Assembly: GCF_014191425.1 (NCBI RefSeq)
Contig: NZ_JACHWP010000005.1
Coordinates: 1-64,000, forward strand
Length of the DNA: 64,000 bases
Direction: 5' to 3'
Source: Helcobacillus massiliensis
GTDB taxonomy: Bacteria > Actinomycetota > Actinomycetes > Actinomycetales > Dermabacteraceae
In this document: positions 1 through 64,000 of the stretch, one piece after another
How positions within the stretch are numbered: position 1 is the stretch's first letter
How the letters are laid out: each line of letters begins with the position of its first letter
The notes under the pieces: model-generated
What the model was told of the DNA's origin: nothing
Seen by the model: only the letters and a program-made list of their open reading frames with translations
Database searches by the model: none
Made by a program: the position numbers and the translations under genes

Positions 1-755
1 ATCTGCACGGTCAGCAGGCTCGCCAGCGCCAGCAGGCCCACCTGGCCGAATGCGAGCGCTGAATTGCCGATCACCTTGCCGGCGAGGATGGCGCGGGCCG
101 TGACGGTCGCGAGGATGATCTCCACGATCCGCGACTGCTTCTCCTCGACCACGGACTGCGCCATCTGCAGGCCGTAGGTCATCGCGATCATCATGAAGAT
201 CAGGCCGAAGCCGAGCGCGATCATGTAGACCAGCAGCGGGTTCGGGGCATTGGGATCCAGCAGCTGGACCTCCGGGCGCAGGGAGAGGACCCCGGTGAGC
301 TCATCGGGGGTGTCCCGCAGCCCGATCACGGCGACCTTCGTGGGGGAGGAGTCCGAGGGGACGACAGCCGCGTCGGCCTTCTCCGATCGGACCGCGGCCT
401 CGGCGGCGTCGGTGTCGGCGACAACCTCGGCGGTGTAGCCGTCGCCGAGCTGATCCACCAGCGGCTTCGTGTCCGCGGTGACGGCGATCGTGTCCTCGGA
501 GGAGAAGATCTCACCCATGCGCGGCAGGGCGAGACCCGCGAACAGCACCAGGGCGAGGGCGACGACCGTGGAGAGGACATAGGCGCGGCTGGTCAGCTTC
601 ACCATGATCTCGCGACGAGCGATCGTGAGGGCGGCCTGCCAGAAGGTGGGGCGGGCGGAGGCGCCGGCGCCGGCGCCGCCGCGGGTGACGCGGCTGGATT
701 CGGCAGTGCTGCCCGAGTTGGTCGAGGGGTCGGTGTGGGGTGCCTGGGTGTTCAT
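1..755 (-). CDS. ABC-2 type exporter permease, partial (C-terminus beyond left edge)
   Basis: Permease subunit of an ABC exporter in the plasma membrane. About 251 codons are visible, starting at ATG 755 (MNTQAPHTDPSTNSG). A short Ser/Thr/Gly-rich N-terminus leads to a first membrane segment (YVLSTVVALALVLFAGLAL), an extracytoplasmic domain of about 110 residues, and further hydrophobic segments (PLLVYMIALGFGLIFMMIAM) as in NatB-type permeases. The start overlaps the stop of the ATPase gene by 4 nt (ATGA), so the two are translationally coupled and very likely form one transporter. Substrate unknown; NatAB relatives move Na+ or peptides, which cannot be told here. The reading frame is open to the window edge. 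Confidence 0.85.
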   Translation of the reverse strand, partial: MNTQAPHTDPSTNSGSTAESSRVTRGGAGAGASARPTFWQAALTIARREIMVKLTSRAYVLSTVVALALVLFAGLALPRMGEIFSSEDTIAVTADTKPLVDQLGDGYTAEVVADTDAAEAAVRSEKADAAVVPSDSSPTKVAVIGLRDTPDELTGVLSLRPEVQLLDPNAPNPLLVYMIALGFGLIFMMIAMTYGLQMAQSVVEEKQSRIVEIILATVTARAILAGKVIGNSALAFGQVGLLALASLLTVQ

Positions 756-1633
756 CGCATTGCCTCCGTGAAGATCTCGTGCAGGGTGGGGGTGCGCTGG
801 CCGAAGGAGAGGACGGTGCCGCGGGCCTGCGCTTCGGCGAGGACGGCGTTGGCGTCCTCCAGGGAGCGGGCGGCGAATCGGACGTAGCCGCCGTCGAACT
901 CGCGGACTGTCACCGGCATGTCCCGCACCCAGCCGGTGTCGGAGCCGGCGCGCAGCTCCCAATCGGGCTCAGCGCCGGCGCGCAGCAGCTCGTCGCGGGT
1001 GCCGGCTGCGGCGATCTGTCCGCTGGCGATGATGATGAGCTCGTCGCACAGCCGCTCCACCACATCCAGCTGGTGGGAGGAGAACAGGACCGGTGCGCCG
1101 GAGGCGGCGACATCGCGCAGCACCTCCAGGGTGGTGTCCACTGCCATCGGGTCGAGGCCGGAGAACGGCTCGTCGAGGATGAGGGCCGTGGGCTGGTGGA
1201 CCAGCGCCGCCGCGATCTGGGCGCGCTGCTGGTTGCCGAGGGACAGGGATTCGAGGGTGTCGCCGCCGCGCTCGCCGAGGCCGAGGCGTTCCAGCAGGTC
1301 GGTGGCGCTGCTGCGGGCGGAGCTGGCGCTCATGCCGTGCAGCTGGCCGAGGAAGACGAGCTGGTCCAGCACCTTCATCTTCGGGTACAGGCCGCGCTCT
1401 TCGGGCATGTAACCGACGCGGGCGCGGAAGTCGGCGTCGATCCGTTCGCCGTTGACGGTGACCTCACCGGAGTCGTGGGAGAGGACCCCGAGGATGATCC
1501 GCATGGTGGTGGTCTTGCCGGCGCCGTTGCCGCCCACGAACCCGGTCATCAGCCCGGGTTTGATCGAGAACGAGACGTCGCGCAGCACATGGTGGGTGCC
1601 GTAGGTCTTGTTGATGTCGGTGAGTGTGATCAT
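752..1633 (-). CDS. ABC transporter ATP-binding protein
   Basis: Cytoplasmic ATPase subunit driving the permease at 1-755. It has a Walker A (GGNGAGKTT, about residues 34-42), a signature-region variant (LSLGNQQRAQIAAAL), Walker B with catalytic Glu (ALILDEPFSGLDP) and the switch His (SSHQLD). The C-terminal extension of about 80 residues is typical of the NatA/DrrA-type DUF4162 group. A TAGGTT box on the minus strand (1640-1645) sits 6 nt before the ATG, implying a leaderless transcript that begins with this gene and runs into the permease. A two-component pair encoded just upstream on the same strand is a plausible regulator (context inference). Confidence 0.93.
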   Translation of the reverse strand: MITLTDINKTYGTHHVLRDVSFSIKPGLMTGFVGGNGAGKTTTMRIILGVLSHDSGEVTVNGERIDADFRARVGYMPEERGLYPKMKVLDQLVFLGQLHGMSASSARSSATDLLERLGLGERGGDTLESLSLGNQQRAQIAAALVHQPTALILDEPFSGLDPMAVDTTLEVLRDVAASGAPVLFSSHQLDVVERLCDELIIIASGQIAAAGTRDELLRAGAEPDWELRAGSDTGWVRDMPVTVREFDGGYVRFAARSLEDANAVLAEAQARGTVLSFGQRTPTLHEIFTEAMR

Positions 1634-1703
1634 GGCTCCAACCTACGGAGCCGTGGTCCGCCGCAGATCCCCCACCCGGGGGAGATATGCGGGGGAGATC
1701 TTC

Positions 1704-2483
1704 TCAGCCGACCACGTGGTTCTCGTACGCCCAGATGACGGCACGGATGCGGTCGCGGATCTGCAGCTTCATCAGAGCGTTCGAGAGGTGCGTCTTCACC
1801 GTCGCATCGCCGAGGAACAGGCGCTCGGCGATCTGCCGGTTGGACAGGCCCTGCACCACGAGGTCGAACACATCGCGCTCCCGAGCGGTGAGGAGGTTGA
1901 GGGCGCGCTGCGCCTCCGGGGTGGGGGCCCTGTCCAGGGCGGCGGCCGCGTCCGGGGAAGCGGCCGACGGGTGCTGCGCCTGCGCCGGTTCAGCAGCGTC
2001 AGCAGACCTCGTCGGCGCGCTCGGCGACTCAGCGCCGGAGCCGTCAGCGCTGCCACCGGTGTTGCGGGCGATGACGCGGCGCGTCACCTCCGGCGCCAGC
2101 AGCGCATCGCCGCGTGCGAGCACCCGCACCGCGTTGATCAGCGTCTCCGCTTCCGCGGTCTTCAGCAGGAACCCGGAGGCGCCCGCATCGAGGGTGGAGA
2201 ACAGGTAGTCGTCGCGGTCGAACGTGGTCAGCACCAGCACGGCGGGTGCACCGTCCTCAGCGGTGATGCGGCGGGTCGCTTCGATGCCGTCCATCACCGG
2301 CATCTGCACGTCCATCAGCACCACATCGGGCAGGAGCTCCTGGACCATGGTGACCGCTTGGGCCCCGTCGGCTGCCTCCCCGACGACCTCGATCGCTTCG
2401 CCGTCGAGGTCGGCGGTGGAGAGGATGGCGGCGAAGCCGGTGCGGATCATCGCCTGGTCGTCGACCAGCAGGACGCGGATCAT
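1704..2483 (-). CDS. NarL/LuxR-family response regulator
   Basis: DNA-binding response regulator paired with the kinase at 2480-3766. The receiver domain spans residues 1-120 (VLLVDDQ acidic pocket; phospho-Asp in VVLMDVQMP). The LuxR HTH lies at about 195-259 (LTARERDVFDLVVQGLSNRQ). Between them is an unusually long Ala/Ser/Pro-rich linker (about residues 135-190) instead of the usual 20-25 residues. The start is ATG 2483 behind a GAGGA ribosome site and overlaps the kinase stop as ATGA; a longer in-frame start at 2531 would lie inside the kinase and was rejected. Likely targets are the adjacent ABC exporter genes (inference). Confidence 0.93.
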   Translation of the reverse strand: MIRVLLVDDQAMIRTGFAAILSTADLDGEAIEVVGEAADGAQAVTMVQELLPDVVLMDVQMPVMDGIEATRRITAEDGAPAVLVLTTFDRDDYLFSTLDAGASGFLLKTAEAETLINAVRVLARGDALLAPEVTRRVIARNTGGSADGSGAESPSAPTRSADAAEPAQAQHPSAASPDAAAALDRAPTPEAQRALNLLTARERDVFDLVVQGLSNRQIAERLFLGDATVKTHLSNALMKLQIRDRIRAVIWAYENHVVG

Positions 2484-3766
2484 GGGGTTCCTCCTCGGAT
2501 GGGGACAGCGGCGCGGACCAGGAACCCGCACGTCTCCTTCGCGCCGGCCTCCAGGGTGCCGCCGACTGCTTCGGCGCGCTCCCGCATCCCCTGGATGCCG
2601 GTCCCGGTGCCGGGCAGAGCGGACCGGCGGGCGAAGCCGTCATCGGAGACGTCCAGTTCGGCGGCATCGTCGGAACGTCGGCGCAGGGTGACGGTGACGC
2701 GGGCGGCCGCCCCGGCGTGCTTGCGGGCGTTCGTCAGGGACTCCTGAGCAATTCGCAGCAGCGCGGTCGACGCCGTCTCCTGCAGATCGGTGAGGGGGTC
2801 CAGCACGCGCAGCTCCACCTTCTGGCCGGCGCGGCGAGCATCCTCCACGATCTCCGGAAGCTGCGCGAGCGTGGGGGAGGGCGCGTTCGTGGACGGGTCA
2901 CGCAGGGTGCCGACCATGGTGCGCAGGTCTTCGATCGCGGAACGGGCGGAGGACTCCACGGAGAGCAGGGACTGCTCGGCGCGGTCCGCGTCCCGGTGCA
3001 GGAGGCGCCGCGCCGCCGCGGCCTGAATGCTCATGGCACTGACGTGGTGGGTGATGACGTCGTGCAGTTCGCGGGCGATGCGGATCCGCTCCAGCTCCAC
3101 GGCGTTGCGCGCGATGACGGTGCGCTGATCCTCGATGGTGGCGGCTGCGTCCTCGAGGTCCTGCCGCTGCAGCGCCTGCTGCCACGCGCGGTTGCCGAAC
3201 ACCCACGCGGCGGTGAAGTAGAACAGGTTCACCGTCACGTTGATCATCAGCATCGCGAAATAGGCGTTGACGCCCCGCTCACCGGTGGTGGGGTCGTAGA
3301 AGCCGCGCACCGCTTCGCCCAGGATCCATGTGCAGGCGATGACCACGATGACGGTGCGGGCGATGGTGGCTCGCCGACGGTTCGGCTCCCACGCCCCGAT
3401 CGCATGCATCGCCAGGAACATGGCGATATTGGTGCCGACTGTTTCGAACCCGGTGGCGATGCCGAAGCCGGTGAACATCGCCATCATCACCAGGCCCGTG
3501 GGGATGGGGAAGCGGCGGGCCGTCACCACGGGCAGGCAGATCGCCACACCCACCAGCACGGCCCAGCCGGTGTCGACCCGCAGCAGGCCTGGCATGGCGA
3601 ACGCCGTCAGATAGGTCATTTCGATGCTGACCACGCACAGCAGCGCGGTGAGCAGGAGGTCGCGGCGTAGCCAGTCCTCCGGGAGGCGCCGCACCGGCCT
3701 GGCGGGGGAGGGGCCGACGGGGCCTGCACCGGCGGGATCAGTGCCGACAGGGGCGGGAACGGTCAT
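2480..3766 (-). CDS. Two-component sensor histidine kinase (HisKA_3 type)
   Basis: Membrane sensor of the NarX/DesK-like class, 428 residues. Several hydrophobic segments fill the N-terminal half (for example DLLLTALLCVVSIEMTYLTA, WAVLVGVAICLPVV). The dimerization/phosphoacceptor motif ELHDVITHHVSAM carries the phospho-His, followed by a HATPase_c domain (N box ESLTNARKHA, DVSDDGF, GTGIQGMRERA). ATG 3766 was chosen because a TATTCT box (3774-3779, minus strand) ends 7 nt upstream, so the mRNA should start at the ATG; an ATG at 3889 lies upstream of that promoter and across the symporter terminator. The signal sensed is unknown. Confidence 0.92.
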   Translation of the reverse strand: MTVPAPVGTDPAGAGPVGPSPARPVRRLPEDWLRRDLLLTALLCVVSIEMTYLTAFAMPGLLRVDTGWAVLVGVAICLPVVTARRFPIPTGLVMMAMFTGFGIATGFETVGTNIAMFLAMHAIGAWEPNRRRATIARTVIVVIACTWILGEAVRGFYDPTTGERGVNAYFAMLMINVTVNLFYFTAAWVFGNRAWQQALQRQDLEDAAATIEDQRTVIARNAVELERIRIARELHDVITHHVSAMSIQAAAARRLLHRDADRAEQSLLSVESSARSAIEDLRTMVGTLRDPSTNAPSPTLAQLPEIVEDARRAGQKVELRVLDPLTDLQETASTALLRIAQESLTNARKHAGAAARVTVTLRRRSDDAAELDVSDDGFARRSALPGTGTGIQGMRERAEAVGGTLEAGAKETCGFLVRAAVPIRGGTP

Positions 3767-3782
3767 GCCCACGAGAATAGAC

Positions 3783-3812
3783 AACCGGCGGACCCGAAGG
3801 GATCCGCCGGTT
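3783..3812 (-). terminator. Intrinsic-type terminator of the dicarboxylate symporter gene
   Basis: Inverted repeat AACCGGCGGA / TCCGCCGGTT (3783-3792 and 3803-3812) with an inner CCC-GAA-GGG stem. It lies 28 nt past the symporter stop. Read on the minus strand it is followed by GTCTATTC, not a proper T run, as is common in actinobacteria. Confidence 0.7.
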
Positions 3813-3839
3813 GGGGGAGATGCGCGAAGGCGAGGAGCC

Positions 3840-5084
3840 TCAGGCCGCGGTGGGGCCGTCGGCCGCGGCGAGGTTCGCCTCGGCGTCACGACCGGTGCGG
3901 CCGGTGACGATGTCGCGGCCCTGCGCCAGCTTGTCCACGATCATCGCGATGGCGCCGTCACCGGTGACGTTGGTGGCGGTGCCGAAGGAGTCGATGGCGA
4001 TGTAGATCGCGACCATCAGCGCCACCTGCGACTCGTTGAAGCCGAGGTTGGACTGCAGCAGCGCAGCAGCGGTCACAATGGCGCCGCCCGGCACGCCCGG
4101 CGCGGCGATCATGGCGATGCCGAGCAGGAACACGAAGCCGATGAGGGCGGGCACGGAGATGGTCGCGCCGGTGGTCCACATGATCGCCAGGGCGAACAGG
4201 GTGATCTTCACGGTGGAGCCCGCGAGATGGATGGTGGCGCACAGCGGGATCACGAAGCTCGCCACCGGCTTGGACACGCCGATGCTCTGCGCGCAGCGGG
4301 TGGTCACCGGAATCGTGGCCGCGGAGGAAGCGGTGCCGAGGGCGGTGGCGTAGGCGGGCAGCATGCCGACCAGGGACGTCAGGGGGTTGCGGCGGGTGAT
4401 GACGCCGGCGACCGTGTACTGGCAGATCAGCATCAGCGCCGTCAGCACGAAGGCGAGGACCACGATCGTCAGCATGTCGAGGATGATCTCGCCGAGGGTG
4501 CCATCAGCGGTCATGGTCGCGAAGACGGTGAAGATGTACACCGGCAGCAGCGGGATGATCAGCGAGGAGATCAGCAGGTTGACAACGGTGCGGAACTCAT
4601 CGGCCACGTTGAACAGCGTGTTCTTGCCCTGCGAGCGCAGCACGGCGATGCCGAGGCCCAGGACGAACGCGATCAGCAGGGCGGTGAGGACACCGAACGC
4701 CGGATCGATGACGATCTCGAAGAACGGCTTGAACCCGGCATCCTCGGGGTTGGCGACCTCCTTCAGGTCCCCGCCGCGGTTCAGCAGGAACGGGAAGGTG
4801 AGGTAGCCCGCGGCGATGGCGTACAGGCCCGCGCAGATGGTGGAGCAGTAGGCGATGCCGGCGGTGACGCCGAGCCACTTGCCCGCGCCGCGACCGAACT
4901 CGGCGATCGCGGGGGCGATGAGGCCGATGATGATCAGCGGGATCGCGAAGCCCAGGAACCCGGAGAACAGGGTGGAGAAGGTCTGGAAGGTGCGGCTCAG
5001 CCACTCCGGTGCGATCATGCCGACGGCGAAGCCGAGGACGATCGCAATCAGGATCCTGAAGAGAAGGGATTGGAACAGTTTCAT
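3840..5084 (-). CDS. Dicarboxylate/amino acid:cation symporter (DAACS family)
   Basis: Inner-membrane Na+- or H+-coupled symporter of the DctA/GltP/SstT family, 414 residues. Hydrophobic segments run throughout, and the family's hallmark region is present: a Ser-rich stretch (GTASSAATIPVTTRCAQSIG) followed by the conserved re-entrant/TM7-8 region (PLCATIHLAGSTVKI) and PGGAIVTAAALLQ. The exact substrate (glutamate, dicarboxylate, serine/threonine) cannot be set by eye. It stands alone between its terminator and the divergent aminodeoxychorismate genes. Confidence 0.92.
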   Translation of the reverse strand: MKLFQSLLFRILIAIVLGFAVGMIAPEWLSRTFQTFSTLFSGFLGFAIPLIIIGLIAPAIAEFGRGAGKWLGVTAGIAYCSTICAGLYAIAAGYLTFPFLLNRGGDLKEVANPEDAGFKPFFEIVIDPAFGVLTALLIAFVLGLGIAVLRSQGKNTLFNVADEFRTVVNLLISSLIIPLLPVYIFTVFATMTADGTLGEIILDMLTIVVLAFVLTALMLICQYTVAGVITRRNPLTSLVGMLPAYATALGTASSAATIPVTTRCAQSIGVSKPVASFVIPLCATIHLAGSTVKITLFALAIMWTTGATISVPALIGFVFLLGIAMIAAPGVPGGAIVTAAALLQSNLGFNESQVALMVAIYIAIDSFGTATNVTGDGAIAMIVDKLAQGRDIVTGRTGRDAEANLAAADGPTAA

Positions 5085-5199
5085 GCCGTCGGGGACTCCT
5101 ATGTCGGCGACTCAGACCGCACTGCTGGTGCGGGGGCTCTGCACGACGATGTGCATCGCGTGCATGGATTCTATGGGCGCACTCGCGCACGCCGCCGTT

Positions 5200-5258
5200 T
5201 AGACTGCGTTCATGCGCCAGTCGAGGAAAATATCATCCGACCAGTCGGATCCAGTACC
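5200..5258 (+). promoter_or_regulatory. Promoter and 5' leader of the aminodeoxychorismate genes, with palindrome and 16-codon leader ORF
   Basis: TAGACT at 5200-5205 fits the TANNNT -10 pattern of this genome. The predicted start of transcription (about 5212) coincides with an ATG that opens a 16-codon ORF, MRQSRKISSDQSDPVP, whose TGA (5260-5262) overlaps the GTG start (5259-5261) of the lyase gene. Within it, ATCCGAC-CA-GTCGGAT (5235-5250) is a perfect 7-bp inverted repeat that could be an operator or a small hairpin. Confidence 0.5.
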
Positions 5259-6023
5259 GTGACCACCCCGTGGACCGCGGCCCCCGCCTGGGTCCCCGGC
5301 GCCCGCACCTCCTTCCTCCTGCGCGGCAGCGCCCTCATCAACCCCGACGGGCACCGTCGGCGCCTCGCGGCCGCCGGCGCCGACCAGGCCGCCATCACCA
5401 CCGCCCTCACCGAGCTGCGCACCGCCGCTGCGGACGCGGGCCCGCTGCTGTTCCCGCAGATCCTCCTCGGCGACGCCCCCGGGATGCTCAGCATCGACCC
5501 CCGGCCGATCACCCCGGACCGCCTCAGCGCCACCGCCCGGCTCATCACCCACCCCGGGCCCGATCAGCGCACCCGGCCCCACATCAAAGGCCCCGACTTC
5601 CCGTTCCAGACCGCGGTGCGCAAGGCAGCAGTGCGCGCCGGCGCCGATGACGCCCTCCTCCTCGGCCCCGACGGCACCATCCGCGAAACCGCGTTCGGCA
5701 CCGTCGTCGCGTGGCGCGACGGCGCCCTGGTCAGTGCGGCACCCGTCGGCCGGCTGCCCTCCACCACGGAGGAAGCGCTGATCGCCGCCGCCGAGGCCGA
5801 CGGGCTGCGCACCACCACCGCTCCGCTGACCCCCGCCGAGCTCCGGGACGCCGACGCAGTGTGGCTGCTGAGCGCCCTGCACACGATCCGGGAGGTCACG
5901 CACGTGGACGGCGCACCCGTCGGCCTCGCTGCTGGCCGGGGCGCAACCCCCTCACGTGGTAGTTTCCAACAGCGGCTGTGGGCCGGCGCGCAGGACCTGC
6001 GCGCGCTCACCGACCGCGACTGA
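5259..6023 (+). CDS. Class IV aminotransferase, probable 4-amino-4-deoxychorismate lyase (PabC-like)
   Basis: PLP enzyme that would release p-aminobenzoate and pyruvate from aminodeoxychorismate in folate synthesis. 254 residues; fold-type IV features are K110 in HIKGPDFPF (expected PLP lysine), GADDALLLGPDGTIRETAFG and the C-terminal VWLLSALHTIREV. The reading frame is open far upstream, but family alignment and an overlapping leader ORF favour GTG 5259. It lies 45 nt before the PabA-PabB fusion gene, which supplies the substrate, so context supports this over branched-chain aminotransferase activity. There is little obvious ribosome site before the GTG; translation may depend on reinitiation from the leader ORF (inference). 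Confidence 0.82.
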   Translation: MTTPWTAAPAWVPGARTSFLLRGSALINPDGHRRRLAAAGADQAAITTALTELRTAAADAGPLLFPQILLGDAPGMLSIDPRPITPDRLSATARLITHPGPDQRTRPHIKGPDFPFQTAVRKAAVRAGADDALLLGPDGTIRETAFGTVVAWRDGALVSAAPVGRLPSTTEEALIAAAEADGLRTTTAPLTPAELRDADAVWLLSALHTIREVTHVDGAPVGLAAGRGATPSRGSFQQRLWAGAQDLRALTDRD

Positions 6024-6068
6024 CGCCCCGCCAGGGGCCGCTGAAGAACTCGGGAGGTTCGGGCACTG

Positions 6069-8315
6069 ATGGGCATCGGCAGCGCGCCGCGCGTTCTGAT
6101 CGTCGACAACATCGACTCCTTCACCCACAACATCGCGCACCTGGTGGCGTCGGTGACGGGGGAGGAGCCGGTCGTGATCGCCAACGATGACTACGGCCCC
6201 GACGCGGTCGCCGACCTCCTCGACCAGTTCACCCACGTCATCATCGGGCCCGGTCCCGGCACACCCCACAACCCGGCCGATGTCGGCATCTGCCCCGCGG
6301 TCCTTGCGGCCTGCGCCGCCCGCTCCGTCCCCGTGCTCGGCATCTGTCTGGGCCTGCAGCTGATGGCTGTGGTCGAGGGCGGCCGCGTCTCCCGCGCCCC
6401 CGAACCGATGCACGGCCTCGAATCGCTCGTCACCCACACCGGCGATGCGATGTTCGAGGACGTCCCCTCCCCGTTCACCGTGGTCCGCTACCACTCCCTC
6501 GCCATCACCGAACTGCCCGAAGCCCTTGAGGTGACCGCCCGTTCCGAGGACGGCGTCATCCAGGCGATCCGCCACCGCACCCACCCGTTCATCGGCGTGC
6601 AGTTCCACCCCGAGTCGATCCGCTCCGACGCGGGCCGCCTCATCATCGGCACGTTCCTCGGCATCGACCTCGCGCCCGGCTCCGGCACCAGCGCCGCCCA
6701 GACCGGCGGCCCCGCGCCGCGCCGCGCACCCGTCGGAACCCCCACAGCGCACCCCACCCACCGGCTCGCGCTCGAGGGCCCCATCCCGCTCACCGCCGAC
6801 GGCGACGCCCTCTTCCGCGCCCTCTACGCCGACGACGACACCGCCGTCTGGCTCGACTCCAACTCCCACGACGCCCGCGCCGAGATCTCCGTCATGGGCG
6901 CCCTCGACGGCCCCGACTCCCACGTCATCACCCACAGCGCGCACGCGAGCGGACCCGGTGGATCCCGCGTCGGGGAGACCCGTCTGCGGTGGGCCGACGG
7001 ATCCGACACCATCCGCACCGGCACCACCCTCGTGGCTTCGGCCCGCCACCAGCTCGCCCAGATCCGCGTGGCGCCCCGCACCGACGAACAGGAGGAGCTG
7101 CCGCGCGCCCTCGCCGAATTCCAGCTCGGCTACGTGGGCTTCCTCGGGTACGGCCTGAAGGCGGAGACGCTCGGCCTGCCCGATCAGGCACCGGCGTCCA
7201 CCCCGGACGCGCACCTGCTGTTCCTGCAGCGCGCCGTGGTGATCGACCACCGGGAGCAGACGATCTGGCTCGCCGAACTCGAGCGCATCCCCGGCCCCGC
7301 CGCTGATGACCCGGCAGCCCGGCGGGAGCCGTGGCGCGTCAGCTCCCGTCGGCTGATCGAGAGCGTCCTCGCCGCCGGCCCCGCTGAGCCCGCAGCGGCC
7401 GCCGCGGTGGGCGGCTCTGCTGCGGCCGCCGCCGACCGGGCGCCGCTGACCGACGTCGACGTCGAAGCCGCCATCACCCTGCGCCACGACGCCGACGCCT
7501 ACCGCGCCCTCATCGGCCGCTGCCAGGAGCTCATCGACCGGGGCGACAGCTACGAACTGTGCCTCACCAACGAAGCGGAGTTCACGCGCGACGCCCTCGG
7601 CTGCGATCCGGCCGACCTCGACCCGCTCGCCGTGTACGAACGGCTGCGCACCATCGCAGAAGTGCCGTTCGGCGCCCTGCTGCGGTGCGGCGACTTCTCC
7701 GTCATCGGCGCCTCCCCGGAGCGCTTCATCGAAGTCCGATCCGACGGCGTCATCGAATCCCGTCCCATCAAGGGCACCGCCCGCCGCGGCCGCACCCCTG
7801 AGGAGGACGAGCAGCTGTGCTCGGCGCTGCTCGCCTCACGTAAGGAGCGGGCCGAGAACCTCATGATCGTGGACCTCGTCCGCAATGACCTCGCCCGCGT
7901 CAGCGACTTCGGCAGCGTCCACGTGCCGTCTCTGTTCGCCATCGAATCCTTCGCGACCGTCCACCAGATGATCTCCACCGTGCGCGGCACCCTTCGCGGC
8001 GACTGCGACGCCCTCGATGTGCTGACTGCGACGTTCCCCGGCGGCTCGATGACCGGCGCTCCGAAGGTGCGCAGCGTGGAGATCCTCGACGAGCTCGAGC
8101 AGGGCCCGCGCGGGGTCTACTCCGGTGCGATCGGCTGGCTGTCCACGAACGGGTCCGCGTCCTTCTCGATCGTGATCCGCACCATCACCGCGGAGCGCGA
8201 CCGGGTCGCGTTCGGGGTGGGCGGCGCGATCACGCGCCTGTCGACGGCGGATGAGGAGTTCACGGAGACCCTCATCAAGGCCCGGACCGTGGTGGACGCC
8301 GTCACCCGGCGCTGA
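6069..8315 (+). CDS. pabAB: Aminodeoxychorismate synthase, fused PabA-PabB
   Basis: Makes 4-amino-4-deoxychorismate from chorismate and glutamine. Residues 1-205 form a class I glutamine amidotransferase with nucleophile C93 (GICLGLQLM) and the His/Glu pair in VQFHPES (H180, E182). A linker of about 70 residues leads to the chorismate-binding component, ending with the signature blocks ASPERFIEV, RPIKGTARRG, NLMIVDLVRNDL and TFPGGSMTGAPK. The PIKGT motif is characteristic of PabB rather than anthranilate synthase TrpE. At 748 residues the length fits known PabAB fusions. Start ATG 6069 follows a GGGAGGTTC stretch. It forms an operon with the lyase gene upstream. Confidence 0.93.
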   Translation: MGIGSAPRVLIVDNIDSFTHNIAHLVASVTGEEPVVIANDDYGPDAVADLLDQFTHVIIGPGPGTPHNPADVGICPAVLAACAARSVPVLGICLGLQLMAVVEGGRVSRAPEPMHGLESLVTHTGDAMFEDVPSPFTVVRYHSLAITELPEALEVTARSEDGVIQAIRHRTHPFIGVQFHPESIRSDAGRLIIGTFLGIDLAPGSGTSAAQTGGPAPRRAPVGTPTAHPTHRLALEGPIPLTADGDALFRALYADDDTAVWLDSNSHDARAEISVMGALDGPDSHVITHSAHASGPGGSRVGETRLRWADGSDTIRTGTTLVASARHQLAQIRVAPRTDEQEELPRALAEFQLGYVGFLGYGLKAETLGLPDQAPASTPDAHLLFLQRAVVIDHREQTIWLAELERIPGPAADDPAARREPWRVSSRRLIESVLAAGPAEPAAAAAVGGSAAAAADRAPLTDVDVEAAITLRHDADAYRALIGRCQELIDRGDSYELCLTNEAEFTRDALGCDPADLDPLAVYERLRTIAEVPFGALLRCGDFSVIGASPERFIEVRSDGVIESRPIKGTARRGRTPEEDEQLCSALLASRKERAENLMIVDLVRNDLARVSDFGSVHVPSLFAIESFATVHQMISTVRGTLRGDCDALDVLTATFPGGSMTGAPKVRSVEILDELEQGPRGVYSGAIGWLSTNGSASFSIVIRTITAERDRVAFGVGGAITRLSTADEEFTETLIKARTVVDAVTRR

Positions 8316-8352
8316 GGCGCACCGCGGTATCGGCGCGCCGGTGCTGAGCCGC

Positions 8353-8368
8353 GCGGCCGTTCGGCCGC
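8353..8368. terminator. Short hairpin between convergent genes
   Basis: GCGGCCG-TT-CGGCCGC perfect inverted repeat, lying between the ends of pabAB (+) and the YigZ gene (-). It could serve both strands. GTGCTGAG repeats on either side of it. There is no T run, so the call rests on position and symmetry. Confidence 0.45.
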
Positions 8369-8395
8369 TGGTGCTGAGTCCGACTGGGGGCGGGG

Positions 8396-9103
8396 TCAGT
8401 CGGCGGCGGGGATGTCCACGTGCGCCCACCCGGCGGTGGTGACGCCGGCGCGGCCCGCACTGATCTCCGCGATCGCCCGCGCCACGTCCTCCCGCGCAGT
8501 CGGCAGATGCCCGATCATGATCTCCAAACCGTCCGCGCCGTAGTCCGCCTCCAGCACCGCCGTCTGCTCGGGTGCCGACGGACCCTCCGCCCACGACCGC
8601 ACCTGCGCCTCCACCTGGCCGGCGATGTCATAGCCGACTGATGCGCACGTCACCTCGTGCACGATCCTCTCCAGGATCAGCCCCTGCGCCGACGCCGCAT
8701 CCAGCGCCTCCGTCACGGACGACCCGTAGGCACGGGTCAGGCCACCGGCACCGAGCTTCACGCCGCCGAAGTAGCGGGTGACGATCGCGACGGCGTCGGT
8801 GATGTCGCGGCCGCGCAGCGCCTGCGCCATCGGCAGGCCCGCCGTCCCGCCCGGTTCGCCGTCATCATTGGACCGCTGCAGGGACAGGGGAGTGCCGAGT
8901 GCGAGCGCTGTGCAGGTGTGGCGGGCGTTCGGGTGGGCGGCCCGGCGCTCCCGGATCAGCTCATCGGCGTCCTCCACCGCCGTGACGGGGGCGATGAGGG
9001 TGATGAAGCGGGACTTCTGGATCGTGAACTCGTGCTCGATCGGCCGCTTCAGCAGACGGATGCGGCCGGTGGATTCTGGCTGGGTGTCGAGCAGGGTGAG
9101 CAC
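8396..9103 (-). CDS. yigZ: YigZ/IMPACT (UPF0029) family protein
   Basis: Cytoplasmic protein of 235 residues. The N-terminal UPF0029 domain is clear: EFTIQKSRFI, NARHTCTALAL, the family signature NDDGEPGGTAGLPM and VTRYFGGVKLGAGGLTRAYG. The C-terminal DUF1949-like ferredoxin fold covers about residues 140-215. The family is tied to translation regulation and stress, but no bacterial reaction is established. GTG 9103 is chosen because TAGCAT (minus strand, 9110-9115) ends 6 nt before it, giving a leaderless mRNA. It is divergent from mtr with about 60 nt between the starts. Confidence 0.9.
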   Translation of the reverse strand: MLTLLDTQPESTGRIRLLKRPIEHEFTIQKSRFITLIAPVTAVEDADELIRERRAAHPNARHTCTALALGTPLSLQRSNDDGEPGGTAGLPMAQALRGRDITDAVAIVTRYFGGVKLGAGGLTRAYGSSVTEALDAASAQGLILERIVHEVTCASVGYDIAGQVEAQVRSWAEGPSAPEQTAVLEADYGADGLEIMIGHLPTAREDVARAIAEISAGRAGVTTAGWAHVDIPAAD

Positions 9104-9163
9104 CCGCCCATGCTATCGGCCGCCCGGATCGGGTTACCCGCCGCGCCGCCTAGGATTGCTGTC
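9104..9163. promoter_or_regulatory. Divergent promoter region between yigZ and mtr
   Basis: Two face-away -10 boxes: TAGCAT on the minus strand (9110-9115) 6 nt before the YigZ GTG, and TAGGAT on the plus strand (9151-9156) 7 nt before the mtr ATG. Both messages are predicted to be leaderless. No good TTGACA-like -35 box is evident for either. Confidence 0.6.
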
Positions 9164-10621
9164 ATGACTTCCGCAGCAGAGCATGTCGACATCCTCCTCA
9201 TCGGCTCCGGGTCGGGCAATTCGTTCCCCGGCCCCGAGTTCGCGAACCGCACCATCGCCTTCGTGGACCGCGGCGTCAGCCCCCGCCGCGTGTTCGGCGG
9301 CACCTGCCTGAACGTGGGGTGCATCCCCACGAAGATGTTCGTCCACACTGCCGATGTCGCCTCCGCCCCGGAGGAGGCACCGAAGCTGGGGGTGGACCTG
9401 CCGGACTCCGCGGTGGACTTCCCGGCGGTGCGCGACCGCGTGTTCGGCCGCATCGACGCGATCAGCTGCGGCGGCCAGGAGTACCGCGCGGACCATGAGG
9501 ACAACGAGAACCTCACCCTGGTGCGCGGTACCGCGCGCTTCACCGGTCCGAAGGCCGTCACTGTGGACCTCAACGACGGCGGGCAGCGCGCCTTCACCGC
9601 GGACACCGTCATCATCGGTGCCGGCTCCCGCCCGATGATCCCGGACGTGCCCGGTCTGCGTGACCTCGACCCCCTCACCTCGGACACCATCATGCGGATC
9701 GAGCAGCTGCCGGAGTCGATCGCGGTGCTCGGCACCGGGGTGATCGCGCTGGAGTTCGCCCACATCCTCCGCTCCTTCGGGGTCGAGGTACACCTGATCG
9801 CCCGCTCCGACCTCGTCCTGCGCTCCTATGACTGCGACATCGCCGAACGCATCACCGAGGTGTCCCGCGAGCGCTGCACGCTGCACACGAACACGTCGAT
9901 CACCGCGGCGCGGCGGGAGGCCGACGGGTCCGTCCACCTCACCCTGGACGAGGACGGTGAGAGCACGCAGCTGCAGGTGGGGGACATTCTGGTCGCCACC
10001 GGCCGCGTTCCGAACAGTGACCTGCTGGACGCCCGGGCGGGCGGTCTCGGGGTCGATGAGAACGGCGTGATCACCGTGGATGCCTTCCAACGGGTTCTGG
10101 ATCCGCAGGGCCGTGTGCTGGAGGGCGTGTGGTCGTTCGGCGACGTATCCTCGCCGGTGCAGCTGAAGCATGTGGCGAACCATCAGCAGCGCACGATGCG
10201 GCACAACATCCTGCACCCCGATGATCTTCGCCGCGCTGATGAGATGCCGGTCCCGGCGGCGGTGTTCACGCACCCGCAGATCGCGACGGTCGGGATGACG
10301 GAGCAGCAGGCCCGTGACTGGTCGGAGCGCTCCGGGCGGGAGATCCGGGTCGCGGTGCAGAAGTTCAGCGACATCGCCTACGGGTGGGCGATGGAGAACG
10401 AGGGCGACTTCTTGAAGCTGATCGTGGATGCGGCGTCCACGGAGGTGCTGGGGGCGCACATCATCGGCCCGCAGGCGCCCACGCTGATCCAGCAGTTCAT
10501 CCAGGCGATGAGCCTGGGGATCACGGCGCGGGACATGGCACGTCACCAGTACTGGATCCACCCGGCGATGCCGGAGCTGGTGGAGAACGCGCTGCTGCAG
10601 ACCTTTTCCGAGGACGACTGA
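9164..10621 (+). CDS. mtr: Mycothione reductase
   Basis: FAD flavoprotein that reduces mycothiol disulfide with NADPH, the actinobacterial counterpart of glutathione reductase. 485 residues. It has an FAD-binding N-terminus (ILLIGSGSGNS), the redox-active CxxxxC (GGTCLNVGCIPTKMF), an NAD(P) loop (VLGTGVIALEFAH), a second FAD motif (GVWSFGDVSS) and the C-terminal interface motif HPAMPELVENALL with the catalytic His. The CIPTKMFVHTADVA context matches Mtr rather than lipoamide dehydrogenase. ATG 9164 lies 7 nt after TAGGAT. Its presence implies that the organism makes mycothiol. Confidence 0.93.
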   Translation: MTSAAEHVDILLIGSGSGNSFPGPEFANRTIAFVDRGVSPRRVFGGTCLNVGCIPTKMFVHTADVASAPEEAPKLGVDLPDSAVDFPAVRDRVFGRIDAISCGGQEYRADHEDNENLTLVRGTARFTGPKAVTVDLNDGGQRAFTADTVIIGAGSRPMIPDVPGLRDLDPLTSDTIMRIEQLPESIAVLGTGVIALEFAHILRSFGVEVHLIARSDLVLRSYDCDIAERITEVSRERCTLHTNTSITAARREADGSVHLTLDEDGESTQLQVGDILVATGRVPNSDLLDARAGGLGVDENGVITVDAFQRVLDPQGRVLEGVWSFGDVSSPVQLKHVANHQQRTMRHNILHPDDLRRADEMPVPAAVFTHPQIATVGMTEQQARDWSERSGREIRVAVQKFSDIAYGWAMENEGDFLKLIVDAASTEVLGAHIIGPQAPTLIQQFIQAMSLGITARDMARHQYWIHPAMPELVENALLQTFSEDD

Positions 10622-10674
10622 CTCCGATCTGGCCCGGCCCGCCCAGCGCGCCGGTCCGGGAACCCCGGACAGAT

Positions 10675-10721
10675 TTCGACGGATGGTCGCTATTCAGCGC
10701 GAATAACGACCATCCGTCGAA
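10675..10721. terminator. Long imperfect palindrome downstream of mtr
   Basis: A 21-bp arm starting TTCGACGGATGGTCG is repeated inverted with a single mismatch and a 5-nt loop. It lies 53 nt past the mtr stop and just left of the first IS copy. A bidirectional terminator is the simplest reading. Such a long, near-perfect palindrome could instead be a dispersed palindromic repeat. Confidence 0.55.
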
Positions 10722-10775
10722 TTCTCTGGTCAGAGGCGTCGGCCCTGGCCGGGGGGGGTGTCCCTATGTTTCGAG

Positions 10776-11999
10776 TCAAGCCGCGAGAGCGGTCGGCTCG
10801 GGGGTAGGGGCGGTTGTCGGTGGCTGGTAGTAGGTGCCGTCGCGGAGCATGGCGTAGATGACGTTGCAGCGGCGGCGGGCTAGGCAGATCACGGCGGCGT
10901 TGTGCCGTTTGCCTTCGGCGCGTTTGCGATCGTAGTAGGCCTTGGAGATGGGGTCGTGGTTGGAGGCGACCCAGGCGGAGTAGAACAGGGCGTTCTTCAG
11001 GCGTTTGTTCCCTGACCGGGCGGGGAACTCTCCGCGGATCGAGGTGCCTGATCTGCGGGTGACCGGCGCGATCCCGGCATAGGCCGCGAGGTGGCTGGCG
11101 GACTCAAACGCGGAGCCATCACCGATCGCGAGGAGGATCTGGGCGGCGGTCTTGATGCCGATCCCCGGCATGCTCATCAAGACCGAGGCGAGAGGGAAGT
11201 CCTCCAGCATGCCCTCCACTTCGTGGGCCACGGTCGCGCGCTGTTCTTTCAGCTCTTTAACCTGGCCAGCGACTCGGGGGATCACCAGCTCAACCGCTGC
11301 GGTGGCGGGCACGATGACGGTCTGCTCGCTAAGGGCTGTGAAGATCTGCTCGACCAGCGTCTCGGGGTCGCGGCGTGAATGCGCGCGGGCGAACCGCAGC
11401 ACCTTCCTTCGGCCGGCACTTCGGAGGCCGGTGGGGCCGCCGAACTTCTCCAGCAGGTCCAGCACGAGTCCGGTCGAGAGGGTCCCGCCTGCGAAGACGC
11501 GCTCGAGCGCGGGGTGGATCTGGGTGAGCAGGGACCGGATCCGGTTCAGCGCCCTTGTGGTCTCGTGGGCGAGGTCCTCGTCGAAGCCGGCAAGGACCTT
11601 CAGTGCGGAGAGGACCTCGCTGTCACGATCGACCTGCCGGAGGGTGTGAGGCATGGTGCGGGCCGTGTCGGCGATGATGAACGCGTCGCGCGCATCGGTC
11701 TTTGACCTGCCCGGATACAGATCCGCGGCCTTCCGCATCGCCAATCCGGGAAGGTAGGCGACTGTGCAGCCGGTATCCCGGGCCACCGCGATCGGCAACG
11801 CTCCGATGGTGTTCGGCTGATCGACGACCAGCAGAACTTCGCCGTGGTTCTGCAGCTGGGTGAACAGCTCGCGAAGTTTGGTCTCGTCCTGCGGGAGGGG
11901 CTTGTCGAACAGCTTGTTCCCCTCCGGGTCGAGTGCGCACGCGTGGTGAGCTGTCTTCCCGACGTCCAGGCCGATCACGACCGCGAACCCTGTGTTCAT
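10776..11999 (-). CDS. IS110-family transposase (DEDD recombinase), copy 1
   Basis: 407-residue recombinase that moves the element. The N-terminal DEDD RuvC-like domain shows GLDVGKTAHHAC, VVDQPNTIGAL and SKTDARDAFIIADTAR. The C-terminal Transposase_20 domain has MPGIGIKTAAQILLAIGD, HLAAYAGIAPVTRRSG with the conserved Ser, and SGNKRLKNALF. ATG 11999 is preceded by AGGAGGA with a 7-nt spacer; an in-frame ATG 54 nt upstream lacks a ribosome site. Relative to copy 2 it has Thr for Lys (AGGTLSTG) and Arg for Gly (AGRRKVL), so both copies look intact. Confidence 0.95.
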   Translation of the reverse strand: MNTGFAVVIGLDVGKTAHHACALDPEGNKLFDKPLPQDETKLRELFTQLQNHGEVLLVVDQPNTIGALPIAVARDTGCTVAYLPGLAMRKAADLYPGRSKTDARDAFIIADTARTMPHTLRQVDRDSEVLSALKVLAGFDEDLAHETTRALNRIRSLLTQIHPALERVFAGGTLSTGLVLDLLEKFGGPTGLRSAGRRKVLRFARAHSRRDPETLVEQIFTALSEQTVIVPATAAVELVIPRVAGQVKELKEQRATVAHEVEGMLEDFPLASVLMSMPGIGIKTAAQILLAIGDGSAFESASHLAAYAGIAPVTRRSGTSIRGEFPARSGNKRLKNALFYSAWVASNHDPISKAYYDRKRAEGKRHNAAVICLARRRCNVIYAMLRDGTYYQPPTTAPTPEPTALAA

Positions 12000-12225
12000 G
12001 ACGCTGTCCTCCTCATCACTGCTGGCCGCAGTCTCGACACCCGATGCCGGCACCCACGTTACGAAGAGACCTCAGACAGAGCTGGGCCGTGTCCCTATCA
12101 GCGGTCAACGCGTGTCTCTCGACCGGGCGGCAACACCCCCCGGACCATCAATGGCAGGGCAACAAAGCCATACCCGGCCGAGCGACCAGACCCCGTCCAT
12201 CGGGGTGCTCACAAGGTAACGGGGA
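12000..12225 (-). ncRNA. Non-coding end of IS110 copy 1, candidate bridge RNA region
   Basis: 226 nt with no credible ORF lie between the transposase start and the element end. IS110 elements are known to encode a structured bridge RNA in such a region, whose loops pair with donor and target DNA. Here GTGTCCCTAT at 12089-12098 exactly repeats the opposite element end (10758-10767), which is what a donor-recognition loop would look like. RNA boundaries and fold were not determined. Confidence 0.5.
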
Positions 12226-12238
12226 CGACGTTCGCGAC

Positions 12239-12270
12239 CCTCGTAGGTTCGTAACCTCGTAGGTTCGTAG
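12239..12270. repeat. Tandem 16-bp repeat beside the IS end
   Basis: CCTCGTAGGTTCGTA occurs twice with a 16-bp period (12239-12253 and 12255-12269). It sits between the IS end and the prepilin peptidase stop codon at 12272. No function can be assigned. Confidence 0.8.
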
Positions 12271-12271
12271 G

Positions 12272-12742
12272 TCAGGCAGTGGCCACAGGAACCACGAGGA
12301 CGAGCAGGGTTCCCAGGATCAGGCCGGGACCGAAGGGGATGTGTCCGCGGATGCCTCGTCGACGCCGAACGAGGATCCATCCCAGAGTGCCGATGCAGCC
12401 CAGCCAGATGCCAGCGAGCATCATCAGCGGGGAGACGAAGCCGCTGTAGAGGGCGAGGGCGGCGACGAGGATGACGTCGCCGAAGCCGAGGCCGCCGCGC
12501 GAGATGACGAACAGGACCAGCATCAAGACGGTGGCGATCGCGCAGGTGACGGCCGCCCAGATCAGATGGTCGAAGCCAACCCAGACCGCGGTGATCGGGA
12601 GTGCGACGGCGCCGGTGCCGAGCAGGCCGAGATTCAGCGGCAGAGGCAGCCGGGACTCGCGTGCATCGGTGACGACCATCGGCAGCGCGAGCAGGAGGAA
12701 GAGGGCGAGGGCCGGCCAGAGCTGGGGCGTGAGGAGGTACAT
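12272..12742 (-). CDS. A24-family prepilin peptidase-like protein
   Basis: Membrane aspartyl protease domain of the type IV leader peptidase family (PF01478 type), 156 residues and largely hydrophobic. It carries the first Asp in VVTDARESRLPLPLN, the second in GLGFGDV (the GxGD motif) and the C-terminal IPFGPGL block. The N-terminal methyltransferase domain of PilD is absent, as in other short actinobacterial TadV/CpaA-like enzymes. Such enzymes cleave prepilin leaders or archaellin-like signals. No pilin or secretion-ATPase genes occur in this window, so it is an orphan here. ATG 12742 follows GAGGAGGGG. Confidence 0.85.
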   Translation of the reverse strand: MYLLTPQLWPALALFLLLALPMVVTDARESRLPLPLNLGLLGTGAVALPITAVWVGFDHLIWAAVTCAIATVLMLVLFVISRGGLGFGDVILVAALALYSGFVSPLMMLAGIWLGCIGTLGWILVRRRRGIRGHIPFGPGLILGTLLVLVVPVATA

Positions 12743-12815
12743 CGGTGCTACCCCTCCTCGTGGCTGCTGGGGCTGGGCATCGTCGTGTCCTTCGTCCGGT
12801 GGATGGTCACCCTGT

Positions 12816-12846
12816 TACCGCGGCTAGGGCGGGCTCATGTGACCGC
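12816..12846 (-). promoter_or_regulatory. Upstream element shared with the gene at 13837-14709
   Basis: A 31-bp block beginning TACCGCGG and ending TGTGACCGC matches 23 of 31 positions with 14766-14796. Each copy lies about 60-75 nt upstream of a minus-strand start. On the minus strand it reads GCGGTCACA ... CCGCGGTA, compatible with a -35-containing promoter or a regulator site. Confidence 0.35.
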
Positions 12847-12907
12847 TGGGGACACTCTTCCTGATCCGCGGGGACGGCCGACTCCGATCAGCGCGTGAGG
12901 GACGGGC

Positions 12908-13225
12908 TCAGCTGGCGGCGGTGTAGGCCTCACGGATCTCTGCGGAGACGCGGCCGCGGTCGCCGATCGCGTACCCGTTGGCCTGCGCCCACTCGCGGAT
13001 CCGCCTCGTCTCGTCGCTGCGCCCGCGGGAGGTGCCTCGTCGGGCGCGGCCCCCGACGCGCCGTGCATGCTCCACCCATGCCGCGAACTCGTCGCGGAGC
13101 TTCTGCGCGTTCTCGTCGTTGAGATCGATCTCGTAGGTGACGCCGTCGAGGGCGAAGCCGATCGTCGAGGTGGCTGCGGAGCCGTCGAGGTCGTCGGTCA
13201 GGACGATGCGAGTCTTGCGGGCCAT
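12908..13225 (-). CDS. lsr2: Lsr2-family nucleoid-associated protein
   Basis: Actinobacterial H-NS analogue that bridges AT-rich DNA and silences foreign genes. 105 residues: an N-terminal dimerization domain (KTRIVLTDDLDGSAA; GVTYEIDLNDENAQKLRDEF), a basic linker (RRGTSRGRS) and the C-terminal DNA-binding helix-turn-helix RRIREWAQANGY ... DRGRVSAEIREAY. The typical AT-hook-like RGR is present as DRGRV. ATG 13225 follows AGGAGGACACGCAGC. Its location inside an accessory island suggests that it may be an island-borne extra copy; a chromosomal copy elsewhere cannot be excluded. Confidence 0.93.
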   Translation of the reverse strand: MARKTRIVLTDDLDGSAATSTIGFALDGVTYEIDLNDENAQKLRDEFAAWVEHARRVGGRARRGTSRGRSDETRRIREWAQANGYAIGDRGRVSAEIREAYTAAS

Positions 13226-13379
13226 GCTGCGTGTCCTCCTGGGTAGATATTGCGTTCAGCGTACAGAACGGCGAACGCATGATGAGGGGTTCTGCGTGAC
13301 GGGGACTGTGCAAATGCTTGGCGAATTCCCGATCCGTACGAGTAGCGTTCAAGGACCACCAGCATCGAGGAGGCATGCG

Positions 13380-13592
13380 ATGGACGAGCACGAGGATGAC
13401 GAACGGCTGGCGGCCCTTGCGGAGCGGGCCGAGCGTGGGGAGCTTCCCGTGCCACCAGGGGCGCGGATCCAGAGAGCCTCGGACGAGGGCCCTGCCGGCG
13501 CCGCCGAGCTGCTGGAGATGGCGGGGGCGAGCACGCTCGACGAGGCGTTCGAGGTGCTGCGTGCGGCGGCAGTGCGCGACGGAGCGAAGTAG
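13380..13592 (+). CDS. Small hypothetical protein, 70 aa
   Basis: Unrecognised acidic small protein (MDEHEDDERLAALAERAERG ...) with a charged, probably helical N-terminus and a second helical segment (GAAELLEMAGASTLDEAFEV). ATG 13380 follows GAGGAGG with a 7-nt spacer, a strong ribosome site, and the gene ends right before a strong terminator, which together support it as real. It is divergent from lsr2. No catalytic motif was seen. It might be an antitoxin-like or regulatory peptide, but nothing demonstrates that. Confidence 0.65.
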   Translation: MDEHEDDERLAALAERAERGELPVPPGARIQRASDEGPAGAAELLEMAGASTLDEAFEVLRAAAVRDGAK

Positions 13593-13598
13593 ACAGCG

Positions 13599-13634
13599 CC
13601 GGGCCCCGCGGTCAGGGGGAACCGCGGGGCCCGG
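13599..13634. terminator. Strong bidirectional terminator
   Basis: CCGGGCCCCGCGGT (13599-13612) pairs perfectly with ACCGCGGGGCCCGG (13621-13634) around an 8-nt loop. It lies between the convergent genes ending at 13592 (+) and 13652 (-). Confidence 0.8.
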
Positions 13635-13651
13635 ACAGTCGAGAGGCGGGG

Positions 13652-13840
13652 TCAGCCGCCGAAGGAGAGGACCGTGCCGATGAGGGCCACGGACAGTTCC
13701 TCATCGGGGTACTCGGCGCGGACGTAGTCCACGGCATCGAGGTACTGCTGCTTCCGGTCAGGGGTGAGCTCATCCCAGGCGTGCCGGTCGGCGTCGGTCA
13801 CGAAGTCGGGGTAGGTGGTCATCTGGTCAGCAGCGCTCAT
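13652..13840 (-). CDS. Hypothetical protein, 62 aa
   Basis: Small acidic protein (MSAADQMTTYPDFVTDADRH ... RAEYPDEELSVALIGTVLSF) of unknown function. Its ATG overlaps the stop of the 290-residue gene upstream as ATGA, so the two are translationally coupled and probably act together. It ends 18 nt before a strong terminator, consistent with being the last gene of a minus-strand operon. Confidence 0.65.
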   Translation of the reverse strand: MSAADQMTTYPDFVTDADRHAWDELTPDRKQQYLDAVDYVRAEYPDEELSVALIGTVLSFGG

Positions 13841-14709
13841 GACGTGTGTCCTGTTCTGGTGTACTCGTCGGCTTCATCGTAGTCCTGGAACGATCTCGGT
13901 TCGGGGCGGCCGAGTTTCTCGTATTGGTCCTGCGTCACCATGAAGGTGATATCGGGTTCTCCGCGAGGTGGGGCGACCCTGCTCATGGCCGAATAGTCCC
14001 AGCCGTCGGGCGCGAATTCTCGGTTGAAGGGGATCGAGGCGACCTTGACGAAGCCGCTTCGGGCGTAGATCTTCGGCAGGAACGTGTCGAAGCACTCGAG
14101 GTGTGTCCCACCGCGCTCTGCTGCGATGGGCAGCAGGGCACGCGTCGCGCCGCGGCTGCTGCCGTCGGAGTACACCGCCGAGATCTCGCCACTGTGGCGG
14201 ACGGCCGCGCCGGCGCGGCCGTCCGCTAGCACGAGCATCGTGTGGAAGTCGCGTTGGAGCTCAGTGGGGGTGGCCCTGGTGACCTGCTTCCCCGCGGCGT
14301 CCTGGGTGTACCGCTCCGCGAGCCCACTGCTGTAGGACCGTGCGGATGTCGGACCGGTGACCTCAAGAACGGTGTGCCCATGCGAGGTGTGTGCGCGCAC
14401 GACGCGGAACGATCCTCCGGGCAGCGTGAGCGGCTTCCCGGTGGGGGAGTCAGCGACGTAGCGGTTGATGTTCGCGGTGAGCTGCTCGGCGTCGTAGGAG
14501 CCGCCTGCGGCGGTCCGCTCGGTGATGTGCTCCTGGAGCCCGGTGCGGGTCTGGATCAGATCGGCCCGGGCGGTCTCCAGGCGCGAGGTGATCTCCTCGT
14601 GCTCGGCGGTGTCGGGTGAGGTCTCGGCGAGCCGCTGCTCGAGCTTGTCGACGCGCTGGCGTTGATGCGCGTAGCAGCGTCGTCCCCCTTCGGCTTGGGA
14701 CTGGCACAT
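13837..14709 (-). CDS. Hypothetical protein, 290 aa, with Cys-rich N-terminus and acetyltransferase-like C-terminal region
   Basis: The N-terminus (MCQSQAEGGRRCYAHQRQRV) has the paired Cys plus His pattern seen in many proteins of actinobacterial phages and integrative elements, followed by a helical coiled region (residues 20-65). The C-terminal half contains FLPKIYARSGFVKVASIPFN, like GNAT-fold phage proteins, but no acetyl-CoA loop could be confirmed. ATG 14709 follows GGAGAT; an in-frame ATG 51 nt upstream lacks a ribosome site. It is coupled to the downstream 62-aa gene. Function unknown. Confidence 0.7.
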   Translation of the reverse strand: MCQSQAEGGRRCYAHQRQRVDKLEQRLAETSPDTAEHEEITSRLETARADLIQTRTGLQEHITERTAAGGSYDAEQLTANINRYVADSPTGKPLTLPGGSFRVVRAHTSHGHTVLEVTGPTSARSYSSGLAERYTQDAAGKQVTRATPTELQRDFHTMLVLADGRAGAAVRHSGEISAVYSDGSSRGATRALLPIAAERGGTHLECFDTFLPKIYARSGFVKVASIPFNREFAPDGWDYSAMSRVAPPRGEPDITFMVTQDQYEKLGRPEPRSFQDYDEADEYTRTGHTS

Positions 14710-14765
14710 CGGATCTCCGTTCGGGTCACGGTGGACGTGGTGCCTCGACGACACCCACATCCCTC

Positions 14766-14796
14766 TACCGCGGGTTCCCGGGGGTCGTGTGACCGC
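14766..14796 (-). promoter_or_regulatory. Upstream element of the 290-aa gene, shared with 12816-12846
   Basis: Second copy of the 31-bp block TACCGCGG ... TGTGACCGC, 57 nt upstream of the ATG at 14709. The remainder of the intergenic stretch 14710-14955 holds the terminator at 14909-14941; I see no gene in it. Confidence 0.35.
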
Positions 14797-14908
14797 ACAG
14801 CATCAATCTGTCGCGCGCGGCGGCTCTGCTTCAACCTGGCGTCGAGGGCACCGGGTGGTCTCCTGCGGGGTGGACGGGCCGTCGAAGCGTGGGTATACTC
14901 GGACCTGC

Positions 14909-14941
14909 GGACCCGCCCAACGTACGTTGGTCAACGGGTCC
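14909..14941 (-). terminator. Terminator of the DUF3800 gene
   Basis: Outer stem GGACCCG / CGGGTCC (14909-14915, 14935-14941) encloses a perfect 14-bp palindrome CCAACGTACGTTGG (14917-14930). It lies 15 nt past the stop at 14956 on the minus strand. Confidence 0.6.
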
Positions 14942-14955
14942 TGCTTCTTTTTGGG

Positions 14956-15642
14956 TCAGACGCTGATGGTGGTGGCGCTGAGCGATGCGAGCTTGGGGTA
15001 CCACGGCCAGGCGAACTGCTTCTCGGGGATTCGGGCAACGTCCTGATAGGCGGCGTAAGCAACGAGATCTGCAATCTGAACCCATTGGCTGCGGCTTGAA
15101 CTCTGGAACGAGGGGTCCTCGAGCAAGGAGCGCGTCTCGAGGGGGAGCTCGCGGTGCGCGGATATGTAGCTAGTGTCGGAGCCGTCGCCATCCATGACTA
15201 GAGTTCCCCACTCGTCGGCGTTGCGGAGCTGCTCGTCGAGATGGTGGATGAGGTGGCTGTAGACCCGGTGGCGCTTCTTCTTGAAGCTCTCGCGGTGGCT
15301 CGTGGAGTTGGAGTAGATCGTCCCGACAGCCATCCAGTCCCAGGTGGCGAAGCGATCGAAGGTCTCGTCGAGCACGGCTGAGCGATTCGCCTTCCGGCGG
15401 TTCCAGGTGTCGTCCAAGGACGGGTTTCCACGTCCATTTGCGAACTGTGTTGCGTGCAGCTCGTAGTTCTTGGGGATGCCGTAGGTACTGGTGAGGTGGG
15501 CACGCCAGGAGAGGACGTCACTGAGGGCCTGGCGCCAGTGGTCGAATGCAACGGTGACCCAGCTATAGGTGGCGAAGCCCGTGTGCTCGGCGCCAGAGTC
15601 ATCGACATAGATGAAGCGTGGCGGTCGAGCAGGAGTGTTCAC
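14956..15642 (-). CDS. DUF3800 domain protein
   Basis: 228 residues with the DUF3800 landmarks: an N-terminal acidic motif (FIYVDDSGAEHTG), an ELHA block, VMDGDGSDTSYISAHRE and the C-terminal SQWVQIADLVAYAAYQD. The conserved acidic residues suggest a metal-dependent RNase H-like nuclease fold, but no reaction is established. DUF3800 genes are frequent in mobile islands and defence-rich regions. GTG 15642 lies 6 nt after TAGGGT (15649-15654, minus strand), so the mRNA should be leaderless. It is followed by its own terminator. Confidence 0.85.
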   Translation of the reverse strand: MNTPARPPRFIYVDDSGAEHTGFATYSWVTVAFDHWRQALSDVLSWRAHLTSTYGIPKNYELHATQFANGRGNPSLDDTWNRRKANRSAVLDETFDRFATWDWMAVGTIYSNSTSHRESFKKKRHRVYSHLIHHLDEQLRNADEWGTLVMDGDGSDTSYISAHRELPLETRSLLEDPSFQSSSRSQWVQIADLVAYAAYQDVARIPEKQFAWPWYPKLASLSATTISV

Positions 15643-15721
15643 GCTGACACCCTATGGGGAACGAGACGCCGGCGGGCGGCGGATACCGGCGTCGATATCG
15701 CCGTGCAGGCCTACTGCACGA

Positions 15722-15913
15722 TCAAGAGCCGTTGAGCTCGCCGCGGCGAGGGCTGGCGGAGGGTCCGTCGCTCGGCTGTATGCGGCCGGGTCGGAGGCCG
15801 GCGCTCTGGGCCTCCGGTCGGCCGGCCGCGCGGGCGATCTCCTGCCCCATCGCCTTCGCATCCTCGCCGGTCAGCACCCTATGCGGACCGGAGAACCCTT
15901 CGGGTGTGGCCAT
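15722..15913 (-). CDS. Small hypothetical protein, 63 aa, downstream of yedK
   Basis: Unrecognised (MATPEGFSGPHRVLTGEDAK ...), Gly/Pro/Arg-rich and without membrane segment or obvious fold. ATG 15913 follows ACGGAGCAG, an acceptable ribosome site, and it begins 34 nt after the yedK stop on the same strand, so it was probably cotranscribed with yedK before that gene was interrupted. It could be non-coding; codon bias alone does not settle it. Confidence 0.45.
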   Translation of the reverse strand: MATPEGFSGPHRVLTGEDAKAMGQEIARAAGRPEAQSAGLRPGRIQPSDGPSASPRRGELNGS

Positions 15914-15947
15914 GGCTTCTGCTCCGTTCGATCAGTTGTGCTCGAGG

Positions 15948-16664
15948 TCAGATCGGTGCGATCAGGGAAGGATCGGAGCGGTCCAGGCCGCGGACGCTGT
16001 TGACCTGCCGATCTAGGGGGCGGGTGACGAGCTGCCCCGCGATCGTGGACGAGACGTCCTCGAGCTGCGCGAGCAGCGGCGCCTTCTGGTCGGCCTCGAG
16101 CTTCCCGGGGGAGAGCCACTCCTCGATCGCGTCCTCGGTCAGGAAGGTCGGCATCCGGTCGTGGACCTCGCCGCCGGCATCCCGCGCCTCGCGCGTGATC
16201 ACCGTGAAGGACACGTCCCACGCGTCGCTCTCGTCCTTCCTGGCGGCCGTGAGACCAGCGGCGTGCAGCAGCTCCCCGTCAGGGTGATGGATGAAGAACG
16301 GATCCTTCCCGCCGTCGGCAGCCTCGACCCACTCGAAGTAGCCGGTCATTGGGATCACGGCCCGGGCGCTCGAGAACGCGCCGCGGAACATCCCGTTGCT
16401 GCTCACGGTCTCCAGGCGCGCGTTGATCGGCCGAGGTCCCTTGTCCTTCGCCCACGCCGGGTGCAACCCCCAACGGGCGAGCTCGAGGGTGCGGTGTGAC
16501 GCTCCGTCCTCGTCGACGAACTCGCGCACCACGGGAGCCTTCGTGCGCGGCGCGATGCTGTAGGTCGGCTCCCACTGGGCCGCCCGGTAGTCGCTCGTGG
16601 CGACGTACGAGCGCAGCAGCCCGTCCCCGTTGCCGGGGGAGGGCATCGTTCGGTTGAGAATTAT
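15948..16664 (-). pseudogene. yedK: SRAP/YedK (HMCES) family gene, 3' fragment (codons after the insertion)
   Basis: SRAP proteins form a covalent crosslink with abasic sites in single-stranded DNA through Cys2. This fragment encodes about 236 residues from IILNRTMPSPGN to the stop and keeps the SRAP core: YSIAPRTKAPVV, the Asn/Arg block PINARLETV, the Glu in MTGYFEWVE and the C-terminal HDRMPTFLTEDAIEEWL. The essential N-terminus Met-Cys-Gly-Arg is missing because an element has inserted at codons 13-14. The missing codons lie at 25337-25378 on the same strand. An ATG at 16766 opens a chimeric 272-residue frame through the element end, but its product lacks an N-terminal Cys and should be inactive. 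Confidence 0.9.
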
Positions 16665-16672
16665 TCTCCGGT
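16642..16672. other. Left junction of the yedK-targeting element (site A)
   Basis: yedK sequence up to GAGAAT (about 16661) meets element DNA. The core AATTATT (16659-16665) lies inside the 13-bp palindrome GAGAAT-T-ATTCTC. It matches site B (19946-19976) at 26 of 31 positions, and its core matches the right junction at 25337-25343. Confidence 0.8.
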
Positions 16673-16893
16673 CGATCGGCGCACAGCAGTGACCGCATGT
16701 CGTACCGCATGCACTCGTTTGGCCAGGGTGTTTCGCTCCCAACCATGGTGACGTCGCGGTCTGCATGCGCCGCTGAGATACGTCCGATCGGACAGCAATT
16801 CCAGAGCGCGCTCATATCGCGCTGGCTCCGCGCGCGTCCATGGGCACCCTCGGGAGTAGTGCCCAGATCCCATGGGGTTCGGACCTCTCGTTG

Positions 16894-16915
16894 ACCTACC
16901 AAACATGAGGTAGGT
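16894..16915. promoter_or_regulatory. TetR-type operator upstream of the FAD oxidoreductase gene
   Basis: ACCTACC (16894-16900) and GGTAGGT (16909-16915) form a 22-bp dyad. It matches the palindrome in front of tetR (18627-18648) at 17 of 22 positions, including the spacer ACAT. Hence the TetR at 18660 probably controls this gene too. The stretch 16673-16893 to its left shows no gene. Confidence 0.75.
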
Positions 16916-16956
16916 ATTCTCAGGTGGGTCGAGACGTGGAACACATGGAGGAAACG

Positions 16957-18555
16957 ATGGACACATATGACGTCGTTGTGATCGGGGCAGGGGTCAACGG
17001 TCTGGTGGCCGCGGCTGAGCTCGCCACCGCCGGATGGAGTGTCGCTCTTGTGGAGCAGAACAGCCGCCTGGGTGGATTCATCGACTCTGGCGAGGCCACG
17101 CTGCCGGGTTACACGCACGACACATACTCCTCTTGGCATCCGCTGTTCGTCTCCGGTGGCGCATATGCGGCCCTCGGCCCAGACCTGCATGAGCACGGCC
17201 TCGAGTACGCGAACACCGACGGGGCTCTCACCGGCAGCATCTCTGCTGGCCGGGCGGCCGTGGCCTACCGCGATGCGGCAAAGACTGTCGAAGGGTTCAC
17301 GCACCCAGAGGACCAGGCGGCATACCTGGCCATGCTGGAAGAGATGGGCGAACGCGCGAATCTGGTCTTCAGGATCCTCGGCTCCGAGGTTCGATCCGCC
17401 GCAACAGTGAAGCTCGCGCTCAGTGCCCTTAAGTCTCAGAAGATCAAAGGGATGGATGCTCTCGCGCGGGATGCGGTGATGAGCGGGCGCGCGTTCGGGC
17501 GTGACCGGTTCACCGGCAGCGAGCCTGACCAGTTGTGGGCGCCGTGGTTGCTTCACGCCGGCATCTCCCCGGACAGCGCCACCGGCGGGATGATGATTCC
17601 CGTCCTCGCGATGACGATGCACGGTTTCGGTTTGCCCGTTGTCACTGGCGGAGCGAAGAACTTTGTGACCGCGTTCGAACGGCTTCTCTCTGAGCATGGC
17701 GTGACAGTCCTGACCGGTCATCGCGCGGAACGCGTCACCACGACTAACGGTCGCGCGACCGGCGTCGTCACCGACAAGGGCCTGATTAGCGCGCGGCGGG
17801 CGGTGATAGCGAGCGTCACCCCGCAGGCCCTCTACGGCACGCTCTTGAAAGACGAGCCCGTGCCCTGGGCCATCCGGCGGGACGCAGAACGGTTCCGGTT
17901 CGGGCGCGCCGCCATGCAGATCCACATCGCCCTGGATCGTCCTCTGCGCTGGACCGACGAGCGTTTCCAGGATGTCCCGCTACTCCACATCAGTGATGGC
18001 TCTGGCGGCACTGGCATTGCGTGCGCGCAGGCCGACGCGGGTGCCCTCCCCGCCGCGCCTACGATCGTTGTCGGTCGCCAGCATGTCCTCGATCAGAGTC
18101 GGGTGCCCGAGGGGGCGGGGTCTCTCTGGCTCCAGCTACAAGAGGTCCCTTGGCAACCCACCGCAGACAGTGCTGGCGCGATATCGGTCGACGGAACCTG
18201 GAATGCGGACACGACCAGGCGGTACGTCGAACGTGTTCTCGCCCGGATCGAAGAGCACGCTCCTGACCTAACTTCGAGCATCCTCGAGACCACGGTGATC
18301 ACTCCCACCGACCTGGCAGCCGCAAACCCTAACGCTGTTCATGGCGACCCCTACGGCGGTTCGATGGAGCTCGACCAGAATCTTCTCTGGCGCCCCCTCG
18401 CCCACTCGGGCAAACACACCACGGCGATCAAAGGTCTCCTGCACATCGGAGCGTCCACTCACCCCGGTGGAGGCCTCAGTGGCGGAGCCGGACACCTCGC
18501 AGCGCAAAGCCTCCTCTCCGCCAACAACCGCAGGAGCCTCATCTCCAAGAAATGA
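16957..18555 (+). CDS. FAD-dependent oxidoreductase, phytoene desaturase-like (COG1233 type)
   Basis: Flavoprotein of 532 residues with the dinucleotide-binding N-terminus DVVVIGAGVNGLVAAAELA, an Arg/Gly block RLGGFIDSGE, and the C-terminal FAD motif GLLHIGASTHPGGGLSGGAG typical of phytoene desaturases and related amine-oxidase-fold enzymes. No carotenoid synthase genes are near, so pigment synthesis is unlikely; its substrate is unknown. Start ATG 16957 follows GGAGG with a 5-nt spacer; two upstream in-frame starts lack that. The TetR operator at 16894-16915 suggests induction by a ligand of the adjacent TetR, together with the SMR pump. Confidence 0.85.
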   Translation: MDTYDVVVIGAGVNGLVAAAELATAGWSVALVEQNSRLGGFIDSGEATLPGYTHDTYSSWHPLFVSGGAYAALGPDLHEHGLEYANTDGALTGSISAGRAAVAYRDAAKTVEGFTHPEDQAAYLAMLEEMGERANLVFRILGSEVRSAATVKLALSALKSQKIKGMDALARDAVMSGRAFGRDRFTGSEPDQLWAPWLLHAGISPDSATGGMMIPVLAMTMHGFGLPVVTGGAKNFVTAFERLLSEHGVTVLTGHRAERVTTTNGRATGVVTDKGLISARRAVIASVTPQALYGTLLKDEPVPWAIRRDAERFRFGRAAMQIHIALDRPLRWTDERFQDVPLLHISDGSGGTGIACAQADAGALPAAPTIVVGRQHVLDQSRVPEGAGSLWLQLQEVPWQPTADSAGAISVDGTWNADTTRRYVERVLARIEEHAPDLTSSILETTVITPTDLAAANPNAVHGDPYGGSMELDQNLLWRPLAHSGKHTTAIKGLLHIGASTHPGGGLSGGAGHLAAQSLLSANNRRSLISKK

Positions 18556-18626
18556 CGGCGTCTGCAAGCGCAGCCGCCCGAGAGCCACCTTTGCCGTCAG
18601 AGGCTCAGCGATCGACATCACACTAG

Positions 18627-18659
18627 ACCGACCATACATATGGTCGGTACGATGGGGGT
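18627..18659 (+). promoter_or_regulatory. tetR promoter with overlapping operator
   Basis: Perfect 10-bp inverted repeat ACCGACCATA / TATGGTCGGT with a CA centre (18627-18648). It abuts the -10 box TACGAT (18648-18653), which ends 6 nt before the tetR ATG. The geometry fits autorepression of a leaderless tetR-SMR-SMR operon. Confidence 0.8.
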
Positions 18660-19172
18660 ATGGCAACGAAACTTGAGATCCTCGACGCCGCCCTCGAGGT
18701 GCTTCGACACGGAGACGCATTGACTCTTGATGCCGTCGCTCGGCACGCGGGGCTCACCAAGCCCGGGCTCGTCCATCACTTCGCTACGAAAGAGGGGCTG
18801 ACGGTCGCGGTTGTCGATCGAGTGATCGATCTCTGGGAAGCCGAGCTGCGTGAGCGAGTCAGCGACGAGTCCGACGAGGTAGAGAGGCTGCGCGCCTATG
18901 TCGAGTTCTCTCTCTTAGATGACCTCGACCCCAGCGACCTCGCTCTCCTCGCCGACGCGCGCCTGCGCGACAAGCTCAGTGACCAGTGGATGCGCCGCCT
19001 TGATCCCTGGTTCGGCTCAGGTCTGGACGACCCCAGGGTGCGCTCTGTCCGCCTCCTTGCCGACGGAGCCTGGTTCGACCGCTCCCTCGGCATCGTTGAG
19101 CTTTCCCGGGCGCAGCGCGAAAGCATGCTGAGCGTCGCGCTCGGCCTCATCAGTGAAGGAGTGCAGAAGTGA
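18660..19172 (+). CDS. TetR-family transcriptional regulator
   Basis: 170 residues. The N-terminal HTH is clear: ILDAALEVLRHGDALTLDAVARHAGLTKPGLVHHFATKEGL. The rest is the ligand-binding helical domain. The ATG at 18660 is 6 nt past its -10 box. Its TGA overlaps the GTG of the first SMR gene, so regulator and pump are translationally coupled. It probably represses its own operon and the FAD oxidoreductase gene through the two related 22-bp palindromes. The ligand is unknown; SMR-linked TetR proteins often respond to cationic toxicants. Confidence 0.93.
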   Translation: MATKLEILDAALEVLRHGDALTLDAVARHAGLTKPGLVHHFATKEGLTVAVVDRVIDLWEAELRERVSDESDEVERLRAYVEFSLLDDLDPSDLALLADARLRDKLSDQWMRRLDPWFGSGLDDPRVRSVRLLADGAWFDRSLGIVELSRAQRESMLSVALGLISEGVQK

Positions 19173-19513
19173 AGAAATGGCTGTTTCTCGTCGGTGCAGT
19201 TCTCCTGGAAGTGACCGGATCACTCTCCCTCAAGGGTGCGCTCGATGCTCCCGGACTCTATGTCCTCGTCGTCGCCGGATACGTCGGCTCCTTCTTGGCA
19301 CTGTTCATGTCTCTGCGCAACGGGATGGCCCTCGGCGTCGGTTACGGCATCTGGGGCGCTAGCGGCGTCGCACTCACAGCGATCATGTCGCTCGTGATCT
19401 ACGGCGAACCCATCACTCTGCTCATGGGTCTCGGCATCGTCATCATCATGGCCGGAGTACTACTGGTCGAACTCGGCTCCCAGGCCGCCCAGAAGAAAGA
19501 AGTAGCAGCATGA
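19169..19513 (+). CDS. Small multidrug resistance (SMR) family subunit 1
   Basis: 114-residue, four-helix inner-membrane protein. The essential membrane-embedded Glu is E14 (GAVLLEVTGSLSLK), followed by the usual GYGIWGASGVALTA and MGLGIVIIMAGVLLVEL blocks. GTG 19169 overlaps the tetR stop; its own stop overlaps the next SMR gene as ATGA. Paired, translationally coupled SMR genes usually encode heterodimeric pumps (EbrAB/YkkCD type), exporting lipophilic cations or small toxicants in exchange for protons. The substrate cannot be inferred. Confidence 0.92.
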   Translation: MKKWLFLVGAVLLEVTGSLSLKGALDAPGLYVLVVAGYVGSFLALFMSLRNGMALGVGYGIWGASGVALTAIMSLVIYGEPITLLMGLGIVIIMAGVLLVELGSQAAQKKEVAA

Positions 19514-19839
19514 GCGCCCTCGCACTGATCTCCCTCATCGGCGCGATCGCGGGCGAGGTCGCCGGCACCGTCTCACTCCGCATGGCCAGCAGCGGCAGAA
19601 AACTGTGGTGGATCGGCGTCGCAGCCGGCTACATCTTCGCCTTCAGCATGCTCGTCGTCGTCCTCGGACAGGGCGTCGCGCTCGGAGTCGCCTACGGAAT
19701 CTGGGCCGCTGCCGGCGTCGCCATCACCGCGATCATCAGCAGGCTCTTCTTCAAAGAACCCCTCACCTGGATCATGGGCCTCGGCATCGCCCTGATAGTC
19801 GGCGGCGTGCTACTCATCGAGATCGGCGCCACCCACTGA
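19510..19839 (+). CDS. Small multidrug resistance (SMR) family subunit 2
   Basis: 109-residue partner of the preceding SMR protein. The membrane Glu is E16 (GAIAGEVAGTVSLRMA); GVAYGIWAAAGVAITAII and MGLGIALIVGGVLLIEIG follow. The two subunits are clearly related but not identical, and opposite charge bias in their loops would suit antiparallel assembly (not calculated). ATG 19510 overlaps the previous stop. It is the last gene before an intergenic stretch of 106 nt that ends in site B. Confidence 0.92.
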   Translation: MSALALISLIGAIAGEVAGTVSLRMASSGRKLWWIGVAAGYIFAFSMLVVVLGQGVALGVAYGIWAAAGVAITAIISRLFFKEPLTWIMGLGIALIVGGVLLIEIGATH

Positions 19840-19929
19840 CCGGACCTGCGCCCCACGGCTCAGGATGTGGCGATTATGCCAGGAGGCCGAGAAGGATCCT
19901 GCCCGGTGGCGCCCATGGTTCCGGTTTCC

Positions 19930-19976
19930 CAGATTACCGGGGACCGGCATCGTTCGATCGCGAATTATTCCTCGGT
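19930..19976. other. Internal junction-like site B with a SRAP gene fragment
   Basis: Read on the minus strand, about 12 codons encode IIRDRTMPVPGN, aligned with IILNRTMPSPGN at the yedK junction (9 of 12 identical). Thus the DNA left of the core GAATTATTC (19962-19970) derives from another SRAP gene. The core overlaps the stop codon of the recombinase gene at 19965. Confidence 0.75.
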
Positions 19977-21413
19977 GGTCGTAGCTCGCAGTTCAGGGTA
20001 GGTGCCCCAGGTTGCATTGGTGTTGGCGGCATGTTTGAGGGCGGTTGCGATGTTGATGCCGACGACGTCGGCCACGACGCTGGCGGGGACCTGTTGGACG
20101 AGCTGGTCGATCCGGGCGCGGCGGACTTCTCGCACGCGGATACCGCGTGAGGAGAGGTGAAGGGCTACGTTGGCCTCACTCGTGTGGTGCTGGGGCATGG
20201 CGCCGGCGAAGAGCCATTCTGAGCCGCCGCCAGCGAATGGTCGCTCAGCCCGTGACTCGTCAAGGTGCTGACGAAGCAAACTGGTGATCGATGCAGGGAG
20301 CACAACCGGCGTCTTGCCGAACGCGATGGATACTTCGCCTTTGTCGTCGACGACGTCGGTTCGTCGCAGGCGGACGCAGTCGCACAGCCTCTGGGCGAAC
20401 ACCAGGATGAACAGGCCAATTATCCGACTGGGCAGGGGGATCGAACGGTCCTCAAGGAGAAGATCGATCTTGCTCCAGATGACCTCATCTGGCACCGAGG
20501 CATCGGGCCGAGGGGGCTTCCTGCCGGGTACGGCGACGGGACCCGTGAGGTGGTGACGCACGGCCCAGTTGAGGAAAGTCCTGTGGACGCTCTGATAGTC
20601 ATGCTCGGCGAAGAATCGATCGAGGGCGGCCTGGTTCAGCGTAGACAGTGAAAGGCCGTGGTCGTCGAGCCATGCCAGTAACCCTGCTATCTTGCGCAGC
20701 TCGGAGTACCGAGAGTTGGCGGTACTGGCGGTCACGGGCTGAGTAGTGGCGCGTTGGCGGAGCTTGCGCAGGATTTCCCAGGTGAAGTACTGCTTCAGGA
20801 TCGCGGCGTGTTTATCAGGAAGGCCCGCGATGAAGGCGGTGGCCTTGAGCTCGAAGTCGTTCAACTCGACGTCGATGGCGGAGAGTGTCCCTGCGCTGAT
20901 GAGCATGCGGCGGAGGTAGCGAACACGGGGCGATAGCGGGAGCGCGTTCAGTGTGTCGTGGCTGATTGCTGCTTGCCCAGTGGCCATCGCTCGGAGTGTC
21001 TCCCCGTTTGGCTCACGCCGGAGCCATCGTGTGGCCGAGCGGGGGTCGCGCGCGGTGAGCAGGTGTTCGTGTAAGGAAGCCAGGTCAGGGTGGATGCGCC
21101 CGTGCTTGTCGGAGAGGACTTCCCGGAGGCGGTCGGTCAGTCGGCATGTCCCGCACTGGGACCCGGTGAGCTGGTCTTCGCTACCGCAACTGGTGCAGCC
21201 GAACCGCGGCGGTGCGCCAGCGCAGCTCGCGCAGACGACACGCCTGTCACTGCCGTAGAACGCGAGGACTTTGACCTGACGGCATCCGGGGCACTGGCCA
21301 GGATGTCGCCTGAGCCGGGAGTAGCAGGCATTGCAGATGCGCCGCTCGAGGATGGCGTACCGAGCAGGGCCACCGCTTCCGCAGGAGTCGCAGCCGATTT
21401 GCACCGGAGTCAT
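19965..21413 (-). CDS. Zinc-ribbon protein with degenerate tyrosine-recombinase domain
   Basis: 482 residues. The first 100 hold several CxxC pairs (CDSCG, CNAC, CPGC, CASC, CTSCG, CGTC), probably three zinc ribbons. A helical core-binding-like region follows, and a C-terminal recombinase-like domain with the first catalytic Arg candidate in FILVFAQRLCDCVRL. The box II region (VREVRRARIDQLVQQVP; GINIATALKHAANTNATWG) lacks the HxxR His, the Gly-His pair and a Tyr at the expected nucleophile position, so I think it is a non-catalytic partner. It is last in a three-gene operon with the HTH protein and the active integrase, and its stop overlaps the left attachment core. Confidence 0.75.
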   Translation of the reverse strand: MTPVQIGCDSCGSGGPARYAILERRICNACYSRLRRHPGQCPGCRQVKVLAFYGSDRRVVCASCAGAPPRFGCTSCGSEDQLTGSQCGTCRLTDRLREVLSDKHGRIHPDLASLHEHLLTARDPRSATRWLRREPNGETLRAMATGQAAISHDTLNALPLSPRVRYLRRMLISAGTLSAIDVELNDFELKATAFIAGLPDKHAAILKQYFTWEILRKLRQRATTQPVTASTANSRYSELRKIAGLLAWLDDHGLSLSTLNQAALDRFFAEHDYQSVHRTFLNWAVRHHLTGPVAVPGRKPPRPDASVPDEVIWSKIDLLLEDRSIPLPSRIIGLFILVFAQRLCDCVRLRRTDVVDDKGEVSIAFGKTPVVLPASITSLLRQHLDESRAERPFAGGGSEWLFAGAMPQHHTSEANVALHLSSRGIRVREVRRARIDQLVQQVPASVVADVVGINIATALKHAANTNATWGTYPELRATTTEE

Positions 21414-21431
21414 AGAGGCTGCCTGCTCGTC

Positions 21432-21779
21432 TTACTCGGTCGGGCGATGAATCTTGGCCGGGATGGGCCGGAGGGAGCCGATAGCGGGGCCTTCTGTCCG
21501 TGGCGAGCCTCCAGCTCGGCGCGCGCGTTTGGCTTGGGCCGGCGGGATTTCGATGAGGTCGTTCGGAGTGCAGTCGAGGATGCGGCAGAGTGCCGCGAAC
21601 ACTTCGACGTTGAGGCGTTCCGGCGTCTTGGTCACAAGGCGGAAGACTTGCTCCCGTGAGAGTTGCACTCCCTGGGAGCGCAGTGGCTCGATGAGGTCGG
21701 TGGTTTGGAACATCCCCGCGGCAGCCATTACCTGGCGAAGCTGCCAGGTGATCGGAGTGTCATCACTGGGTGGTGTCAT
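21432..21779 (-). CDS. Small XRE/Cro-type HTH protein of the recombinase trio
   Basis: 115 residues. The HTH core runs WQLRQVMAAAGMFQTTDLIE ... LSREQVFRLVTKTPERLNVE and ends ALCRILDCTPNDLIEI, the HTH_26/XRE pattern, followed by a basic tail. ATG 21779 has GGAGG 5 nt before it and was preferred over an ATG 18 nt upstream. It overlaps the integrase gene by 17 nt and lies 18 nt before the zinc-ribbon gene, so the three are one operon. A role as excisionase-like factor or as regulator of the operon is inference. Confidence 0.8.
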   Translation of the reverse strand: MTPPSDDTPITWQLRQVMAAAGMFQTTDLIEPLRSQGVQLSREQVFRLVTKTPERLNVEVFAALCRILDCTPNDLIEIPPAQAKRARRAGGSPRTEGPAIGSLRPIPAKIHRPTE

Positions 21780-22878
21780 CAGGTCCTCCATAGACACGAG
21801 AGAGCGCTTTGGCGATCATCCGGTTCTTGTAATCGTCGCCCACGGAGGTGTAGATCGCCGTGGTCGAGGCATAGGCATGCCCTACTTGGTCCTGGACGAA
21901 CTTCTCCGCATAGCCCCACTCGATGAGGTTGGTGACGTAGGTGTGTCGCAGCGCGTGCACGCTTAGCTCGGCCGGCCATTCCAGTTGGTCGCGGATCGCG
22001 GCGAACCGCAGATCAATGTAGCGCGGCGACACCCGGCTGCCTCGCTCGGTTGGCCAGAGCGGCCCCGATGCCGAGTCGGTGAACCGTGGGCGAGCCGCGT
22101 CGATCCATTGCGCGAGGCCGTCGGTGATCCAGCCCAGCTCGGGCAGGGTCAACACTGATCTCCGGCGAGGTCCGGATCCGTGGGACCCCTTTCCCCACCG
22201 CACATCGACAGCTCCAAATCGCCCGAACCGTGGAGCCGCGCCGTTGGGTCGCAGATCTGCCACGTCCAGTCCGGTGGCTTCCGCCCGCCTCAGCCCGTAG
22301 GCATAGATCGTCTTGAAGATCTGGGCATCTCGGAGCGCCGAGAGAGCTCCCTTCCGGCCGCGGTGAACGATGGTCTCGACCCGTTCGTCGACTGCGGTGA
22401 AGAACTGCTCCAGCTCGTCGTAGGTGAGGGCGCGCCGCTCCGCGCGCCCTTCGTAGTCGAGTAGATGAGTAGCCGTGTTCCACTCGTGACAGATCTGCTG
22501 AGGCGTCGATCCGAAGCGTTCCTCGCACTCCGTTGCCCACTCGTACCGTGCGTCGGTGAGGTAGTCGCAGAACAGGCGAATGATCGTGTGATACCCGCGG
22601 ATCGTTGATCGCGCCGCTGGATGGGGACGCGACTTCGCCTGCGTGGTGAAGTCCTCCAAATCGCCCGGCGACCACTCCCACGGATACCGACCCGTGAACT
22701 CCCCAAACCGCCGCACAACTTGTGCCCGGCTCGCGATCGTCTGCCACGAGAGCGCCCTGCTGGCCTGCTGATCACTCCACCCCGAGAGCATCGCGTCAAG
22801 CACGAACTGCTTCTCGTCCAGCGCGCGCACGTTGCCGAGCCGTCGAAGCGGAGACACTCCGGGATGTTCGTGGACCAT
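21763..22878 (-). CDS. Tyrosine recombinase/integrase
   Basis: 371 residues with all catalytic boxes: Arg in YAYGLRRAEATGLDVADL, Lys in VRWGKGSHGSG, HALRHTYVTNLIEWG (HxxR), QVGHAYASTTAIYTSV (Gly-His and the Tyr nucleophile). An N-terminal SAM-like core-binding domain occupies about residues 40-130. It is the likely catalyst for the insertion in yedK, acting with the HTH and zinc-ribbon proteins encoded next to it. A 15-bp palindrome (22899-22913) lies 21 nt upstream of the ATG and may be a recombinase or repressor site. Confidence 0.93.
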   Translation of the reverse strand: MVHEHPGVSPLRRLGNVRALDEKQFVLDAMLSGWSDQQASRALSWQTIASRAQVVRRFGEFTGRYPWEWSPGDLEDFTTQAKSRPHPAARSTIRGYHTIIRLFCDYLTDARYEWATECEERFGSTPQQICHEWNTATHLLDYEGRAERRALTYDELEQFFTAVDERVETIVHRGRKGALSALRDAQIFKTIYAYGLRRAEATGLDVADLRPNGAAPRFGRFGAVDVRWGKGSHGSGPRRRSVLTLPELGWITDGLAQWIDAARPRFTDSASGPLWPTERGSRVSPRYIDLRFAAIRDQLEWPAELSVHALRHTYVTNLIEWGYAEKFVQDQVGHAYASTTAIYTSVGDDYKNRMIAKALSRVYGGPDDTTQ

Positions 22879-22885
22879 CGGGACA

Positions 22886-22915
22886 GTATTGCATCTGCTG
22901 CATCATTGATGCATC
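22886..22915. other. Element-end-like site D upstream of the recombinase operon
   Basis: TTGCATCTG (22889-22897) and the following AT-rich bases match the element side of the right yedK junction (TTGCATCTG at 25325-25333). TGCATCA-T-TGATGCA (22899-22913) is a perfect palindrome. It may be an old right end or an operator. Confidence 0.5.
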
Positions 22916-22959
22916 CCCTACAGGGCGCATCCGGAATTCGTGCCGAACCTACGGGTTGC

Positions 22960-24510
22960 TTAGTGCTCGTCGCCGAGTTTGCCGGAGAGGCGCTCCAAGC
23001 GCTCGAGGCTGGCGCCGTCGAGCCCGATGATGCGTGTTTCCTTGCCGCGGGCGGTGTATTTGGTCTGCACGGCGTCGAGGGCGGCGACAGTGGAGGCGTC
23101 CCAGACGTCGGCGGCGGTGAGGTCGATGATCACGGTTTGGGGATCTCCGGCGTAGTCGAACTGGTAGACCAGATCGTTGCTGGAGGCCCAGAACAGCTGA
23201 CCCTTGACGGCGTAGCGGCGAATGTCGATGGCGCCATCGCTGTTGACGTCGGTTTCCCACACCTTCTCGATGTGCACCAGGTGGGCGACGCGGCGGGCAA
23301 ACAGGATCATCGCCGTGATCACGCCGAGGACCACGCCGATGGCGAGGTTGTGGGTGGCGACGGTGGCGATGACGGTGACCAGCATGACGGCGGTCTCGGA
23401 CCAGGGCATCAGGCGCAGGGTGGAGGGCCGGATGCTGTGCCAGTCGAAAGTGGCGACGGAGACCATGATCATCACGGCGACCAGGGCTGCCATCGGGATC
23501 AGGCCGACGATGTCTCCCAGGGCCAGGACGAGGATCAGCAGGAAGACGCCGGCGAGGAAGGTGGAGATCCGGGTGCGGGCTCCGGACTGCTTCACGTTGA
23601 TCATGGTCTGGCCGATCATGGCGCAGCCGCCCATGCCGCCGAAGAACCCGGAGGCGATGTTCGCGATGCCCTGCCCCCAGGACTCGCGGGTCTTTTTGGA
23701 GTGAGTGTCGGTGATGTCGTCGACGAGTTTGGCGGTCATAAGCGATTCCATGATTCCCACGATCGCCATCGCGAAGGCGTAGGGGGCGATGATCTGCAGC
23801 GTCTCGAGGTTCAGGGGCACGTTGGGGATGAACAGGGACGGCAACGATTCGGGCAGCTCGCCCTGGTCGGAGACATTGGGCAGCTTCCATCCACTGACCA
23901 GCACAGCGCCGGTCAGCAGCACGATCGCGATCAGGGGCGCGGGGACCACGGTGGTCAGGCGCGGGACGAGGACCATGATCGCCAAGCCCGCCAGCACCAG
24001 GGGGTAGACGATCCAGGGGATGTCCTCACCGAAGAGGTGAGGCAGCTGGGCGGTGAAGATGAGGATCGCCAGGGCGTTGACGAAGCCGGTCATCACGCTG
24101 CGCGGGATGAACCGCATCAGCTTCGCCACGCCGAGCAGCGCCAGGACGACCTGCAGAACCCCGGCGAGGATCACGGTCGCGATCAAGTAATCGAGCCCGT
24201 ACTCAAGGGCGATGGGCGCGATCACCAGGGCGATCGCGCCGGTGGCGGCGGAGATCATCGCGGGCCGGCCACCGACGAACGCGATCGTGACCGCCATGAC
24301 GAACGAGGAGAACAGCCCGACCTGCGGGGGGACGCCGGCGAGGATGGAGAAGGAGATCGCCTCGGGGATCAGGGCGAGAGCAACGACGAGACCAGCGAGG
24401 ACCTCGGTCTTGAGCCGGCGGGGATTGCGCAGGGCCGAGAGAACGGTGTCCGGCTCCTGCTGGGAGTGTTGGGGTCCACTGTCGACGGGCGCAGTGCTGA
24501 GGGAAGTCAC
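22960..24510 (-). CDS. SulP-family anion transporter with STAS domain
   Basis: 516-residue membrane transporter of the SLC26/SulP family. The N-terminal motif ALIPEAISFSILAGVPPQVG and the TM blocks MISAATGAIALVIAP and GFFGGMGGCAMIGQTMINV are typical. A C-terminal STAS domain lies at about residues 425-505 (TVIIDLTAADVWDASTVAAL). Substrates in the family include sulfate, bicarbonate and other anions; this one is undetermined. It lies on the right arm of the yedK-inserted element, downstream of a MerR gene, with a MerR-type dyad between them. Confidence 0.92.
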   Translation of the reverse strand: MTSLSTAPVDSGPQHSQQEPDTVLSALRNPRRLKTEVLAGLVVALALIPEAISFSILAGVPPQVGLFSSFVMAVTIAFVGGRPAMISAATGAIALVIAPIALEYGLDYLIATVILAGVLQVVLALLGVAKLMRFIPRSVMTGFVNALAILIFTAQLPHLFGEDIPWIVYPLVLAGLAIMVLVPRLTTVVPAPLIAIVLLTGAVLVSGWKLPNVSDQGELPESLPSLFIPNVPLNLETLQIIAPYAFAMAIVGIMESLMTAKLVDDITDTHSKKTRESWGQGIANIASGFFGGMGGCAMIGQTMINVKQSGARTRISTFLAGVFLLILVLALGDIVGLIPMAALVAVMIMVSVATFDWHSIRPSTLRLMPWSETAVMLVTVIATVATHNLAIGVVLGVITAMILFARRVAHLVHIEKVWETDVNSDGAIDIRRYAVKGQLFWASSNDLVYQFDYAGDPQTVIIDLTAADVWDASTVAALDAVQTKYTARGKETRIIGLDGASLERLERLSGKLGDEH

Positions 24511-24586
24511 GGGGGAGTCCTAGCGAGATGAGAGGGATGGGCCCCGGCGGCACGGAACGTTTCCGTGAGGGACCCAAAGGCCAACC

Positions 24587-24601
24587 CTCACGTTACGTTA
24601 G
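24587..24601. promoter_or_regulatory. MerR-type dyad operator upstream of the SulP gene
   Basis: CTCACGTTACGTTAG is a 15-bp dyad with one mismatch, 77 nt before the SulP start. Such centrally spaced ACGT-n-ACGT dyads are typical MerR-family sites between -35 and -10. The adjacent MerR gene is the obvious candidate regulator. Confidence 0.6.
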
Positions 24602-24647
24602 CTTTTACCTCGTGAATACGAGTTCTGCGTCATAGACCACCCTCGCG

Positions 24648-25073
24648 TCAGGCCTCGCGCTCCCCTGCATCGTCCTGGTGAGCGGGGGTCGAGAGGTCGC
24701 GGAGACGCGAGAGGAACTCATCGGCCATCGCGACCTTCTTCTCCAGCGCGCTGCGTCGTTCGATCGCGATGGCCTCGATCTCGTGCAGCTTCTGCCTTGC
24801 TTCGAGCGGCGCGTCGGGCTGGGCGACATCGTGGGTGACGTCGAGCAGCTCGCGCATCTGCTCGAGCGTGAAGTCCAGCGGCTTCATGCGACGGATCAGC
24901 AGGATCCGCTCGACGTCGGCTTCGGAGTAGAGCCGGAACCCTCCCTCGCTGCGCTCGGACGGGTTGACCAGACCGATCTCGTCGTAGTGTCGCAGCGTCC
25001 GCAGGCTGAGCTCCGTGCGCTCAGCGACCGCACCGATGTGCAGTAGCTGCTGGCGATCGTTGTTCTGGCTCAT
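24648..25073 (-). CDS. MerR-family transcriptional regulator
   Basis: 141 residues. The winged HTH HIGAVAERTELSLRTLRHYDEIGLVNPSERSEGGFR is classical MerR, followed by the helical dimerization region (VERILLIRRMKPLDFTLEQM) and a coiled coil. No metal-binding Cys cluster is present, so a non-metal effector is more likely. ATG 25073 follows a GAGGAC site. The SulP gene 137 nt downstream on the same strand, with a dyad in between, is the probable target. Confidence 0.9.
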   Translation of the reverse strand: MSQNNDRQQLLHIGAVAERTELSLRTLRHYDEIGLVNPSERSEGGFRLYSEADVERILLIRRMKPLDFTLEQMRELLDVTHDVAQPDAPLEARQKLHEIEAIAIERRSALEKKVAMADEFLSRLRDLSTPAHQDDAGEREA

Positions 25074-25282
25074 GTCCTCAGTTTGCCCCACCGTGATGAC
25101 GCTCCCAGCACCTCGGGCGAACCTTGGCGCCCGCGCCCGAGGCACACCTCGTGATGCGCGTACCGCACTGAAGGGAACGCGATCCAGATTAGGGCCAGTA
25201 CCACACCTGCCCACCTGCCCGTGTCGAGCGTGGGAACCGCCTTCACACCCCGCGCCACCAGCACCACGCACATGTAAGCCAA
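25074..25282 (-). other. Possible 70-aa membrane peptide or decayed remnant
   Basis: An open frame (MAYMCVVLVARGVKAVPTLD ...) with a hydrophobic segment (WAGVVLALIWIAFPSVRYA) runs to a stop overlapping the MerR start. There is no convincing ribosome site. It may be the leftover of a membrane gene at the element's right end. Apart from this and the yedK 5' fragment, the 360 nt between merR and 25435 hold nothing I recognise. Confidence 0.25.
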
Positions 25283-25318
25283 GGGCGAGACCTGGGTTGC
25301 TCGATGGGCAGCCGCGGA

Positions 25319-25378
25319 TCACTGTTGCATCTGTTCAATAATTCTCAGATCGAATGCCAGCGTGAATCGTCCGCACAT
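25319..25378 (-). pseudogene. yedK: yedK 5' fragment (MCGRF start) at the right junction of the element
   Basis: ATG 25378, behind GGGAGG, opens MCGRFTLAFDLRII and then runs into element DNA (EQMQQ, stop at 25319-25321). Met-Cys-Gly-Arg-Phe is the diagnostic SRAP N-terminus, with Cys2 the residue that crosslinks abasic sites. Together with the 3' part at 15948-16664 it would give a normal protein of about 250 residues. It follows the 212-aa gene by 56 nt on the same strand, its original neighbour. Confidence 0.9.
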
Positions 25379-25434
25379 CGAGAACCTCCCTCAGGCTGCC
25401 CCCAGTATGGGGCGAGGGGAGGGGATCCGCGAGG

Positions 25435-26073
25435 TCACTCGATGCCGAAGCGCTCGAAGAACAGGCGCATGTTGTCGTCACGGTCCGCGCGGAGTGCCTT
25501 CTCACGAGCTCGCCACGACGGATCGACACGGTCGGCGTACTCGGCCGATTCCTCATCGTTGAGGAGGAGGCACGAGGTGTCCCCCTGGATCATCCCGGCG
25601 ACGTCGTTGATCTTGTAGTTGTACCAGCTGATCACTGCCAGGTTGCCTTTCGACTTCCTCATCAGGTGGTTCGAGACCTCCCCGTTCTCGTCGACGAGGA
25701 TGTCCTGGCTGATGACCGGGGGCTCCTTGGTCCGGGCCAGCAGTGGGTGGGCGACGTAGCCGTTGTCCCGGGTGAACTCGTCCGACCAGCGGTTGCACAG
25801 GGCGTTCGTCGCGGGGTCCTTGAACAGCTCGGCGGACAGGCTCTCGGCGAAGTTCGTCATCGTGCTGCCCGTCGTCCAATCGCCGACCTTCAACGGGATC
25901 GACAGGTGCATGAACTGCTCGGTGGAGCGTCGGAAGATCCTCCCCGAGCGCACCGTGCGCGCGAAGGTCGCTACCAGGATCAGATCGCGGCCGTGCCCGA
26001 TCGGGTACGTGACGATCTCCTCGCGAGCGAGCGCCCAGGTGGGCCCGTCCTGGATGTCGAGGTTCTCGGGCAT
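25435..26073 (-). CDS. Hypothetical protein, 212 aa
   Basis: Unrecognised soluble protein, start ATG 26073 behind AGGAGAGC. A beta-rich first half (ALAREEIVTYPIGHGRDLIL; RSTEQFMHLSIPLKVGDWTT) precedes a mixed second half with VISWYNYKINDVAGMIQGDT. No catalytic motif or membrane segment is seen. It lay directly upstream of yedK before the insertion, and 49 nt downstream of the 93-aa gene, all on one strand, suggesting an island operon. Confidence 0.7.
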   Translation of the reverse strand: MPENLDIQDGPTWALAREEIVTYPIGHGRDLILVATFARTVRSGRIFRRSTEQFMHLSIPLKVGDWTTGSTMTNFAESLSAELFKDPATNALCNRWSDEFTRDNGYVAHPLLARTKEPPVISQDILVDENGEVSNHLMRKSKGNLAVISWYNYKINDVAGMIQGDTSCLLLNDEESAEYADRVDPSWRAREKALRADRDDNMRLFFERFGIE

Positions 26074-26122
26074 CGTGCTCTCCTATCAGCGTGCCTGGAC
26101 TGGGTATCTCTGGTCGGATGGA

Positions 26123-26404
26123 TCAGCTCGCTGGCCGGGGCCGCGGATCCATGTAGTCCTCGAGGGTGAGGTCCTTGGTGGCCTCGTAGGTGAAGGGGAA
26201 CCCCTGGCCCTGATCTGTGGCTCGATCGGTGAGCAGGAGGAGGCCCTCGATTGGCCCGACGTGGGTGACCTCCTCGGTGAGCGACATGTCCTCGATCTGG
26301 CCGCTGGCATGGGTCAGGCGGACCGTGGTGACAGCCTCCCTGCGGTTGCCGGTCGGCTCGCCGAATCCGAGGTGTGCGCTGGTGATCGGGTCGGTGACGT
26401 TCAT
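26123..26404 (-). CDS. Hypothetical protein, 93 aa
   Basis: Small acidic protein (MNVTDPITSAHLGFGEPTGN ...) with a predicted beta-rich core (VTTVRLTHASGQIEDMSLTE; VGPIEGLLLLTD). ATG 26404 follows GGGAGC. No family recognised. It lies between the secreted Gly/Ser-rich protein gene (25 nt upstream) and the 212-aa gene, so is probably cotranscribed with them. Confidence 0.65.
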   Translation of the reverse strand: MNVTDPITSAHLGFGEPTGNRREAVTTVRLTHASGQIEDMSLTEEVTHVGPIEGLLLLTDRATDQGQGFPFTYEATKDLTLEDYMDPRPRPAS

Positions 26405-26429
26405 CGGTGCTCCCAGGAGGTCGGGGTGG

Positions 26430-27500
26430 TCAGGACACGTCGGTGACGACGGTCTGGTACTGGCCGATGCGCAGCTGCTTGGACGTGGTCAGCTCGACGG
26501 GGATCGTGCCGGTCTCACCGGTGTTCGACTCCCACTCGACGCCCCAGTGCGCGGTGATGTTCACGGTGTACAGCCCATCGGGCTGTTCATCGCTCATCTG
26601 CTCGTAGACGTGGCCGCAGTCGGGGGAGGGGTCGATTCCGGTGCCGGGGTATTCGGTCCCGGGTCCGTCGCACTCGATCGTGGTGCCGTCGCCCATGTCG
26701 ATCGACATGCCCGTGAACTTGGCCGTCGCGGTGACGGTCACCGCTCCGGCGGACGCGCTGGTCGTGTTCGGACCCGTCGTGGTCTCTCCGGGGTTGGCCA
26801 CCCACAGCCACACCGGCAGCCCCACGGCGCCGAGGGTCTCGGTGTCGTTCGGTGTCGAGGCGATCTCCGGAGCCTCCAGCCCCATCTGGGAGACCGCGGT
26901 CTGCGCGAGCTCGGCAGGATCCACCTGAGGCGCGGCCGGCTCGCCGCCCTCCTGAGGCGCGGGATCCGGAGCGGGAGCCGCCGGCGCTGCCGGATCCGCC
27001 GGCTCGGGCTGGCCCTGGGTCATGCCGTCGAAGAAGGCGGTGGGTCCCCCGTTCTGCCCCTGCACGTACGCGCCTTCGGGCTGGTAAGTGGCTCGGGAGC
27101 CGTCGTCGAGGATCTCGACGTTGTCCGGGCGGCTCGAGGACACCGAGGACGGCGAACCGCTCGAGTAGTTCCCGACGCTGGTTCGGCCACCGTTGCTGAC
27201 GGAGGTAGTTCCACCTCCACCACCGCCCCCGGAGGAATTCCCACTGCCGCCTGAGGACTTGCTCCCCCCGTTGGAAGATCCGCCGCCACCCGACGAATTT
27301 CCCCCGCCGGACGAGCTGCCACCCCCACCGGAGGACTTTCCGCCGCCGCTGCCGGGATCCTCCACTTCAACTGTGACGGTGCCCTTGGAACCGTCACCGC
27401 GCCAGTTGACCCCGTCGTCGGCCCAGGCCGGCGCAGTGGTGAGCGTGAATGCTGTGATTGCTGCGGTGCTGACGGTCAGCCGCCGAAGTGTGCCTCGCAC
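26430..27500 (-). CDS. Secreted Gly/Ser-rich protein with C-terminal beta domain
   Basis: 356 residues. A Sec signal peptide (MRGTLRRLTVSTAAITAFTL ... APAWA) is followed by a low-complexity Gly/Ser stretch of about 60 residues, a Pro/Ala linker near residue 190, and a C-terminal domain (TVTATAKFTGMSIDMGDGTT; GLYTVNITAHWGVEWESNTG) resembling PKD-like surface domains. The start is GTG 27500, behind GAGGAGG, which places the signal peptide correctly; an ATG 42 nt upstream would not. It overlaps the lipoprotein gene by 25 nt, implying joint expression and perhaps a surface complex. Function unknown. Confidence 0.75.
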   Translation of the reverse strand: MRGTLRRLTVSTAAITAFTLTTAPAWADDGVNWRGDGSKGTVTVEVEDPGSGGGKSSGGGGSSSGGGNSSGGGGSSNGGSKSSGGSGNSSGGGGGGGTTSVSNGGRTSVGNYSSGSPSSVSSSRPDNVEILDDGSRATYQPEGAYVQGQNGGPTAFFDGMTQGQPEPADPAAPAAPAPDPAPQEGGEPAAPQVDPAELAQTAVSQMGLEAPEIASTPNDTETLGAVGLPVWLWVANPGETTTGPNTTSASAGAVTVTATAKFTGMSIDMGDGTTIECDGPGTEYPGTGIDPSPDCGHVYEQMSDEQPDGLYTVNITAHWGVEWESNTGETGTIPVELTTSKQLRIGQYQTVVTDVS

Positions 27501-28039
27501 GTCGTCCCCTCCTCGTAGTACCCCATCTGCTCGATCATCCACGGCCCCTCCGCGGAGTCACGGACGAGCTTGTACTGGGCAACGCTGGGCTCACCCGGCT
27601 CGTTGCTGATGTCGTACGGCTCGCCATCCTTGGTGGCCTGCATGTCCGTGCCGTCCTCGCAGAACTCGATGGTCGCGGTGGTGTCGGCCTCCTCGACGAC
27701 CGTCCAATCGGAGAGCTTGCGCTCTCCAGTGATGATCGCCCCCGTCTCAGCGTTCTCCGCGTCTTCCGTCTTCACCTGCTCGGCGAGCTCAGGGACGAGG
27801 TACTCGTCGTTGTATGAGCTGTCCGGCCAGCCTTCGGCAGCGGCGGCATCCGCTTCGTTGAAGTACGCCGTGATGCGCTCCTGGGGTGTGGCGTCGGCGG
27901 GGTCGGCCGTGGGTGGGGCCTCCTGGCTGGTGGCCGTCGTGGTGGGGTCCTCCTCGCCGTTGCTGCTGGTGCAGGCGGCGAGGGGGAGAGCGAGGAGGGA
28001 GGCCATCGCGATCGTGGTGAGTGCTCGCTGTCGGATCAT
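27476..28039 (-). CDS. Hypothetical lipoprotein, 187 aa
   Basis: Lipoprotein signal peptide MIRQRALTTIAMASLLALPL with lipobox LAAC, then a Thr/Pro/Ala-rich linker and an extracytoplasmic domain (AYFNEADAAAAEGWPDSSYN; TTATIEFCEDGTDMQATKDG) of the NTF2-like or lipoprotein-accessory type, not firmly assignable. Two further Cys in the domain could pair. ATG 28039 follows GAGGAGACC; upstream in-frame starts lack a signal peptide. Its promoter region is cut by IS copy 2 only 64 nt upstream, so present expression may depend on the IS. Confidence 0.75.
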   Translation of the reverse strand: MIRQRALTTIAMASLLALPLAACTSSNGEEDPTTTATSQEAPPTADPADATPQERITAYFNEADAAAAEGWPDSSYNDEYLVPELAEQVKTEDAENAETGAIITGERKLSDWTVVEEADTTATIEFCEDGTDMQATKDGEPYDISNEPGEPSVAQYKLVRDSAEGPWMIEQMGYYEEGTTCEAHFGG

Positions 28040-28125
28040 CGGTTGGTCTCCTCGGTGGCGGGGGATGGGGGTGGTCATGGGGGCCTCAGATTGCGATGCG
28101 GTGGGGGGTGTCCCTATGTTTCGAG

Positions 28126-29349
28126 TCAAGCCGCGAGAGCGGTCGGCTCGGGGGTAGGGGCGGTTGTCGGTGGCTGGTAGTAGGTGCCGTCGCGGAGCAT
28201 GGCGTAGATGACGTTGCAGCGGCGGCGGGCTAGGCAGATCACGGCGGCGTTGTGCCGTTTGCCTTCGGCGCGTTTGCGATCGTAGTAGGCCTTGGAGATG
28301 GGGTCGTGGTTGGAGGCGACCCAGGCGGAGTAGAACAGGGCGTTCTTCAGGCGTTTGTTCCCTGACCGGGCGGGGAACTCTCCGCGGATCGAGGTGCCTG
28401 ATCTGCGGGTGACCGGCGCGATCCCGGCATAGGCCGCGAGGTGGCTGGCGGACTCAAACGCGGAGCCATCACCGATCGCGAGGAGGATCTGGGCGGCGGT
28501 CTTGATGCCGATCCCCGGCATGCTCATCAAGACCGAGGCGAGAGGGAAGTCCTCCAGCATGCCCTCCACTTCGTGGGCCACGGTCGCGCGCTGTTCTTTC
28601 AGCTCTTTAACCTGGCCAGCGACTCGGGGGATCACCAGCTCAACCGCTGCGGTGGCGGGCACGATGACGGTCTGCTCGCTAAGGGCTGTGAAGATCTGCT
28701 CGACCAGCGTCTCGGGGTCGCGGCGTGAATGCGCGCGGGCGAACCGCAGCACCTTCCCTCGGCCGGCACTTCGGAGGCCGGTGGGTCCGCCAAACTTCTC
28801 CAGCAGGTCCAGCACGAGCCCAGTGGAAAGCTTCCCGCCTGCGAAGACGCGCTCGAGCGCGGGGTGGATCTGGGTGAGCAGGGACCGGATCCGGTTCAGC
28901 GCCCTTGTGGTCTCGTGAGCGAGGTCCTCATCGAACCCGGCCAGAACCTTCAGCGCGGAGAGGACCTCGCTGTCACGATCGACCTGCCGGAGGGTGTGAG
29001 GCATGGTGCGGGCCGTGTCGGCGATGATGAAAGCATCCCGCGCATCAGTCTTTGACCTGCCCGGATACAGATCCGCGGCCTTCCGCATCGCCAATCCGGG
29101 AAGGTAGGCGACTGTGCAGCCGGTATCCCGGGCCACCGCGATCGGCAACGCTCCGATGGTGTTCGGCTGATCGACGACCAGCAGAACTTCGCCGTGGTTC
29201 TGCAGCTGGGTGAACAGCTCGCGAAGTTTGGTCTCGTCCTGCGGGAGGGGCTTGTCGAACAGCTTGTTCCCCTCCGGGTCGAGTGCGCACGCGTGGTGAG
29301 CTGTCTTCCCGACGTCCAGGCCGATCACGACCGCGAACCCTGTGTTCAT
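28126..29349 (-). CDS. IS110-family transposase (DEDD recombinase), copy 2
   Basis: 407 residues, the same protein as copy 1 except Lys for Thr (AGGKLSTG) and Gly for Arg (AGRGKVL). All DEDD and Transposase_20 landmarks are intact (GLDVGKTAHHAC, KTDARDAF, RRSGTSIRGEFPARSGNKRL). ATG 29349 follows AGGAGGA. It should be active, and could move either copy or the whole bracketed segment in trans (inference). Confidence 0.95.
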   Translation of the reverse strand: MNTGFAVVIGLDVGKTAHHACALDPEGNKLFDKPLPQDETKLRELFTQLQNHGEVLLVVDQPNTIGALPIAVARDTGCTVAYLPGLAMRKAADLYPGRSKTDARDAFIIADTARTMPHTLRQVDRDSEVLSALKVLAGFDEDLAHETTRALNRIRSLLTQIHPALERVFAGGKLSTGLVLDLLEKFGGPTGLRSAGRGKVLRFARAHSRRDPETLVEQIFTALSEQTVIVPATAAVELVIPRVAGQVKELKEQRATVAHEVEGMLEDFPLASVLMSMPGIGIKTAAQILLAIGDGSAFESASHLAAYAGIAPVTRRSGTSIRGEFPARSGNKRLKNALFYSAWVASNHDPISKAYYDRKRAEGKRHNAAVICLARRRCNVIYAMLRDGTYYQPPTTAPTPEPTALAA

Positions 29350-29575
29350 GACGCTGTCCTCCTCATCACTGCTGGCCGCAGTCTCGACACCCGATGCCGG
29401 CACCCACGTTACGAAGAGACCTCAGACAGAGCTGGGCCGTGTCCCTATCAGCGGTCAACGCGTGTCTCTCGACCGGGCGGCAACACCCCCCGGACCATCA
29501 ATGGCAGGGCAACAAAGCCATACCCGGCCGAGCGACCAGACCCCGTCCATCGGGGTGCTCACAAGGTAACGGGGA
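29350..29575 (-). ncRNA. Non-coding end of IS110 copy 2, candidate bridge RNA region
   Basis: By eye identical to 12000-12225. GTGTCCCTAT at 29439-29448 repeats the element end at 28108-28117. Identity between the copies predicts the same target specificity for both insertions. Confidence 0.5.
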
Positions 29576-31756
29576 TCAGTTGTACGGGTCGGTGTCACCC
29601 GGCATGCAGGACTTCAGCGGGTCCTCCGGCAGCTCCACCTTCCGCTCATCCTTCTTCTTCGGCGTGGAACCGGCGTCGGTGGAGGCGGACTCACTCGGAG
29701 AAGCGGACTGCGTCGGCGACTTCGACTCCGTCGGCTCGGCCGACGGGCTCGAGGACTCGCTCGGCTCCTTGGACGCGCCGTCCGCCGGCTTCGTGGTGGC
29801 CGGCTTCGCGTCCTTTGAATCCTTCGGGGACGGCTGCGCGGATTTCTCCGTGTCCTTCTCCTTGGTGCCCAGCGCCGTCTCCGGCGCGGTCTCCATCGAA
29901 TGCTTGATGGACTCCTGCACCCAGCGGTGCAGGTAGTCGAAGTCCGGGTTGCCCGACGGCGTCACCGACGGGTTGATCGGGTAGGACTCGAACCCGCCCT
30001 TCTGGATCCGCATGGCGAGCATCGCGAACGCATCCAGGCGGTCCGCCGGAATATCGGTCACCACGGAGTCTCCGGTCGCGTTCAGCAGACGCGGCAGGGC
30101 GAGGGCGATCTTCGGGACGTCCGCTTCCTCTGCGACCGCGCGGACGATGCGCTGCTGGCGGCAGTTGCGGTCGAAGTCGCTGGAGCCTTCTCGGCTGCGG
30201 GCGTACCAGAGCGCGTGGTAGCCGTCGAGGCGCTGCCAGCCGGGCTGGATGTAGCCGTCGATCTTCGCGGCGCCGCCGCCGATCGGGATCTTCCGCTCCA
30301 CCTCGAAGTCGATGCCGCCGATGGCGTCGACCATCTGCTCGAAGCCGCGCAGGTCCACCATCGCGTAGTAGTCGACCTTCAGCCCGAGGGTCTCCTCCAC
30401 CGCCATCGTGGTCGCGGTCAGACCCGGATTCGGGTCACCGGGGAACAGATCGGGGCGCACGTCCTCCGCCCAGGTCCACACGGCGTTGATGAGGTTCTGG
30501 TTCTTGCCGTAGTAGTCGAACCCGTTGGGGAACACCTCGGCCGGCTTCGACCCCTTCGGGAACCGCACGTACTGCAGATTGCGGGGGATGGAGAACAGGG
30601 CGGTGCGGCCGGTCTTCGTGTCCACGGACGCCACCATGATGGTGTCCGGGCGGGTGCCGTTGCGGTCCGCGCCGGCGTCCTGCCCGAGCAGCATGATGTT
30701 GACGCGGTCCACGTTCTTCCAGGCGTCCTCGCCGCTCTTGCCGCTCTTCGCCTGGATGAACGAGTCGCCGCCGATCAGGGAGTTCGCCGCCCACAGGGTG
30801 TGCGCGGCGTGCATCGCGGGCAGGCCGATCGCGATGGCGAGGGCGAACGCGAGCGCCTGCGACGCCGAGCGCGCAGGCCCCTGCAGCCGCTCCTTGCGGT
30901 TGTGGTGGTTGTTCGTCAGCCACAGCAGACCGAGCCAGATCACGGCGACGAGCGCGATCGTGATCATCGCGGTGGTGAGGAACCACGGTTTGAACGCAAA
31001 GCCGATCAGGGTCGCGGTGGGGTCACCGGCCAGCAGCCAGACCAGGCCGCTGAGGACGGTGATGACGAACACGGCTGCGGTGATGATGCCGAGGACCCGC
31101 AGCGGGGTGGGCAGCAGGCCGAGGCCGGGAATCAGGCCGCTGGCGGCGGTCCACAGGGAGGCGCGGCGCAGGGAGCCCTCGCCGGGCTGGCGGGCACCCC
31201 AGCCGCCCTGGCCGCTGGAGCCATCGGGGCTGACGGGGCCGCCTGGACCGCGGCCTCCGCCGCGTCCACCGGATCCGCCGCGGCCGGCACCGCCTGAGGC
31301 TGCGCGGCGCAGCGCGGATGACCCGCGGCGCGGGGGCTCCTGGTCCTCGATCGGGCGCAGTCTGATGGTCTTCTGTTCGACGGGCGGAGCGACGTCGGCA
31401 CGGCGGCGGCCCCGCTTCGGGCGCACGGGGATGGGGCCGTCGGACGCTCCGGGCGCCGGGGGGATGGGTGAGGAGTGTGAGGAGGCCAGAGCTGACGCGG
31501 CCTGCGCGCTCGGCCTCGACGCGGCAGCGTCCGTCTCAGCGGCGGCGGGTGGGCTCGGCGGGGAGGTCCGACCGGCGGCGCTGGACTCCTGGGAGGTCGC
31601 GCGGGCCCGACGGCCGTTGGGGGAGCCGGGCCAGATCATCGGGGTCGATGAGGAGCGCAGACCCGTCGAAGCTGCGCGGCGCCCGCGCCGCTTCGGGGCG
31701 CGGCGCTGACCGTCACCTGGCCGATCGGGGCGGCCGGAGGGAGGATTCTCGCTCAT
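29576..31756 (-). CDS. LytR-CpsA-Psr (LCP) family protein, long form
   Basis: Membrane-anchored enzyme of the family that attaches glycopolymers such as teichoic acid or arabinogalactan to peptidoglycan. 726 residues: a disordered basic/Ala/Ser/Gly-rich N-terminus of about 230, three or four membrane segments (VLGIITAAVFVITVLSGLVW; FLTTAMITIALVAVIWLGLL; SQALAFALAIAIGLPAMHAA), the LCP domain (NIMLLGQDAGADRNGTRPDT; ALFSIPRNLQYV; HALWYARSREGSSDFDRNCR) and a Lys/Ser/Pro-rich tail. ATG 31756 lies 6 nt after TATGAT. IS copy 2 touches its stop codon. Confidence 0.92.
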   Translation of the reverse strand: MSENPPSGRPDRPGDGQRRAPKRRGRRAASTGLRSSSTPMIWPGSPNGRRARATSQESSAAGRTSPPSPPAAAETDAAASRPSAQAASALASSHSSPIPPAPGASDGPIPVRPKRGRRRADVAPPVEQKTIRLRPIEDQEPPRRGSSALRRAASGGAGRGGSGGRGGGRGPGGPVSPDGSSGQGGWGARQPGEGSLRRASLWTAASGLIPGLGLLPTPLRVLGIITAAVFVITVLSGLVWLLAGDPTATLIGFAFKPWFLTTAMITIALVAVIWLGLLWLTNNHHNRKERLQGPARSASQALAFALAIAIGLPAMHAAHTLWAANSLIGGDSFIQAKSGKSGEDAWKNVDRVNIMLLGQDAGADRNGTRPDTIMVASVDTKTGRTALFSIPRNLQYVRFPKGSKPAEVFPNGFDYYGKNQNLINAVWTWAEDVRPDLFPGDPNPGLTATTMAVEETLGLKVDYYAMVDLRGFEQMVDAIGGIDFEVERKIPIGGGAAKIDGYIQPGWQRLDGYHALWYARSREGSSDFDRNCRQQRIVRAVAEEADVPKIALALPRLLNATGDSVVTDIPADRLDAFAMLAMRIQKGGFESYPINPSVTPSGNPDFDYLHRWVQESIKHSMETAPETALGTKEKDTEKSAQPSPKDSKDAKPATTKPADGASKEPSESSSPSAEPTESKSPTQSASPSESASTDAGSTPKKKDERKVELPEDPLKSCMPGDTDPYN

Positions 31757-31881
31757 TCGGCCATCATACGTCCGGGTCGACGGCTCACCATCGGCCCGTC
31801 GCCGAATCCACACCGCATTTTTACAGAGCCGGTGCGTGCTCCTGCGGAACGGGTGCGGACCGCGCCCGTAGAGTAGGGGAC
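31757..31881. promoter_or_regulatory. Divergent promoters of the LCP gene and galE
   Basis: TATGAT on the minus strand (31763-31768) ends 6 nt before the LCP ATG. TAGAGT on the plus strand (31869-31874) ends 7 nt before the galE ATG. Both transcripts are predicted to be leaderless; no shared operator is obvious. Confidence 0.65.
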
Positions 31882-32850
31882 ATGACAACTCTCGTGATCG
31901 GAGGAGCCGGTTACATCGGCTCCCATGTGACCCGCCTGCTCGCCGACCGTGGACAGGACGTCGTGGTGGTGGACGACCTCTCCACCGGTTTCCGCTCCCG
32001 GCTCGGTGAGGTGCCCCTCGTCGAGATCGACGTGACCCGCACCGGCGCCGCCGAGGAGCTCGCCGGCGTCATGCGGGAGCGCTCCGTCAGCGCCGTCATC
32101 CACTTCGCCGCCCACAAGCAGGTCGGCGAATCGGTGGCGAACCCGGAGATGTACTGGCGGGACAACATCGCAGGCCTGGCCAACGTCCTGGACGGCGCCG
32201 CCCAGGCCGGGGTGCGCGACATCGTCTTCTCCTCCTCCGCCGCCGTCTACGGAATGCCCGATGTGGACCTGGTGCAGGAGGACCTCACGCCGGAGCCGAT
32301 AAACCCCTACGGCGCCTCGAAGCTCGTGGGGGAGTGGATGCTGAAGGACGCGGAGCGCGCGCACGGCATGCGCACCGTCGGCCTGCGCTACTTCAACGTG
32401 GCGGGCGCCGGGTGGCCCGAGCTCGCCGACACGCTGGTGATGAACCTCGTGCCGATCGTGCTGGACGCCCTGGACCGGGGTGACCGCCCGAAGGTCTTCG
32501 GCGATGACTACGACACTCCCGACGGCACCTGCATCCGCGACTACGTGCACGTCCTCGACCTCGCCGAAGCGCACATCGCCGCGCTCGACTACCTCAAGCG
32601 CGACACCCGCGAGCACCGCGTGTTCAACGTCGGCACCGGCACCGGATCCAGCGTCCTGGACGTCATCAACGCCATCGCGGACGCGACCGGCACCGAGATC
32701 AATCCCGAGATCGTGGAGCGTCGACCCGGCGACCCCGCGAAGCTGGTGTGCTCCACCGACCGCATCCGCGAGGAGCTGTCCTGGAAGAGCGAGCACACCC
32801 TCGCCGAGATCGTGCAGTCCGCCGTGGACGCCCGCCGCCAGCGCGACTGA
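31882..32850 (+). CDS. galE: UDP-glucose 4-epimerase
   Basis: Interconverts UDP-glucose and UDP-galactose for cell-wall and exopolysaccharide precursors, cytoplasmic. 322 residues. N-terminal NAD motif VIGGAGYIGSH, catalytic Ser in IVFSSSAAVYG and Tyr/Lys in NPYGASKLVGEWML, YFNVAGA and DGTCIRDYVHVLDLAEAH as in GalE. ATG 31882 is 7 nt past TAGAGT. It ends 17 nt before a strong terminator and is divergent from a cell-wall LCP gene, consistent with envelope synthesis. Confidence 0.93.
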   Translation: MTTLVIGGAGYIGSHVTRLLADRGQDVVVVDDLSTGFRSRLGEVPLVEIDVTRTGAAEELAGVMRERSVSAVIHFAAHKQVGESVANPEMYWRDNIAGLANVLDGAAQAGVRDIVFSSSAAVYGMPDVDLVQEDLTPEPINPYGASKLVGEWMLKDAERAHGMRTVGLRYFNVAGAGWPELADTLVMNLVPIVLDALDRGDRPKVFGDDYDTPDGTCIRDYVHVLDLAEAHIAALDYLKRDTREHRVFNVGTGTGSSVLDVINAIADATGTEINPEIVERRPGDPAKLVCSTDRIREELSWKSEHTLAEIVQSAVDARRQRD

Positions 32851-32867
32851 GCCCCACCCCAGGCACC

Positions 32868-32914
32868 AGAACTCCCCGGACCCTGCCGCTGAGCAGGAGG
32901 GCCCGGGGAGTTCT
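32868..32914 (+). terminator. galE terminator
   Basis: AGAACTCCCCGG (32868-32879) pairs with CCGGGGAGTTCT (32903-32914); the loop contains a smaller CCTGC/GCAGG stem. It separates galE from the lipoprotein gene at 32956. Confidence 0.75.
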
Positions 32915-32955
32915 GCCTCTCGCGGCCGGTGCAGCCAGCGCCTAGCCTCGGGGGC

Positions 32956-33516
32956 ATGGACATCACTGCGGACCCCCGCCTCCACCGACGCCGCCTCCTC
33001 GGCGCCTGCGCATCGCTGAGCATCCTCGCGCTCGCCGCCGCATGCGGGACCCGTCGGCCCACCACCGGCCCCAGCGGCGCCGCCCCGACCGACCCCGCGA
33101 CCCCCTCACCGTCACCCGCCCCCACCGTGCGCGGCATCCCCTTGACGGAGGTCCCCGACCCGATCGAGCTCGGCATCGGGGAGAGCATCTCCATCGAACT
33201 GGGGCACTCCCACCCGTCCGTGGGCATGCAGTACTACGTGGTCATCGGCGATCAGCGCCACAGCTCCCGCATCGATGATCCCACCATCGGCGCCGAGATC
33301 ACCCACATCTCGGCTGACCCGGGGCCGATTGAGCCCGGTGGGGACCGCGGCCACAGCGTCCTCACCATCACCGGCACCGCCCCCGGCGAGCAGGAGGTCC
33401 GGGTGCTCTACTGCTTCCAGTCCGCGCCGGACCAGAACGGCTCCTGCGACCAGAAACGGGTGGGCAGCGCCGAAGGACTCACCGATGAGACCTTCCGCGT
33501 CCGGGTGGAGGAGTGA
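32956..33516 (+). CDS. Putative Tat-type lipoprotein, 186 aa (paralogue 1)
   Basis: Signal HRRRLLGACASLSILALAAAC combines a twin-Arg-like start with lipobox LAAAC. A Thr/Pro/Ser linker leads to a beta domain with HSHPSVGMQYYVVIG and a C-terminal VRVLYCFQSAPDQNGSCDQK, where two Cys may pair. It is paralogous to the next protein. ATG 32956 is 7 nt after TAGCCT (32943-32948), a leaderless start. Function unknown; presumably on the outer face of the membrane. Confidence 0.75.
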   Translation: MDITADPRLHRRRLLGACASLSILALAAACGTRRPTTGPSGAAPTDPATPSPSPAPTVRGIPLTEVPDPIELGIGESISIELGHSHPSVGMQYYVVIGDQRHSSRIDDPTIGAEITHISADPGPIEPGGDRGHSVLTITGTAPGEQEVRVLYCFQSAPDQNGSCDQKRVGSAEGLTDETFRVRVEE

Positions 33517-34085
33517 GCATGATGGACACGACGCACCTGAACCGCCGCATGCTGCTCGCATCCGTCGGCGCCCTGGGCATCACCACTGCGACCACCGGCT
33601 GCGGCATGCTCGGCATCACCCGCGGCAGCCGGCCCGGGCTCGAGGGGGCGCCCAGCGACAAGCGGCCCGGGCTCGATGGGGTGCCCAGCGAGGTGGAGCC
33701 GGTTCTGCACAGCGATGTCAGCGGCCCCCTCGAACTCTGGAAGCGGGAGAACGCCCTCATCGACCTCGGTGTCTCCCACCCGTCCGTCGGGAAGGGCTTC
33801 AGCATCGTCGGAGCCGTCGACGGCGTCTACCGCGACAGCATCCTGGAAGCTCGGGTCCGCCACGTCTCGAAGGAGCGGAACAACGGCGCCGGTGGCCGCG
33901 CCGGTGGCGACGGAGGCCGCTCCTACCTGCACGTGTGGGCGAACGGCGGCATTGCCGGCACGGTCGATCTGCGGGTGGTCTACTGCTTCCGCGATCGGCC
34001 CGACCAGAACGGGACGTGCGATCAGACCTACGCCAGGCCCGGCGAGGACGTCGTCGATACGACGTTCACGATCCGCGTCATGTGA
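33513..34085 (+). CDS. Putative lipoprotein, 190 aa (paralogue 2)
   Basis: Signal NRRMLLASVGALGITTATTG with lipobox TTGC. The mature protein shares the blocks SHPSVGKGF and VRVVYC-like VDLRVVYCFRDRPDQNGTCD with the preceding protein, so this is a tandem duplication. A short internal repeat RPGLEGAPS/RPGLDGVPS follows the lipobox. GTG 33513 overlaps the previous stop; ATG at 33519 or 33522 are alternatives. Its 3' end overlaps the convergent ilvA gene by 8 nt. Function unknown. Confidence 0.72.
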   Translation: MSMMDTTHLNRRMLLASVGALGITTATTGCGMLGITRGSRPGLEGAPSDKRPGLDGVPSEVEPVLHSDVSGPLELWKRENALIDLGVSHPSVGKGFSIVGAVDGVYRDSILEARVRHVSKERNNGAGGRAGGDGGRSYLHVWANGGIAGTVDLRVVYCFRDRPDQNGTCDQTYARPGEDVVDTTFTIRVM

Positions 34086-35406
34086 GGTAGCGGTACATCG
34101 GGTCCATCGGGTCGATCCGCTCGATCGGCATGTTCGACGTTGCGATCCGTGCCAGCAGCGGCTCCAGGTTCTCCCGGGCGCCCAGTTCGATGCCGACCAG
34201 CGCCGGCCCCTGTTCACGGTTGTTCCGCTTGATGTAGTCGAACAGGACGATGTCGTCGCCCTCGCCGAGGACCTGGTCGAGGAACCGGCGCAGCGCGCCC
34301 GGCTCCTGCGCGAACGTCACCAGGAAGTAGTGCTTCAGTCCCTCGTGCACAAGGGATCGCTCCACCACTTCGTTGTAGCGGGACACATCGTTGTTGCCAC
34401 CGGAGACCACCACCAGGATGTCCCCGTCGGCCTCCCCTTCGGGGCGGGCGGCGGCCGACGGGTCCTGCCCCTCAGCCGTTGCCTCCCCGGGGACGGCGCG
34501 GGTGGCGACCGCGGTGGCCGCCAGCGCACCCGCGGGCTCCGCGATGATGCCCTCCACCTGGTACAGGTTCAGCATCTCGGTGCAGACAGCGCCCTCTTCG
34601 ATCGCGATCAGCTCCGGTGCGATTCGGTCCACCAGCTCCAGGTTGGCGCGGCCGGCGCGGCGCACCGCGGCGCCGTCGATGAACGAGTCGATCTCCGCGA
34701 GGGTGACCGGCTTGCCCTGCCGCACCGCGGTCGCCATCGACACGGCACCGGCGGGCTCCACCCCGACGAGGCGGACCGACGGCATGCGCTCCCGCAGCCA
34801 CGCGCCGGTACCGGCGATCAGACCGCCGCCGCCGACGGGCACCACGACAGTGCCGATCTCGCTGCCGAACTGCTCGCGGGCCTGCGCGACTGCTTCGCGC
34901 ACCACCGTGCCCTGACCGGTGATGACAGTCGGGTCGTCGAACGGCGGCACCATCGTGGCGCCGGTGCGCTCCGCATCGGTGTGGGCGGCCTCAGCGGCGT
35001 CGTCGAACGTGTCACCGGTGAGGACCAGCTGCACCCATTCGCCGCCGATGGCGAGGATGCGCTCCCGCTTCTGCTTCGGGGTGCGGGTGGGGACGTAGAT
35101 GCGGCCCTGGATCTTCAGCCGGTTGCAGGCGAACGCCACGCCCTGCGCATGATTGCCGGCGCTGGCTGTCACCACACCGGCGGTCCGCTGTTCCGGCTCG
35201 AGGCCCGCGACGAACAGGTAGGCGCCGCGGATCTTGTAGGAGCGCACCGACTGCAGGTCCTCCCGCTTGAGGAACACGTTGCGGCCCGCGATCTCCGAGA
35301 GCCGATGGGAGCGCTCCAGCGGGGTGCGGCGGACGACTCCGGTGAGGATCTCCGCGGCCTGGTCGATAGCGTCCGCGGTGACGTCGGCGGGGGATTCGAT
35401 TCTCAC
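34078..35406 (-). CDS. ilvA: Threonine ammonia-lyase (threonine dehydratase)
   Basis: PLP enzyme converting threonine to 2-oxobutanoate, first step to isoleucine. 442 residues. PLP lysine in [24 protein letters not shown], the glycine loop [11 protein letters not shown] and SGGNND match the type II family. A single C-terminal ACT-like region ([20 protein letters not shown]) gives the short, corynebacterial-type architecture. An Ala/Gly/Glu-rich insertion of about 25 residues ([20 protein letters not shown]) is unusual. Its start is coupled to the ispF stop (ATGA overlap at 35403-35406). Confidence 0.93.
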
Positions 35407-35897
35407 GGGGTGCCTCCTTCGGGCAGGACGAGGGCGGTGGCGACGGCGGCGACGCCCTCGCCGCGGCCGGTGAGGCCGAGCCCGTCCGTGGTGGTGCCGG
35501 CGATGGACACGGGTGCGCCGAGCGCTTCGCTCAGCACCTCGGTCATCTCCTGCCGACGGGGCGCCAGCTTCGGTCGGTTACCGATCACCTGCACGGACGC
35601 GTTGAGGATCTCGAAGCCGGCGGCGCGGACCCGGCGGGCGGCTTCGCGGACGAGGCGCTGCCCGGAGGCGCCGGCGAACTCCGGGTCATCGGTGCCGAAG
35701 TTGGAGCCGAGGTCGCCGATGCCGGCGGCGGAGAACACGGCATCGCAGACGGCGTGGGCGGCGACGTCCGCATCCGAATGGCCCACGAGGCCGACTTCGC
35801 CCTCGAAGAGGACACCGCCGATCCACAGGGGACGGTCGGAATCGGGAGCGGCGAAGGCGTGCACGTCCGTGCCGATGCCGATGCGCGGGTGGGCCAT
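35403..35897 (-). CDS. ispF: 2-C-methyl-D-erythritol 2,4-cyclodiphosphate synthase
   Basis: MEP isoprenoid pathway enzyme, trimeric, Zn-dependent. 164 residues with the metal site GIGTDVHAF, the second His in [17 protein letters not shown] and [14 protein letters not shown], and C-terminal [17 protein letters not shown]. The stop overlaps ilvA. In many actinobacteria ispF follows carD-ispD; here an EIIB-like gene, an inverted ispD and an ispD-like gene lie between carD and ispF. Confidence 0.94.
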
Positions 35898-35936
35898 GGG
35901 AGTCCTTCCACAGCGGGGACGGGGAACCAGGTCAGT

Positions 35937-36227
35937 CTAGGCGGCGCCGTGCGCCCGGATCAGATCGACCAGCGAATCGATGACGTGGTCGGAACCGGTG
36001 CCCAGCAGCAGCGGCATCCCGGACACGACCGGGATCCCGAGTGATTCGGGCAGCTCCACGGTGGAGACCACGATGTCCGCGCTGAAATAGGGGGAGAGAA
36101 GGTCCATCACGGTGGCCTGACGGACACGGGCGGCGATGTCCCGTTCGGCCAGGCAACGGCGGACCTCCTGGGTCAGGCGCACCGAGGTGGCGACACCGGA
36201 TCCCCCGACAATGGCAATCGTGAGCAA
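35937..36227 (-). CDS. GatB-like PTS EIIB domain protein lacking the phospho-cysteine
   Basis: About 97 residues. It aligns along its length with galactitol-type EIIB: start LTIAIVGGSGVATSVRLTQE corresponds to VACGGAVATS, and IPVVSGMPLLLGTGSDHV to the IPLVHGMP region. The position of the phosphorylated Cys is Gly (ATT GTC GGG GGA), so it should not pass phosphate. No EIIA or EIIC gene is nearby. The start is uncertain: TTG 36227 fits the fold; the frame stays open to 36323. TAGGGT at 36291-36296 may be its promoter. Confidence 0.7.
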   Translation of the reverse strand: MLTIAIVGGSGVATSVRLTQEVRRCLAERDIAARVRQATVMDLLSPYFSADIVVSTVELPESLGIPVVSGMPLLLGTGSDHVIDSLVDLIRAHGAA

Positions 36228-36366
36228 CAGGGTTCTTTCGCGAAGCGTGGACGTGGCAGTGGAGCGCTGTGGTTCTCCCCACCCTATGACACTGTGTGAA
36301 CCGGCGCGAGTGGACCCGACCACGTGCGCCCACCGCTGCGGCCCGCCTCTGGATGCGCTCGCCGCC

Positions 36367-36372
36367 TACACT
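36367..36372 (+). promoter_or_regulatory. -10 box of ispD
   Basis: TACACT ends 6 nt before the GTG at 36379, predicting a leaderless ispD mRNA. Confidence 0.55.
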
Positions 36373-36378
36373 GGAGGG

Positions 36379-37170
36379 GTGAGTGACCACCGCCCCGCTG
36401 CTGCGCCTGCCCCGAGCCCACCTGTTCGCGGCGGCGCTGACCGGCCCCTCGCCGCCGGAGTGGTCCTCGCCGGCGGCAGCGGGTCCCGCTTCGGCGCCGG
36501 CATCAACAAGGCATTCCTCACCCTCGCGCACCGCAGCATCGCCAGCTGGTCCCTGCTCTCGATGGCGGCGGTGGACGGCATCGGCCCCCTCGTGTTCGTG
36601 GTCCGCCCCGAAGACCGCGACCACGCCGAGCACACGGTGGCCCGCGAACTGGGGGAGCGGCGTGTGGAGATCATCGGCGGCGGCGCCACCCGCCAGGAGT
36701 CCGAGCTGCAGGCGCTGCGCCACCTCGCGGACCGCATCGAGAGCGGCGCGGTGGACACCGTGCTGATCCATGACGCCGCCCGGCCGCTCGTCTCCCGCGG
36801 CCTCATCGCCACGGTCCTGCGCACGGCGCGCCGCCACGGCGGGGCGCTGCCCGGATTCCATGCGGACGACATCGCGGCGCTCGCACCGAGCGACGGCGCG
36901 GACCGGCTCGCCGCCGAGCAGCCGTTGGGCGACCTGATCCGGGTGCAGACCCCGCAGGGCTTCCGTGCCGATGCGCTCCTGGAGGCCTACGAAGCAGCGG
37001 CCCGCGACGGGTTCGCCGGCACCGACACCGCCTCCTGCATCGAGCGGTACACCACCACCCCCGTGCAGTGGGTGCGCGGGGAAGCGGAGAACTTCAAGAT
37101 CACGTTCGCGCAGGACCTCGCGCTCGCCACCGACGTGGTGCGCGCCCACGGACTCGCCCCCGGCCGCTGA
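36379..37170 (+). CDS. ispD: 2-C-methyl-D-erythritol 4-phosphate cytidylyltransferase (canonical)
   Basis: MEP pathway enzyme that forms CDP-methylerythritol from CTP. 263 residues with the full nucleotide-binding signature GVVLAGGSGSRFGAGINKAF, GGATRQESELQAL, LIHDAARPLVS, IRVQTPQGFRADALLEAY and the C-terminal GEAENFKITFAQDLALA. A Pro/Ala-rich N-terminal extension of about 25 residues precedes it. GTG 36379 is chosen from the -10 spacing. It is opposite in orientation to carD and ispF, so has been relocated or inverted relative to the usual carD-ispD-ispF order. Confidence 0.92.
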   Translation: MSDHRPAAAPAPSPPVRGGADRPLAAGVVLAGGSGSRFGAGINKAFLTLAHRSIASWSLLSMAAVDGIGPLVFVVRPEDRDHAEHTVARELGERRVEIIGGGATRQESELQALRHLADRIESGAVDTVLIHDAARPLVSRGLIATVLRTARRHGGALPGFHADDIAALAPSDGADRLAAEQPLGDLIRVQTPQGFRADALLEAYEAAARDGFAGTDTASCIERYTTTPVQWVRGEAENFKITFAQDLALATDVVRAHGLAPGR

Positions 37171-37224
37171 CGCGTCTGATCCGGCGCCGCGAACGGCCGC
37201 GGTCGCCGAAGAGTGCTGATCCGC

Positions 37225-37920
37225 TCAGGCGGGCCGACGGGGCCCGGACGTGTCACGGGCCAGCCCCAGCGCGATCTGCGCACGCCACAGGGACAGCTCA
37301 TCGGTCATCGGCTCACCCGCATGGGAGCCGTCCACGACCACCACGTCAGCGCCGATCGCCTGCATCTCCCGCACCGCCGACTGCGTGGTCCACTCATGCT
37401 CCAGCGCCCGCTCCAGCAGATGCAGATCCACCACGATCGGGGACTGCAGAGCGGTCAGCGACGCCCGCTCGATATTGGTCAGCTGGTCGCCCCGCACGCT
37501 CTTCACCGAATCCGTCACCGGGATCCCCGGCACCGCACAGACGGCGCCGTCGCGCCACGCCTGCACAACGGAGCGGACCGTCGCCTCGGTGGTGAGGGGA
37601 CGGCCCGCGTCATGCAGCAGGACTCCGTCGGCCCCCTGCCGGCGCGCCCACTGAGCGAGCGCGCGGCAGACGTCCTGCGGGTGAGCGGTCGCGGCGGCCA
37701 GCGCCGCCGTCCCCGCGATCTCGGCGTGGTCACTGCTCGCACGGCCGGGGGCGGCCGTGATCAGGCCGACGCGGCCGCCGGCGACCGACGGATCCACCAC
37801 GCTGTCCAGGGAGCGCACGGCCCGCTGGACAAGCGACATCCCGCCCAGGATGCGCCCTCCGGGAACGTCGGAGGAGTCAGCGCTCGCGGCGCTGACGGCA
37901 CATGCCAGACGGGATGTCAT
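37225..37920 (-). CDS. Degenerate IspD-like protein downstream of carD
   Basis: 231 residues, related to IspD by GVLLHDAGRPLTTEATVRSV and VCAVPGIPVTDSVKSV, but the N-terminal CTP-binding loop is replaced by ACAVSAASADSSDVPGGRIL, and the TPQxF and NxKxT motifs are gone (LQSPIVVDLHLLERAL instead). It starts 17 nt after carD on the same strand, the classical ispD position. Catalysis seems unlikely; a regulatory or other nucleotidyl-transfer role is open. The reading frame is intact, so it is not an obvious pseudogene. Confidence 0.8.
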   Translation of the reverse strand: MTSRLACAVSAASADSSDVPGGRILGGMSLVQRAVRSLDSVVDPSVAGGRVGLITAAPGRASSDHAEIAGTAALAAATAHPQDVCRALAQWARRQGADGVLLHDAGRPLTTEATVRSVVQAWRDGAVCAVPGIPVTDSVKSVRGDQLTNIERASLTALQSPIVVDLHLLERALEHEWTTQSAVREMQAIGADVVVVDGSHAGEPMTDELSLWRAQIALGLARDTSGPRRPA

Positions 37921-37937
37921 CAGCTGGTCAGCTGGGC

Positions 37938-38438
37938 TCAGGATGCGAGGACCTCGTCGAGGATCTCGTCAGCGCGCTCCTGGTCGACGTCCTCGGCGAG
38001 CGCGAGCTCGCTGGTGAGGATCTGGCGAGCCTTGGAGAGCATGCGCTTCTCACCGGCGGACAGGCCGCGATCCTGGTCGCGGCGCCACAGATCGCGGACG
38101 ACCTCGGCGACCTTCTTGATGTCACCGCTCGCCAGCTTCTCAACATTCGCCTTGTACCGGCGGGACCAGTTGGTCGGCTCCTCAGTGTGCGGCTGACGGA
38201 GGACATCGAAGACCTCCTCGAGACCCTTCTTGTCCACGACATCGCGGACACCCACGAGCTCAGCGTTCTCCGCCGGAACCTCGATGGTGAGGTCGCCCTG
38301 CGCCACCTTCAGCTTGAGGTAGGTGCGCTCGACGCCCTTGATGGTGCGCTGGTTGACCTCTTCGATCAGAGCAGCGCCGTGGTGTGGGTACACAACGGTC
38401 TCGCCCACAGAGAAATTCATGTCATCGGCCCCTTTCAT
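37938..38438 (-). CDS. carD: CarD-family transcriptional regulator
   Basis: RNA polymerase-binding factor that stabilises the open complex, acting at many promoters including rRNA. 166 residues. RNAP-interaction domain [39 protein letters not shown], then the helical DNA-binding domain with [55 protein letters not shown]. Start ATG 38438 (MKGADDMNF) lies 7 nt after TAGGAT (38446-38451, minus strand), a leaderless start; ATG 38420 with an AAGGGG site is an alternative. Confidence 0.94.
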
Positions 38439-38445
38439 CCGCTCT

Positions 38446-38451
38446 ATCCTA
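38446..38451 (-). promoter_or_regulatory. -10 box of carD
   Basis: TAGGAT on the minus strand, 7 nt before ATG 38438. The remaining 38452-38658 is the leader of the divergent lipoprotein gene, with a possible plus-strand TACCCT near 38605; I see no gene there. Confidence 0.6.
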
Positions 38452-38658
38452 GCAAACCCCCGATGTGCTAGGGTGTGCGCTCCACATCACGGCGAGCCCG
38501 TCCCACGGCCCGCCCCCGCGGGGAGGACGGGGCCGGGCGGGGTGTCGGCGCCCACGCGCGGGGCATGCCAGGTCGAACCGATGACGCCCTGAGAATACTG
38601 GTACCCTTGGGAGGTCGAAGGCCGCCCGGCCGTCCCTTTCCCCTCCCGAGGAGTGAGC

Positions 38659-39177
38659 GTGAAGATCCGTCGCCCGTCTGCCCGCATCGCCGCAGCGGTC
38701 GCCTCCGTCGGCATCGCAGTCGTGATGTCCGGCTGCAGCAACCTGAACCCCATTCAGACCCACGAGTTCTACCAGTCCGCGGAGGGCACTGTCGCGAACG
38801 TGTACCCCGCTGGTCCGGGTGAGCCCGTCGGCCTGCGCAACATGCTGATGATCAAGACGGACGACGGCGCGGGCCTGTTCACCGGCACCCTCTCCAACGA
38901 CACCGCCGAGGAGCAGACCGTCCAGCTGACCGGCAAGGCCGGCGACACCGAGCTCTTCTCCGAGACCGTCACCATCCCCGCCAACGGCACCGTCGACCTC
39001 GGCGAAGGGGAGCACCAGGCGATCAAGGTCGACCAGCTGTCCGGCATCGAAGCCGGTGACAACATGCAGGTCACCTTCTCCGCCGCCGGTTCCGAGGACA
39101 CCGTCACCGTGGCGGTCCTCGACACCTCCCTGCCGTACCTCAAGGAATACGTCGAGGGCCTCACCACCCAGCAGTGA
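38659..39177 (+). CDS. Hypothetical lipoprotein, 172 aa
   Basis: Lipoprotein signal MKIRRPSARIAAAVASVGIA with lipobox MSGC. The mature part is a beta-sandwich-like domain (EGTVANVYPAGPGEPVGLRN; ETVTIPANGTVDLGEGEHQA), resembling the small copper/DUF-type lipoproteins common in actinobacteria, but no metal ligands stand out. GTG 38659 is preceded by GGAG at a 5-nt spacing; GTG 38653 is possible. It converges on regX3. Function unknown. Confidence 0.8.
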   Translation: MKIRRPSARIAAAVASVGIAVVMSGCSNLNPIQTHEFYQSAEGTVANVYPAGPGEPVGLRNMLMIKTDDGAGLFTGTLSNDTAEEQTVQLTGKAGDTELFSETVTIPANGTVDLGEGEHQAIKVDQLSGIEAGDNMQVTFSAAGSEDTVTVAVLDTSLPYLKEYVEGLTTQQ

Positions 39178-39192
39178 GACCCTCGTCGCTGT

Positions 39193-39209
39193 GACCGGCC
39201 GGCCCGGTC
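39193..39209. terminator. Short hairpin between convergent genes
   Basis: GACCGG-CCGGC-CCGGTC, overlapping the regX3 stop codon. It could terminate the lipoprotein gene (+) or serve both strands. Confidence 0.4.
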
Positions 39210-39909
39210 AGGCGTCCTCGAACTTGTATCCGAGCCCGCGCACCGTCACCAAGGTGCGCGGGTTCTTCGGATCCTCCTCGATCTTCGAGCGCAGGCGCTT
39301 CACATGCACGTCGAGGGTCTTGGTGTCCCCCACATAGTTGGAGCCCCACACGCGGTCGATGAGCTGACTGCGGGTCAGCACGCGGCCGGCATTGCGCAGC
39401 AGGAACTCCAACAGGTCGAACTCCTTCAGCGGCAGCTGCACGCGCTCACCGCGCACGCTCACCACGTGGCGCTCAATGTCCATCCGGATGCCGGCGGCTT
39501 CGAACACGCCGTCGTCCTCCGCCTCATCCGCGGCCGCACCGGCAGCGTCAGTGCCGCGGCGCAGCGCCGCCTTCACGCGCGCCATCAGTTCACGGGACGA
39601 GTACGGCTTCGTCACGTAGTCATCGGCGCCGAGCTCCAGACCGAGGACCTTGTCGAACTCGTCGTCCTTCGCGGTCACCATGATGACCGGGACGCTCGAG
39701 GTGCGGCGGATCTCGCGGCACACATCCGTTCCGCTCATGCCGGGCAGCATGAGGTCCAGCAGGACCAGGTCCGCGCCGTGACGGTTGAAGATCGCCAGAC
39801 CGTCCACGCCGTTGTCCGCAACTGCCACCTCATGGCCCTCACGCTGCAGGGCGTAGCTGAGGGGATCCGAGAACGACTCTTCGTCTTCGACGACAAGGAT
39901 GCGGGCCAT
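39208..39909 (-). CDS. regX3: OmpR/PhoB-family response regulator, RegX3-like
   Basis: 233 residues. Receiver domain with VVEDEESFSDPLSYAL, phospho-Asp in LVLLDLMLPGMSG and Lys in DYVTKPYSSRELMAR, then a winged-helix output domain (LPLKEFDLLEFLLRNAGRVL; LDVHVKRLRSKIEEDPKNPR; VRGLGYKFE). The very close match to RegX3 and the adjacent SenX3-like kinase suggest phosphate-starvation control. The PiT transporter at 58593-60221 would be a plausible target (inference). It starts 1 nt after the kinase stop. Confidence 0.92.
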   Translation of the reverse strand: MARILVVEDEESFSDPLSYALQREGHEVAVADNGVDGLAIFNRHGADLVLLDLMLPGMSGTDVCREIRRTSSVPVIMVTAKDDEFDKVLGLELGADDYVTKPYSSRELMARVKAALRRGTDAAGAAADEAEDDGVFEAAGIRMDIERHVVSVRGERVQLPLKEFDLLEFLLRNAGRVLTRSQLIDRVWGSNYVGDTKTLDVHVKRLRSKIEEDPKNPRTLVTVRGLGYKFEDA

Positions 39910-39910
39910 G

Positions 39911-41083
39911 CTACGAATTCTCCTTCATTCGGGCACCGGCTGCCACCGGAACGGACAGCTCGGGGATCTGGAGGGTGAACGTGGAGCCGGCGTCCAGCAC
40001 CGACTGGGCGTTCACACTGCCGCCGTGGTCATTGGCGATGTGCTTGACGATCGCGAGGCCCAGGCCGCTGCCGCCGCGGGCACGCGACCGGGCCTTGTCC
40101 ACGCGAAAGAACCGTTCGAAGACGCGCTCCAGGTCCTCGGGGCTGATGCCCATGCCCTGGTCGCTGACCGACACCTCGATCATGCCGTTGTGGCGACGCG
40201 ACCGGATCGTGACCGTGGAGGACTCCGGGGAGTAGGTGACCGCGTTGGCGATCAGGTTCGACAGCGCCGTGATCAGCATCGAGCGGTTGCCGTACACCAG
40301 CAGGTCGTCCAGAGCCTGGTTCACCAGGCGGATCCCGGCGCCCTCCGCCACCGTCTGGTTCACGGCGATCGCCTGCTCGGCCACATCCGCCATCGACACC
40401 TCGTCGGCGTCCCGCAGGGCACTGGAGCCCTGGATGCGGGACAGTTCGATGATCTCCCGGACCAGGGAGCTCAGGCGCGTCGACTCCGACTGCATGCGCT
40501 GCGCGAAGCGGCGCACTGCGACCGGGTCATCGGCGGCGTCCTCCATCGTCTCAGCCAGGAGGGCGAGGGCGCCGACGGGGGTCTTCAGCTCATGGGACAC
40601 GTTCGCAACGAAGTCGCGGCGAGTGGCCTCCACACGGGTGGCGCGGGTGAGGTCGTCCGCGAGCAGCAGCACGTGGTCGGCGCCGATCGTGCCGATCTTC
40701 ACGGAGATGATGCCGGTGCCGTCGGCTTCGTGGGAGCGGCTGAGCTCCAGGGTCTGGTCGCGGTATCCGCCGTTGGAGCCGACGTCCGTGACCATGTCGA
40801 TGAGGACGGGGGAGGCGAGGCGGGGGTAGTCGCCGTTGGTGGCGCGGACGATGCCGTAGCTGAATGCGAGGGGCGAGGCGCGGACCACGTCACCGGTGCG
40901 GTCCAGCAGCACGTGGGCGGTGGAGATGATCGTGAGGATCTCGGAGGTGACGTCTGCGACGGCCTGGTGCGGGCGCGGCATGTCGACCGTGCGGCGCGAG
41001 TCGTTGCGCTGCAGGGCGACCATGGCGGCCACGCCGAAGACGACGCCGATGGCACCGGCGATGAGAAGAAACAGAAGATCCAC
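39911..41083 (-). CDS. senX3: Sensor histidine kinase, SenX3-like
   Basis: 390 residues. N-terminal membrane segment (LLFLLIAGAIGVVFGVAAMV), a PAS-like region at about 45-150, HisKA with phospho-His in FVANVSHELKTPVGALALLA, and HATPase_c (NLIANAVTYSPESSTVTI; VSDQGMGISPEDLERVFERF; GGSGLGLAIVKHIANDHGG). GTG 41083 lies 6 nt after TAGGGT (41090-41095, minus strand). It forms an operon with regX3; SenX3-RegX3 pairs sense phosphate supply, although the phoU/pst partners are not in this window. Confidence 0.92.
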   Translation of the reverse strand: MDLLFLLIAGAIGVVFGVAAMVALQRNDSRRTVDMPRPHQAVADVTSEILTIISTAHVLLDRTGDVVRASPLAFSYGIVRATNGDYPRLASPVLIDMVTDVGSNGGYRDQTLELSRSHEADGTGIISVKIGTIGADHVLLLADDLTRATRVEATRRDFVANVSHELKTPVGALALLAETMEDAADDPVAVRRFAQRMQSESTRLSSLVREIIELSRIQGSSALRDADEVSMADVAEQAIAVNQTVAEGAGIRLVNQALDDLLVYGNRSMLITALSNLIANAVTYSPESSTVTIRSRRHNGMIEVSVSDQGMGISPEDLERVFERFFRVDKARSRARGGSGLGLAIVKHIANDHGGSVNAQSVLDAGSTFTLQIPELSVPVAAGARMKENS

Positions 41084-41296
41084 CCTTCCACCCTAATCCG
41101 TCCGTTGAGCGGTCCGGTCGTCGGGGCGGCTGGCTGCACGGGGCCGATCGGAGGAATTCACGGCTCGTTCACTTGGAGGTCACGGAGGGATCAAGGTGGG
41201 CCACAGACGAGTGGGCCCGGCCACCTCCGCGCAGGGGCGAGGGACCGGGCCGTTCAGCGGAGATCCGCTCGCGGTGGGCCGACGGATGCCGGGGCG

Positions 41297-41674
41297 TCAG
41301 CCGCGGTTCATCGGCGGGCGGCGGTGCGCCAGACGGTCAGCACCGCGCTCCGCGCCCCGCTGAGCCGCCAGCTGCAGCGCCGCGATGACCGCGCCCGAGA
41401 GGACCGTGTAGAGGCTGATCTTCCACACCGGCAGGGCGTCGTAGGAGGACTCCATCGCGCGGATCTCCTGCTTCGACGCACCCTGCTTCTTGGCGCGCTT
41501 CATCTCCTCCTTGAGTGCCTTGTCGTTGTCCTTCTGCACCTTCGACGTCGGTGCCTGCTCTCCGAACACGACTCCCCAGGCGCCGTTGACGAGCTTCGTG
41601 CCGATGACGCCGGCGAGTGCGCTGGCGGCGGTCATCGCGAGCTTCGTGGCGATGCCGTGGTTCTGCTTGGCCAT
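41297..41674 (-). CDS. DUF4235 membrane protein
   Basis: 125 residues. Two membrane segments flank a charged helical loop: MTAASALAGVIGTKLVNGAW near the N-terminus and SLYTVLSGAVIAALQLAAQR near the C-terminus, the DUF4235 pattern of actinobacteria. Basic C-terminus. Function unknown. The preceding intergenic stretch 41084-41296 contains the senX3 promoter and no gene that I can see. Confidence 0.85.
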   Translation of the reverse strand: MAKQNHGIATKLAMTAASALAGVIGTKLVNGAWGVVFGEQAPTSKVQKDNDKALKEEMKRAKKQGASKQEIRAMESSYDALPVWKISLYTVLSGAVIAALQLAAQRGAERGADRLAHRRPPMNRG

Positions 41675-41776
41675 GGATATCTGCCCTTCTGTGGTTCCGG
41701 ATGCGCGAGAGAGTCTACGCGCCGTGTCTGGCCGGGCACCGGGAGGCCGGGCCCGGCCGGGCGCTGTGCGCGGGAC

Positions 41777-42838
41777 TCAGAGGTTCTCCTTCGCCCATTC
41801 GTCCAGGCGGTCCTCCTTCAGCGCGGTGCGGAACTTCTCCATTCCGGCGTCGTCGGTCGCCACCACGGACGCACCGCCCGAGGTGGTGGTGGGGTCGCCG
41901 TGCGGCATGGAGCCGTAGGTGATGTCCTCCGAGCGGAGACCGCGGTTCGCCAGCCCCAGCTGCGCCACCTTCGTACCGGTGAGGCCGTCGTCCACCGTCA
42001 TGTACGGGGTGATGTCGCCGGCGAGCTGCTGGATCTTGTTCGGATCGGACAGGGTGTCCCCGGAGAGGATCTTCCCGACCAGAGCGCTGAGCAGCGCGCG
42101 CTGGTTGGCGTTGCGGTCGAAGTCGCCGCCCGGAAGCTGCTTGCGCTGGCGGACGAACGTCAGCGCTGTCTCGCCGTCCATGTGCTGGGTGCCCTGGGTG
42201 AACTGGATGCCGTCGCCCTCGAAGCTGCGGGACACCTTCACGTCCACACCGCCGAGGGTGTCGACGATCTTCTTGATGCCGTCGAAGTCCACCAGCGCCA
42301 CGTGGTCGATCTTCGTTCCCACGTACTTCTCCACGGTCTGCGTGGCCAGCGGGACACCGCCGTAGGCGAGTGCCGAGTTGATGCGGTCCTTGCCGTGGCC
42401 GGGGATGTCGATGTACAGGTCGCGCGGGAACGACAGCACATAGGCGTGCTTGTTGTCCGCATCGATGTGCACCAGCATCATGACGTCGGAGCGCTGACCG
42501 GTGACGGTCTTCGCCTCCTCGCCGCTGCGCTTGTCCGAGCCGAGCAGGAGGATGTTCGTGCCCTTGCCCTGCGCTTCGCGGTCCTTCTTATCCAGCGTCA
42601 CGAAGTCCACGTTCTTCTGGTACTTGTCGTTGAGGGAGAAGAAGTAGCCGCCCACCACGGCGGCGGCGACCAGCGCGAGGATCAGAACAGCGGACAGGCC
42701 GCAGCACAGGCCCTTGCGGCGGCGCGACCGGCGGCGGCCCGTCGGCGCGGCCTCATCAGCGGCGAGCGCGCCGTCGTCGGGGCCGTCGAAGTCGTCACGG
42801 TCGAACAGGTCGTCGCGGTCGTCATGGGTGGAGCTCAT
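41777..42838 (-). CDS. LytR-CpsA-Psr (LCP) family protein
   Basis: 353 residues. Acidic cytoplasmic N-terminus, a single membrane segment (GLSAVLILALVAAAVVGGYF) and an extracellular LCP domain with NILLLGSDKRSG, VLSFPRDLYIDIPGHGKDRI, NSALAYGG and TFVRQRKQLPGGDFDRNANQ. These supply the conserved Arg/Asp residues that bind the polyprenyl-pyrophosphate glycopolymer donor. It is the second LCP enzyme in the window, smaller and more canonical than that at 29576. It starts 20 nt after trmB. Confidence 0.93.
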   Translation of the reverse strand: MSSTHDDRDDLFDRDDFDGPDDGALAADEAAPTGRRRSRRRKGLCCGLSAVLILALVAAAVVGGYFFSLNDKYQKNVDFVTLDKKDREAQGKGTNILLLGSDKRSGEEAKTVTGQRSDVMMLVHIDADNKHAYVLSFPRDLYIDIPGHGKDRINSALAYGGVPLATQTVEKYVGTKIDHVALVDFDGIKKIVDTLGGVDVKVSRSFEGDGIQFTQGTQHMDGETALTFVRQRKQLPGGDFDRNANQRALLSALVGKILSGDTLSDPNKIQQLAGDITPYMTVDDGLTGTKVAQLGLANRGLRSEDITYGSMPHGDPTTTSGGASVVATDDAGMEKFRTALKEDRLDEWAKENL

Positions 42839-42858
42839 CGGCAGGTCCCCTCGGATGC

Positions 42859-43752
42859 TCAGCGGGTCGTGGGTTCAGAGGCGGCGCTGCCGTCCTCGGT
42901 TGCGCTCGCCGCCGGTGCAGCCGGCTTCTGAGCAGAATAGGAGAGGTCCCAGATGAGGCGGCCGGCGCGCAGCGCCTTCCCCTCGAACGCGGTGCGGACA
43001 CGGCGCTCGAACCGCGGAGCCCACCCCGTGGCGGGGGAGTCCTCCGGGATCTCGTCAGTGGTGGAACCCGTCGGCCTCGGGCCGTCCGGGTGGTCGTTGG
43101 TGAAGAGGCCGCGGGCGGCCACCGTCTCGAAGGCGTGCGCCTGGTGGCTGGCGTAGTCCGCCCAGTCCGTTGCGGTGCGGACCCGGCCGCCCGGCTTCAG
43201 CAGGGTGTGCAGCTCCTCCAGGAAACCGGCGGAGACGAGGCGGCGCTTGTGGTGCTTCGTCTTGTGCCACGGGTCGGCGAAGAAGATCCACACCTCCTCC
43301 ACGCTGCTCTCCGGCAACAGGCCGGGCAGGGAGTGCTCAGCATCGAACTCGAGGATGCGGAGGTTCTGCGGCAGGCCCAGGCGCTGCAGGTGCACGACGG
43401 TCTGGGCGTTGCCCGGCCCCCACACTTCGAACGCGAGGAAGTTGTGGTCCGGCATATCCGCTGCGGCCTGGGCGATGTTGTCGCCCTGACCGGAGCCGAT
43501 CTCGATGATCAGCGGATTGTCGTTGCCGAACAGCTTCACCGGGTCCAGGCGCACATCCGGGTGGATGAGAGTGTCCCGCTCGCCCTGGGGAACGTCCAGC
43601 ATGTACTGCTCGTGGTGGGCGTCCCACGCCTCGGTCTGCTCCTCGGTGAGGCGGCGGCCGCGGCGCACGAAGCTGACGATCTCGCGGCGGGGACGGGAGG
43701 CGGCGGCACTGCGGGTCCGGCCACTGTTCTCAGTCGGGGTCTGTTCAGGCAT
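42859..43752 (-). CDS. trmB: tRNA (guanine-N7-)-methyltransferase
   Basis: SAM-dependent enzyme making m7G46 in tRNA. 297 residues. LIIEIGSGQGDNIAQAAADM (SAM loop), FLAFEVWGPGN, VWIFFADPWHKTKHHKRRLV (family signature) and the C-terminal GWAPRFERRVR. N- and C-terminal extensions are longer than usual for TrmB. ATG 43752 overlaps the stop of the Rieske gene by 8 nt, indicating coupling. An ATG 21 nt upstream would overlap the Rieske frame more without a better ribosome site. Confidence 0.93.
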   Translation of the reverse strand: MPEQTPTENSGRTRSAAASRPRREIVSFVRRGRRLTEEQTEAWDAHHEQYMLDVPQGERDTLIHPDVRLDPVKLFGNDNPLIIEIGSGQGDNIAQAAADMPDHNFLAFEVWGPGNAQTVVHLQRLGLPQNLRILEFDAEHSLPGLLPESSVEEVWIFFADPWHKTKHHKRRLVSAGFLEELHTLLKPGGRVRTATDWADYASHQAHAFETVAARGLFTNDHPDGPRPTGSTTDEIPEDSPATGWAPRFERRVRTAFEGKALRAGRLIWDLSYSAQKPAAPAASATEDGSAASEPTTR

Positions 43753-44194
43753 CAGCGCGGGACACCTTGCCATCGGTGACGGTCAGCTTCACGGTGGGCA
43801 GGGGCTCCACGGCAGGGCCCTGCTCCGGAGTGCCGTCCTTCAGTTCGAAGGTGGAGCCGTGGCAGGGGCAGTGCAGCACCTCGTCCTGCGGGGACAGAGC
43901 GCAGCCCTGATGGGTGCAGTAGCCGGAGTAGCCGGTGAGGTCCTCCCCGGAGCCCCGCACAACCGCGACGTAGCCGCGTGATCCGCCGAAGTCCACCACG
44001 GTGGTGGCGTTCTCCGGGATCTCATCGAGGCTCACCTGGCCGGACGCGTCACTGGTCACGGACGACGGCTTGTCGGGGTTCTTGCCGCGGTCGGGGCCGC
44101 AGCCGGTCATCGCGATCGCCGCGGCGCCGGTGACGCCGAGGGCACCGAGGGTGCGGCGGCGCAGGCAGGGCTGGGAGAGCGGAGAGTCAGTCAT
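43745..44194 (-). CDS. Small Rieske [2Fe-2S] protein, Tat-type lipoprotein
   Basis: 149 residues. Twin-arginine signal LRRRTLGALGVTGAAAIAMT with lipobox MTGC, then a Rieske domain whose ligands are CTHQGC and CPCHGS. It is far shorter than QcrA and stands apart from any cytochrome bc complex, so it resembles the orphan Rieske lipoproteins of actinobacteria with unknown electron partner. ATG 44194 lies 6 nt after TAGTCT (44201-44206, minus strand). Cotranscribed with trmB. Confidence 0.9.
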   Translation of the reverse strand: MTDSPLSQPCLRRRTLGALGVTGAAAIAMTGCGPDRGKNPDKPSSVTSDASGQVSLDEIPENATTVVDFGGSRGYVAVVRGSGEDLTGYSGYCTHQGCALSPQDEVLHCPCHGSTFELKDGTPEQGPAVEPLPTVKLTVTDGKVSRADA

Positions 44195-44203
44195 GTCCAC
44201 AGA

Positions 44204-45319
44204 CTACCCGGACCGATCCGATTCCTTCGGCGGAGCCTGGTCGTCCGGGCGCGGATTCACAGCGAGCCAGTGGTCCGCCTCCGCCACGAGGACGCCTCGG
44301 CGCACGGTGATCGGCTCACCGGTGCGGGCGGACTCTGCGACGCTCCGGCACATCTCGGCCTGCCGCGCCTCATCGCGTTCGAAGTACTCCAGCGTGCCGC
44401 TGTGCACCGGCTCCAGGCAGAGACGGTCCCAGGCGGGCAGGCCGGCGGCGATCTGGCGGGCGCGCAGGAACTCCGCATCGATGATGGTCCCGGTGATCAG
44501 AACGATGGCGGCGAGCCACGCCAGCACGAGGATCCCGATGAGGGAGTTCAGGGTGGTGAGGATCTGGGCGTAGGAGGTGATGATCTCCAGCAGCCAGCCG
44601 AGGGCCGCTGCCGCCCCGAACAGGGTGAGGACGCTGAGCGCGGAACCGGCGGTGATGAGCCGCTCGTACGGCAGGCGCACGTTCGGCACGTACACGGAGG
44701 TGAAGGAGATCAGCACCGTGATGAGCAGCAGCAGGATCGGCCATTTGATGATGCTCCAGGTGTCGAAGGCGGCCTCCGGGACGCCGATGTGGACGCCGAC
44801 TCGGCGGGAGAACTCGTTGCCGAGCAGCAGCACGATCATCGCGAGGGTGAACAGGACCATCAGCAGGACCGTTTCGCCGAGCACCACGAGGCGGAACCAG
44901 AGGAAGCTGCGGCCCTCGCGGGTGTTGTACACCCGGTGCATGGTGCGGTGGTAGGCGGCCACGCCGTTCGAGCTGGAGATGAGGGACCCGGCGATGCCGA
45001 GCACGAGGCCGGGCAGACCGCCGCCGGTGGTGGACAGCGTCAGCACGGCGCGCTCCCACGGTTCCGGGTCGGCGGTGGGGAAGATCTGGGTGATGAGGGA
45101 GCCGACGGCGCTGACGCTCTGCTCCTCGATGCCGAGCATCGACAGGATCGAGATCAGCGCGATCGAGGCGGGCAGGGAGGACAGCAGGGCGTAGAAGGTC
45201 ATGGTGGCGGCGACATCCCACACCTGCACTTCGAGCATGCGCACTCCCACTCGGTGCAGAACGTGGATCACCGTGAGGCGCGGACGCCTCACGGTGATCT
45301 CAGACTTCTGCGAGCCCAT
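44204..45319 (-). CDS. YihY/UPF0761 (BrkB-like) family membrane protein
   Basis: 371 residues with six predicted membrane segments. Family landmarks: DVAATMTFYALLSSLPASIA, GLPGLVLGIAGSLISSSNGV, AAYHRTMHRVYNTREGR, SVYVPNVRLPYERLITAGSA. The C-terminal cytoplasmic tail is about 90 residues. Although once annotated as ribonuclease BN, the family is a membrane protein of unsettled function. It starts 23 nt after bioY on the same strand. Confidence 0.9.
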   Translation of the reverse strand: MGSQKSEITVRRPRLTVIHVLHRVGVRMLEVQVWDVAATMTFYALLSSLPASIALISILSMLGIEEQSVSAVGSLITQIFPTADPEPWERAVLTLSTTGGGLPGLVLGIAGSLISSSNGVAAYHRTMHRVYNTREGRSFLWFRLVVLGETVLLMVLFTLAMIVLLLGNEFSRRVGVHIGVPEAAFDTWSIIKWPILLLLITVLISFTSVYVPNVRLPYERLITAGSALSVLTLFGAAAALGWLLEIITSYAQILTTLNSLIGILVLAWLAAIVLITGTIIDAEFLRARQIAAGLPAWDRLCLEPVHSGTLEYFERDEARQAEMCRSVAESARTGEPITVRRGVLVAEADHWLAVNPRPDDQAPPKESDRSG

Positions 45320-45342
45320 GCCGACGATTCAGCGGCGGCGAA

Positions 45343-45939
45343 TCAGGCGCGCTTGTCGCCCACCAGCTTCCACGCGGCCGGAAGCAGCGCAGCCGCGGCG
45401 ACGGCCTTCACGATGTCGCCCGGGATGAACGGCACGAGGCCCTGCACGAGGGTGGTGGAGAGGTCAGCGCCGGTGGCCAGAGCGAGCCACGGGAGGCCGG
45501 CGGCGTACACCAGGGCGGTGGCGGCGATCGCCGCCAGGACGGTGCGCCAGGCGGAGCGGTCAGCGCCGCGACGGGCAGCGACGCCGAGGGCGGCGGCCGC
45601 GAGCACGTAGCCGATCACGTAGCCGAAGGAGGCGGCGGCGACACCGGTGGAGGACCAGCCTGCGAGCACGGGAGCGCCCACGGCCGCGAGCACGGCGTAC
45701 AGGCCGACGGCGGCGGTGCCGCGCGCCGGGCCGAGGCTCGCGCCGACCAGGAGGGCGCCGAAGGTGGCGAGGGTCAGTGGCACTGGGGTGAACGGCAGCG
45801 GAATCGACACCTGGGAGATGAGCGTCAGGGCCGCGGTTCCGGCGAGCACCAGGGCGATGGTGCGGGCTGCGGAGGAAGCGGGCAGGAATCGCTCGGACAG
45901 CACGGGGCGGTGCGCCAGCGTCGTTGCGGAGGAGGTCAC
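45343..45939 (-). CDS. bioY: Biotin transporter BioY (ECF S component)
   Basis: 198 residues, six membrane segments. BioY blocks: SQVSIPLPFTPVPLTLATFG, GASLGPARGTAAVGLYAVLA, FGYVIGYVLAAAALG, VPFIPGDIVKAVAAAALLPA. No BioM/BioN ATPase and permease genes are nearby, so it works alone or with a shared ECF module elsewhere. Start GTG 45939. The biotin-repressor type of control could not be recognised in the 61-nt upstream gap. Confidence 0.92.
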   Translation of the reverse strand: MTSSATTLAHRPVLSERFLPASSAARTIALVLAGTAALTLISQVSIPLPFTPVPLTLATFGALLVGASLGPARGTAAVGLYAVLAAVGAPVLAGWSSTGVAAASFGYVIGYVLAAAALGVAARRGADRSAWRTVLAAIAATALVYAAGLPWLALATGADLSTTLVQGLVPFIPGDIVKAVAAAALLPAAWKLVGDKRA

Positions 45940-46000
45940 AGCGTTGATCCTTGGGTTGGGCGAACTGGTCAGTGCGGCGGCGGTGCGGCGGTGGGACGGG

Positions 46001-48562
46001 TCAGCTCGTGTGAGCGTCCGGCTCCCCCTCCGCGTCCGACGGTGCGCCCTCAGGATACTCCCAGGGCGACTCGGGGTCGGCGGGGACCGTGCTGGAGACG
46101 ACGGTGCCGTCGGCCCGCACGTCCCCGACGGAGGACGGCGTGCGCAGCTCCCCGGGCGCCAGCACCGGGCCGTGGCCGTCCAGGGCGACGGCGACGCCGT
46201 CCGCTGTCACGCGGACGCGCTGCCCGCGCACATCGACCTCGATCTCGGGGCCGTCCAGCAGCGTGAAGGCGATCTCGTCCGCGGTGACGCGCACCTCGAA
46301 GCGGGAGCCGCGCACCAGCAGGCTGAACTCGAGGGACGGCCAGGCCGCCGGCAGCCGCGGATCGAACTCGAGCTGCTCGCTGTCGCTGCGCAGCCCGCCG
46401 AAGCCGTGGACGAGGGCGTTCCAGATGCCGCCGGCGGAGGCGATGTGGACACCGTCGCTGGTGTTCTGGTGCAGGTTCGCGAGGTCCACGAACAGGCCGT
46501 CCATGAAGTAGTCCATCGCGAGGTCCTGGTGGCCCACTTCCGCCGCGATGATCGACTGCACGACCGCGCTCAGCGTGGAGTCGCCGGTGGTGATCGGGTC
46601 GTAGTACTCGAAGTCGGCGCGCTTCTGCTCGAGGGTGAACTCGCTGCCGCGCAGGAACAGTGCGAGCACCACATCGGCCTGCTTGATCACCTGGAATCGG
46701 TAGATCACCAGCGGGTGGAAGTTCAGCAGGAGCGGGAAGCGGTCCTTCGGCGTATTGGCCACGTCCCACACTTCGCGGTCCAGGAACTGGTCGTCCTGCG
46801 GGTGGATGCCGAAGTTCTCGTCCCAGCCGATGTACATGCCCTCGGCGCAGTGGCGCCATTCCGCGATCTCGCCCTCGTCGATGTCCAGGCGCTCCACCAG
46901 GGTGCGGTAGGCGCCCGGGTCGCGCTCGGCGAGCTCGGTGACGACTTCGGCGGCCTTCGCCAGGTTGTTCTTCGCCATCACGTTGGTGAACAGGTTGTTG
47001 TTCACCACGGTGGTGTACTCATCCGGGCCGGTGACGCCGTGGATGTAGAACACGGCTTCGCCGTTGGAGCGCCAGAAGCCGAGATCGGCCCACATACGGG
47101 CGGTCTCCACCAGCACCTCCACGCCCTGGGAGTCCATGAACTGCTGGTCGCCGGAGACGGTGGTGTAGGTGTTGAAAGCCCACGCGATGTCGGCGTCGAT
47201 GTGGTACTGCGCGGTGCCGGCGGCGTAGTAGGCGGAGGCCTCCTCGCCGGTGATGGTGCGCCAGGGGAACAGTGCGCCGCGCTGGTTCAGCACGGTGGCG
47301 CGGCGGCGCGCGGACTCCAGCAGGCCGTAGCGGAAGCGCAGGGCGTTGCGGGCCCATTCCGGAGAGGTGAAGGACAGGAACGGGACCACGTAGATGTCGG
47401 TGTCCCAGAAGTAGTGGCCCTCGTACCCGGAGCCGGTGACGCCCTTGGCGGGGATTCCGCGGCCGTCGGCGCGCGCAGCGGCCTGAGCGAGCTGATAGAT
47501 GCACCAGCGGATCGCCTGCTGGATGTGCTCAGCGCCCTCCACGCGGACATCGGAGCGGCTCCAGAAGTCCTCGAGGAACTCCGCCTGCCACTGGTGGTAC
47601 TGGGCGAACCCGTACTTGCGGACCCGGTCCAGGGTGCGGCCGGTGCGGTCGGCCAGCTCGCGGCCGGGAGCGTGGGAGCCGTAGTGGTAGGCCACGGCCT
47701 TCGTCACGGCCAGGCGCTCACCCTCCGCGAGCTCCGCCCGGAACACCGTGCGGCCGAGGTCCTCGGAGACATCGGTGGCGAGGTCGACATCGACCCCGTC
47801 GGCCGTGGCGACGTCGTGGTCGCAGGCCACGGACACGCCGATGCCGGAATGGGCGGTGCGGTAGCCCAGGTGGATCCGCCCGTCCCGCTGCTGGGTGTGC
47901 TCGGTGTGCAGCACGCGGTGGTCGAACTTCGCGGCCTTGCGAGGGTCGGCGCTGCCCTGGTCGGTGGTGCCGCCCGCTTCGCGGTCGAGGTCCTCGCGGT
48001 TGAGGACCTGGGAGGAGATGAGGATGGGGGCGGTGCCCTTGACCATCTCCACCTCGTAGGTCATCAGCGCGAGGTGCCGGTCGGTGAAGGACACCATGCG
48101 AGTGGAGGTGACGCGGACGTGCTTGCCGGCGGGGGTGCGCCACAGCACGCGGCGTCGCAGCACGCCCTCGCGGAAGTCGAGGGAGCGCTCGTAGTCGAGG
48201 ATGTCCGCCTTGGACAGCACGAGCGGCTCATCGTCCACGTACAGCTTGATGACGGTCGAATCGGGGACGCCCACGATGGTCTGACCGGCGGTGGCGAAGC
48301 CGTAGGCGGACTCCGCGTGGTGGATGTCCCAGGTCTCGTGGAAGCCGTTGAGGAAGGTGCCGTGCTCGGTGGCGTCACGGCCCTCCTCAGGGGTGGCGCG
48401 CATGCCGAGGTAGCCGTTGGCAGAGGCGAAGATCGTTTCGGTGACGCCGAGGTCGCCACCGGGTCGGCTCTCCACCAGGCGCCACGGGTCGACCGGGAAC
48501 TGCTGGCGGTCCATCGGGTCGCGCCGGTGCGCGTGCGTGGTGTCGTGCGGGCGGGGAGTCAT
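46001..48562 (-). CDS. Glycoside hydrolase family 65 disaccharide phosphorylase
   Basis: Cytoplasmic phosphorylase of the maltose/trehalose/kojibiose type, releasing beta-glucose 1-phosphate. 853 residues: N-terminal beta-sandwich (ETIFASANGYLGMRATPEEG), the (alpha/alpha)6 barrel with YEGHYFWDTDIYVVPFLSFT and the catalytic acid Glu in HGVTGPDEYTTVVNNNLF (about residue 510), phosphate-site region HQNTSDGVHIASAGGIWNAL, and a C-terminal jelly roll. Start ATG 48562 overlaps the beta-phosphoglucomutase stop (ATGA). The substrate disaccharide cannot be decided by eye. Confidence 0.92.
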   Translation of the reverse strand: MTPRPHDTTHAHRRDPMDRQQFPVDPWRLVESRPGGDLGVTETIFASANGYLGMRATPEEGRDATEHGTFLNGFHETWDIHHAESAYGFATAGQTIVGVPDSTVIKLYVDDEPLVLSKADILDYERSLDFREGVLRRRVLWRTPAGKHVRVTSTRMVSFTDRHLALMTYEVEMVKGTAPILISSQVLNREDLDREAGGTTDQGSADPRKAAKFDHRVLHTEHTQQRDGRIHLGYRTAHSGIGVSVACDHDVATADGVDVDLATDVSEDLGRTVFRAELAEGERLAVTKAVAYHYGSHAPGRELADRTGRTLDRVRKYGFAQYHQWQAEFLEDFWSRSDVRVEGAEHIQQAIRWCIYQLAQAAARADGRGIPAKGVTGSGYEGHYFWDTDIYVVPFLSFTSPEWARNALRFRYGLLESARRRATVLNQRGALFPWRTITGEEASAYYAAGTAQYHIDADIAWAFNTYTTVSGDQQFMDSQGVEVLVETARMWADLGFWRSNGEAVFYIHGVTGPDEYTTVVNNNLFTNVMAKNNLAKAAEVVTELAERDPGAYRTLVERLDIDEGEIAEWRHCAEGMYIGWDENFGIHPQDDQFLDREVWDVANTPKDRFPLLLNFHPLVIYRFQVIKQADVVLALFLRGSEFTLEQKRADFEYYDPITTGDSTLSAVVQSIIAAEVGHQDLAMDYFMDGLFVDLANLHQNTSDGVHIASAGGIWNALVHGFGGLRSDSEQLEFDPRLPAAWPSLEFSLLVRGSRFEVRVTADEIAFTLLDGPEIEVDVRGQRVRVTADGVAVALDGHGPVLAPGELRTPSSVGDVRADGTVVSSTVPADPESPWEYPEGAPSDAEGEPDAHTS

Positions 48563-49299
48563 GCGAGCACCCCCAAGTCGTCCACCACGAGGGTCGCGCC
48601 GGCGGCGTACAGCTTCTCTGCTCCCACGCCGCGGTTCACGCCGAGGACGGCGGCGAACGGCCCGGCGGCGCCGGCCTTCACCCCGGAGACGGCATCTTCG
48701 ACCACGAGGGCGGCGGCGGGGTCCGCGCCGAGCTGTTCGGCGGCGTGGACGAACGTGTCGGGAGCGGGCTTGCCCGGCAGTCCCTCGCGCTCGGCCACGT
48801 TGCCGTCCACGATCACGCCGAACCGGTCGAGGAGACCGGCGGCGGTCAGCACCTCTTCCGCGTTGCGGGAGGAGGAGACCACGGCGATGCGCACGTCGTC
48901 GCTGAGGGAGTCGAGCAGCGCCACAGTGCCGGGGTACGGCTGGACCCCCTCCTCGCGCAGCAGGGTGAGGACGAGGTCGTTCTTGCGGTTGCCGAGGCCG
49001 CACACCGTCTCGGTGGACGGGTCATCGGTCTTCTCGCCCCAGGGCAGGTCGATGCCGCGGGACTTCAGAAAGGAGTCGACGCCCTCATAGCGGGGCTTGC
49101 CGTCCACGTAGTCGAAGTAGTCGTGATCCGTGTACGGCTCGCTGATGCCGCGCTCGGTGAGGAACTCGGTGAACATGCGGTCCCAGGCCCGCATGTGGAC
49201 CTCGGCGGTCGGTGTGATCACTCCGTCCATGTCGAACAGGATCGCTGGGAAGTCGGAGAGGCGGAATTCGGCCACGCTGGGGTGCTTCGACGTATTCAC
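48559..49299 (-). CDS. Beta-phosphoglucomutase (HAD superfamily)
   Basis: Converts beta-glucose 1-phosphate from the GH65 enzyme into glucose 6-phosphate. 246 residues. Motif I ILFDMDGVITPTAEVH (nucleophile Asp and acid/base Asp), cap region with DYVDGKPRYEGVDSFLKSRG, motif II VVSSSRN, motif III Lys in GLPGKPAPDTF, motif IV VVEDAVSGVKAG. GTG 49299 is 7 nt past TATCGT (49307-49312, minus strand), giving a leaderless bicistronic message with the phosphorylase gene. Confidence 0.93.
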   Translation of the reverse strand: MNTSKHPSVAEFRLSDFPAILFDMDGVITPTAEVHMRAWDRMFTEFLTERGISEPYTDHDYFDYVDGKPRYEGVDSFLKSRGIDLPWGEKTDDPSTETVCGLGNRKNDLVLTLLREEGVQPYPGTVALLDSLSDDVRIAVVSSSRNAEEVLTAAGLLDRFGVIVDGNVAEREGLPGKPAPDTFVHAAEQLGADPAAALVVEDAVSGVKAGAAGPFAAVLGVNRGVGAEKLYAAGATLVVDDLGVLA

Positions 49300-49394
49300 G
49301 CGATCTACGATAGGGGAGGTCCGCTCTTCGGCGAAGCACCCGCTCCGCTGTCGTGCAGTGGGTCATCATCCTGATCATCGCCCCGGAGGAATCG

Positions 49395-50069
49395 TTGACC
49401 AGCACCCGTCCCTTCATCGATGCCGTTGTCCGCTCCCTGCAGATCGACGATGACGCCACGTCCGATGACGCGGTCGCCCTGCGCCTGACACTCGCCCTGC
49501 ACGGCTGCGGCGCTCCCACGGACCTGTTCCCCCTGCTCACCGATCCGCAGCATCTGGCCCGCTGGTACGGGACCGTCACGGTCGACGGCGGTGAGGGCGG
49601 CGCCTTCACCGCCCCCGGCGGAGTCCACGGCACCATCCGGTCGGTGCAGTCCCCGCACCGGGTGGACCTCACGTGGGAGTATGAGGGCCGCGCTGATGAG
49701 CTGACCCTGCGCATCGACCCCACTGACGACGGCAGCTCCTCGCTGCTGATCGAGCACAGCCTCGCCATGCCGGCCGAGGTGTTCGCCCAGTACGGTCCGG
49801 GGGCTGCGGCGCTCGGCTGGGAGATCGCCCTGATGGGCTTCGCCCGCTACGCCGAGATCGGTGGGGATGCCTCCATCGCCGCCTGCGCAGCGGATCTGCC
49901 GGCTCCCGATCCGGTGTGGCTGGCCAGTGAGGACGGCGCGCAGACGGTGCGCGCCTGGGCGATCCGCTGGGCCGCTGCCGCCATCGCCGCGGGCGTCCCG
50001 GAGGCGAGGGCCCGGGTGGGCGAGGAGAACACGGTGCGCGCCTACATCCCGCAGGCCGCGCAGAGCTGA
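49395..50069 (+). CDS. SRPBCC/AHSA1-like domain protein
   Basis: 224 residues. The central region (LTDPQHLARWYGTVTVDGGE; GTIRSVQSPHRVDLTWEYEG; SSSLLIEHSLAMP) matches the Aha1-C/START-like fold, a hydrophobic ligand-binding cavity domain. The Ala-rich C-terminal 60 residues are extra. TTG 49395 is chosen because GGAGGA lies 5 nt upstream; an ATG at 49353 has no ribosome site. Function unknown. Confidence 0.75.
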   Translation: MTSTRPFIDAVVRSLQIDDDATSDDAVALRLTLALHGCGAPTDLFPLLTDPQHLARWYGTVTVDGGEGGAFTAPGGVHGTIRSVQSPHRVDLTWEYEGRADELTLRIDPTDDGSSSLLIEHSLAMPAEVFAQYGPGAAALGWEIALMGFARYAEIGGDASIAACAADLPAPDPVWLASEDGAQTVRAWAIRWAAAAIAAGVPEARARVGEENTVRAYIPQAAQS

Positions 50070-50100
50070 CGCCCCGGGTGCGCGGGGCGGCTCTCGCGCC

Positions 50101-50835
50101 TCACACTTCGCTGATCACCAGCTGCTGACCGGTGCTGCCGGGAGCGTCGGCGAGCTCCAGCAGCCGGGCCGCGCACGCCTGTGCGCCGACCTGCGCGGAC
50201 GCCTGCGGGGCGTAGGACACCGGCAGCAGCTGCGTGGGCGCGGGTCCCGGCGCCACCAGCACCGGCGGGTGCGCGATCGCCGTCCAGTCGGCGCCGCTGA
50301 GCAGCACCAGTTCGAGGGCGCGCCGCGCATCCAGCAGCTGCGCGCGGCGATCGGCGGCCCCGCGGACGGCGCGGGCGCGCTCCAGCAGCGGGGTGCGGCG
50401 CGTCGGGGCCGACGGGGCCCTGCGCCCGTCGGTGCGCAGGCCGAGCGCCTCGATCGGGAGGGACACCACCAGTCGCGGCGCCGCGCCGTCCTCGCCGGCC
50501 GAGCGCAGGGCGCGCAGCAGCGCCAGGGTCACGGCCTCATCCGTCGGCCGACCACCCGCCGGAGCGAGAGGCGGGTCCTGCAGTGCCGCGCCCAGGCACA
50601 GCACCACCGCGTCACTCGTCGATGCGGCGTCCGCGAGCCGGCCCCGGTCTGCGTCGCCGCTGATCTCCACCGGGGTCACGGCGCTGGAGAACACGACCAG
50701 TTCGTGGGGAGCGCTGGTGAGCGCCTGTACCCGTCGGCCCTGCAGGGCGGACTCCCGCATGACGGCGTCGCCGAGGGCTCCGGCGGCATCGATGACGGCG
50801 ACCTCGCCGGTGTGGACAGTCGGGGATGCGGGCAT
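50101..50835 (-). CDS. NAD(P)-binding Rossmann-like protein, atypical
   Basis: 244 residues. A short-chain dehydrogenase/NmrA-like layout (EVAVIDAAGALGDAVMRESA; SDAVVLCLGAALQDPPLAPA; ELVLLSGADWTAIAHPPVLV) but the usual GxxGxxG and YxxxK are absent, so dehydrogenase activity is doubtful. ATG 50835 follows ACGGAG. TAGACT (minus strand, next to 50890) overlaps an earlier in-frame ATG at 50889, which therefore cannot be the start. Divergent from the MFS gene. Confidence 0.7.
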   Translation of the reverse strand: MPASPTVHTGEVAVIDAAGALGDAVMRESALQGRRVQALTSAPHELVVFSSAVTPVEISGDADRGRLADAASTSDAVVLCLGAALQDPPLAPAGGRPTDEAVTLALLRALRSAGEDGAAPRLVVSLPIEALGLRTDGRRAPSAPTRRTPLLERARAVRGAADRRAQLLDARRALELVLLSGADWTAIAHPPVLVAPGPAPTQLLPVSYAPQASAQVGAQACAARLLELADAPGSTGQQLVISEV

Positions 50836-50942
50836 GGGGACTCCGTTTTCTGGCTGAGACGGCGCGGGGCGCCGATGCTGACCGGGCATAGTCTAAGGAC
50901 CCGTAACCACAGGACGACACCGGCGGGCAAGGGAGGCGGCGG

Positions 50943-52295
50943 ATGCTGAAGCGGCTGATCCTGCCGATCTATCTGCCCCTGTTCCTCGAATATGCGGGCG
51001 TGTCCGCCTACCTGCCGCTGCTGCCGCTGATCGCGGTGCGCCTGGGCTTCAGCGTCCCCGAAGCGGCCGCCCTGGGCCTCATCCAGGGGCTGTGCGCGGT
51101 GCTGCTGCCGATCCCGCTGGCGCGGCTGCTGGCGGCGATGGGGGAGCGGAGGGCGCTGCTCGCGAGCGGGGCGCTGCAGGGGGCGACCTCGCTCGGCCTC
51201 GGGGTTGTGGTGCATCGCGCGCTGGCGGCCGGTGGGGCCGACGGGGCAGGGCCCGCGGATCGCCTCGCCCTCATCGCGGGCCTGCTGGTGATCAACATGG
51301 GGCTCGTGCTGTGGCATGTGGGCCGACAGGCGTATCTCGCGGATGCGCTGCCGGAGTCGATCCGTGCGCGCGGCCTCACCACCCTCGGCGGGGCGCTGCG
51401 GATGGGGCAGGTGGTGGGCCCGTTCATCGGGGCGGCGGTCATCGCCGCCGGCAGCACCGCCGGGGTGTTCTTCCTGCACACGGGCCTGATGGTGCTCGCG
51501 ACGGTGCTGGTGGCGCTCACCCTGCTGCCGCTCGATGATCCCCCACCCGGGCCCGCCTCAGCCGATGCAGCGTCCGCGGATGCCGCTGCACCTGACAGTG
51601 CGACGCCCGATGCAGCCGCACCCGGGACCGCGGCACCCGATGCTGCTGCGCCTGCTCCGCTGCGCCGCCCGACCCCACCGCTCAGCCACCGCGACGCCGC
51701 ACGCCGACGCATCGCCGTCGCCGCCGGCATCCTGCCGGTGTCGATGAGCCGCTCCAACCGCATGATCATCATCCCGCTGGTCGCGCTCAGCCTCGGCCTC
51801 GGCGAGGACCATGTCGCGATCGTGGTCGGCATCGCCGCGGTGGTGGAGATCGCGCTGTTCTATCCCGCCGGACTCCTCATGGACCGCTTCGGGCGCGCCG
51901 CCGTCGCGGTCCCCTGCAGCCTCGGCCTCGCCGCCGGGATGGCACTGATGGCCCCGCTCGCGCTCGGCGGCCACGCCACCACCCCGCAGCCGTGGGCCCT
52001 GCCGGCCCTGCTGGCAGCGGCGACCGTGATGTCGCTCGGCAACGGCCTCGGCTCCGGCATCCAGGTCACCCTCGGCGTGGACCTCGCCCGCCCCCAGTAC
52101 CGGGTGCGGGACCTCGGGCGCTGGAACTCCCTGGTCGGGGTGGGGCAGCTCGCCGGCCCCGGCCTCGTCACCGCCGTCACCGTGGTGGCGCCCGTCGGCG
52201 TCGCGGCGGGCACGATGGCGGTGCTGTGCGGCGCCGGCGGGGCATGGCTCGCCCGCATCCTGCCGCGCGTCACCCCCGCCCCCAGCCGCCGGTGA
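50943..52295 (+). CDS. Major facilitator superfamily transporter
   Basis: 450 residues with about 12 membrane segments; first half YLPLFLEYAGVSAYLPLLPL, second half after an Ala/Pro/Asp-rich central loop of about 45 residues made of imperfect repeats (SADAASADAAAPDSATPDAA). Cytoplasmic loop motif A is recognisable in the second half (LLMDRFGRAAV). Drug:H+ antiport is the nearest guess, but no substrate can be named. ATG 50943 follows GGGAGG. Confidence 0.85.
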   Translation: MLKRLILPIYLPLFLEYAGVSAYLPLLPLIAVRLGFSVPEAAALGLIQGLCAVLLPIPLARLLAAMGERRALLASGALQGATSLGLGVVVHRALAAGGADGAGPADRLALIAGLLVINMGLVLWHVGRQAYLADALPESIRARGLTTLGGALRMGQVVGPFIGAAVIAAGSTAGVFFLHTGLMVLATVLVALTLLPLDDPPPGPASADAASADAAAPDSATPDAAAPGTAAPDAAAPAPLRRPTPPLSHRDAARRRIAVAAGILPVSMSRSNRMIIIPLVALSLGLGEDHVAIVVGIAAVVEIALFYPAGLLMDRFGRAAVAVPCSLGLAAGMALMAPLALGGHATTPQPWALPALLAAATVMSLGNGLGSGIQVTLGVDLARPQYRVRDLGRWNSLVGVGQLAGPGLVTAVTVVAPVGVAAGTMAVLCGAGGAWLARILPRVTPAPSRR

Positions 52296-52353
52296 GGCGC
52301 CGGGGCGTAGGCTCCGTCGCTCACCCACGGACCCGACTCCAGCCGGAGGATCG

Positions 52354-53430
52354 ATGGCGAGAGCTGCCAGCGCCACCGCGCCCACCCGCGCCGCACGCCC
52401 GTACATTCCGTTCCTCGACGCCATGCGCGTCATCGCCATCATCGCCGTCCTCGGCATCCACGCGATCGCCCCGGCGTACACGGCGGACACCGTCGACTGG
52501 CCCACAGCGCTGCTGCGCTCCGCGCTCGGCCCCGCGGTTCCGGTCTTCGTGATGATGTCCGGCGCGCTCAACCTCACCGAGGGGGCGCATCGCCGCGGCA
52601 CCGCTGCGTTCCTCCGCACCCGCTTCCTGCGACTGCTGCCCGCCGCCCTCGCGTGGAGCGCGATGTACATGCTGGTGGTCCAGCCGCTGCTCTGGGGCAC
52701 GGAGCTGACCGGGAAGGGCCTGATCCGGCAGGCGATCCGGGCGGACGCCGCCCCTCACCTGTACTTCCTGTGGGTCGTGCTGGGCCTCTCGCTGCTGTCC
52801 CCGGTGCTCGCCCCGTTCGTGGAGCGCAGCGCCGGCCATGCCTATGCCCTCGCCGCGGCCGGTGTCGCCTGGACTCCACTGACGGCCGTCGCCGCCGGCC
52901 TCCTCGACCAGGCGGATGCCCCGATGGACCTGCTGCCCGGCAGCATCCTCACCTTCTTCCTGCCGTACGTCGGCTACTACGTGCTCGGGTACGCCCTCGT
53001 CACACATCCGCCGAGCCGCAGCATCGGGTGGGCGTGTGCGGCCGTGTTCCCGCTGCTGGTCGCGGTGTGCGCCTGGGAGATCCTGCACCCCGGTGAGGCG
53101 CCGCCGCTGCTCGATTCGGCGCTGGTGATGTCGTACTTCTCGCCGCTGCTGACCGCGATGAGCGTGGTGCTGTTCGTCGCGGCGGCCTCCCTCGGCATGT
53201 CCTGGCGGGTGGGGGACGGGGGCCGACGCCTCCTGCGGCCGCTCGCCAGCGCCTCCTTCGGCGTGTACCTGGTGCACATGGTGTTCGTGGCGGAGCTTCG
53301 CACCTGGTTCCCGGCGCTGGAGTCGGAGGCGCTGGGCCCGAACCTCGTGGTGTGGGCGCTCGCGGTGGTCCTGTCGTTCGCGCTGATGCTGGTGTGGATC
53401 CGCATCCCGGGGCTGCGCCGCTTCGTCTGA
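52354..53430 (+). CDS. Membrane acyltransferase (acyltransferase family 3)
   Basis: 358 residues, about ten membrane segments. The N-terminal motif YIPFLDAMRVIAIIAVLGIHA contains the conserved Arg and His region, and VFVMMSGALNLTEG and SFGVYLVHMVF are typical of OafA/WecH-type O-acetyltransferases that modify envelope glycans. Start ATG 52354, 59 nt after the MFS gene. The acceptor is unknown. Confidence 0.88.
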   Translation: MARAASATAPTRAARPYIPFLDAMRVIAIIAVLGIHAIAPAYTADTVDWPTALLRSALGPAVPVFVMMSGALNLTEGAHRRGTAAFLRTRFLRLLPAALAWSAMYMLVVQPLLWGTELTGKGLIRQAIRADAAPHLYFLWVVLGLSLLSPVLAPFVERSAGHAYALAAAGVAWTPLTAVAAGLLDQADAPMDLLPGSILTFFLPYVGYYVLGYALVTHPPSRSIGWACAAVFPLLVAVCAWEILHPGEAPPLLDSALVMSYFSPLLTAMSVVLFVAAASLGMSWRVGDGGRRLLRPLASASFGVYLVHMVFVAELRTWFPALESEALGPNLVVWALAVVLSFALMLVWIRIPGLRRFV

Positions 53431-53549
53431 ACCGGGTGCGGCTCACCGCGTCGCCGACCTCCAGGTCATGACCTTCGGCGACAGCTTCAGCCTCGCCCTC
53501 GAGCAGCACGAAGCCCCCGGCCAGCAACATGCTGGGCGGGGGCTTCTCG

Positions 53550-53623
53550 TGGAGCGGATGACGGGAATCGAACCCGCACTATCAGTTTGGAAGACTGAGG
53601 CTCTACCATTGAGCTACATCCGC
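53550..53623 (-). tRNA. tRNA-Gly (TCC anticodon)
   Basis: Minus-strand cloverleaf from 53623 to 53553, plus encoded CCA (53552-53550). Acceptor GCGGATG / CATCCGC, D arm GCTCAATGGTAGAGC, anticodon loop CTTCCAA (TCC), T arm GCGGGTTCGATTCCCGT. Length and identity elements are normal. Confidence 0.97.
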
Positions 53624-53774
53624 GAAGGCTTCCGGACGAGGCCGTCGGCCGGTCTCCTATTCAATCACAGAACCCGTCGGCCGCCCAACCGTTCCGGCGT
53701 CCCAGAAGTGTGATCTGCCCGATGAGGCGGGTCACAAAGGTCAGCACAGACCCAGCGCCCTTTCAGCGGTGAGG

Positions 53775-53780
53775 ATAGAC
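53775..53780 (+). promoter_or_regulatory. -10 box of tRNA-Pro
   Basis: TAGACT, 19 nt before the mature 5' end of tRNA-Pro. Confidence 0.5.
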
Positions 53781-53799
53781 TCGCTGGGGTCGTCTTTTT

Positions 53800-53876
53800 C
53801 GGGATGTAGCTCAGCTTGGTAGAGCGCGCGCTTTGGGAGCGTGAGGTCGCAGGTTCAAATCCTGTCATCCCGACCA
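53800..53876 (+). tRNA. tRNA-Pro (TGG anticodon)
   Basis: CGGGATGTAGCTCAGC ... GTCATCCCGACCA. Acceptor CGGGATG / CATCCCG, anticodon loop TTTGGGA (TGG), T arm GCAGGTTCAAATCCTGT, CCA encoded (53874-53876). It lies 130 nt upstream of tig; no integrase or duplicated 3' end suggests use as an attachment site. Confidence 0.97.
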
Positions 53877-54005
53877 GCCGGCTCCGGCGCGGCAGAGCCA
53901 CCGGAAGCGGCGCTGACAGCACGAGAGCTGCGCGGCCGGTGCCCCGACGCACTGGCCCTTCTCATTCTTTATCGTCGATCAGTCAACCAAGGGAGTGTCC
54001 CCCAC

Positions 54006-55451
54006 GTGAAGACCTCAGTCGAGAAGCTCGACGCAACCCGCGTCAAGCTCAACGTCGAAGTTCCGTTCGAAGAGCTGAAGCCCGCCATCGACCAGGCCGC
54101 GAAGAAGATCGCGAGCGAGGTGCAGATGCCCGGCTTCCGCAAGGGCAAGGTGCCGACGGCTCTCATCGAGCAGCGCTTCGGCAAGGCCGCCATCATCCAG
54201 GAGGCCGTCAACGACGCCCTGCCCGGCTTCTACTCGCAGGCCGCTGCCGAGGCTGAGATCAGCCCCGTCGGCCGCCCCGAGGTCGACGTCACCGAGGTCC
54301 CCGGCCTCGAGGGCGAGGAGGAGGGCAACCTCGTCTTCGTTGTGGAGCAGGACGTGCGCCCCGAGATCGAGCTGCCCGACTTCGCCTCCTACGAGGTCGA
54401 GATCGAGGAGCCGACGGTCGACGACGACGCCGTGCAGGTCCGCCTCGACGCCCTGCGTGAGCGCTTCGGCACCCTCAAGGGCGTGGACCGCCCCGCCAAG
54501 GACGGCGACTTCGTGTCCCTCGACATGGACGCGAAGATCGACGACGAGCAGGTCGACACCGTGGAGGGCGTCTCCTACCAGATCGGTGAGGGCAACATGC
54601 TCGAGGGCCTCGACGAGGCTCTGACGGGCCTGTCCGCCGGCGAGACCACCACCTTCTCCTCCAAGCTGGCCGGCGGCGACCGCGCCGGTGAAGAGGCTCA
54701 GATCACCGTCACCGCCAAGAGCGTCAAGGAGCGCGAGCTCCCCGAGGCCGACGACGAGTTCGCCGAGCTCGCTTCCGAGTTCGACACCATCGACGACCTC
54801 AAGGACGACCTGAAGAAGCAGGCCGAGAAGGACGCCGACGCCAACAAGGCCGGCCTCGCCCGCAACGCCCTGCTGGAGAAGCTCCTCGAGGACCTTGAGA
54901 TCCCCGTGCCGGAGCAGCTCGTCAAGGACGAGATCACCGCTCACCTCGAGAACGAGGGCAAGGCCGAGGACGACCCGCACGGCGATGAGATCAAGGACGA
55001 CACCGTCAAGGCCATCCAGGCCCAGTTCCTGCTCGACGCCATCCTCGCGGACAACGAGGTCGAGGTCGGCCAGGACGACCTGATGAACTACATGTCCGCC
55101 ATGGCCGCCCAGTACGGCATGGACCCGAACACCTTCCTGCAGGCAGTGGCGCAGTCCGGCCAGATCGAGCAGATCTTCGGCGAGGTGCAGCGCTCCAAGG
55201 CCCTGGATGCGGTTCTCGCGAAGGTCACCGTGAAGGGCAAGGAGTCCGGCAAGGCCATCGACCTGGGTCTGGACGCCGCCGACTCCGAGAAGGCCGACGA
55301 CGCCGAGGACAAGGACGAGAAGAAGCCCGCCAAGAAGGCACCGGCGAAGAAGTCCACCAAGTCCACCGCCAAGAAGGCGCCGGCGAAGAAGTCGACCACC
55401 GCGAAGAAGACCACCGCGAAGAAGGACGAGAAGTCCGACGACGCGAAGTGA
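54006..55451 (+). CDS. tig: Trigger factor (ribosome-associated chaperone, PPIase)
   Basis: 481 residues. N-terminal ribosome-binding domain with the signature MPGFRKGKVPTALIEQRFG, the FKBP-like PPIase domain (DGDFVSLDMDAKIDDEQVDT; GEGNMLEGLDEALTGLSAGE) and the helical chaperone domain. The last 45 or so residues are a Lys/Ala/Pro/Thr tail (KKPAKKAPAKKSTKSTAKKA) resembling histone H1, not part of the classical fold. GTG 54006 fits the family start (MKTSVEKLDATRVKLNVEV). Position ahead of clpP1P2X is conserved. Confidence 0.95.
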   Translation: MKTSVEKLDATRVKLNVEVPFEELKPAIDQAAKKIASEVQMPGFRKGKVPTALIEQRFGKAAIIQEAVNDALPGFYSQAAAEAEISPVGRPEVDVTEVPGLEGEEEGNLVFVVEQDVRPEIELPDFASYEVEIEEPTVDDDAVQVRLDALRERFGTLKGVDRPAKDGDFVSLDMDAKIDDEQVDTVEGVSYQIGEGNMLEGLDEALTGLSAGETTTFSSKLAGGDRAGEEAQITVTAKSVKERELPEADDEFAELASEFDTIDDLKDDLKKQAEKDADANKAGLARNALLEKLLEDLEIPVPEQLVKDEITAHLENEGKAEDDPHGDEIKDDTVKAIQAQFLLDAILADNEVEVGQDDLMNYMSAMAAQYGMDPNTFLQAVAQSGQIEQIFGEVQRSKALDAVLAKVTVKGKESGKAIDLGLDAADSEKADDAEDKDEKKPAKKAPAKKSTKSTAKKAPAKKSTTAKKTTAKKDEKSDDAK

Positions 55452-55466
55452 TCTGATCACTCGCCG

Positions 55467-55508
55467 AAGGGGCGGGCACCATCGGGCGACCGACGGTGCC
55501 CGCCCCTT
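55467..55508 (+). terminator. tig terminator
   Basis: AAGGGGCGGGCACC (55467-55480) pairs with GGTGCCCGCCCCTT (55495-55508), followed by CTCGTTG. It lies between tig and the clpP1 promoter. Confidence 0.8.
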
Positions 55509-55565
55509 CTCGTTGCGCGAGTGCGCCCCTGGCGAACACGTCCAGGCAGCGGCCGGGCCCTCGCG

Positions 55566-55571
55566 TAGTCT
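55566..55571 (+). promoter_or_regulatory. -10 box of the clpP1P2 operon
   Basis: TAGTCT, 39 nt before the GTG start, giving a leader with a GGAG ribosome site. No ClgR-type operator was confirmed. Confidence 0.5.
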
Positions 55572-55609
55572 GGAAACAACCATCGTCGAGCCCCTACAAG
55601 GAGTGCACT

Positions 55610-56227
<618 letters not shown>

Positions 56228-56253
56228 CCCGTCGAGACTGAGGAGACCCTTCC

Positions 56254-56937
56254 ATGACCTTTGACCCCATGATGGCTTCCGGTTCGATGCCGTACGCGTC
56301 CGCCGGCCAGATGCCCAGCTCCCGCTACGTGCTGCCCACCTACGAGGAGCGCACCCCTTACGGCTTCAAGCGCCAGGACCCGTACGCGAAGCTGTTCGAG
56401 GACCGCATCATCTTCCTCGGCGTGCAGGTGGACGACGCCTCCGCCGATGACGTGATGGCGCAGCTGCTCGTGCTGGAGTCGCAGGACCCGGACCGTGACA
56501 TCACGCTGTACATCAACAGCCCCGGCGGTTCGTTCACGGCCCTGACCGCGATCTACGACACCATGCAGTACATCAAGCCGGACGTCACCACCGTGTGCCT
56601 CGGCCAGGCCGCATCCGCGGCCGCTGTGCTGCTCGCCGCCGGCGCCCCCGGCAAGCGCCTCGCACTGCCGAACGCCCGCATCCTGATCCACCAGCCCGCG
56701 ATGGGCGGCCAGGGCGGCGGCCAGGCCTCGGACATCGAGATCCAGGCGAACGAGATCCTGCGTATGCGCACCTGGCTGGAGGACACGCTCGCCCACCACA
56801 CGGGCCGCGACCGGGACCTCATCCACACGGACATCGAGCGCGACAAGATCCTGACCGCTCAGGCTGCGCTCGAGTACGGCCTGGTGGACCAGGTGCTGGA
56901 GCGCCGCACCGACGCGGCCGGCCAGATCCCCAACTGA
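56254..56937 (+). CDS. clpP2: ATP-dependent Clp protease proteolytic subunit ClpP2
   Basis: 227 residues. Nucleophile S121 in [18 protein letters not shown], His in [11 protein letters not shown]; long N-terminal extension ([20 protein letters not shown]) as in other actinobacterial ClpP2 proteins. The inserted QGGGQASD handle region is typical. Cotranscribed with clpP1; ATG 56254 follows GAGGAGACC. Confidence 0.96.
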
Positions 56938-56964
56938 TCCGGCCCGCTTCACTCTGATCCGGAC

Positions 56965-57003
56965 GCGCCGGGTCCCGCCCCACCGACGGGCGGGGCCCGG
57001 CGC
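56965..57003 (+). terminator. Terminator between clpP2 and clpX
   Basis: GCGCCGGGTCCCGCCC (56965-56980) pairs with GGGCGGGGCCCGGCGC (56988-57003) around a short loop. It implies that clpX has its own promoter; TAGGCT at 57133-57138 is a candidate. Confidence 0.8.
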
Positions 57004-57173
57004 TTCTGTTCGCAGGGCACCTGTTCCGGGCGCGGGCGCGCGGCGGTGAGCTGCAGGTCACAGCGGGGTGTGCTGGTGGCGAACGGTGACGCGCCCCGCC
57101 TCCGAAATCCGGGAGCGGGCCGACGGCTTCGATAGGCTGAACGGACCACAGCGGCTTCGAAAGGGACTCCTCC

Positions 57174-58481
57174 ATGGCGCAGCTCGGCGACGATTCCGAC
57201 GTTTTCTCCTGCTCCTTCTGCGGCAAGTCGCAGAAGCAGGTGGAACGCCTGATCTCCGGCCCTCACGTGTACATCTGCGAAGAGTGCATCGAACTGTGCA
57301 ACGAGATCATCGCTGAGGAGACCCAGGCGGAGAAGGCGAAGGCCGAACCGGAGCAGGAGTTGCCCTCACCCCGCGAGATCTTCGACTTCCTCGAAACCCA
57401 TATCATCGGCCAGGAAGAGGCCAAGCGCGCCCTGTCTGTGGCCGTCTACAACCACTACAAGCGCGTGCGCGCCCGCGATGAGGCAGCGCAGCACCCGTCG
57501 CCCCGCCGCGAGGACGAGTTCAGCGACGTCGACGTCGCCAAATCGAACGTGATGCTCGTGGGGCCCACCGGCTGCGGCAAGACCTACCTCGCGCAAACCC
57601 TCGCGAAGATGCTGAACGTGCCGTTCACCATGACCGACGCCACCGCCCTCACCGAGGCCGGCTACGTGGGCGAGGACGTGGAGAACATCCTGCTGCAGCT
57701 GCTGCAGGCCGCGGACCATGACGTGAAGAAGGCGGAGCGCGGCATCATCTACATCGATGAGGTCGACAAGATCGGCCGCAAGGCGGAGAACCCGTCGATC
57801 ACCCGTGACGTGTCCGGTGAGGGCGTGCAGCAGGCGCTGCTGAAGATCCTCGAAGGCACGGTGGCGGCGGTGCCGCCGCAGGGCGGCCGGAAGCACCCGC
57901 AGCAGGACTACATTCAGCTGGACACCACGAACATCCTGTTCATCGTGGCAGGTGCGTTCGCCGGCATCGAGGACATCGTTGCGAACCGCACCGGCAAGGG
58001 CGGCATCGGCTTCGGCTCCCAGCTGCCCAGCCGCATGGACGAGAAGGAGCTGTACTCCAACGTGCAGCCGGAGGACCTGCTGAAGTTCGGGCTGATCCCC
58101 GAGTTCATCGGCCGCCTGCCCGTGCTCACCTCCGTGAAGAGCCTCGACAAGGACGCGCTGATCCGCATCCTGACGGAGCCGAAGAACGCGATGGTGAAGC
58201 AGTACCAGAAGATGTTCGCCTATGACGATGTGGAGCTGTCGTTCGAACCGGCGGCCCTGGATGCGATCGCGGACCGTGCCCTGCAGCGCGGCACCGGCGC
58301 CCGCGGGCTGCGCGCCATCATGGAGGAGACCCTTCAGCCGATCATGTTCGACATCCCCTCCCGCAGCGACATCGCGAAGGTCGTCATCACTGAGGGCGTG
58401 GTGACCAGCGGACGCGAGCCGATCATGCTGACGCAGAAGGAAGCGCAGAAGCAGCAGGAGTCGGTGCGCACCAGCGCCTGA
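57174..58481 (+). CDS. clpX: ATP-dependent Clp protease ATPase subunit ClpX
   Basis: 435 residues. N-terminal zinc-binding domain with C13, C16, C35 and C38 ([20 protein letters not shown]), Walker [13 protein letters not shown] near residue 130, Walker [14 protein letters not shown], sensor region and the ClpP-docking loop [10 protein letters not shown]. It unfolds tagged substrates and feeds them to ClpP1P2. ATG 57174 is behind GGACTCC, a poor ribosome site; a short leader follows TAGGCT. Confidence 0.96.
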
Positions 58482-58592
58482 CGCTCACGCCCCGCGCATC
58501 AGCGTCCCGAGGCGGGACAGGCTGCGGCGGGGCGGATCCCGGCGGGGCAGGCCGCGGCGGCGGGGCGCACCCCCCACCGCCGGGCCGGATTC

Positions 58593-60221
58593 TCAGCCGA
58601 ACACGACGCGCAGAATCCAGACGGCGACCGCGCCGATCAGCGCCGCCGCCGGCAGGGTCACCACCCACGCGAGCGCAATGGGCCGCATCAGCGACCAGTT
58701 CGCTGCCTTGTTCACCAGGCCCACACCCAGCACCGCACCGATGAGGATGTGGGTGGAGCTCACCGGCAGACCCAGCGACGATGCACTCATTACGACCGCG
58801 GCAGCAGCGAGCTCCGCCGCGAAGCCGCTCGAGGGGTGCATGCGGGTCAGCCCGGAGCCGACGGTCGCGATCACCCGTCGGCCGATGAACCACAGACCCG
58901 CGATCAGACCGATGCCGAAGGTGATCATCACAGGTGTGGGGATGACCGCCTCCTCTCCGACGCGTCCGGTGCGCAGCACGTCCAGCACCGCGGCGAACGG
59001 ACCGAGGGCGTTGGCGATGTCGTTGGAGCCGTGGGAGAACGCGAAGGCGCTGGCGGTGAACACCTGCATCCAGGAGAACAGCAGGAAGGTGGTGCGGTCG
59101 AGGTCGTACTTCTTCATCGACTTCGCGAAGATGAACACCGCCATCCACACGGTCGCGCCGACCATGCCGAGCATCAGCGCGGTCACCAGCGGTGACACGT
59201 TCAGCTCCAGGTTCTTCAGGCCCTTCACCAGCAGCATCGACCCGATGATCATCGAGCCGAAAGCGGCCAGCAGCGGCACCCATACCTCGATCGCGCGATG
59301 CGACTCGACGTCCTGCGCCTGCTTCTCGATGTCGTGGAGGTCGCGGTAGTAGGTGGACTCCAGCTCGTCCCGGTCGTAGTCGGCGGTCCGGACGGTGGCG
59401 GAGTCGCGCGCCATGGCGTTGGTGTACGCGATCTGCTGGATTTCGGAGAGGCGTTCGAAGGCGCTGCGTTCGCGGCGACGGTGCTCGATGCGCTTGAGCT
59501 TCAGCTCCCGCATCGCCGCGTCGGCCTCCTCGTTGTAGCGCAGGATGTGCCGTTTGATCAGGCCGAACAGGATGAACGCCACGATGCCGCCGAGCAGCGG
59601 TGACAGCACCCAGGAAATGACGATCTTCCAGATCTCGCTCCACTGCACCATGTCGAAGCCGCCCGAGCCGGTGGTGAAGCCGATGCACAGCGCGGCGCCG
59701 ACGATGCCGCCGACGATCGAGTGGGTGGTCGAAACGGGCCACCCCATGCGGGTGGCGAAGAGCAGCCAGGCGGCGGCGCCCACCAGCGCGGACATCATGA
59801 TGAACACGAAGTCCATGGGGGAGTGGGAGATGGTGTCGAGCTCCACGATGCCGCTCTTGACGGTGTCGGTGACCTCACCGCCGGCGATGATCGCACCGGA
59901 CACCTCGAACACGGCGGCGACCAACAGTGCCTGCTTCATCGACAGCGTGCCGGCGCCGACGGAGGTGCCGAAGGAGTTCGCGACGTCGTTGCCGCCGATG
60001 GTGAACGCCATGAACACGCCGAGGAGGACCACGAGGATCAGCAGGACCACGGCGCTGGTGTCGCCGACGTAACCGAGGGTCCAGGGGATGAACGCGGCGA
60101 GCGCACCGATGAGGATGACACCGAAGGCGACGTGCCAGCGGGCGTCGCCGGGCGGCTTGGCTGTGGTCTCGCCGGCGCTGTCGTTCTCGGCAGCGGGGGA
60201 CTGGCTGATGGAGGAGGACAT
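58593..60221 (-). CDS. pit: Inorganic phosphate transporter, PiT family
   Basis: 542 residues. The two inverted PiT signatures are present: [16 protein letters not shown] and [15 protein letters not shown] cytoplasmic loop of about 100 residues rich in charged residues ([20 protein letters not shown]) separates the halves. Low-affinity Pi symport with H+ or Na+ is the family role. ATG 60221. The G/C-rich stretch 58482-58592 between clpX and this gene has short GGCGGGGC repeats but no clear hairpin or gene. Confidence 0.94.
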
Positions 60222-60385
60222 CGCCGATTCCTTCCGTGTGGGGGACGGTCCATCTGCACTCTGACCGGTCGGTGTGAACGGCTCACCACATCGAAGTGAC
60301 AGCGAGGGAATCGATGCCCACTCCTCGCGCTTGCCGGTGATGAGACGGCCTGGGCAGGTGGGTCCCGCTCTGCGAGACTGGCCTG

Positions 60386-60727
60386 ATGAACGCGATGACC
60401 GACTCCGGCCCCGCCGCTGACGACGCCGCCCGCGCCCAGGAGCTGCTGCGTCGCCACCGCCAGACCATCGACAATGTGGACGCCGCGCTCGTGCACCTGC
60501 TCGCTGAGCGGTTCAAGTGCACGCAGGCGGTGGGCCGCCTGAAGGCGGAGAACGATCTGCCGCCGGCGGACCCCGCTCGGGAGGCCCGGCAGGTGGAGAG
60601 GCTGCGCGCCCTGGCCGACGAGTCCGGACTGGACCCCGTGTTCGCCGAGCGGTTCCTCCGGTTCATCGTGCGCGAAGTGATCCGCCACCACGAGCAGATC
60701 GCTGACGAAGAGCGCCCGTCCGCATAG
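60386..60727 (+). CDS. Chorismate mutase (AroQ type)
   Basis: 113-residue all-helical protein matching monofunctional AroQ/CM_2 domains: [60 protein letters not shown] and [19 protein letters not shown]. These carry the Arg/Lys residues that hold chorismate. It converts chorismate to prephenate for Phe and Tyr. ATG 60386 or 60395 are both possible. Divergent from the phosphate transporter. Confidence 0.88.
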
Positions 60728-60825
60728 CGGACTGCCGTCCCGGAATATGGCGCCTCCCGCCTAGTCTGATCACCTTTGCGTTCGGCTGACCGGTCGAACA
60801 CCCGAGACGACCTGAGGGAGGGACC

Positions 60826-62247
60826 TTGTCAGCGACCACATCCGCGCAGGCCGGGAGCACAGCTGCCGCCGACCCCGCCGGGACCGCGCCAGCCGAAGCG
60901 GACCGCCGACTCACATCGAAGGAGCGCCGGCGGGTCATCATCGCCTCCCTGGTCGGCACGACCATCGAGTTCTACGACTTCTACATCTACGCCACCGCCG
61001 CCGTGGCCGTTCTGCCGGCCCTCTTCTTCCTCGACGGTGACGACACCTCCAAACTGCTCGCCTCCATGGCGACGTTCGGGGCCGCGTTCATCGCCCGGCC
61101 CCTCGGCTCCATCGTGTTCGGGCACTTCGGTGACCGCATCGGCCGCAAGGCCACCCTCATCGGCGCCCTGCTCACCATGGGCATCGCCACCTTCCTCATC
61201 GGGCTGCTGCCCACCGCCCACCAGATCGGGCTGTGGGCACCTGCCATGCTGACGATCCTGCGCTTCACCCAGGGCCTCGGCCTCGGCGGCGAATGGTCCG
61301 GCGCCTCACTGCTGGCCACCGAGTACGCCGAAGAGGGCCGACGGGGGCGCGCCGCGATGTGGCCGCAGCTCGGGGCACCGTTCGGGTTCATCCTCGCCAA
61401 CGGGTTCTTCCTGGTGCTGACCGTCCTGTTCGCGTTCGACTCCACCTCTGCCGTGCTCGACCACAGCTTCCTCGTGTGGGGCTGGCGCGTGCCGTTCCTC
61501 GCTTCCCTGGCGATGGTGCTGCTGGGTCTGTGGGTCCGGGTGAAGCTCGAAGAGACGCCGGTGTTCCAGCAGGCGGTCGACGAGGACAAGAAGGTGAAGT
61601 CGCCGGTGACCGAGGTGTTCCGCACCGCGTGGCTGCCGCTGATCCAGGGCACCTTCATCATGCTGGCCACCTACGTGGTGTTCTACCTGATGACCGCGTG
61701 GGTGCTGTCCTACGGCATTGCGAAGCCGGAGGCCGGCGGGCTGGGCATCAGCTACACCACGTTCCTCATCCAGCAGCTGCTGAGCGTTCTGCTGTTCGCG
61801 GCGTTCATCCCCGTGTCGGGCTGGGCGGCGGACCGCTTCGGGCGCCGACGCTCGCTGTCGGTCACCACGGCCCTGATCGTGGTGTTCGGTCTGCTGTTCA
61901 CTCCGCTGATGGACCCGGCGAAGGTCGGGGTCGGCGAGGACGTTGCCATGTGGCGGGTGCTGCTGTTCCTGTCGCTCGGCATGATGCTGATGGGTCTGTC
62001 ATTCGGGTCGATGTCCGCGCTGCTGCCGGAGCTGTTCGCCACGAACGTCCGGTACACCGGCAGCGGCATCGCCTACAACGTCGCCTCGATCCTCGGCGCG
62101 GCCATCACCCCGTTCATCGCGGTGTGGCTGAACGCCCGGTGGGGCGTGGGTGCAGTGGGAGCCTACCTGTCACTGGCAGGCGTCATCACGTTCGTGGCGC
62201 TGCGGCTCTCCCCGGAGACCCGGGACCGGGATATGCGCGAGATCTGA
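60826..62247 (+). CDS. MFS transporter, metabolite:H+ symporter (MHS) subfamily
   Basis: 473 residues, 12 membrane segments. The hallmark MHS start RRVIIASLVGTTIEFYDFYI, LGSIVFGHFGDRIGRKATLI, and FTQGLGLGGEWSGASLLATE are clear, placing it near ShiA/ProP/KgtP. Substrates in the group include shikimate, proline/betaine and dicarboxylates. TTG 60826 is preceded by GGGAGG at 4 nt. TAGTCT at 60761-60766 is the likely -10 box. The nearby homocysteine methyltransferase could suggest betaine, but this is only context. Confidence 0.9.
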   Translation: MSATTSAQAGSTAAADPAGTAPAEADRRLTSKERRRVIIASLVGTTIEFYDFYIYATAAVAVLPALFFLDGDDTSKLLASMATFGAAFIARPLGSIVFGHFGDRIGRKATLIGALLTMGIATFLIGLLPTAHQIGLWAPAMLTILRFTQGLGLGGEWSGASLLATEYAEEGRRGRAAMWPQLGAPFGFILANGFFLVLTVLFAFDSTSAVLDHSFLVWGWRVPFLASLAMVLLGLWVRVKLEETPVFQQAVDEDKKVKSPVTEVFRTAWLPLIQGTFIMLATYVVFYLMTAWVLSYGIAKPEAGGLGISYTTFLIQQLLSVLLFAAFIPVSGWAADRFGRRRSLSVTTALIVVFGLLFTPLMDPAKVGVGEDVAMWRVLLFLSLGMMLMGLSFGSMSALLPELFATNVRYTGSGIAYNVASILGAAITPFIAVWLNARWGVGAVGAYLSLAGVITFVALRLSPETRDRDMREI

Positions 62248-62261
62248 TCGGCATCCCAGAG

Positions 62262-62303
62262 ATGTGCAGGAGCGGCGGGGATGTCCCCGCCGCTCCTGCA
62301 CAT
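62262..62303. terminator. Bidirectional terminator
   Basis: Perfect 20-bp inverted repeat with a TG centre: arm ATGTGCAGGAGCGGCGGGGA at 62262-62281 and its complement at 62284-62303. It lies between the convergent MHS transporter and homocysteine methyltransferase genes. Confidence 0.85.
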
Positions 62304-62352
62304 GCGCCTCGGATCGGGCGCCGGCTGCTGCGGCCCGATCACGCCGGGAGTC

Positions 62353-63399
62353 TCACGCGCGGGCGCCGAGTCCCTTCACGTGCTCCGGCAGGCGCTCGTT
62401 CGTGCCGTACATGAAGTGGTTCGCCATGTTCTCCGAGAACCGGCTCGCCTCCGTGGTGAGGCCCACGGCTTCGGCAACCTCGCGGATGTCGGCCGGGGAG
62501 GCGCCGCAGCAGACTCCGAGGTAGTTGACCCCGAGGCCGTAGGCGGTCTGCGCGAACTCCCGCAGTTCGTACCGGTTGCCGCGCAGCGGGTCCAGGGCCG
62601 TGGGGAAGGTGCGGCCGTGCGGTGAGGGGACGCGGGCGCCCGGGTCGGACAGGTTGAAGAACGTCGGCTCCGCCTCGGTGGTGCGGTAGGGGATCGGGAG
62701 AGCGCCCACATGGCAGGAGACGGCCTCGCGGATCTTCTCCAGCCACGGCAGGAGCGTGTCAGGGCCGCGGAAGCAGTTGAGGCCGACCACGTCGGCCCCC
62801 TCCTGTTCGAGGCGCTGCGCGGTCTCCACGATGCCGGCCCCCTCGGCCATCTCCTGGAACGCCATCGGCGCGAGCGTCAGCACCACCGGCAGACCGGAGG
62901 ACTTCGCGACCTCGAGCGCGGTGAGGGCTTCGCCGGCGTAGTAGAAGGTTTCGCCGATGATGATGTCGGCGCCCTCCTCGACGGCCCAGCCGACCATCTC
63001 CTCGAAGATGGATCGCACTTCGCGCTGGCTGGCCTCGTCGGCGGGGTCCCAGATGTTGGAGTTCGAGATGTTCCCGGCCACGAGGTTGCCGGGCTTCTCA
63101 TCGGCCACCTGGCGGGCGATCCGCAGGGCGGCGCGGTTCAGCGGCTCCAGGAGGTCCTCCTTGCCGATGACCCGCATCTTCTCGCGGTGACCGTTGTAGG
63201 TGAACGCCTCCACGATGTCGGAGCCGGCGCGCTGGAAGTCGCGGTGCAGAGTCGCGAGGGCGTCCGGGTGTTCGAGGGCCACCTCGGGCACGAATTCGCC
63301 GGCGGTGAGGTAGCCGCGGCGCTCCAGTTCGAAGAGGAATCCTTCGGCGCAGATCACGGGCCCGGCGTCGAGGCGCTGGGTGAGGCTGAGGTCGGTCAT
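62353..63399 (-). CDS. Homocysteine S-methyltransferase family protein (betaine-homocysteine methyltransferase-like)
   Basis: 348 residues. Zinc-binding Cys residues appear in VVGLNCFRGPDTL and YLGVCCGASPADI, the pattern of the Pfam S-methyl_trans domain; N-terminal VICAEGFLFELERRGYLTAG and EAFTYNGHREKM match BHMT-like enzymes. It makes methionine from homocysteine with an alternative methyl donor. ATG 63399 follows GGAGGACGA. No SAM or cobalamin riboswitch could be recognised in the 237 nt upstream (63400-63636), which I see as otherwise empty. Confidence 0.85.
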   Translation of the reverse strand: MTDLSLTQRLDAGPVICAEGFLFELERRGYLTAGEFVPEVALEHPDALATLHRDFQRAGSDIVEAFTYNGHREKMRVIGKEDLLEPLNRAALRIARQVADEKPGNLVAGNISNSNIWDPADEASQREVRSIFEEMVGWAVEEGADIIIGETFYYAGEALTALEVAKSSGLPVVLTLAPMAFQEMAEGAGIVETAQRLEQEGADVVGLNCFRGPDTLLPWLEKIREAVSCHVGALPIPYRTTEAEPTFFNLSDPGARVPSPHGRTFPTALDPLRGNRYELREFAQTAYGLGVNYLGVCCGASPADIREVAEAVGLTTEASRFSENMANHFMYGTNERLPEHVKGLGARA

Positions 63400-63636
63400 T
63401 CGTCCTCCACGGGGTGCGGGGCGGGGCGCCCGGGTGGGCGCTGCGGTCCGGTTGAGCGTGGCAGGCCGACGGGTCCCGGCCCAATGCCTGTGGCGGACTG
63501 TGGCGACAGATAGCGCCCCACGACCCGGCGTGAACGCCGTATCGCACCCCCGCACAGCGAAGGGCGGGAGCCGGTCCTCGCTGACCAGCCCCCGCCCCTC
63601 GTCATCGCTCCGTGCGAGCCCGCGCTCACGCGCGGT

Positions 63637-64000
63637 TCACAGCACCTCGTCCTGGGCGAACTCCTTCATACCGTCCAGCAGCCAGCGGACGGTGAAGTCC
63701 GCGAACGACTGGCGCGGGTAGATGCGCCACACGTCCTCGCCGGCGCGGTGCAGGTAGATCGGCACCTTGCCGAGGTTCGTGGTGATGGCGGTGTTGACGC
63801 CGAACTCGCGCGGGTGCAGGTCGGCGTGGCAGCTCTTGGCGAGCACGTCACGGGCGGCGGCGCCGACGAGCTCCAGCACGGTCCGGTTGGCCGACAGCTC
63901 CACTGCGTGACCGGGCTTGCCGGCCAGTGCGTCGATGTAGCGGTCGGAGTCGCCGGGCTGCTGGCGTGTGGAGACGTCGACGGCGAGGAAATCGTCCGGG
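63637..64000 (-). CDS. Unrecognised protein, C-terminal part (start beyond right edge)
   Basis: About 120 codons are visible, open to the window edge, ending WLLDGMKEFAQDEVL. The visible part includes DDFLAVDVSTRQQPGDSDRY, NTAITTNLGKVPIYLHRAGE and DVWRIYPRQSFADFTVRWLL, a beta-then-helix pattern without a motif that I can place. The first ATG inside the window is at 63903 but the frame continues upstream, so that is not taken as the start. Confidence 0.6.
   Translation of the reverse strand, partial: PDDFLAVDVSTRQQPGDSDRYIDALAGKPGHAVELSANRTVLELVGAAARDVLAKSCHADLHPREFGVNTAITTNLGKVPIYLHRAGEDVWRIYPRQSFADFTVRWLLDGMKEFAQDEVL

Follow-up and report, generated by a model that had tools for sequence, protein, structure and literature searches.

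Evidence for a head-to-tail joint of two site-specific integrative elements within one SRAP gene of Helcobacillus massiliensis

A short sequence echo beside a set of recombinase genes of Helcobacillus massiliensis (site B) represents, with a probability of about 0.93, the joint of two site-specific integrative elements that follow one another head to tail within a single SRAP gene. The analysed DNA (hereafter the window) comprises 64,000 nucleotides of contig NZ_JACHWP010000005.1. Since the left-hand element is found alone in the SRAP gene of a Brachybacterium avium plasmid with the same boundaries, site B is taken as the point where a recombinase-less 3.3-kb element (element 1) meets a 5.4-kb recombinase element (element 2).

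The affected gene (SOS response-associated peptidase, YedK/HMCES family) is encoded in two parts on the minus strand: (i) the 3' part from residue 11 onwards at 15951-16630 (Pfam SRAP, E 3.7e-50; 96-97 % identity to intact and occupied relatives) and (ii) the N-terminal codons (ATGTGCGGACGATTCACGCTGGCATTCG, MCGRFTLAF..) at 25351-25378, 8720 bp apart from the remainder of the gene. At this place, a relative with an SRAP 96 % identical downstream (genome G025, locus L005) reads MCGRFTLAFD|GDGLLRSYVATS, and further intact SRAP relatives are similar (MCGRFVLDFDEAGLLRAYVAT and others). In the window, SRAP resumes at GGGGACGGGCTG, directly after 'PGN', and the string standing before GGGGACGGGCTG ('RTMPxPGN') is the left end of an inserted element, which at site A happens to continue the SRAP reading frame. 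As this motif is not part of SRAP and the N-terminus is located at 25351-25378, the inserted DNA corresponds to 16631-25350 (8720 bp) and interrupts SRAP codon 10. Cys2 of SRAP is the catalytic residue, so that an insertion parting Met-Cys2 from the remaining protein would be expected to yield an inactive SRAP.

The motif GAATTATTC is present in exactly two copies in the window (16658 and 19962; expectation from shuffled sequences 0.00), both of which belong to a 43-nt direct repeat (16630-16672 and 19934-19976; 79 % identity). The sequence-only reading had translated the minus strand as IILNRTMPSPGN at site A (16658) and IIRDRTMPVPGN at site B (19962), and both readings were verified. Their assignment to SRAP codons has to be abandoned, since intact SRAPs with 96 % identity downstream show MCGRFTLAFD there. 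Because the element end at site A is open in the SRAP frame, element sequence had been taken for SRAP codons; the SRAP start annotated for B. avium (16846) also falls inside the element terminus. The differences between the two sites, described as codon-like, amount to eight mismatches distributed 3/2/3 over codon positions 1/2/3. Across 27 distinct left ends gathered from the genomes fetched, the same codon positions carry on average 1.51/1.31/1.35 bits, i.e., left ends bear no coding signal and in particular none at the third position. Alignment of these 27 ends yielded 1.39 bits per position inside the terminus (36 nt) versus 0.45 outside (24 nt). They adjoin SRAP codons at the same place in 11 cases, the CAGAT end of another element in 8 and other, unassigned DNA in the remaining 8. 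The sequence is thus a constant part of the element family regardless of its target, and the supposed piece of another host's SRAP gene in the recombinase module is an element terminus. Of the proposed site (19930-19976), positions 19930-19934 are still part of the adjacent element's right end, and the terminus itself covers 19935-19971.

This bears on the proposal that a past, imprecise excision captured an SRAP fragment of another host at site B. The site A terminus is indeed in frame with the SRAP codons, and the two sites share 79 % identity over 43 nt. However, 'RTMPxPGN' is absent from all intact SRAPs read (intact relatives show MCGRFTLAFD|GDGLLRSYV), the terminus is constant in 27 ends whatever the flank and without a codon-position signal, and the repeat ends exactly at the crossover point of the SRAP junction. 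The fragment identity was therefore rejected, and the capture scenario is regarded as extremely improbable. Being a constant terminus of the element family, site B provides no independent evidence for SRAP; SRAP as target, also deduced by the sequence-only reading, is upheld on other grounds, namely the split gene (16630/25351), empty sites and recurrence in other genomes.

Element 1 (16631-19934, 3304 bp) is a passenger devoid of a recombinase gene. It begins at site A, previously considered the real yedK junction, with the constant left terminus (16631-16667, plus strand). Its cargo, encoded on the plus strand, comprises an FAD-dependent oxidoreductase (16924-18555; Pfam Amino_oxidase/DAO), a TetR-family regulator (18660-19172; Pfam TetR_N, TetR_C_28) and two SMR-family efflux genes (19169-19839, i.e., 19169-19513 and 19510-19839; Pfam Multi_Drug_Res), followed by the right end (...GGTTTCCCAGAT; 19918-19934, plus strand). 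Positions 16831-20134 of the B. avium VR2415 plasmid NZ_CP022317.1 match element 1 without a single mismatch (0/3304). There, the element resides alone in SRAP, with the same left junction as in the window and a right junction ('...GGTTCCGGTTTCCCAGAT|CGAAAGCCAGCGTGAATCG') that leads directly into the SRAP N-terminal codons; identity between window and B. avium element ends exactly at 19934. These two SRAP junctions of the stand-alone copy strongly support the suggestion that two elements were inserted in tandem at the same site. In the adjacent SRAP flank, 48 mismatches were counted over 932 positions, compared to 0 over 3304 within the element (p ~1e-32), which argues for movement of element 1 separately from its flanks. 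No relatives of the 482-aa protein of element 2 (see below) were found in the B. avium genome.

Element 2 (19935-25350, 5416 bp) is delimited by junctions B and C and contains the recombinase module. At the joint, the element 1 right end CAGAT (to 19934) is followed by TACCGGGGACCGGCATCGTTCGATCGCGAATTATTC, the beginning of the element 2 left terminus (TACCGGGGACCGGCATCGTTCGATCGCGAATTATTCC; 19935-19971, plus strand). The module consists of three genes on the minus strand. The first encodes a 482-aa protein (19965-21413) with N-terminal zinc-ribbon cysteines and a tyrosine-recombinase-like fold lacking the HxxR/Tyr catalytic residues according to alignments (Tfp/GinC-like; phrog_1 integrase, E 8.5e-7; Phage_integrase, E 0.074); its stop codon (19965-19967) falls within the site B terminus. 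It is accompanied by a 121-aa HTH_26 protein (21432-21797; Pfam HTH_26, E 4.3e-13), positioned like an accessory factor, and by a 371-aa tyrosine recombinase (21763-22878; Pfam Phage_integrase, E 6.7e-15) with a complete R..K..HALR..H..Y motif, the catalytic residues of which (R, K, HALR, GH, Y) are conserved in relatives. A second full catalytic motif was absent from the proteins encoded at 19935-25350. For the proteins of the recombinase module, NCBIfam and PHROGs provided nothing beyond general integrase matches, and the structure predicted by AlphaFold for the 482-aa protein (pLDDT 51) was too poor and left out of fold searches. A phage origin was rejected, as the 482-aa protein has no relative among 50,697 phage records. 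The cargo of element 2, likewise on the minus strand, consists of a SulP-type anion transporter (22960-24510; Pfam Sulfate_transp) and a MerR-family regulator (24648-25322; Pfam MerR_1), the true start of which may be downstream. The right end (CAATAATTCTCAGAT; 25336-25350, plus strand) adjoins the SRAP N-terminal codons, and the same end occurs in a different target in Ca. Brachybacterium merdigallinarum (locus L092).

Across the family, elements share a conserved left terminus of about 37 nt (TRCCGGGG...GGCATCGTTCG...GAATTATTC) and end with ...YCAGAT; the two ends of an element have only a short inverted AATAATTC-like motif in common. As the right-end consensus is short, right ends were positioned mainly by comparison. 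The empty SRAP site reads CCGT|CGAATGCC, the left junction CCGT|TRCCGGGG and the right junction CAGAT|CGAA. The SRAP junctions of each element thus fall within one codon, between its GT and its C, with 0 bases duplicated or lost: joining CCGT to CGAATGCC restores the empty site without a footprint, and CAGAT is kept at the right ends of SRAP insertions. These junctions would imply a conservative reaction converting CCGT|CGAATGCC to CCGT|TRCCGGGG plus CAGAT|CGAA, and excised circles would carry the joints CAGAT|TGCCGGGG (element 1) and CAGAT|TACCGGGG (element 2). The 371-aa recombinase, together with the HTH protein and the degenerate 482-aa protein, presumably cuts at the termini, acting in cis on element 2 and in trans on recombinase-less elements via the common left terminus. 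Such trans-mobilisation by the three genes is considered reasonably probable. A newcomer would enter at the left junction of the resident element, giving rise to arrays.

On their inner side, some left ends without a recombinase gene are similar to the 3' end of the 482-aa gene (16631-16760 versus 19935-20064 in the window), and passengers may hence be descended from deleted autonomous elements. Such a descent would also suit a different scenario, in which a single element was duplicated to give the two left termini, with subsequent replacement of the cargo by homologous recombination and without any site-specific insertion. Exact CAGAT|TRCCGGGG joints in eight loci with unrelated cargo as well as the exact insertion into SRAP nevertheless call for a site-specific reaction, rendering this scenario very improbable.

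Tandem arrangements were also found in other genomes. In genome G030 (locus L086), a three-element array with left ends at 5151, 6722 and 9197 is located beside SRAP; its cargo comprises an MFS pump, a MerR-MFS pair and a chaperonin-like gene together with recombinase genes. The right end of a further element, designated X ('...CCACTCGCACTCAGAT'), adjoins SRAP in genome G020 and the left ends of recombinase modules in G014, G035 and G064. Element X hereby repeats what is seen for element 1 in B. avium versus the window and represents a second, independent case. In the cases seen, the SRAP 3' part is followed by the passenger and then by the recombinase element. A contig search with a single protein query yielded two loci only. 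In genome G061 (loci L090 and L091), identical recombinase modules and an SRAP pseudogene fragment are present close to each of the four termini of two large contigs, perhaps as terminal repeats or due to an assembly effect.

Ca. B. merdigallinarum (G060) shares the B joint (from window position 19812 on) and an element 2 copy with 97.5 % identity. Its right end lies in an unrelated gene that has CAGCGTGA in common with the SRAP site; this gene reads as RibD/DHFR-like and as an apparent secondary target. In the same locus (L092, G060:C84), a 2.6-kb insert (2305-4884) interrupts the 371-aa recombinase gene, with the right end in the RibD/DHFR-like gene at 8131. The occurrence of the same joint and the same right end in a different target may indicate that elements 1 and 2 had been united at another location and reached this SRAP together, as a composite bounded by the left end of element 1 and the right end of element 2, instead of arriving in succession. 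This variant of the tandem explanation leaves the nature of site B unchanged, but is set against the 100 % identity of element 1 to the stand-alone B. avium copy, which indicates that element 1 also moves alone; in the G060 metagenome-assembled genome, the rest of element 1 is beyond the contig end. Joint entry is thus possible, yet the less probable course of events.

Judged by the genomes compared, SRAP is a genuine target of the elements, because 12 of 30 accessory SRAP genes begin at residue 8-11 (18 are intact from residue 1; 47 genomes of the bacterial family), as opposed to none of the 41 housekeeping, one-per-genome copies (36-43 % identity; 41/41 intact). The difference is significant (Fisher, 7e-6), with the accessory class defined by >=54 % identity, a few fragments set aside and classes counted by hand from the table. 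The same insertion codon is used in independent SRAP genes, relatives of which have empty sites (12 truncated, 18 intact). SRAP is located directly downstream of the 482-aa homologue in three of the top five plasmid matches to this protein, i.e., in plasmids of Microbacterium sp. No. 7 (NZ_CP012698.1), Arthrobacter sp. MN05-02 (AP018698.1) and Rhodococcus qingshengii (NZ_CP077418.1). A recombinase element whose site-B-type left end forms the outer SRAP junction, as envisaged by the sequence-only reading, was found in Microbacterium. Adjacency to SRAP throughout the recombinase family is not supported: besides these three close homologues, about 30 distant plasmid homologues of the 482-aa protein lack SRAP beside them, and SRAP targeting accordingly holds only for a subgroup. 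An open-access literature search, constituting weak evidence, revealed no report of SRAP/yedK/DUF159 as integration site of such elements.

The elements work like GInts, SEs and Tn554-type elements, yet fall under the definition of none of these, being set apart by gene set and junctions. Tn554 inserts into the DNA-repair gene radC. Tn554-related elements (Tn554, Tn552-II) resemble the present ones in combining a recombinase module and a small accessory protein with insertion into specific genes (PMC12486829, PMC3788773). Their TnpA and TnpB are both catalytic and joined by TnpC, whereas the 482-aa protein lacks HxxR and the Tyr motif; moreover, they carry donor target-site sequence to the right end, while here the empty site is rebuilt exactly. 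Target carry-over of the SE/Tn554 type (6-7 bp of the donor left flank at the new right junction) was not seen in the junctions. SEs likewise possess a catalytic recombinase, a non-catalytic recombinase-fold Tfp and a small accessory protein as well as target-site specificity, but depend on a pair of catalytic recombinases and generate a 6-bp footprint, neither of which applies here (PMC10214605). In place of the intA-tfp-intB-srap set of SEs, 19935-25350 encodes one full catalytic motif; the SE 'Srap' is the counterpart of TnpC/GinD and a different protein from the SRAP peptidase (PMC10214605). A RIT trio was rejected on account of the single catalytic recombinase.

GInts are genomic islands with a ginABCD operon encoding three integrases and GinD (PMC5385486). 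Similarities include a recombinase operon at one end, variable cargo and an opposite end that is short and poorly conserved, a recombinase-fold partner without catalytic function (GinC) and insertion into particular genes, in case of GInts including the DNA-metabolism gene ssb (PMC5385486). This tripartite layout is present in element 2, with the module on the left, the SulP/MerR cargo and a right end conserved only as YCAGAT. Instead of ginABCD, its three genes encode one catalytic recombinase, the HTH_26 protein and the degenerate recombinase-like protein; further differences are the zinc-ribbon N-terminus of the latter, the actinobacterial hosts, the non-autonomous passengers in tandem arrays and the SRAP target. 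Integron-like elements in rulB of plasmid pWW0 also use a plasmid-borne SOS/DNA-damage gene as hot spot, but differ in recombinase type, target and hosts (PMC4542609). An integron cassette system was rejected, the integron integrase model scoring 36.5 bits versus a cut-off of 265. Tandem accretion of recombinase-less cargo served in trans is reminiscent of SCC and integron cassette arrays. SCC use large serine recombinases and integrons attC hairpins, in contrast to the tyrosine recombinase and double-strand terminus of the present elements.

The sequence echo at site B thereby turns into an anatomy of mobile DNA with defined ends, a target codon, a helper element and passengers, and in this way cassettes for stress resistance could accumulate in actinobacteria without integrons. 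Plasmid-borne SRAP genes are indicated as a landing site for hitchhiking elements. One may speculate, with about even chances, that a family of actinobacterial three-gene tyrosine-recombinase elements has become specialised for insertion into the N-terminal codons of SRAP genes that are accessory and often located on plasmids. Its members would thereby disable a plasmid protein of DNA damage or entry, ride on plasmids, and mobilise in trans and stack recombinase-less single-trait cassettes (efflux, metal transport, chaperonin) by an integron-like capture on a conserved double-strand terminus.

The SRAP region of the window is part of a plasmid-derived segment (12,223-28,108) with 89-99 % identity to the B. 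avium plasmid NZ_CP022317.1. Within 10,776-29,403, two IS110-family transposase gene copies, 98.6 % identical over 1,477 bp, flank this segment, and the DNA on the outside is chromosomal, with genes for trigger factor, ClpX and threonine dehydratase. This setting fits an arrival of the SRAP region on a plasmid. SRAP homologues are present on 1,714 of 72,556 plasmid records, 864 of the 1,714 being conjugative, and SRAP may hence have a function on plasmids.

Follow-up and report, generated by a model that had tools for sequence, protein, structure and literature searches.

IspD is essential where the 2-C-methyl-erythritol phosphate (MEP) pathway is the sole isoprenoid route, and the enzyme is a drug and herbicide target. 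According to crystal-structure work from 2001, T140 and R157 of the Escherichia coli protein are reportedly supplied by the opposite subunit. A review and structure papers treat IspD as a homodimer (PMC11770629, PMC5099578, PMC11796317). They describe a beta-arm that joins the two subunits and bears the MEP site, with MEP reportedly held by Arg157 and Lys213 (PMC11770629), and assign the active site to the dimer interface (PMC11796317), the major part of which is formed in the Bacillus subtilis dimer by the beta-meander and a lesser part by the C-terminal helix (PMC5099578). Residues 140-160 are further reported to form a hook that interlocks with that of a second IspD molecule (PMC11895467), and Thr140 of the E. 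coli enzyme to be in contact with the erythritol moiety; in Francisella IspD the exchange T141D lowered the activity by 75%, while T141E left none (PMC3111433). A search of the open-access literature yielded no paper on a heterodimeric or split IspD.

Heteromeric prenyl-transfer enzymes with one non-catalytic subunit are known from DHDDS-NgBR cis-prenyltransferase, in which NgBR supplies residues to the active site of its partner, and from the large and small subunits of plant geranyl diphosphate synthase. In these systems, as in the case proposed here, a homodimeric ancestor gave rise to a heterodimer of an active and an inactive homologue; they differ, however, in being eukaryotic and in having unrelated folds and reactions, and the relation is one of analogy, not of membership.

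Here, we analysed a 64,000-nucleotide stretch of the Helcobacillus massiliensis genome (family Dermabacteraceae; the window), which encodes two IspD-like proteins next to each other. We propose that the two are very probably one enzyme, an IspD that is an obligate heterodimer and has a single, composite active site. Both share the fold of homodimeric IspD as known from E. coli (YgbP) and Mycobacterium tuberculosis (Z 25.3 for both models) and, judged from gene content, take the same pathway position as a pair. The CTP-site residues of the homodimeric enzyme are found in one window subunit and its arm motif in the other. In contrast to the homodimer, the functions are divided between two genes that differ in ancestry, and only one complete active site per dimer is possible.

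Results

Two dissimilar IspD copies in the window

The features of the locus are collected in Table 1. In agreement with the original prediction, which had been made from the sequence alone, the frames place a degenerate IspD copy, referred to as the donor in the following, 17 nt after carD, and its resemblance to IspD is evident from the motifs HDAGRPL (as part of HDAGRPLTT), PVTDSVK and DSVKSV and from a score of 55 bits against the Pfam IspD model (cut-off 27). This match is confined to model positions 79-219, and the score against TIGR00453 amounts to 63.5 bits, below the curated cut-off of 181.3. The alignment likewise agrees with the predicted absence of the CTP-binding loop, TPQxF and NxKxT; QSPIV stands at the TPQxF site, and the equivalent of S88 (E. 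coli numbering) is missing as well. A C-terminal stretch, SLWQAQISLGLARDT, is conserved in the donor, and the Pfam score, the match of its structural model and a modelled hairpin assign it to the IspD superfamily fold with a beta-arm. When the window was searched with a regular expression for the donor arm, the donor was the only match; the expression misses the true donors of G303 and G367, both of which were recovered via the IspD model.

The other copy, referred to as the catalytic copy, is convergent with the donor gene and scores 146 bits against Pfam IspD, 161 bits against TIGR00453 (curated cut-off 181.3) and 90.5 bits against the D-ribitol-5-phosphate model NF001183, the latter again under the curated cut-off (166). 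It had been predicted as a canonical IspD on the opposite strand. Its position and its identity as an IspD hold, but the term canonical does not apply to a protein that stays below the TIGR00453 cut-off and has lost T140, K142 and R157. The GTG start at 36379 is the one picked in the original prediction, and the conserved region of the protein starts about 20 residues later. A third complete IspD in the genome was considered and rejected, as the sole further match of the IspD model is, by its frame, GlmU, which we take to be its correct name.

A small lone PTS IIB-like protein is encoded between the catalytic copy and ispF (35937-36323, minus strand). It matches Pfam PTS_IIB weakly and the galactitol IIB model with 28.5 bits (cut-off 95), and of the 30 family loci with a catalytic copy, 26 contain a relative detected by BLAST.

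Table 1 Features of the two-gene IspD locus and its neighbours
Feature	Position	Strand	Remarks
ispF, MEP-pathway gene after the pair	35403..35897	-	profile matches
IspD catalytic subunit, complete CTP site, arm motif lost	36379..37170	+	263 aa, start codon uncertain
CTP-binding loop of the catalytic subunit, residues 28-47, LAGGSGSRFGAGINKA	36460..36519	+	R20 and K27 equivalents in 30/30
Arm segment of the catalytic subunit, T140, K142 and R157 lacking, approximately residues 161-186, varies among species	36859..36936	+	alignment; low-confidence coil in the model
Donor: degenerate IspD, proposed non-catalytic arm-donor subunit	37225..37920	-	231 aa, 17 nt after carD
Beta-arm hairpin of the donor, residues 128-158	37447..37539	-	invariant columns 30/30; modelled strands 128-143 and 146-158
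carD, upstream neighbour of the donor	37938..38438	-	frame and profile match

The two copies have lost complementary parts of the enzyme

For each copy, 30 orthologues from the Dermabacteraceae were aligned; the alignment also contained 30 single IspDs that represent other families of this order, together with the IspDs of E. coli and Mycobacterium smegmatis (residue numbers are those of E. coli). All 30 single IspDs have R20, K27, T165, K213, T140, K/R142 and R157. The catalytic copy retains R20, K27, D106, R109, T165 and K213 in every orthologue, while T140 is found in none, K142 in one and an aligned R157 in seven, the last of these sitting in a loop of unsure alignment. Among the donors, K27 and K213 are absent throughout and R20 and T165 are left in one orthologue each, whereas D139, S140, V141, K142 and R157 occur in 30/30; in the window protein these arm positions are covered by T136-D137-S138-V139-K140, equivalent to E. 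coli 138-142, and by R152, equivalent to R157, all invariant in the 30 orthologues. What the catalytic copy has lost, namely the arm, is what the donor keeps. D106 (28/30) and R109 (29/30) also persist in the family donors, neither of which is required by the model proposed below.

The same picture emerged from sequence identities: the mean pairwise identity of the arm is 0.38 in the catalytic copy, the other blocks of which reach 0.70-0.96, compared to 0.68 in the donor, where the CTP loop drops to 0.44. The median dN/dS of the catalytic copy is 0.20 (274 pairs). For positions conserved in the outgroup, Fisher's test gave a mixed outcome: the catalytic copy showed significant loss within the arm (p = 0.02); retention of such positions in the donor arm was not significant (p = 0.66), mainly because T140 became serine.

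AlphaFold2 was run on the two window proteins as single chains. The donor model, with an overall mean pLDDT of 84.6, contains a confident arm hairpin, while residues 167-185 of the catalytic model form a low-confidence coil with block means of approximately 53-63 and no long strands, at an overall mean of 80.6. Both models match IspD structures over almost the full chain (214 residues of the donor model align to 2xwn_A), and the shared fold was never in doubt. The whole-chain comparison does not by itself test the arm, and it did not reveal that the catalytic copy lacks one.

Both copies follow the MEP pathway

Brachybacterium is described as a genus that mixes MEP species and mevalonate species (PMC13001223). 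Our family sample comprised 47 Dermabacteraceae genomes, mostly from this genus. Dxr was found in 31 of them, the catalytic copy in 30 and the donor in 30, and the union of the latter two sets is exactly the 31 Dxr genomes. Both copies were seen in 29 genomes; the remaining two, G062 and G068, show one copy each at a place where the contig ends. IspF is present in 30 genomes, all within the Dxr set, with G062 as the exception. From the 16 genomes without Dxr, both IspD copies and IspF are absent without exception, and HMG-CoA synthase is present in all 16. Dxr and IspF are both encoded in the window's own genome, in which HMG-CoA synthase was not found. As donor loss tracks Dxr loss, the donor is retained in exactly those genomes that have to make CDP-ME.

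Three genomes (G009, G026 and G066) carry Dxr together with HMG-CoA synthase and hence show signs of both isoprenoid routes.

Probable descent of the donor from the resident IspD

The family tree was calculated from an alignment stripped of the arm columns. It places the donors within ordinary Micrococcales IspDs (97/96), whereas the catalytic copies stand outside. A recent duplication of one IspD into two was rejected on these grounds, with the catalytic clade outside the clade of outgroup plus donors (97/96). The phylogeny proposed for both proteins in the original prediction showed their separate ancestry, and the description of the second copy as a displaced canonical IspD is inaccurate: it is the carD-linked copy that groups with Micrococcales IspDs, the supposed original forming a separate clade. 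The donor also occupies the ancestral gene position. In the family tree the catalytic copy is placed beside ribitol-type proteins (92/83), a grouping that was not recovered in the larger tree.

The wider tree unites 27 arm-less copies from eight families in one clade (96/99), while seven full-length donors from outside the family appear in three places, near the IspDs of their own lineages. A single origin of all donors, with these seven forced into one clade, was rejected (p-AU = 0.005). This pattern suggests that a resident IspD has been demoted repeatedly and independently, for which the evidence from the trees is moderate as the donors are long branches.

Beyond the family, the donor often adjoins ispF, not carD. 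In 7/11 ispF-matched loci the two genes share a strand, and the distance from the end of the donor to ispF ranges from an overlap of 4 nt to a gap of 20 nt. The strands of the donor and the catalytic gene are opposite in 17/17 loci outside the family and also in the 28 family genomes with both genes on one locus.

Arm-less IspDs and their partners in the phylum

Searching 396 genomes of the phylum with a profile of the catalytic copy revealed close relatives in other families. The best 29 matches outside the window's genome comprise 20 arm-less and 9 arm-bearing proteins, and with G398 added, 21 arm-less genomes were available. All 21 encode a second, arm-bearing IspD relative. In 16 of them this partner is a short or eroded protein within approximately 8 kb of the catalytic gene; in four (G197, G172, G224 and G352) it has an eroded CTP loop and lies on a separate contig in a carD-X-ispF position; and in G183 it is a fully intact carD-linked IspD, which could work alone, the arm-less copy of this genome having an aligned R157. 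Within one class, sampled with 34 genomes (at least 90% completeness requested), a donor was found in 15/15 genomes with an arm-less IspD and, among the matches listed, in 0/19 genomes with an arm-bearing one. The order of the window's species added nine arm-less genomes from two families, with a donor near carD in 9/9, and 40 additional IspD-type proteins with low scores, taken from the order sample as a control, all keep T/S140 and R157. In total, 62 genomes with an arm-less IspD were collected, 30 of them Dermabacteraceae and 32 from elsewhere in the phylum. A partner was seen in 61, including 32/32 outside the family, the only exception being G068 with its contig end. Alanine at position 140 is frequent in donors of other families, including the smallest ones; the hydroxyl group of threonine is thus not provided in every case.

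Seven proteins without T/S140, K213 and R109 (G206b, G377b, G473b, G049c, G077b, G107b and G146b) were not counted as arm-less, nor was G123b, which is devoid of T/S140, keeps R157 and carries HDGVRP. The loci L186 (G206), L192 (G377), L194 (G473), L197 (G049), L199 (G077), L203 (G107) and L207 (G146) represent a family of IspD-like paralogues in which HQAANP or DAAHP replaces HDAARP and K213 is missing. A stop codon is located inside the second copy of G038. At L182 (G367), two reading frames together cover the arm-less catalytic gene, the arm donor being intact, which reflects either a sequencing error or decay. The same convergent pair occurs at L143 (G538) and L144 (G228), in complete genomes of genus g62 (family f22, same class), and no other complete IspD was found in either genome.

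Discussion

The two genes show complementary losses, occur together, disappear together with the MEP pathway, are linked and have separate ancestries. We infer that their products pair physically, with the donor arm oriented towards the catalytic subunit and activity only when both subunits are present. In this arrangement, the catalytic subunit would bind CTP and Mg and perform the chemistry, its arm segment having lost the residues that hold MEP. The donor subunit would be the descendant of the resident carD-linked IspD, deprived of its own CTP site, and its beta-arm, with S138, K140 and R152 in the places of E. coli T140, K142 and R157, would hook into the catalytic subunit and complete the MEP site. 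Each dimer would then contain one composite active site in place of the usual two. Lending an arm that the catalytic subunit has lost would explain the survival of a gene that looks broken.

But, what else could keep a degenerate IspD at this place? The original prediction offered a regulatory function, i.e. a pseudoenzyme that tunes flux via the catalytic IspD, the MEP site of which would then be complete by other means. Linkage to carD, a transcription factor, and the pseudoenzyme-like loss of the CTP site fit such a function, as does the co-occurrence, which any partner role would produce. We nevertheless regard it as improbable: a regulator would have no need to retain precisely the motif of the arm lost by the catalytic copy, which is found in 30/30 family donors and every partner found outside the family, and in other families the donor is often located beside ispF instead of carD. 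Regulation found no specific support and is not needed either, because the conserved part is the beta-arm that the catalytic partner has lost; an arm completing the active site explains more. Less credible still is a functionless, decaying remnant of a replaced gene. Donor orthologues do diverge fast (26-42% identity within Dermabacteraceae) and have lost catalytic residues, but the frame, the intactness of which had been read as a sign of retention, is intact in 30/30 orthologues without decay in close relatives, the median dN/dS of 0.35 (18 pairs) indicates purifying selection, and the arm is invariant. Together with the exact co-loss with the MEP pathway, these data already contradict pseudogene decay, which we rejected, and support the retention of the donor in evolution.

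Equally remote is the idea that the second copy is, like TarI, responsible for another CDP-polyol and that the carD-linked copy is still the IspD despite its losses. TarI, a ribitol-5-phosphate cytidylyltransferase, belongs to the same superfamily and is placed closest to the catalytic copy in the family tree, and not in the larger one. Against this stand the missing R20, K27, S88 and K213 of the carD-linked copy and the exact agreement of the second copy with Dxr (31/31 versus 0/16). Moreover, the MEP pathway is absent in genomes that have ribitol-type proteins alone; unlike the catalytic copy, the ribitol-type proteins of the Dermabacteraceae keep T140 and R157 (9/9) and do not follow the pathway.

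Beyond the heterodimer itself, we lean slightly towards a broader scenario, in which an arm-less IspD lineage would have spread through the phylum and, several times and independently, the host's essential IspD would have become its non-catalytic arm donor, reduced in some lineages to approximately 170-190 residues with little beyond the arm. The genomes would then preserve a stepwise record from an essential homodimer to an obligate heterodimer, with G183 near its start and arm-only proteins at its end.

If the two proteins indeed form one enzyme, the annotation of isoprenoid pathways in these bacteria would change, as both window genes score under the curated IspD cut-off, and the catalytic chain expressed alone may appear inactive. 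The pairs would also provide a natural series for the splitting of a homodimer's active site between two genes, and they raise a testable general question: does repeated capture of a resident homologue drive the origin of pseudoenzyme subunits?
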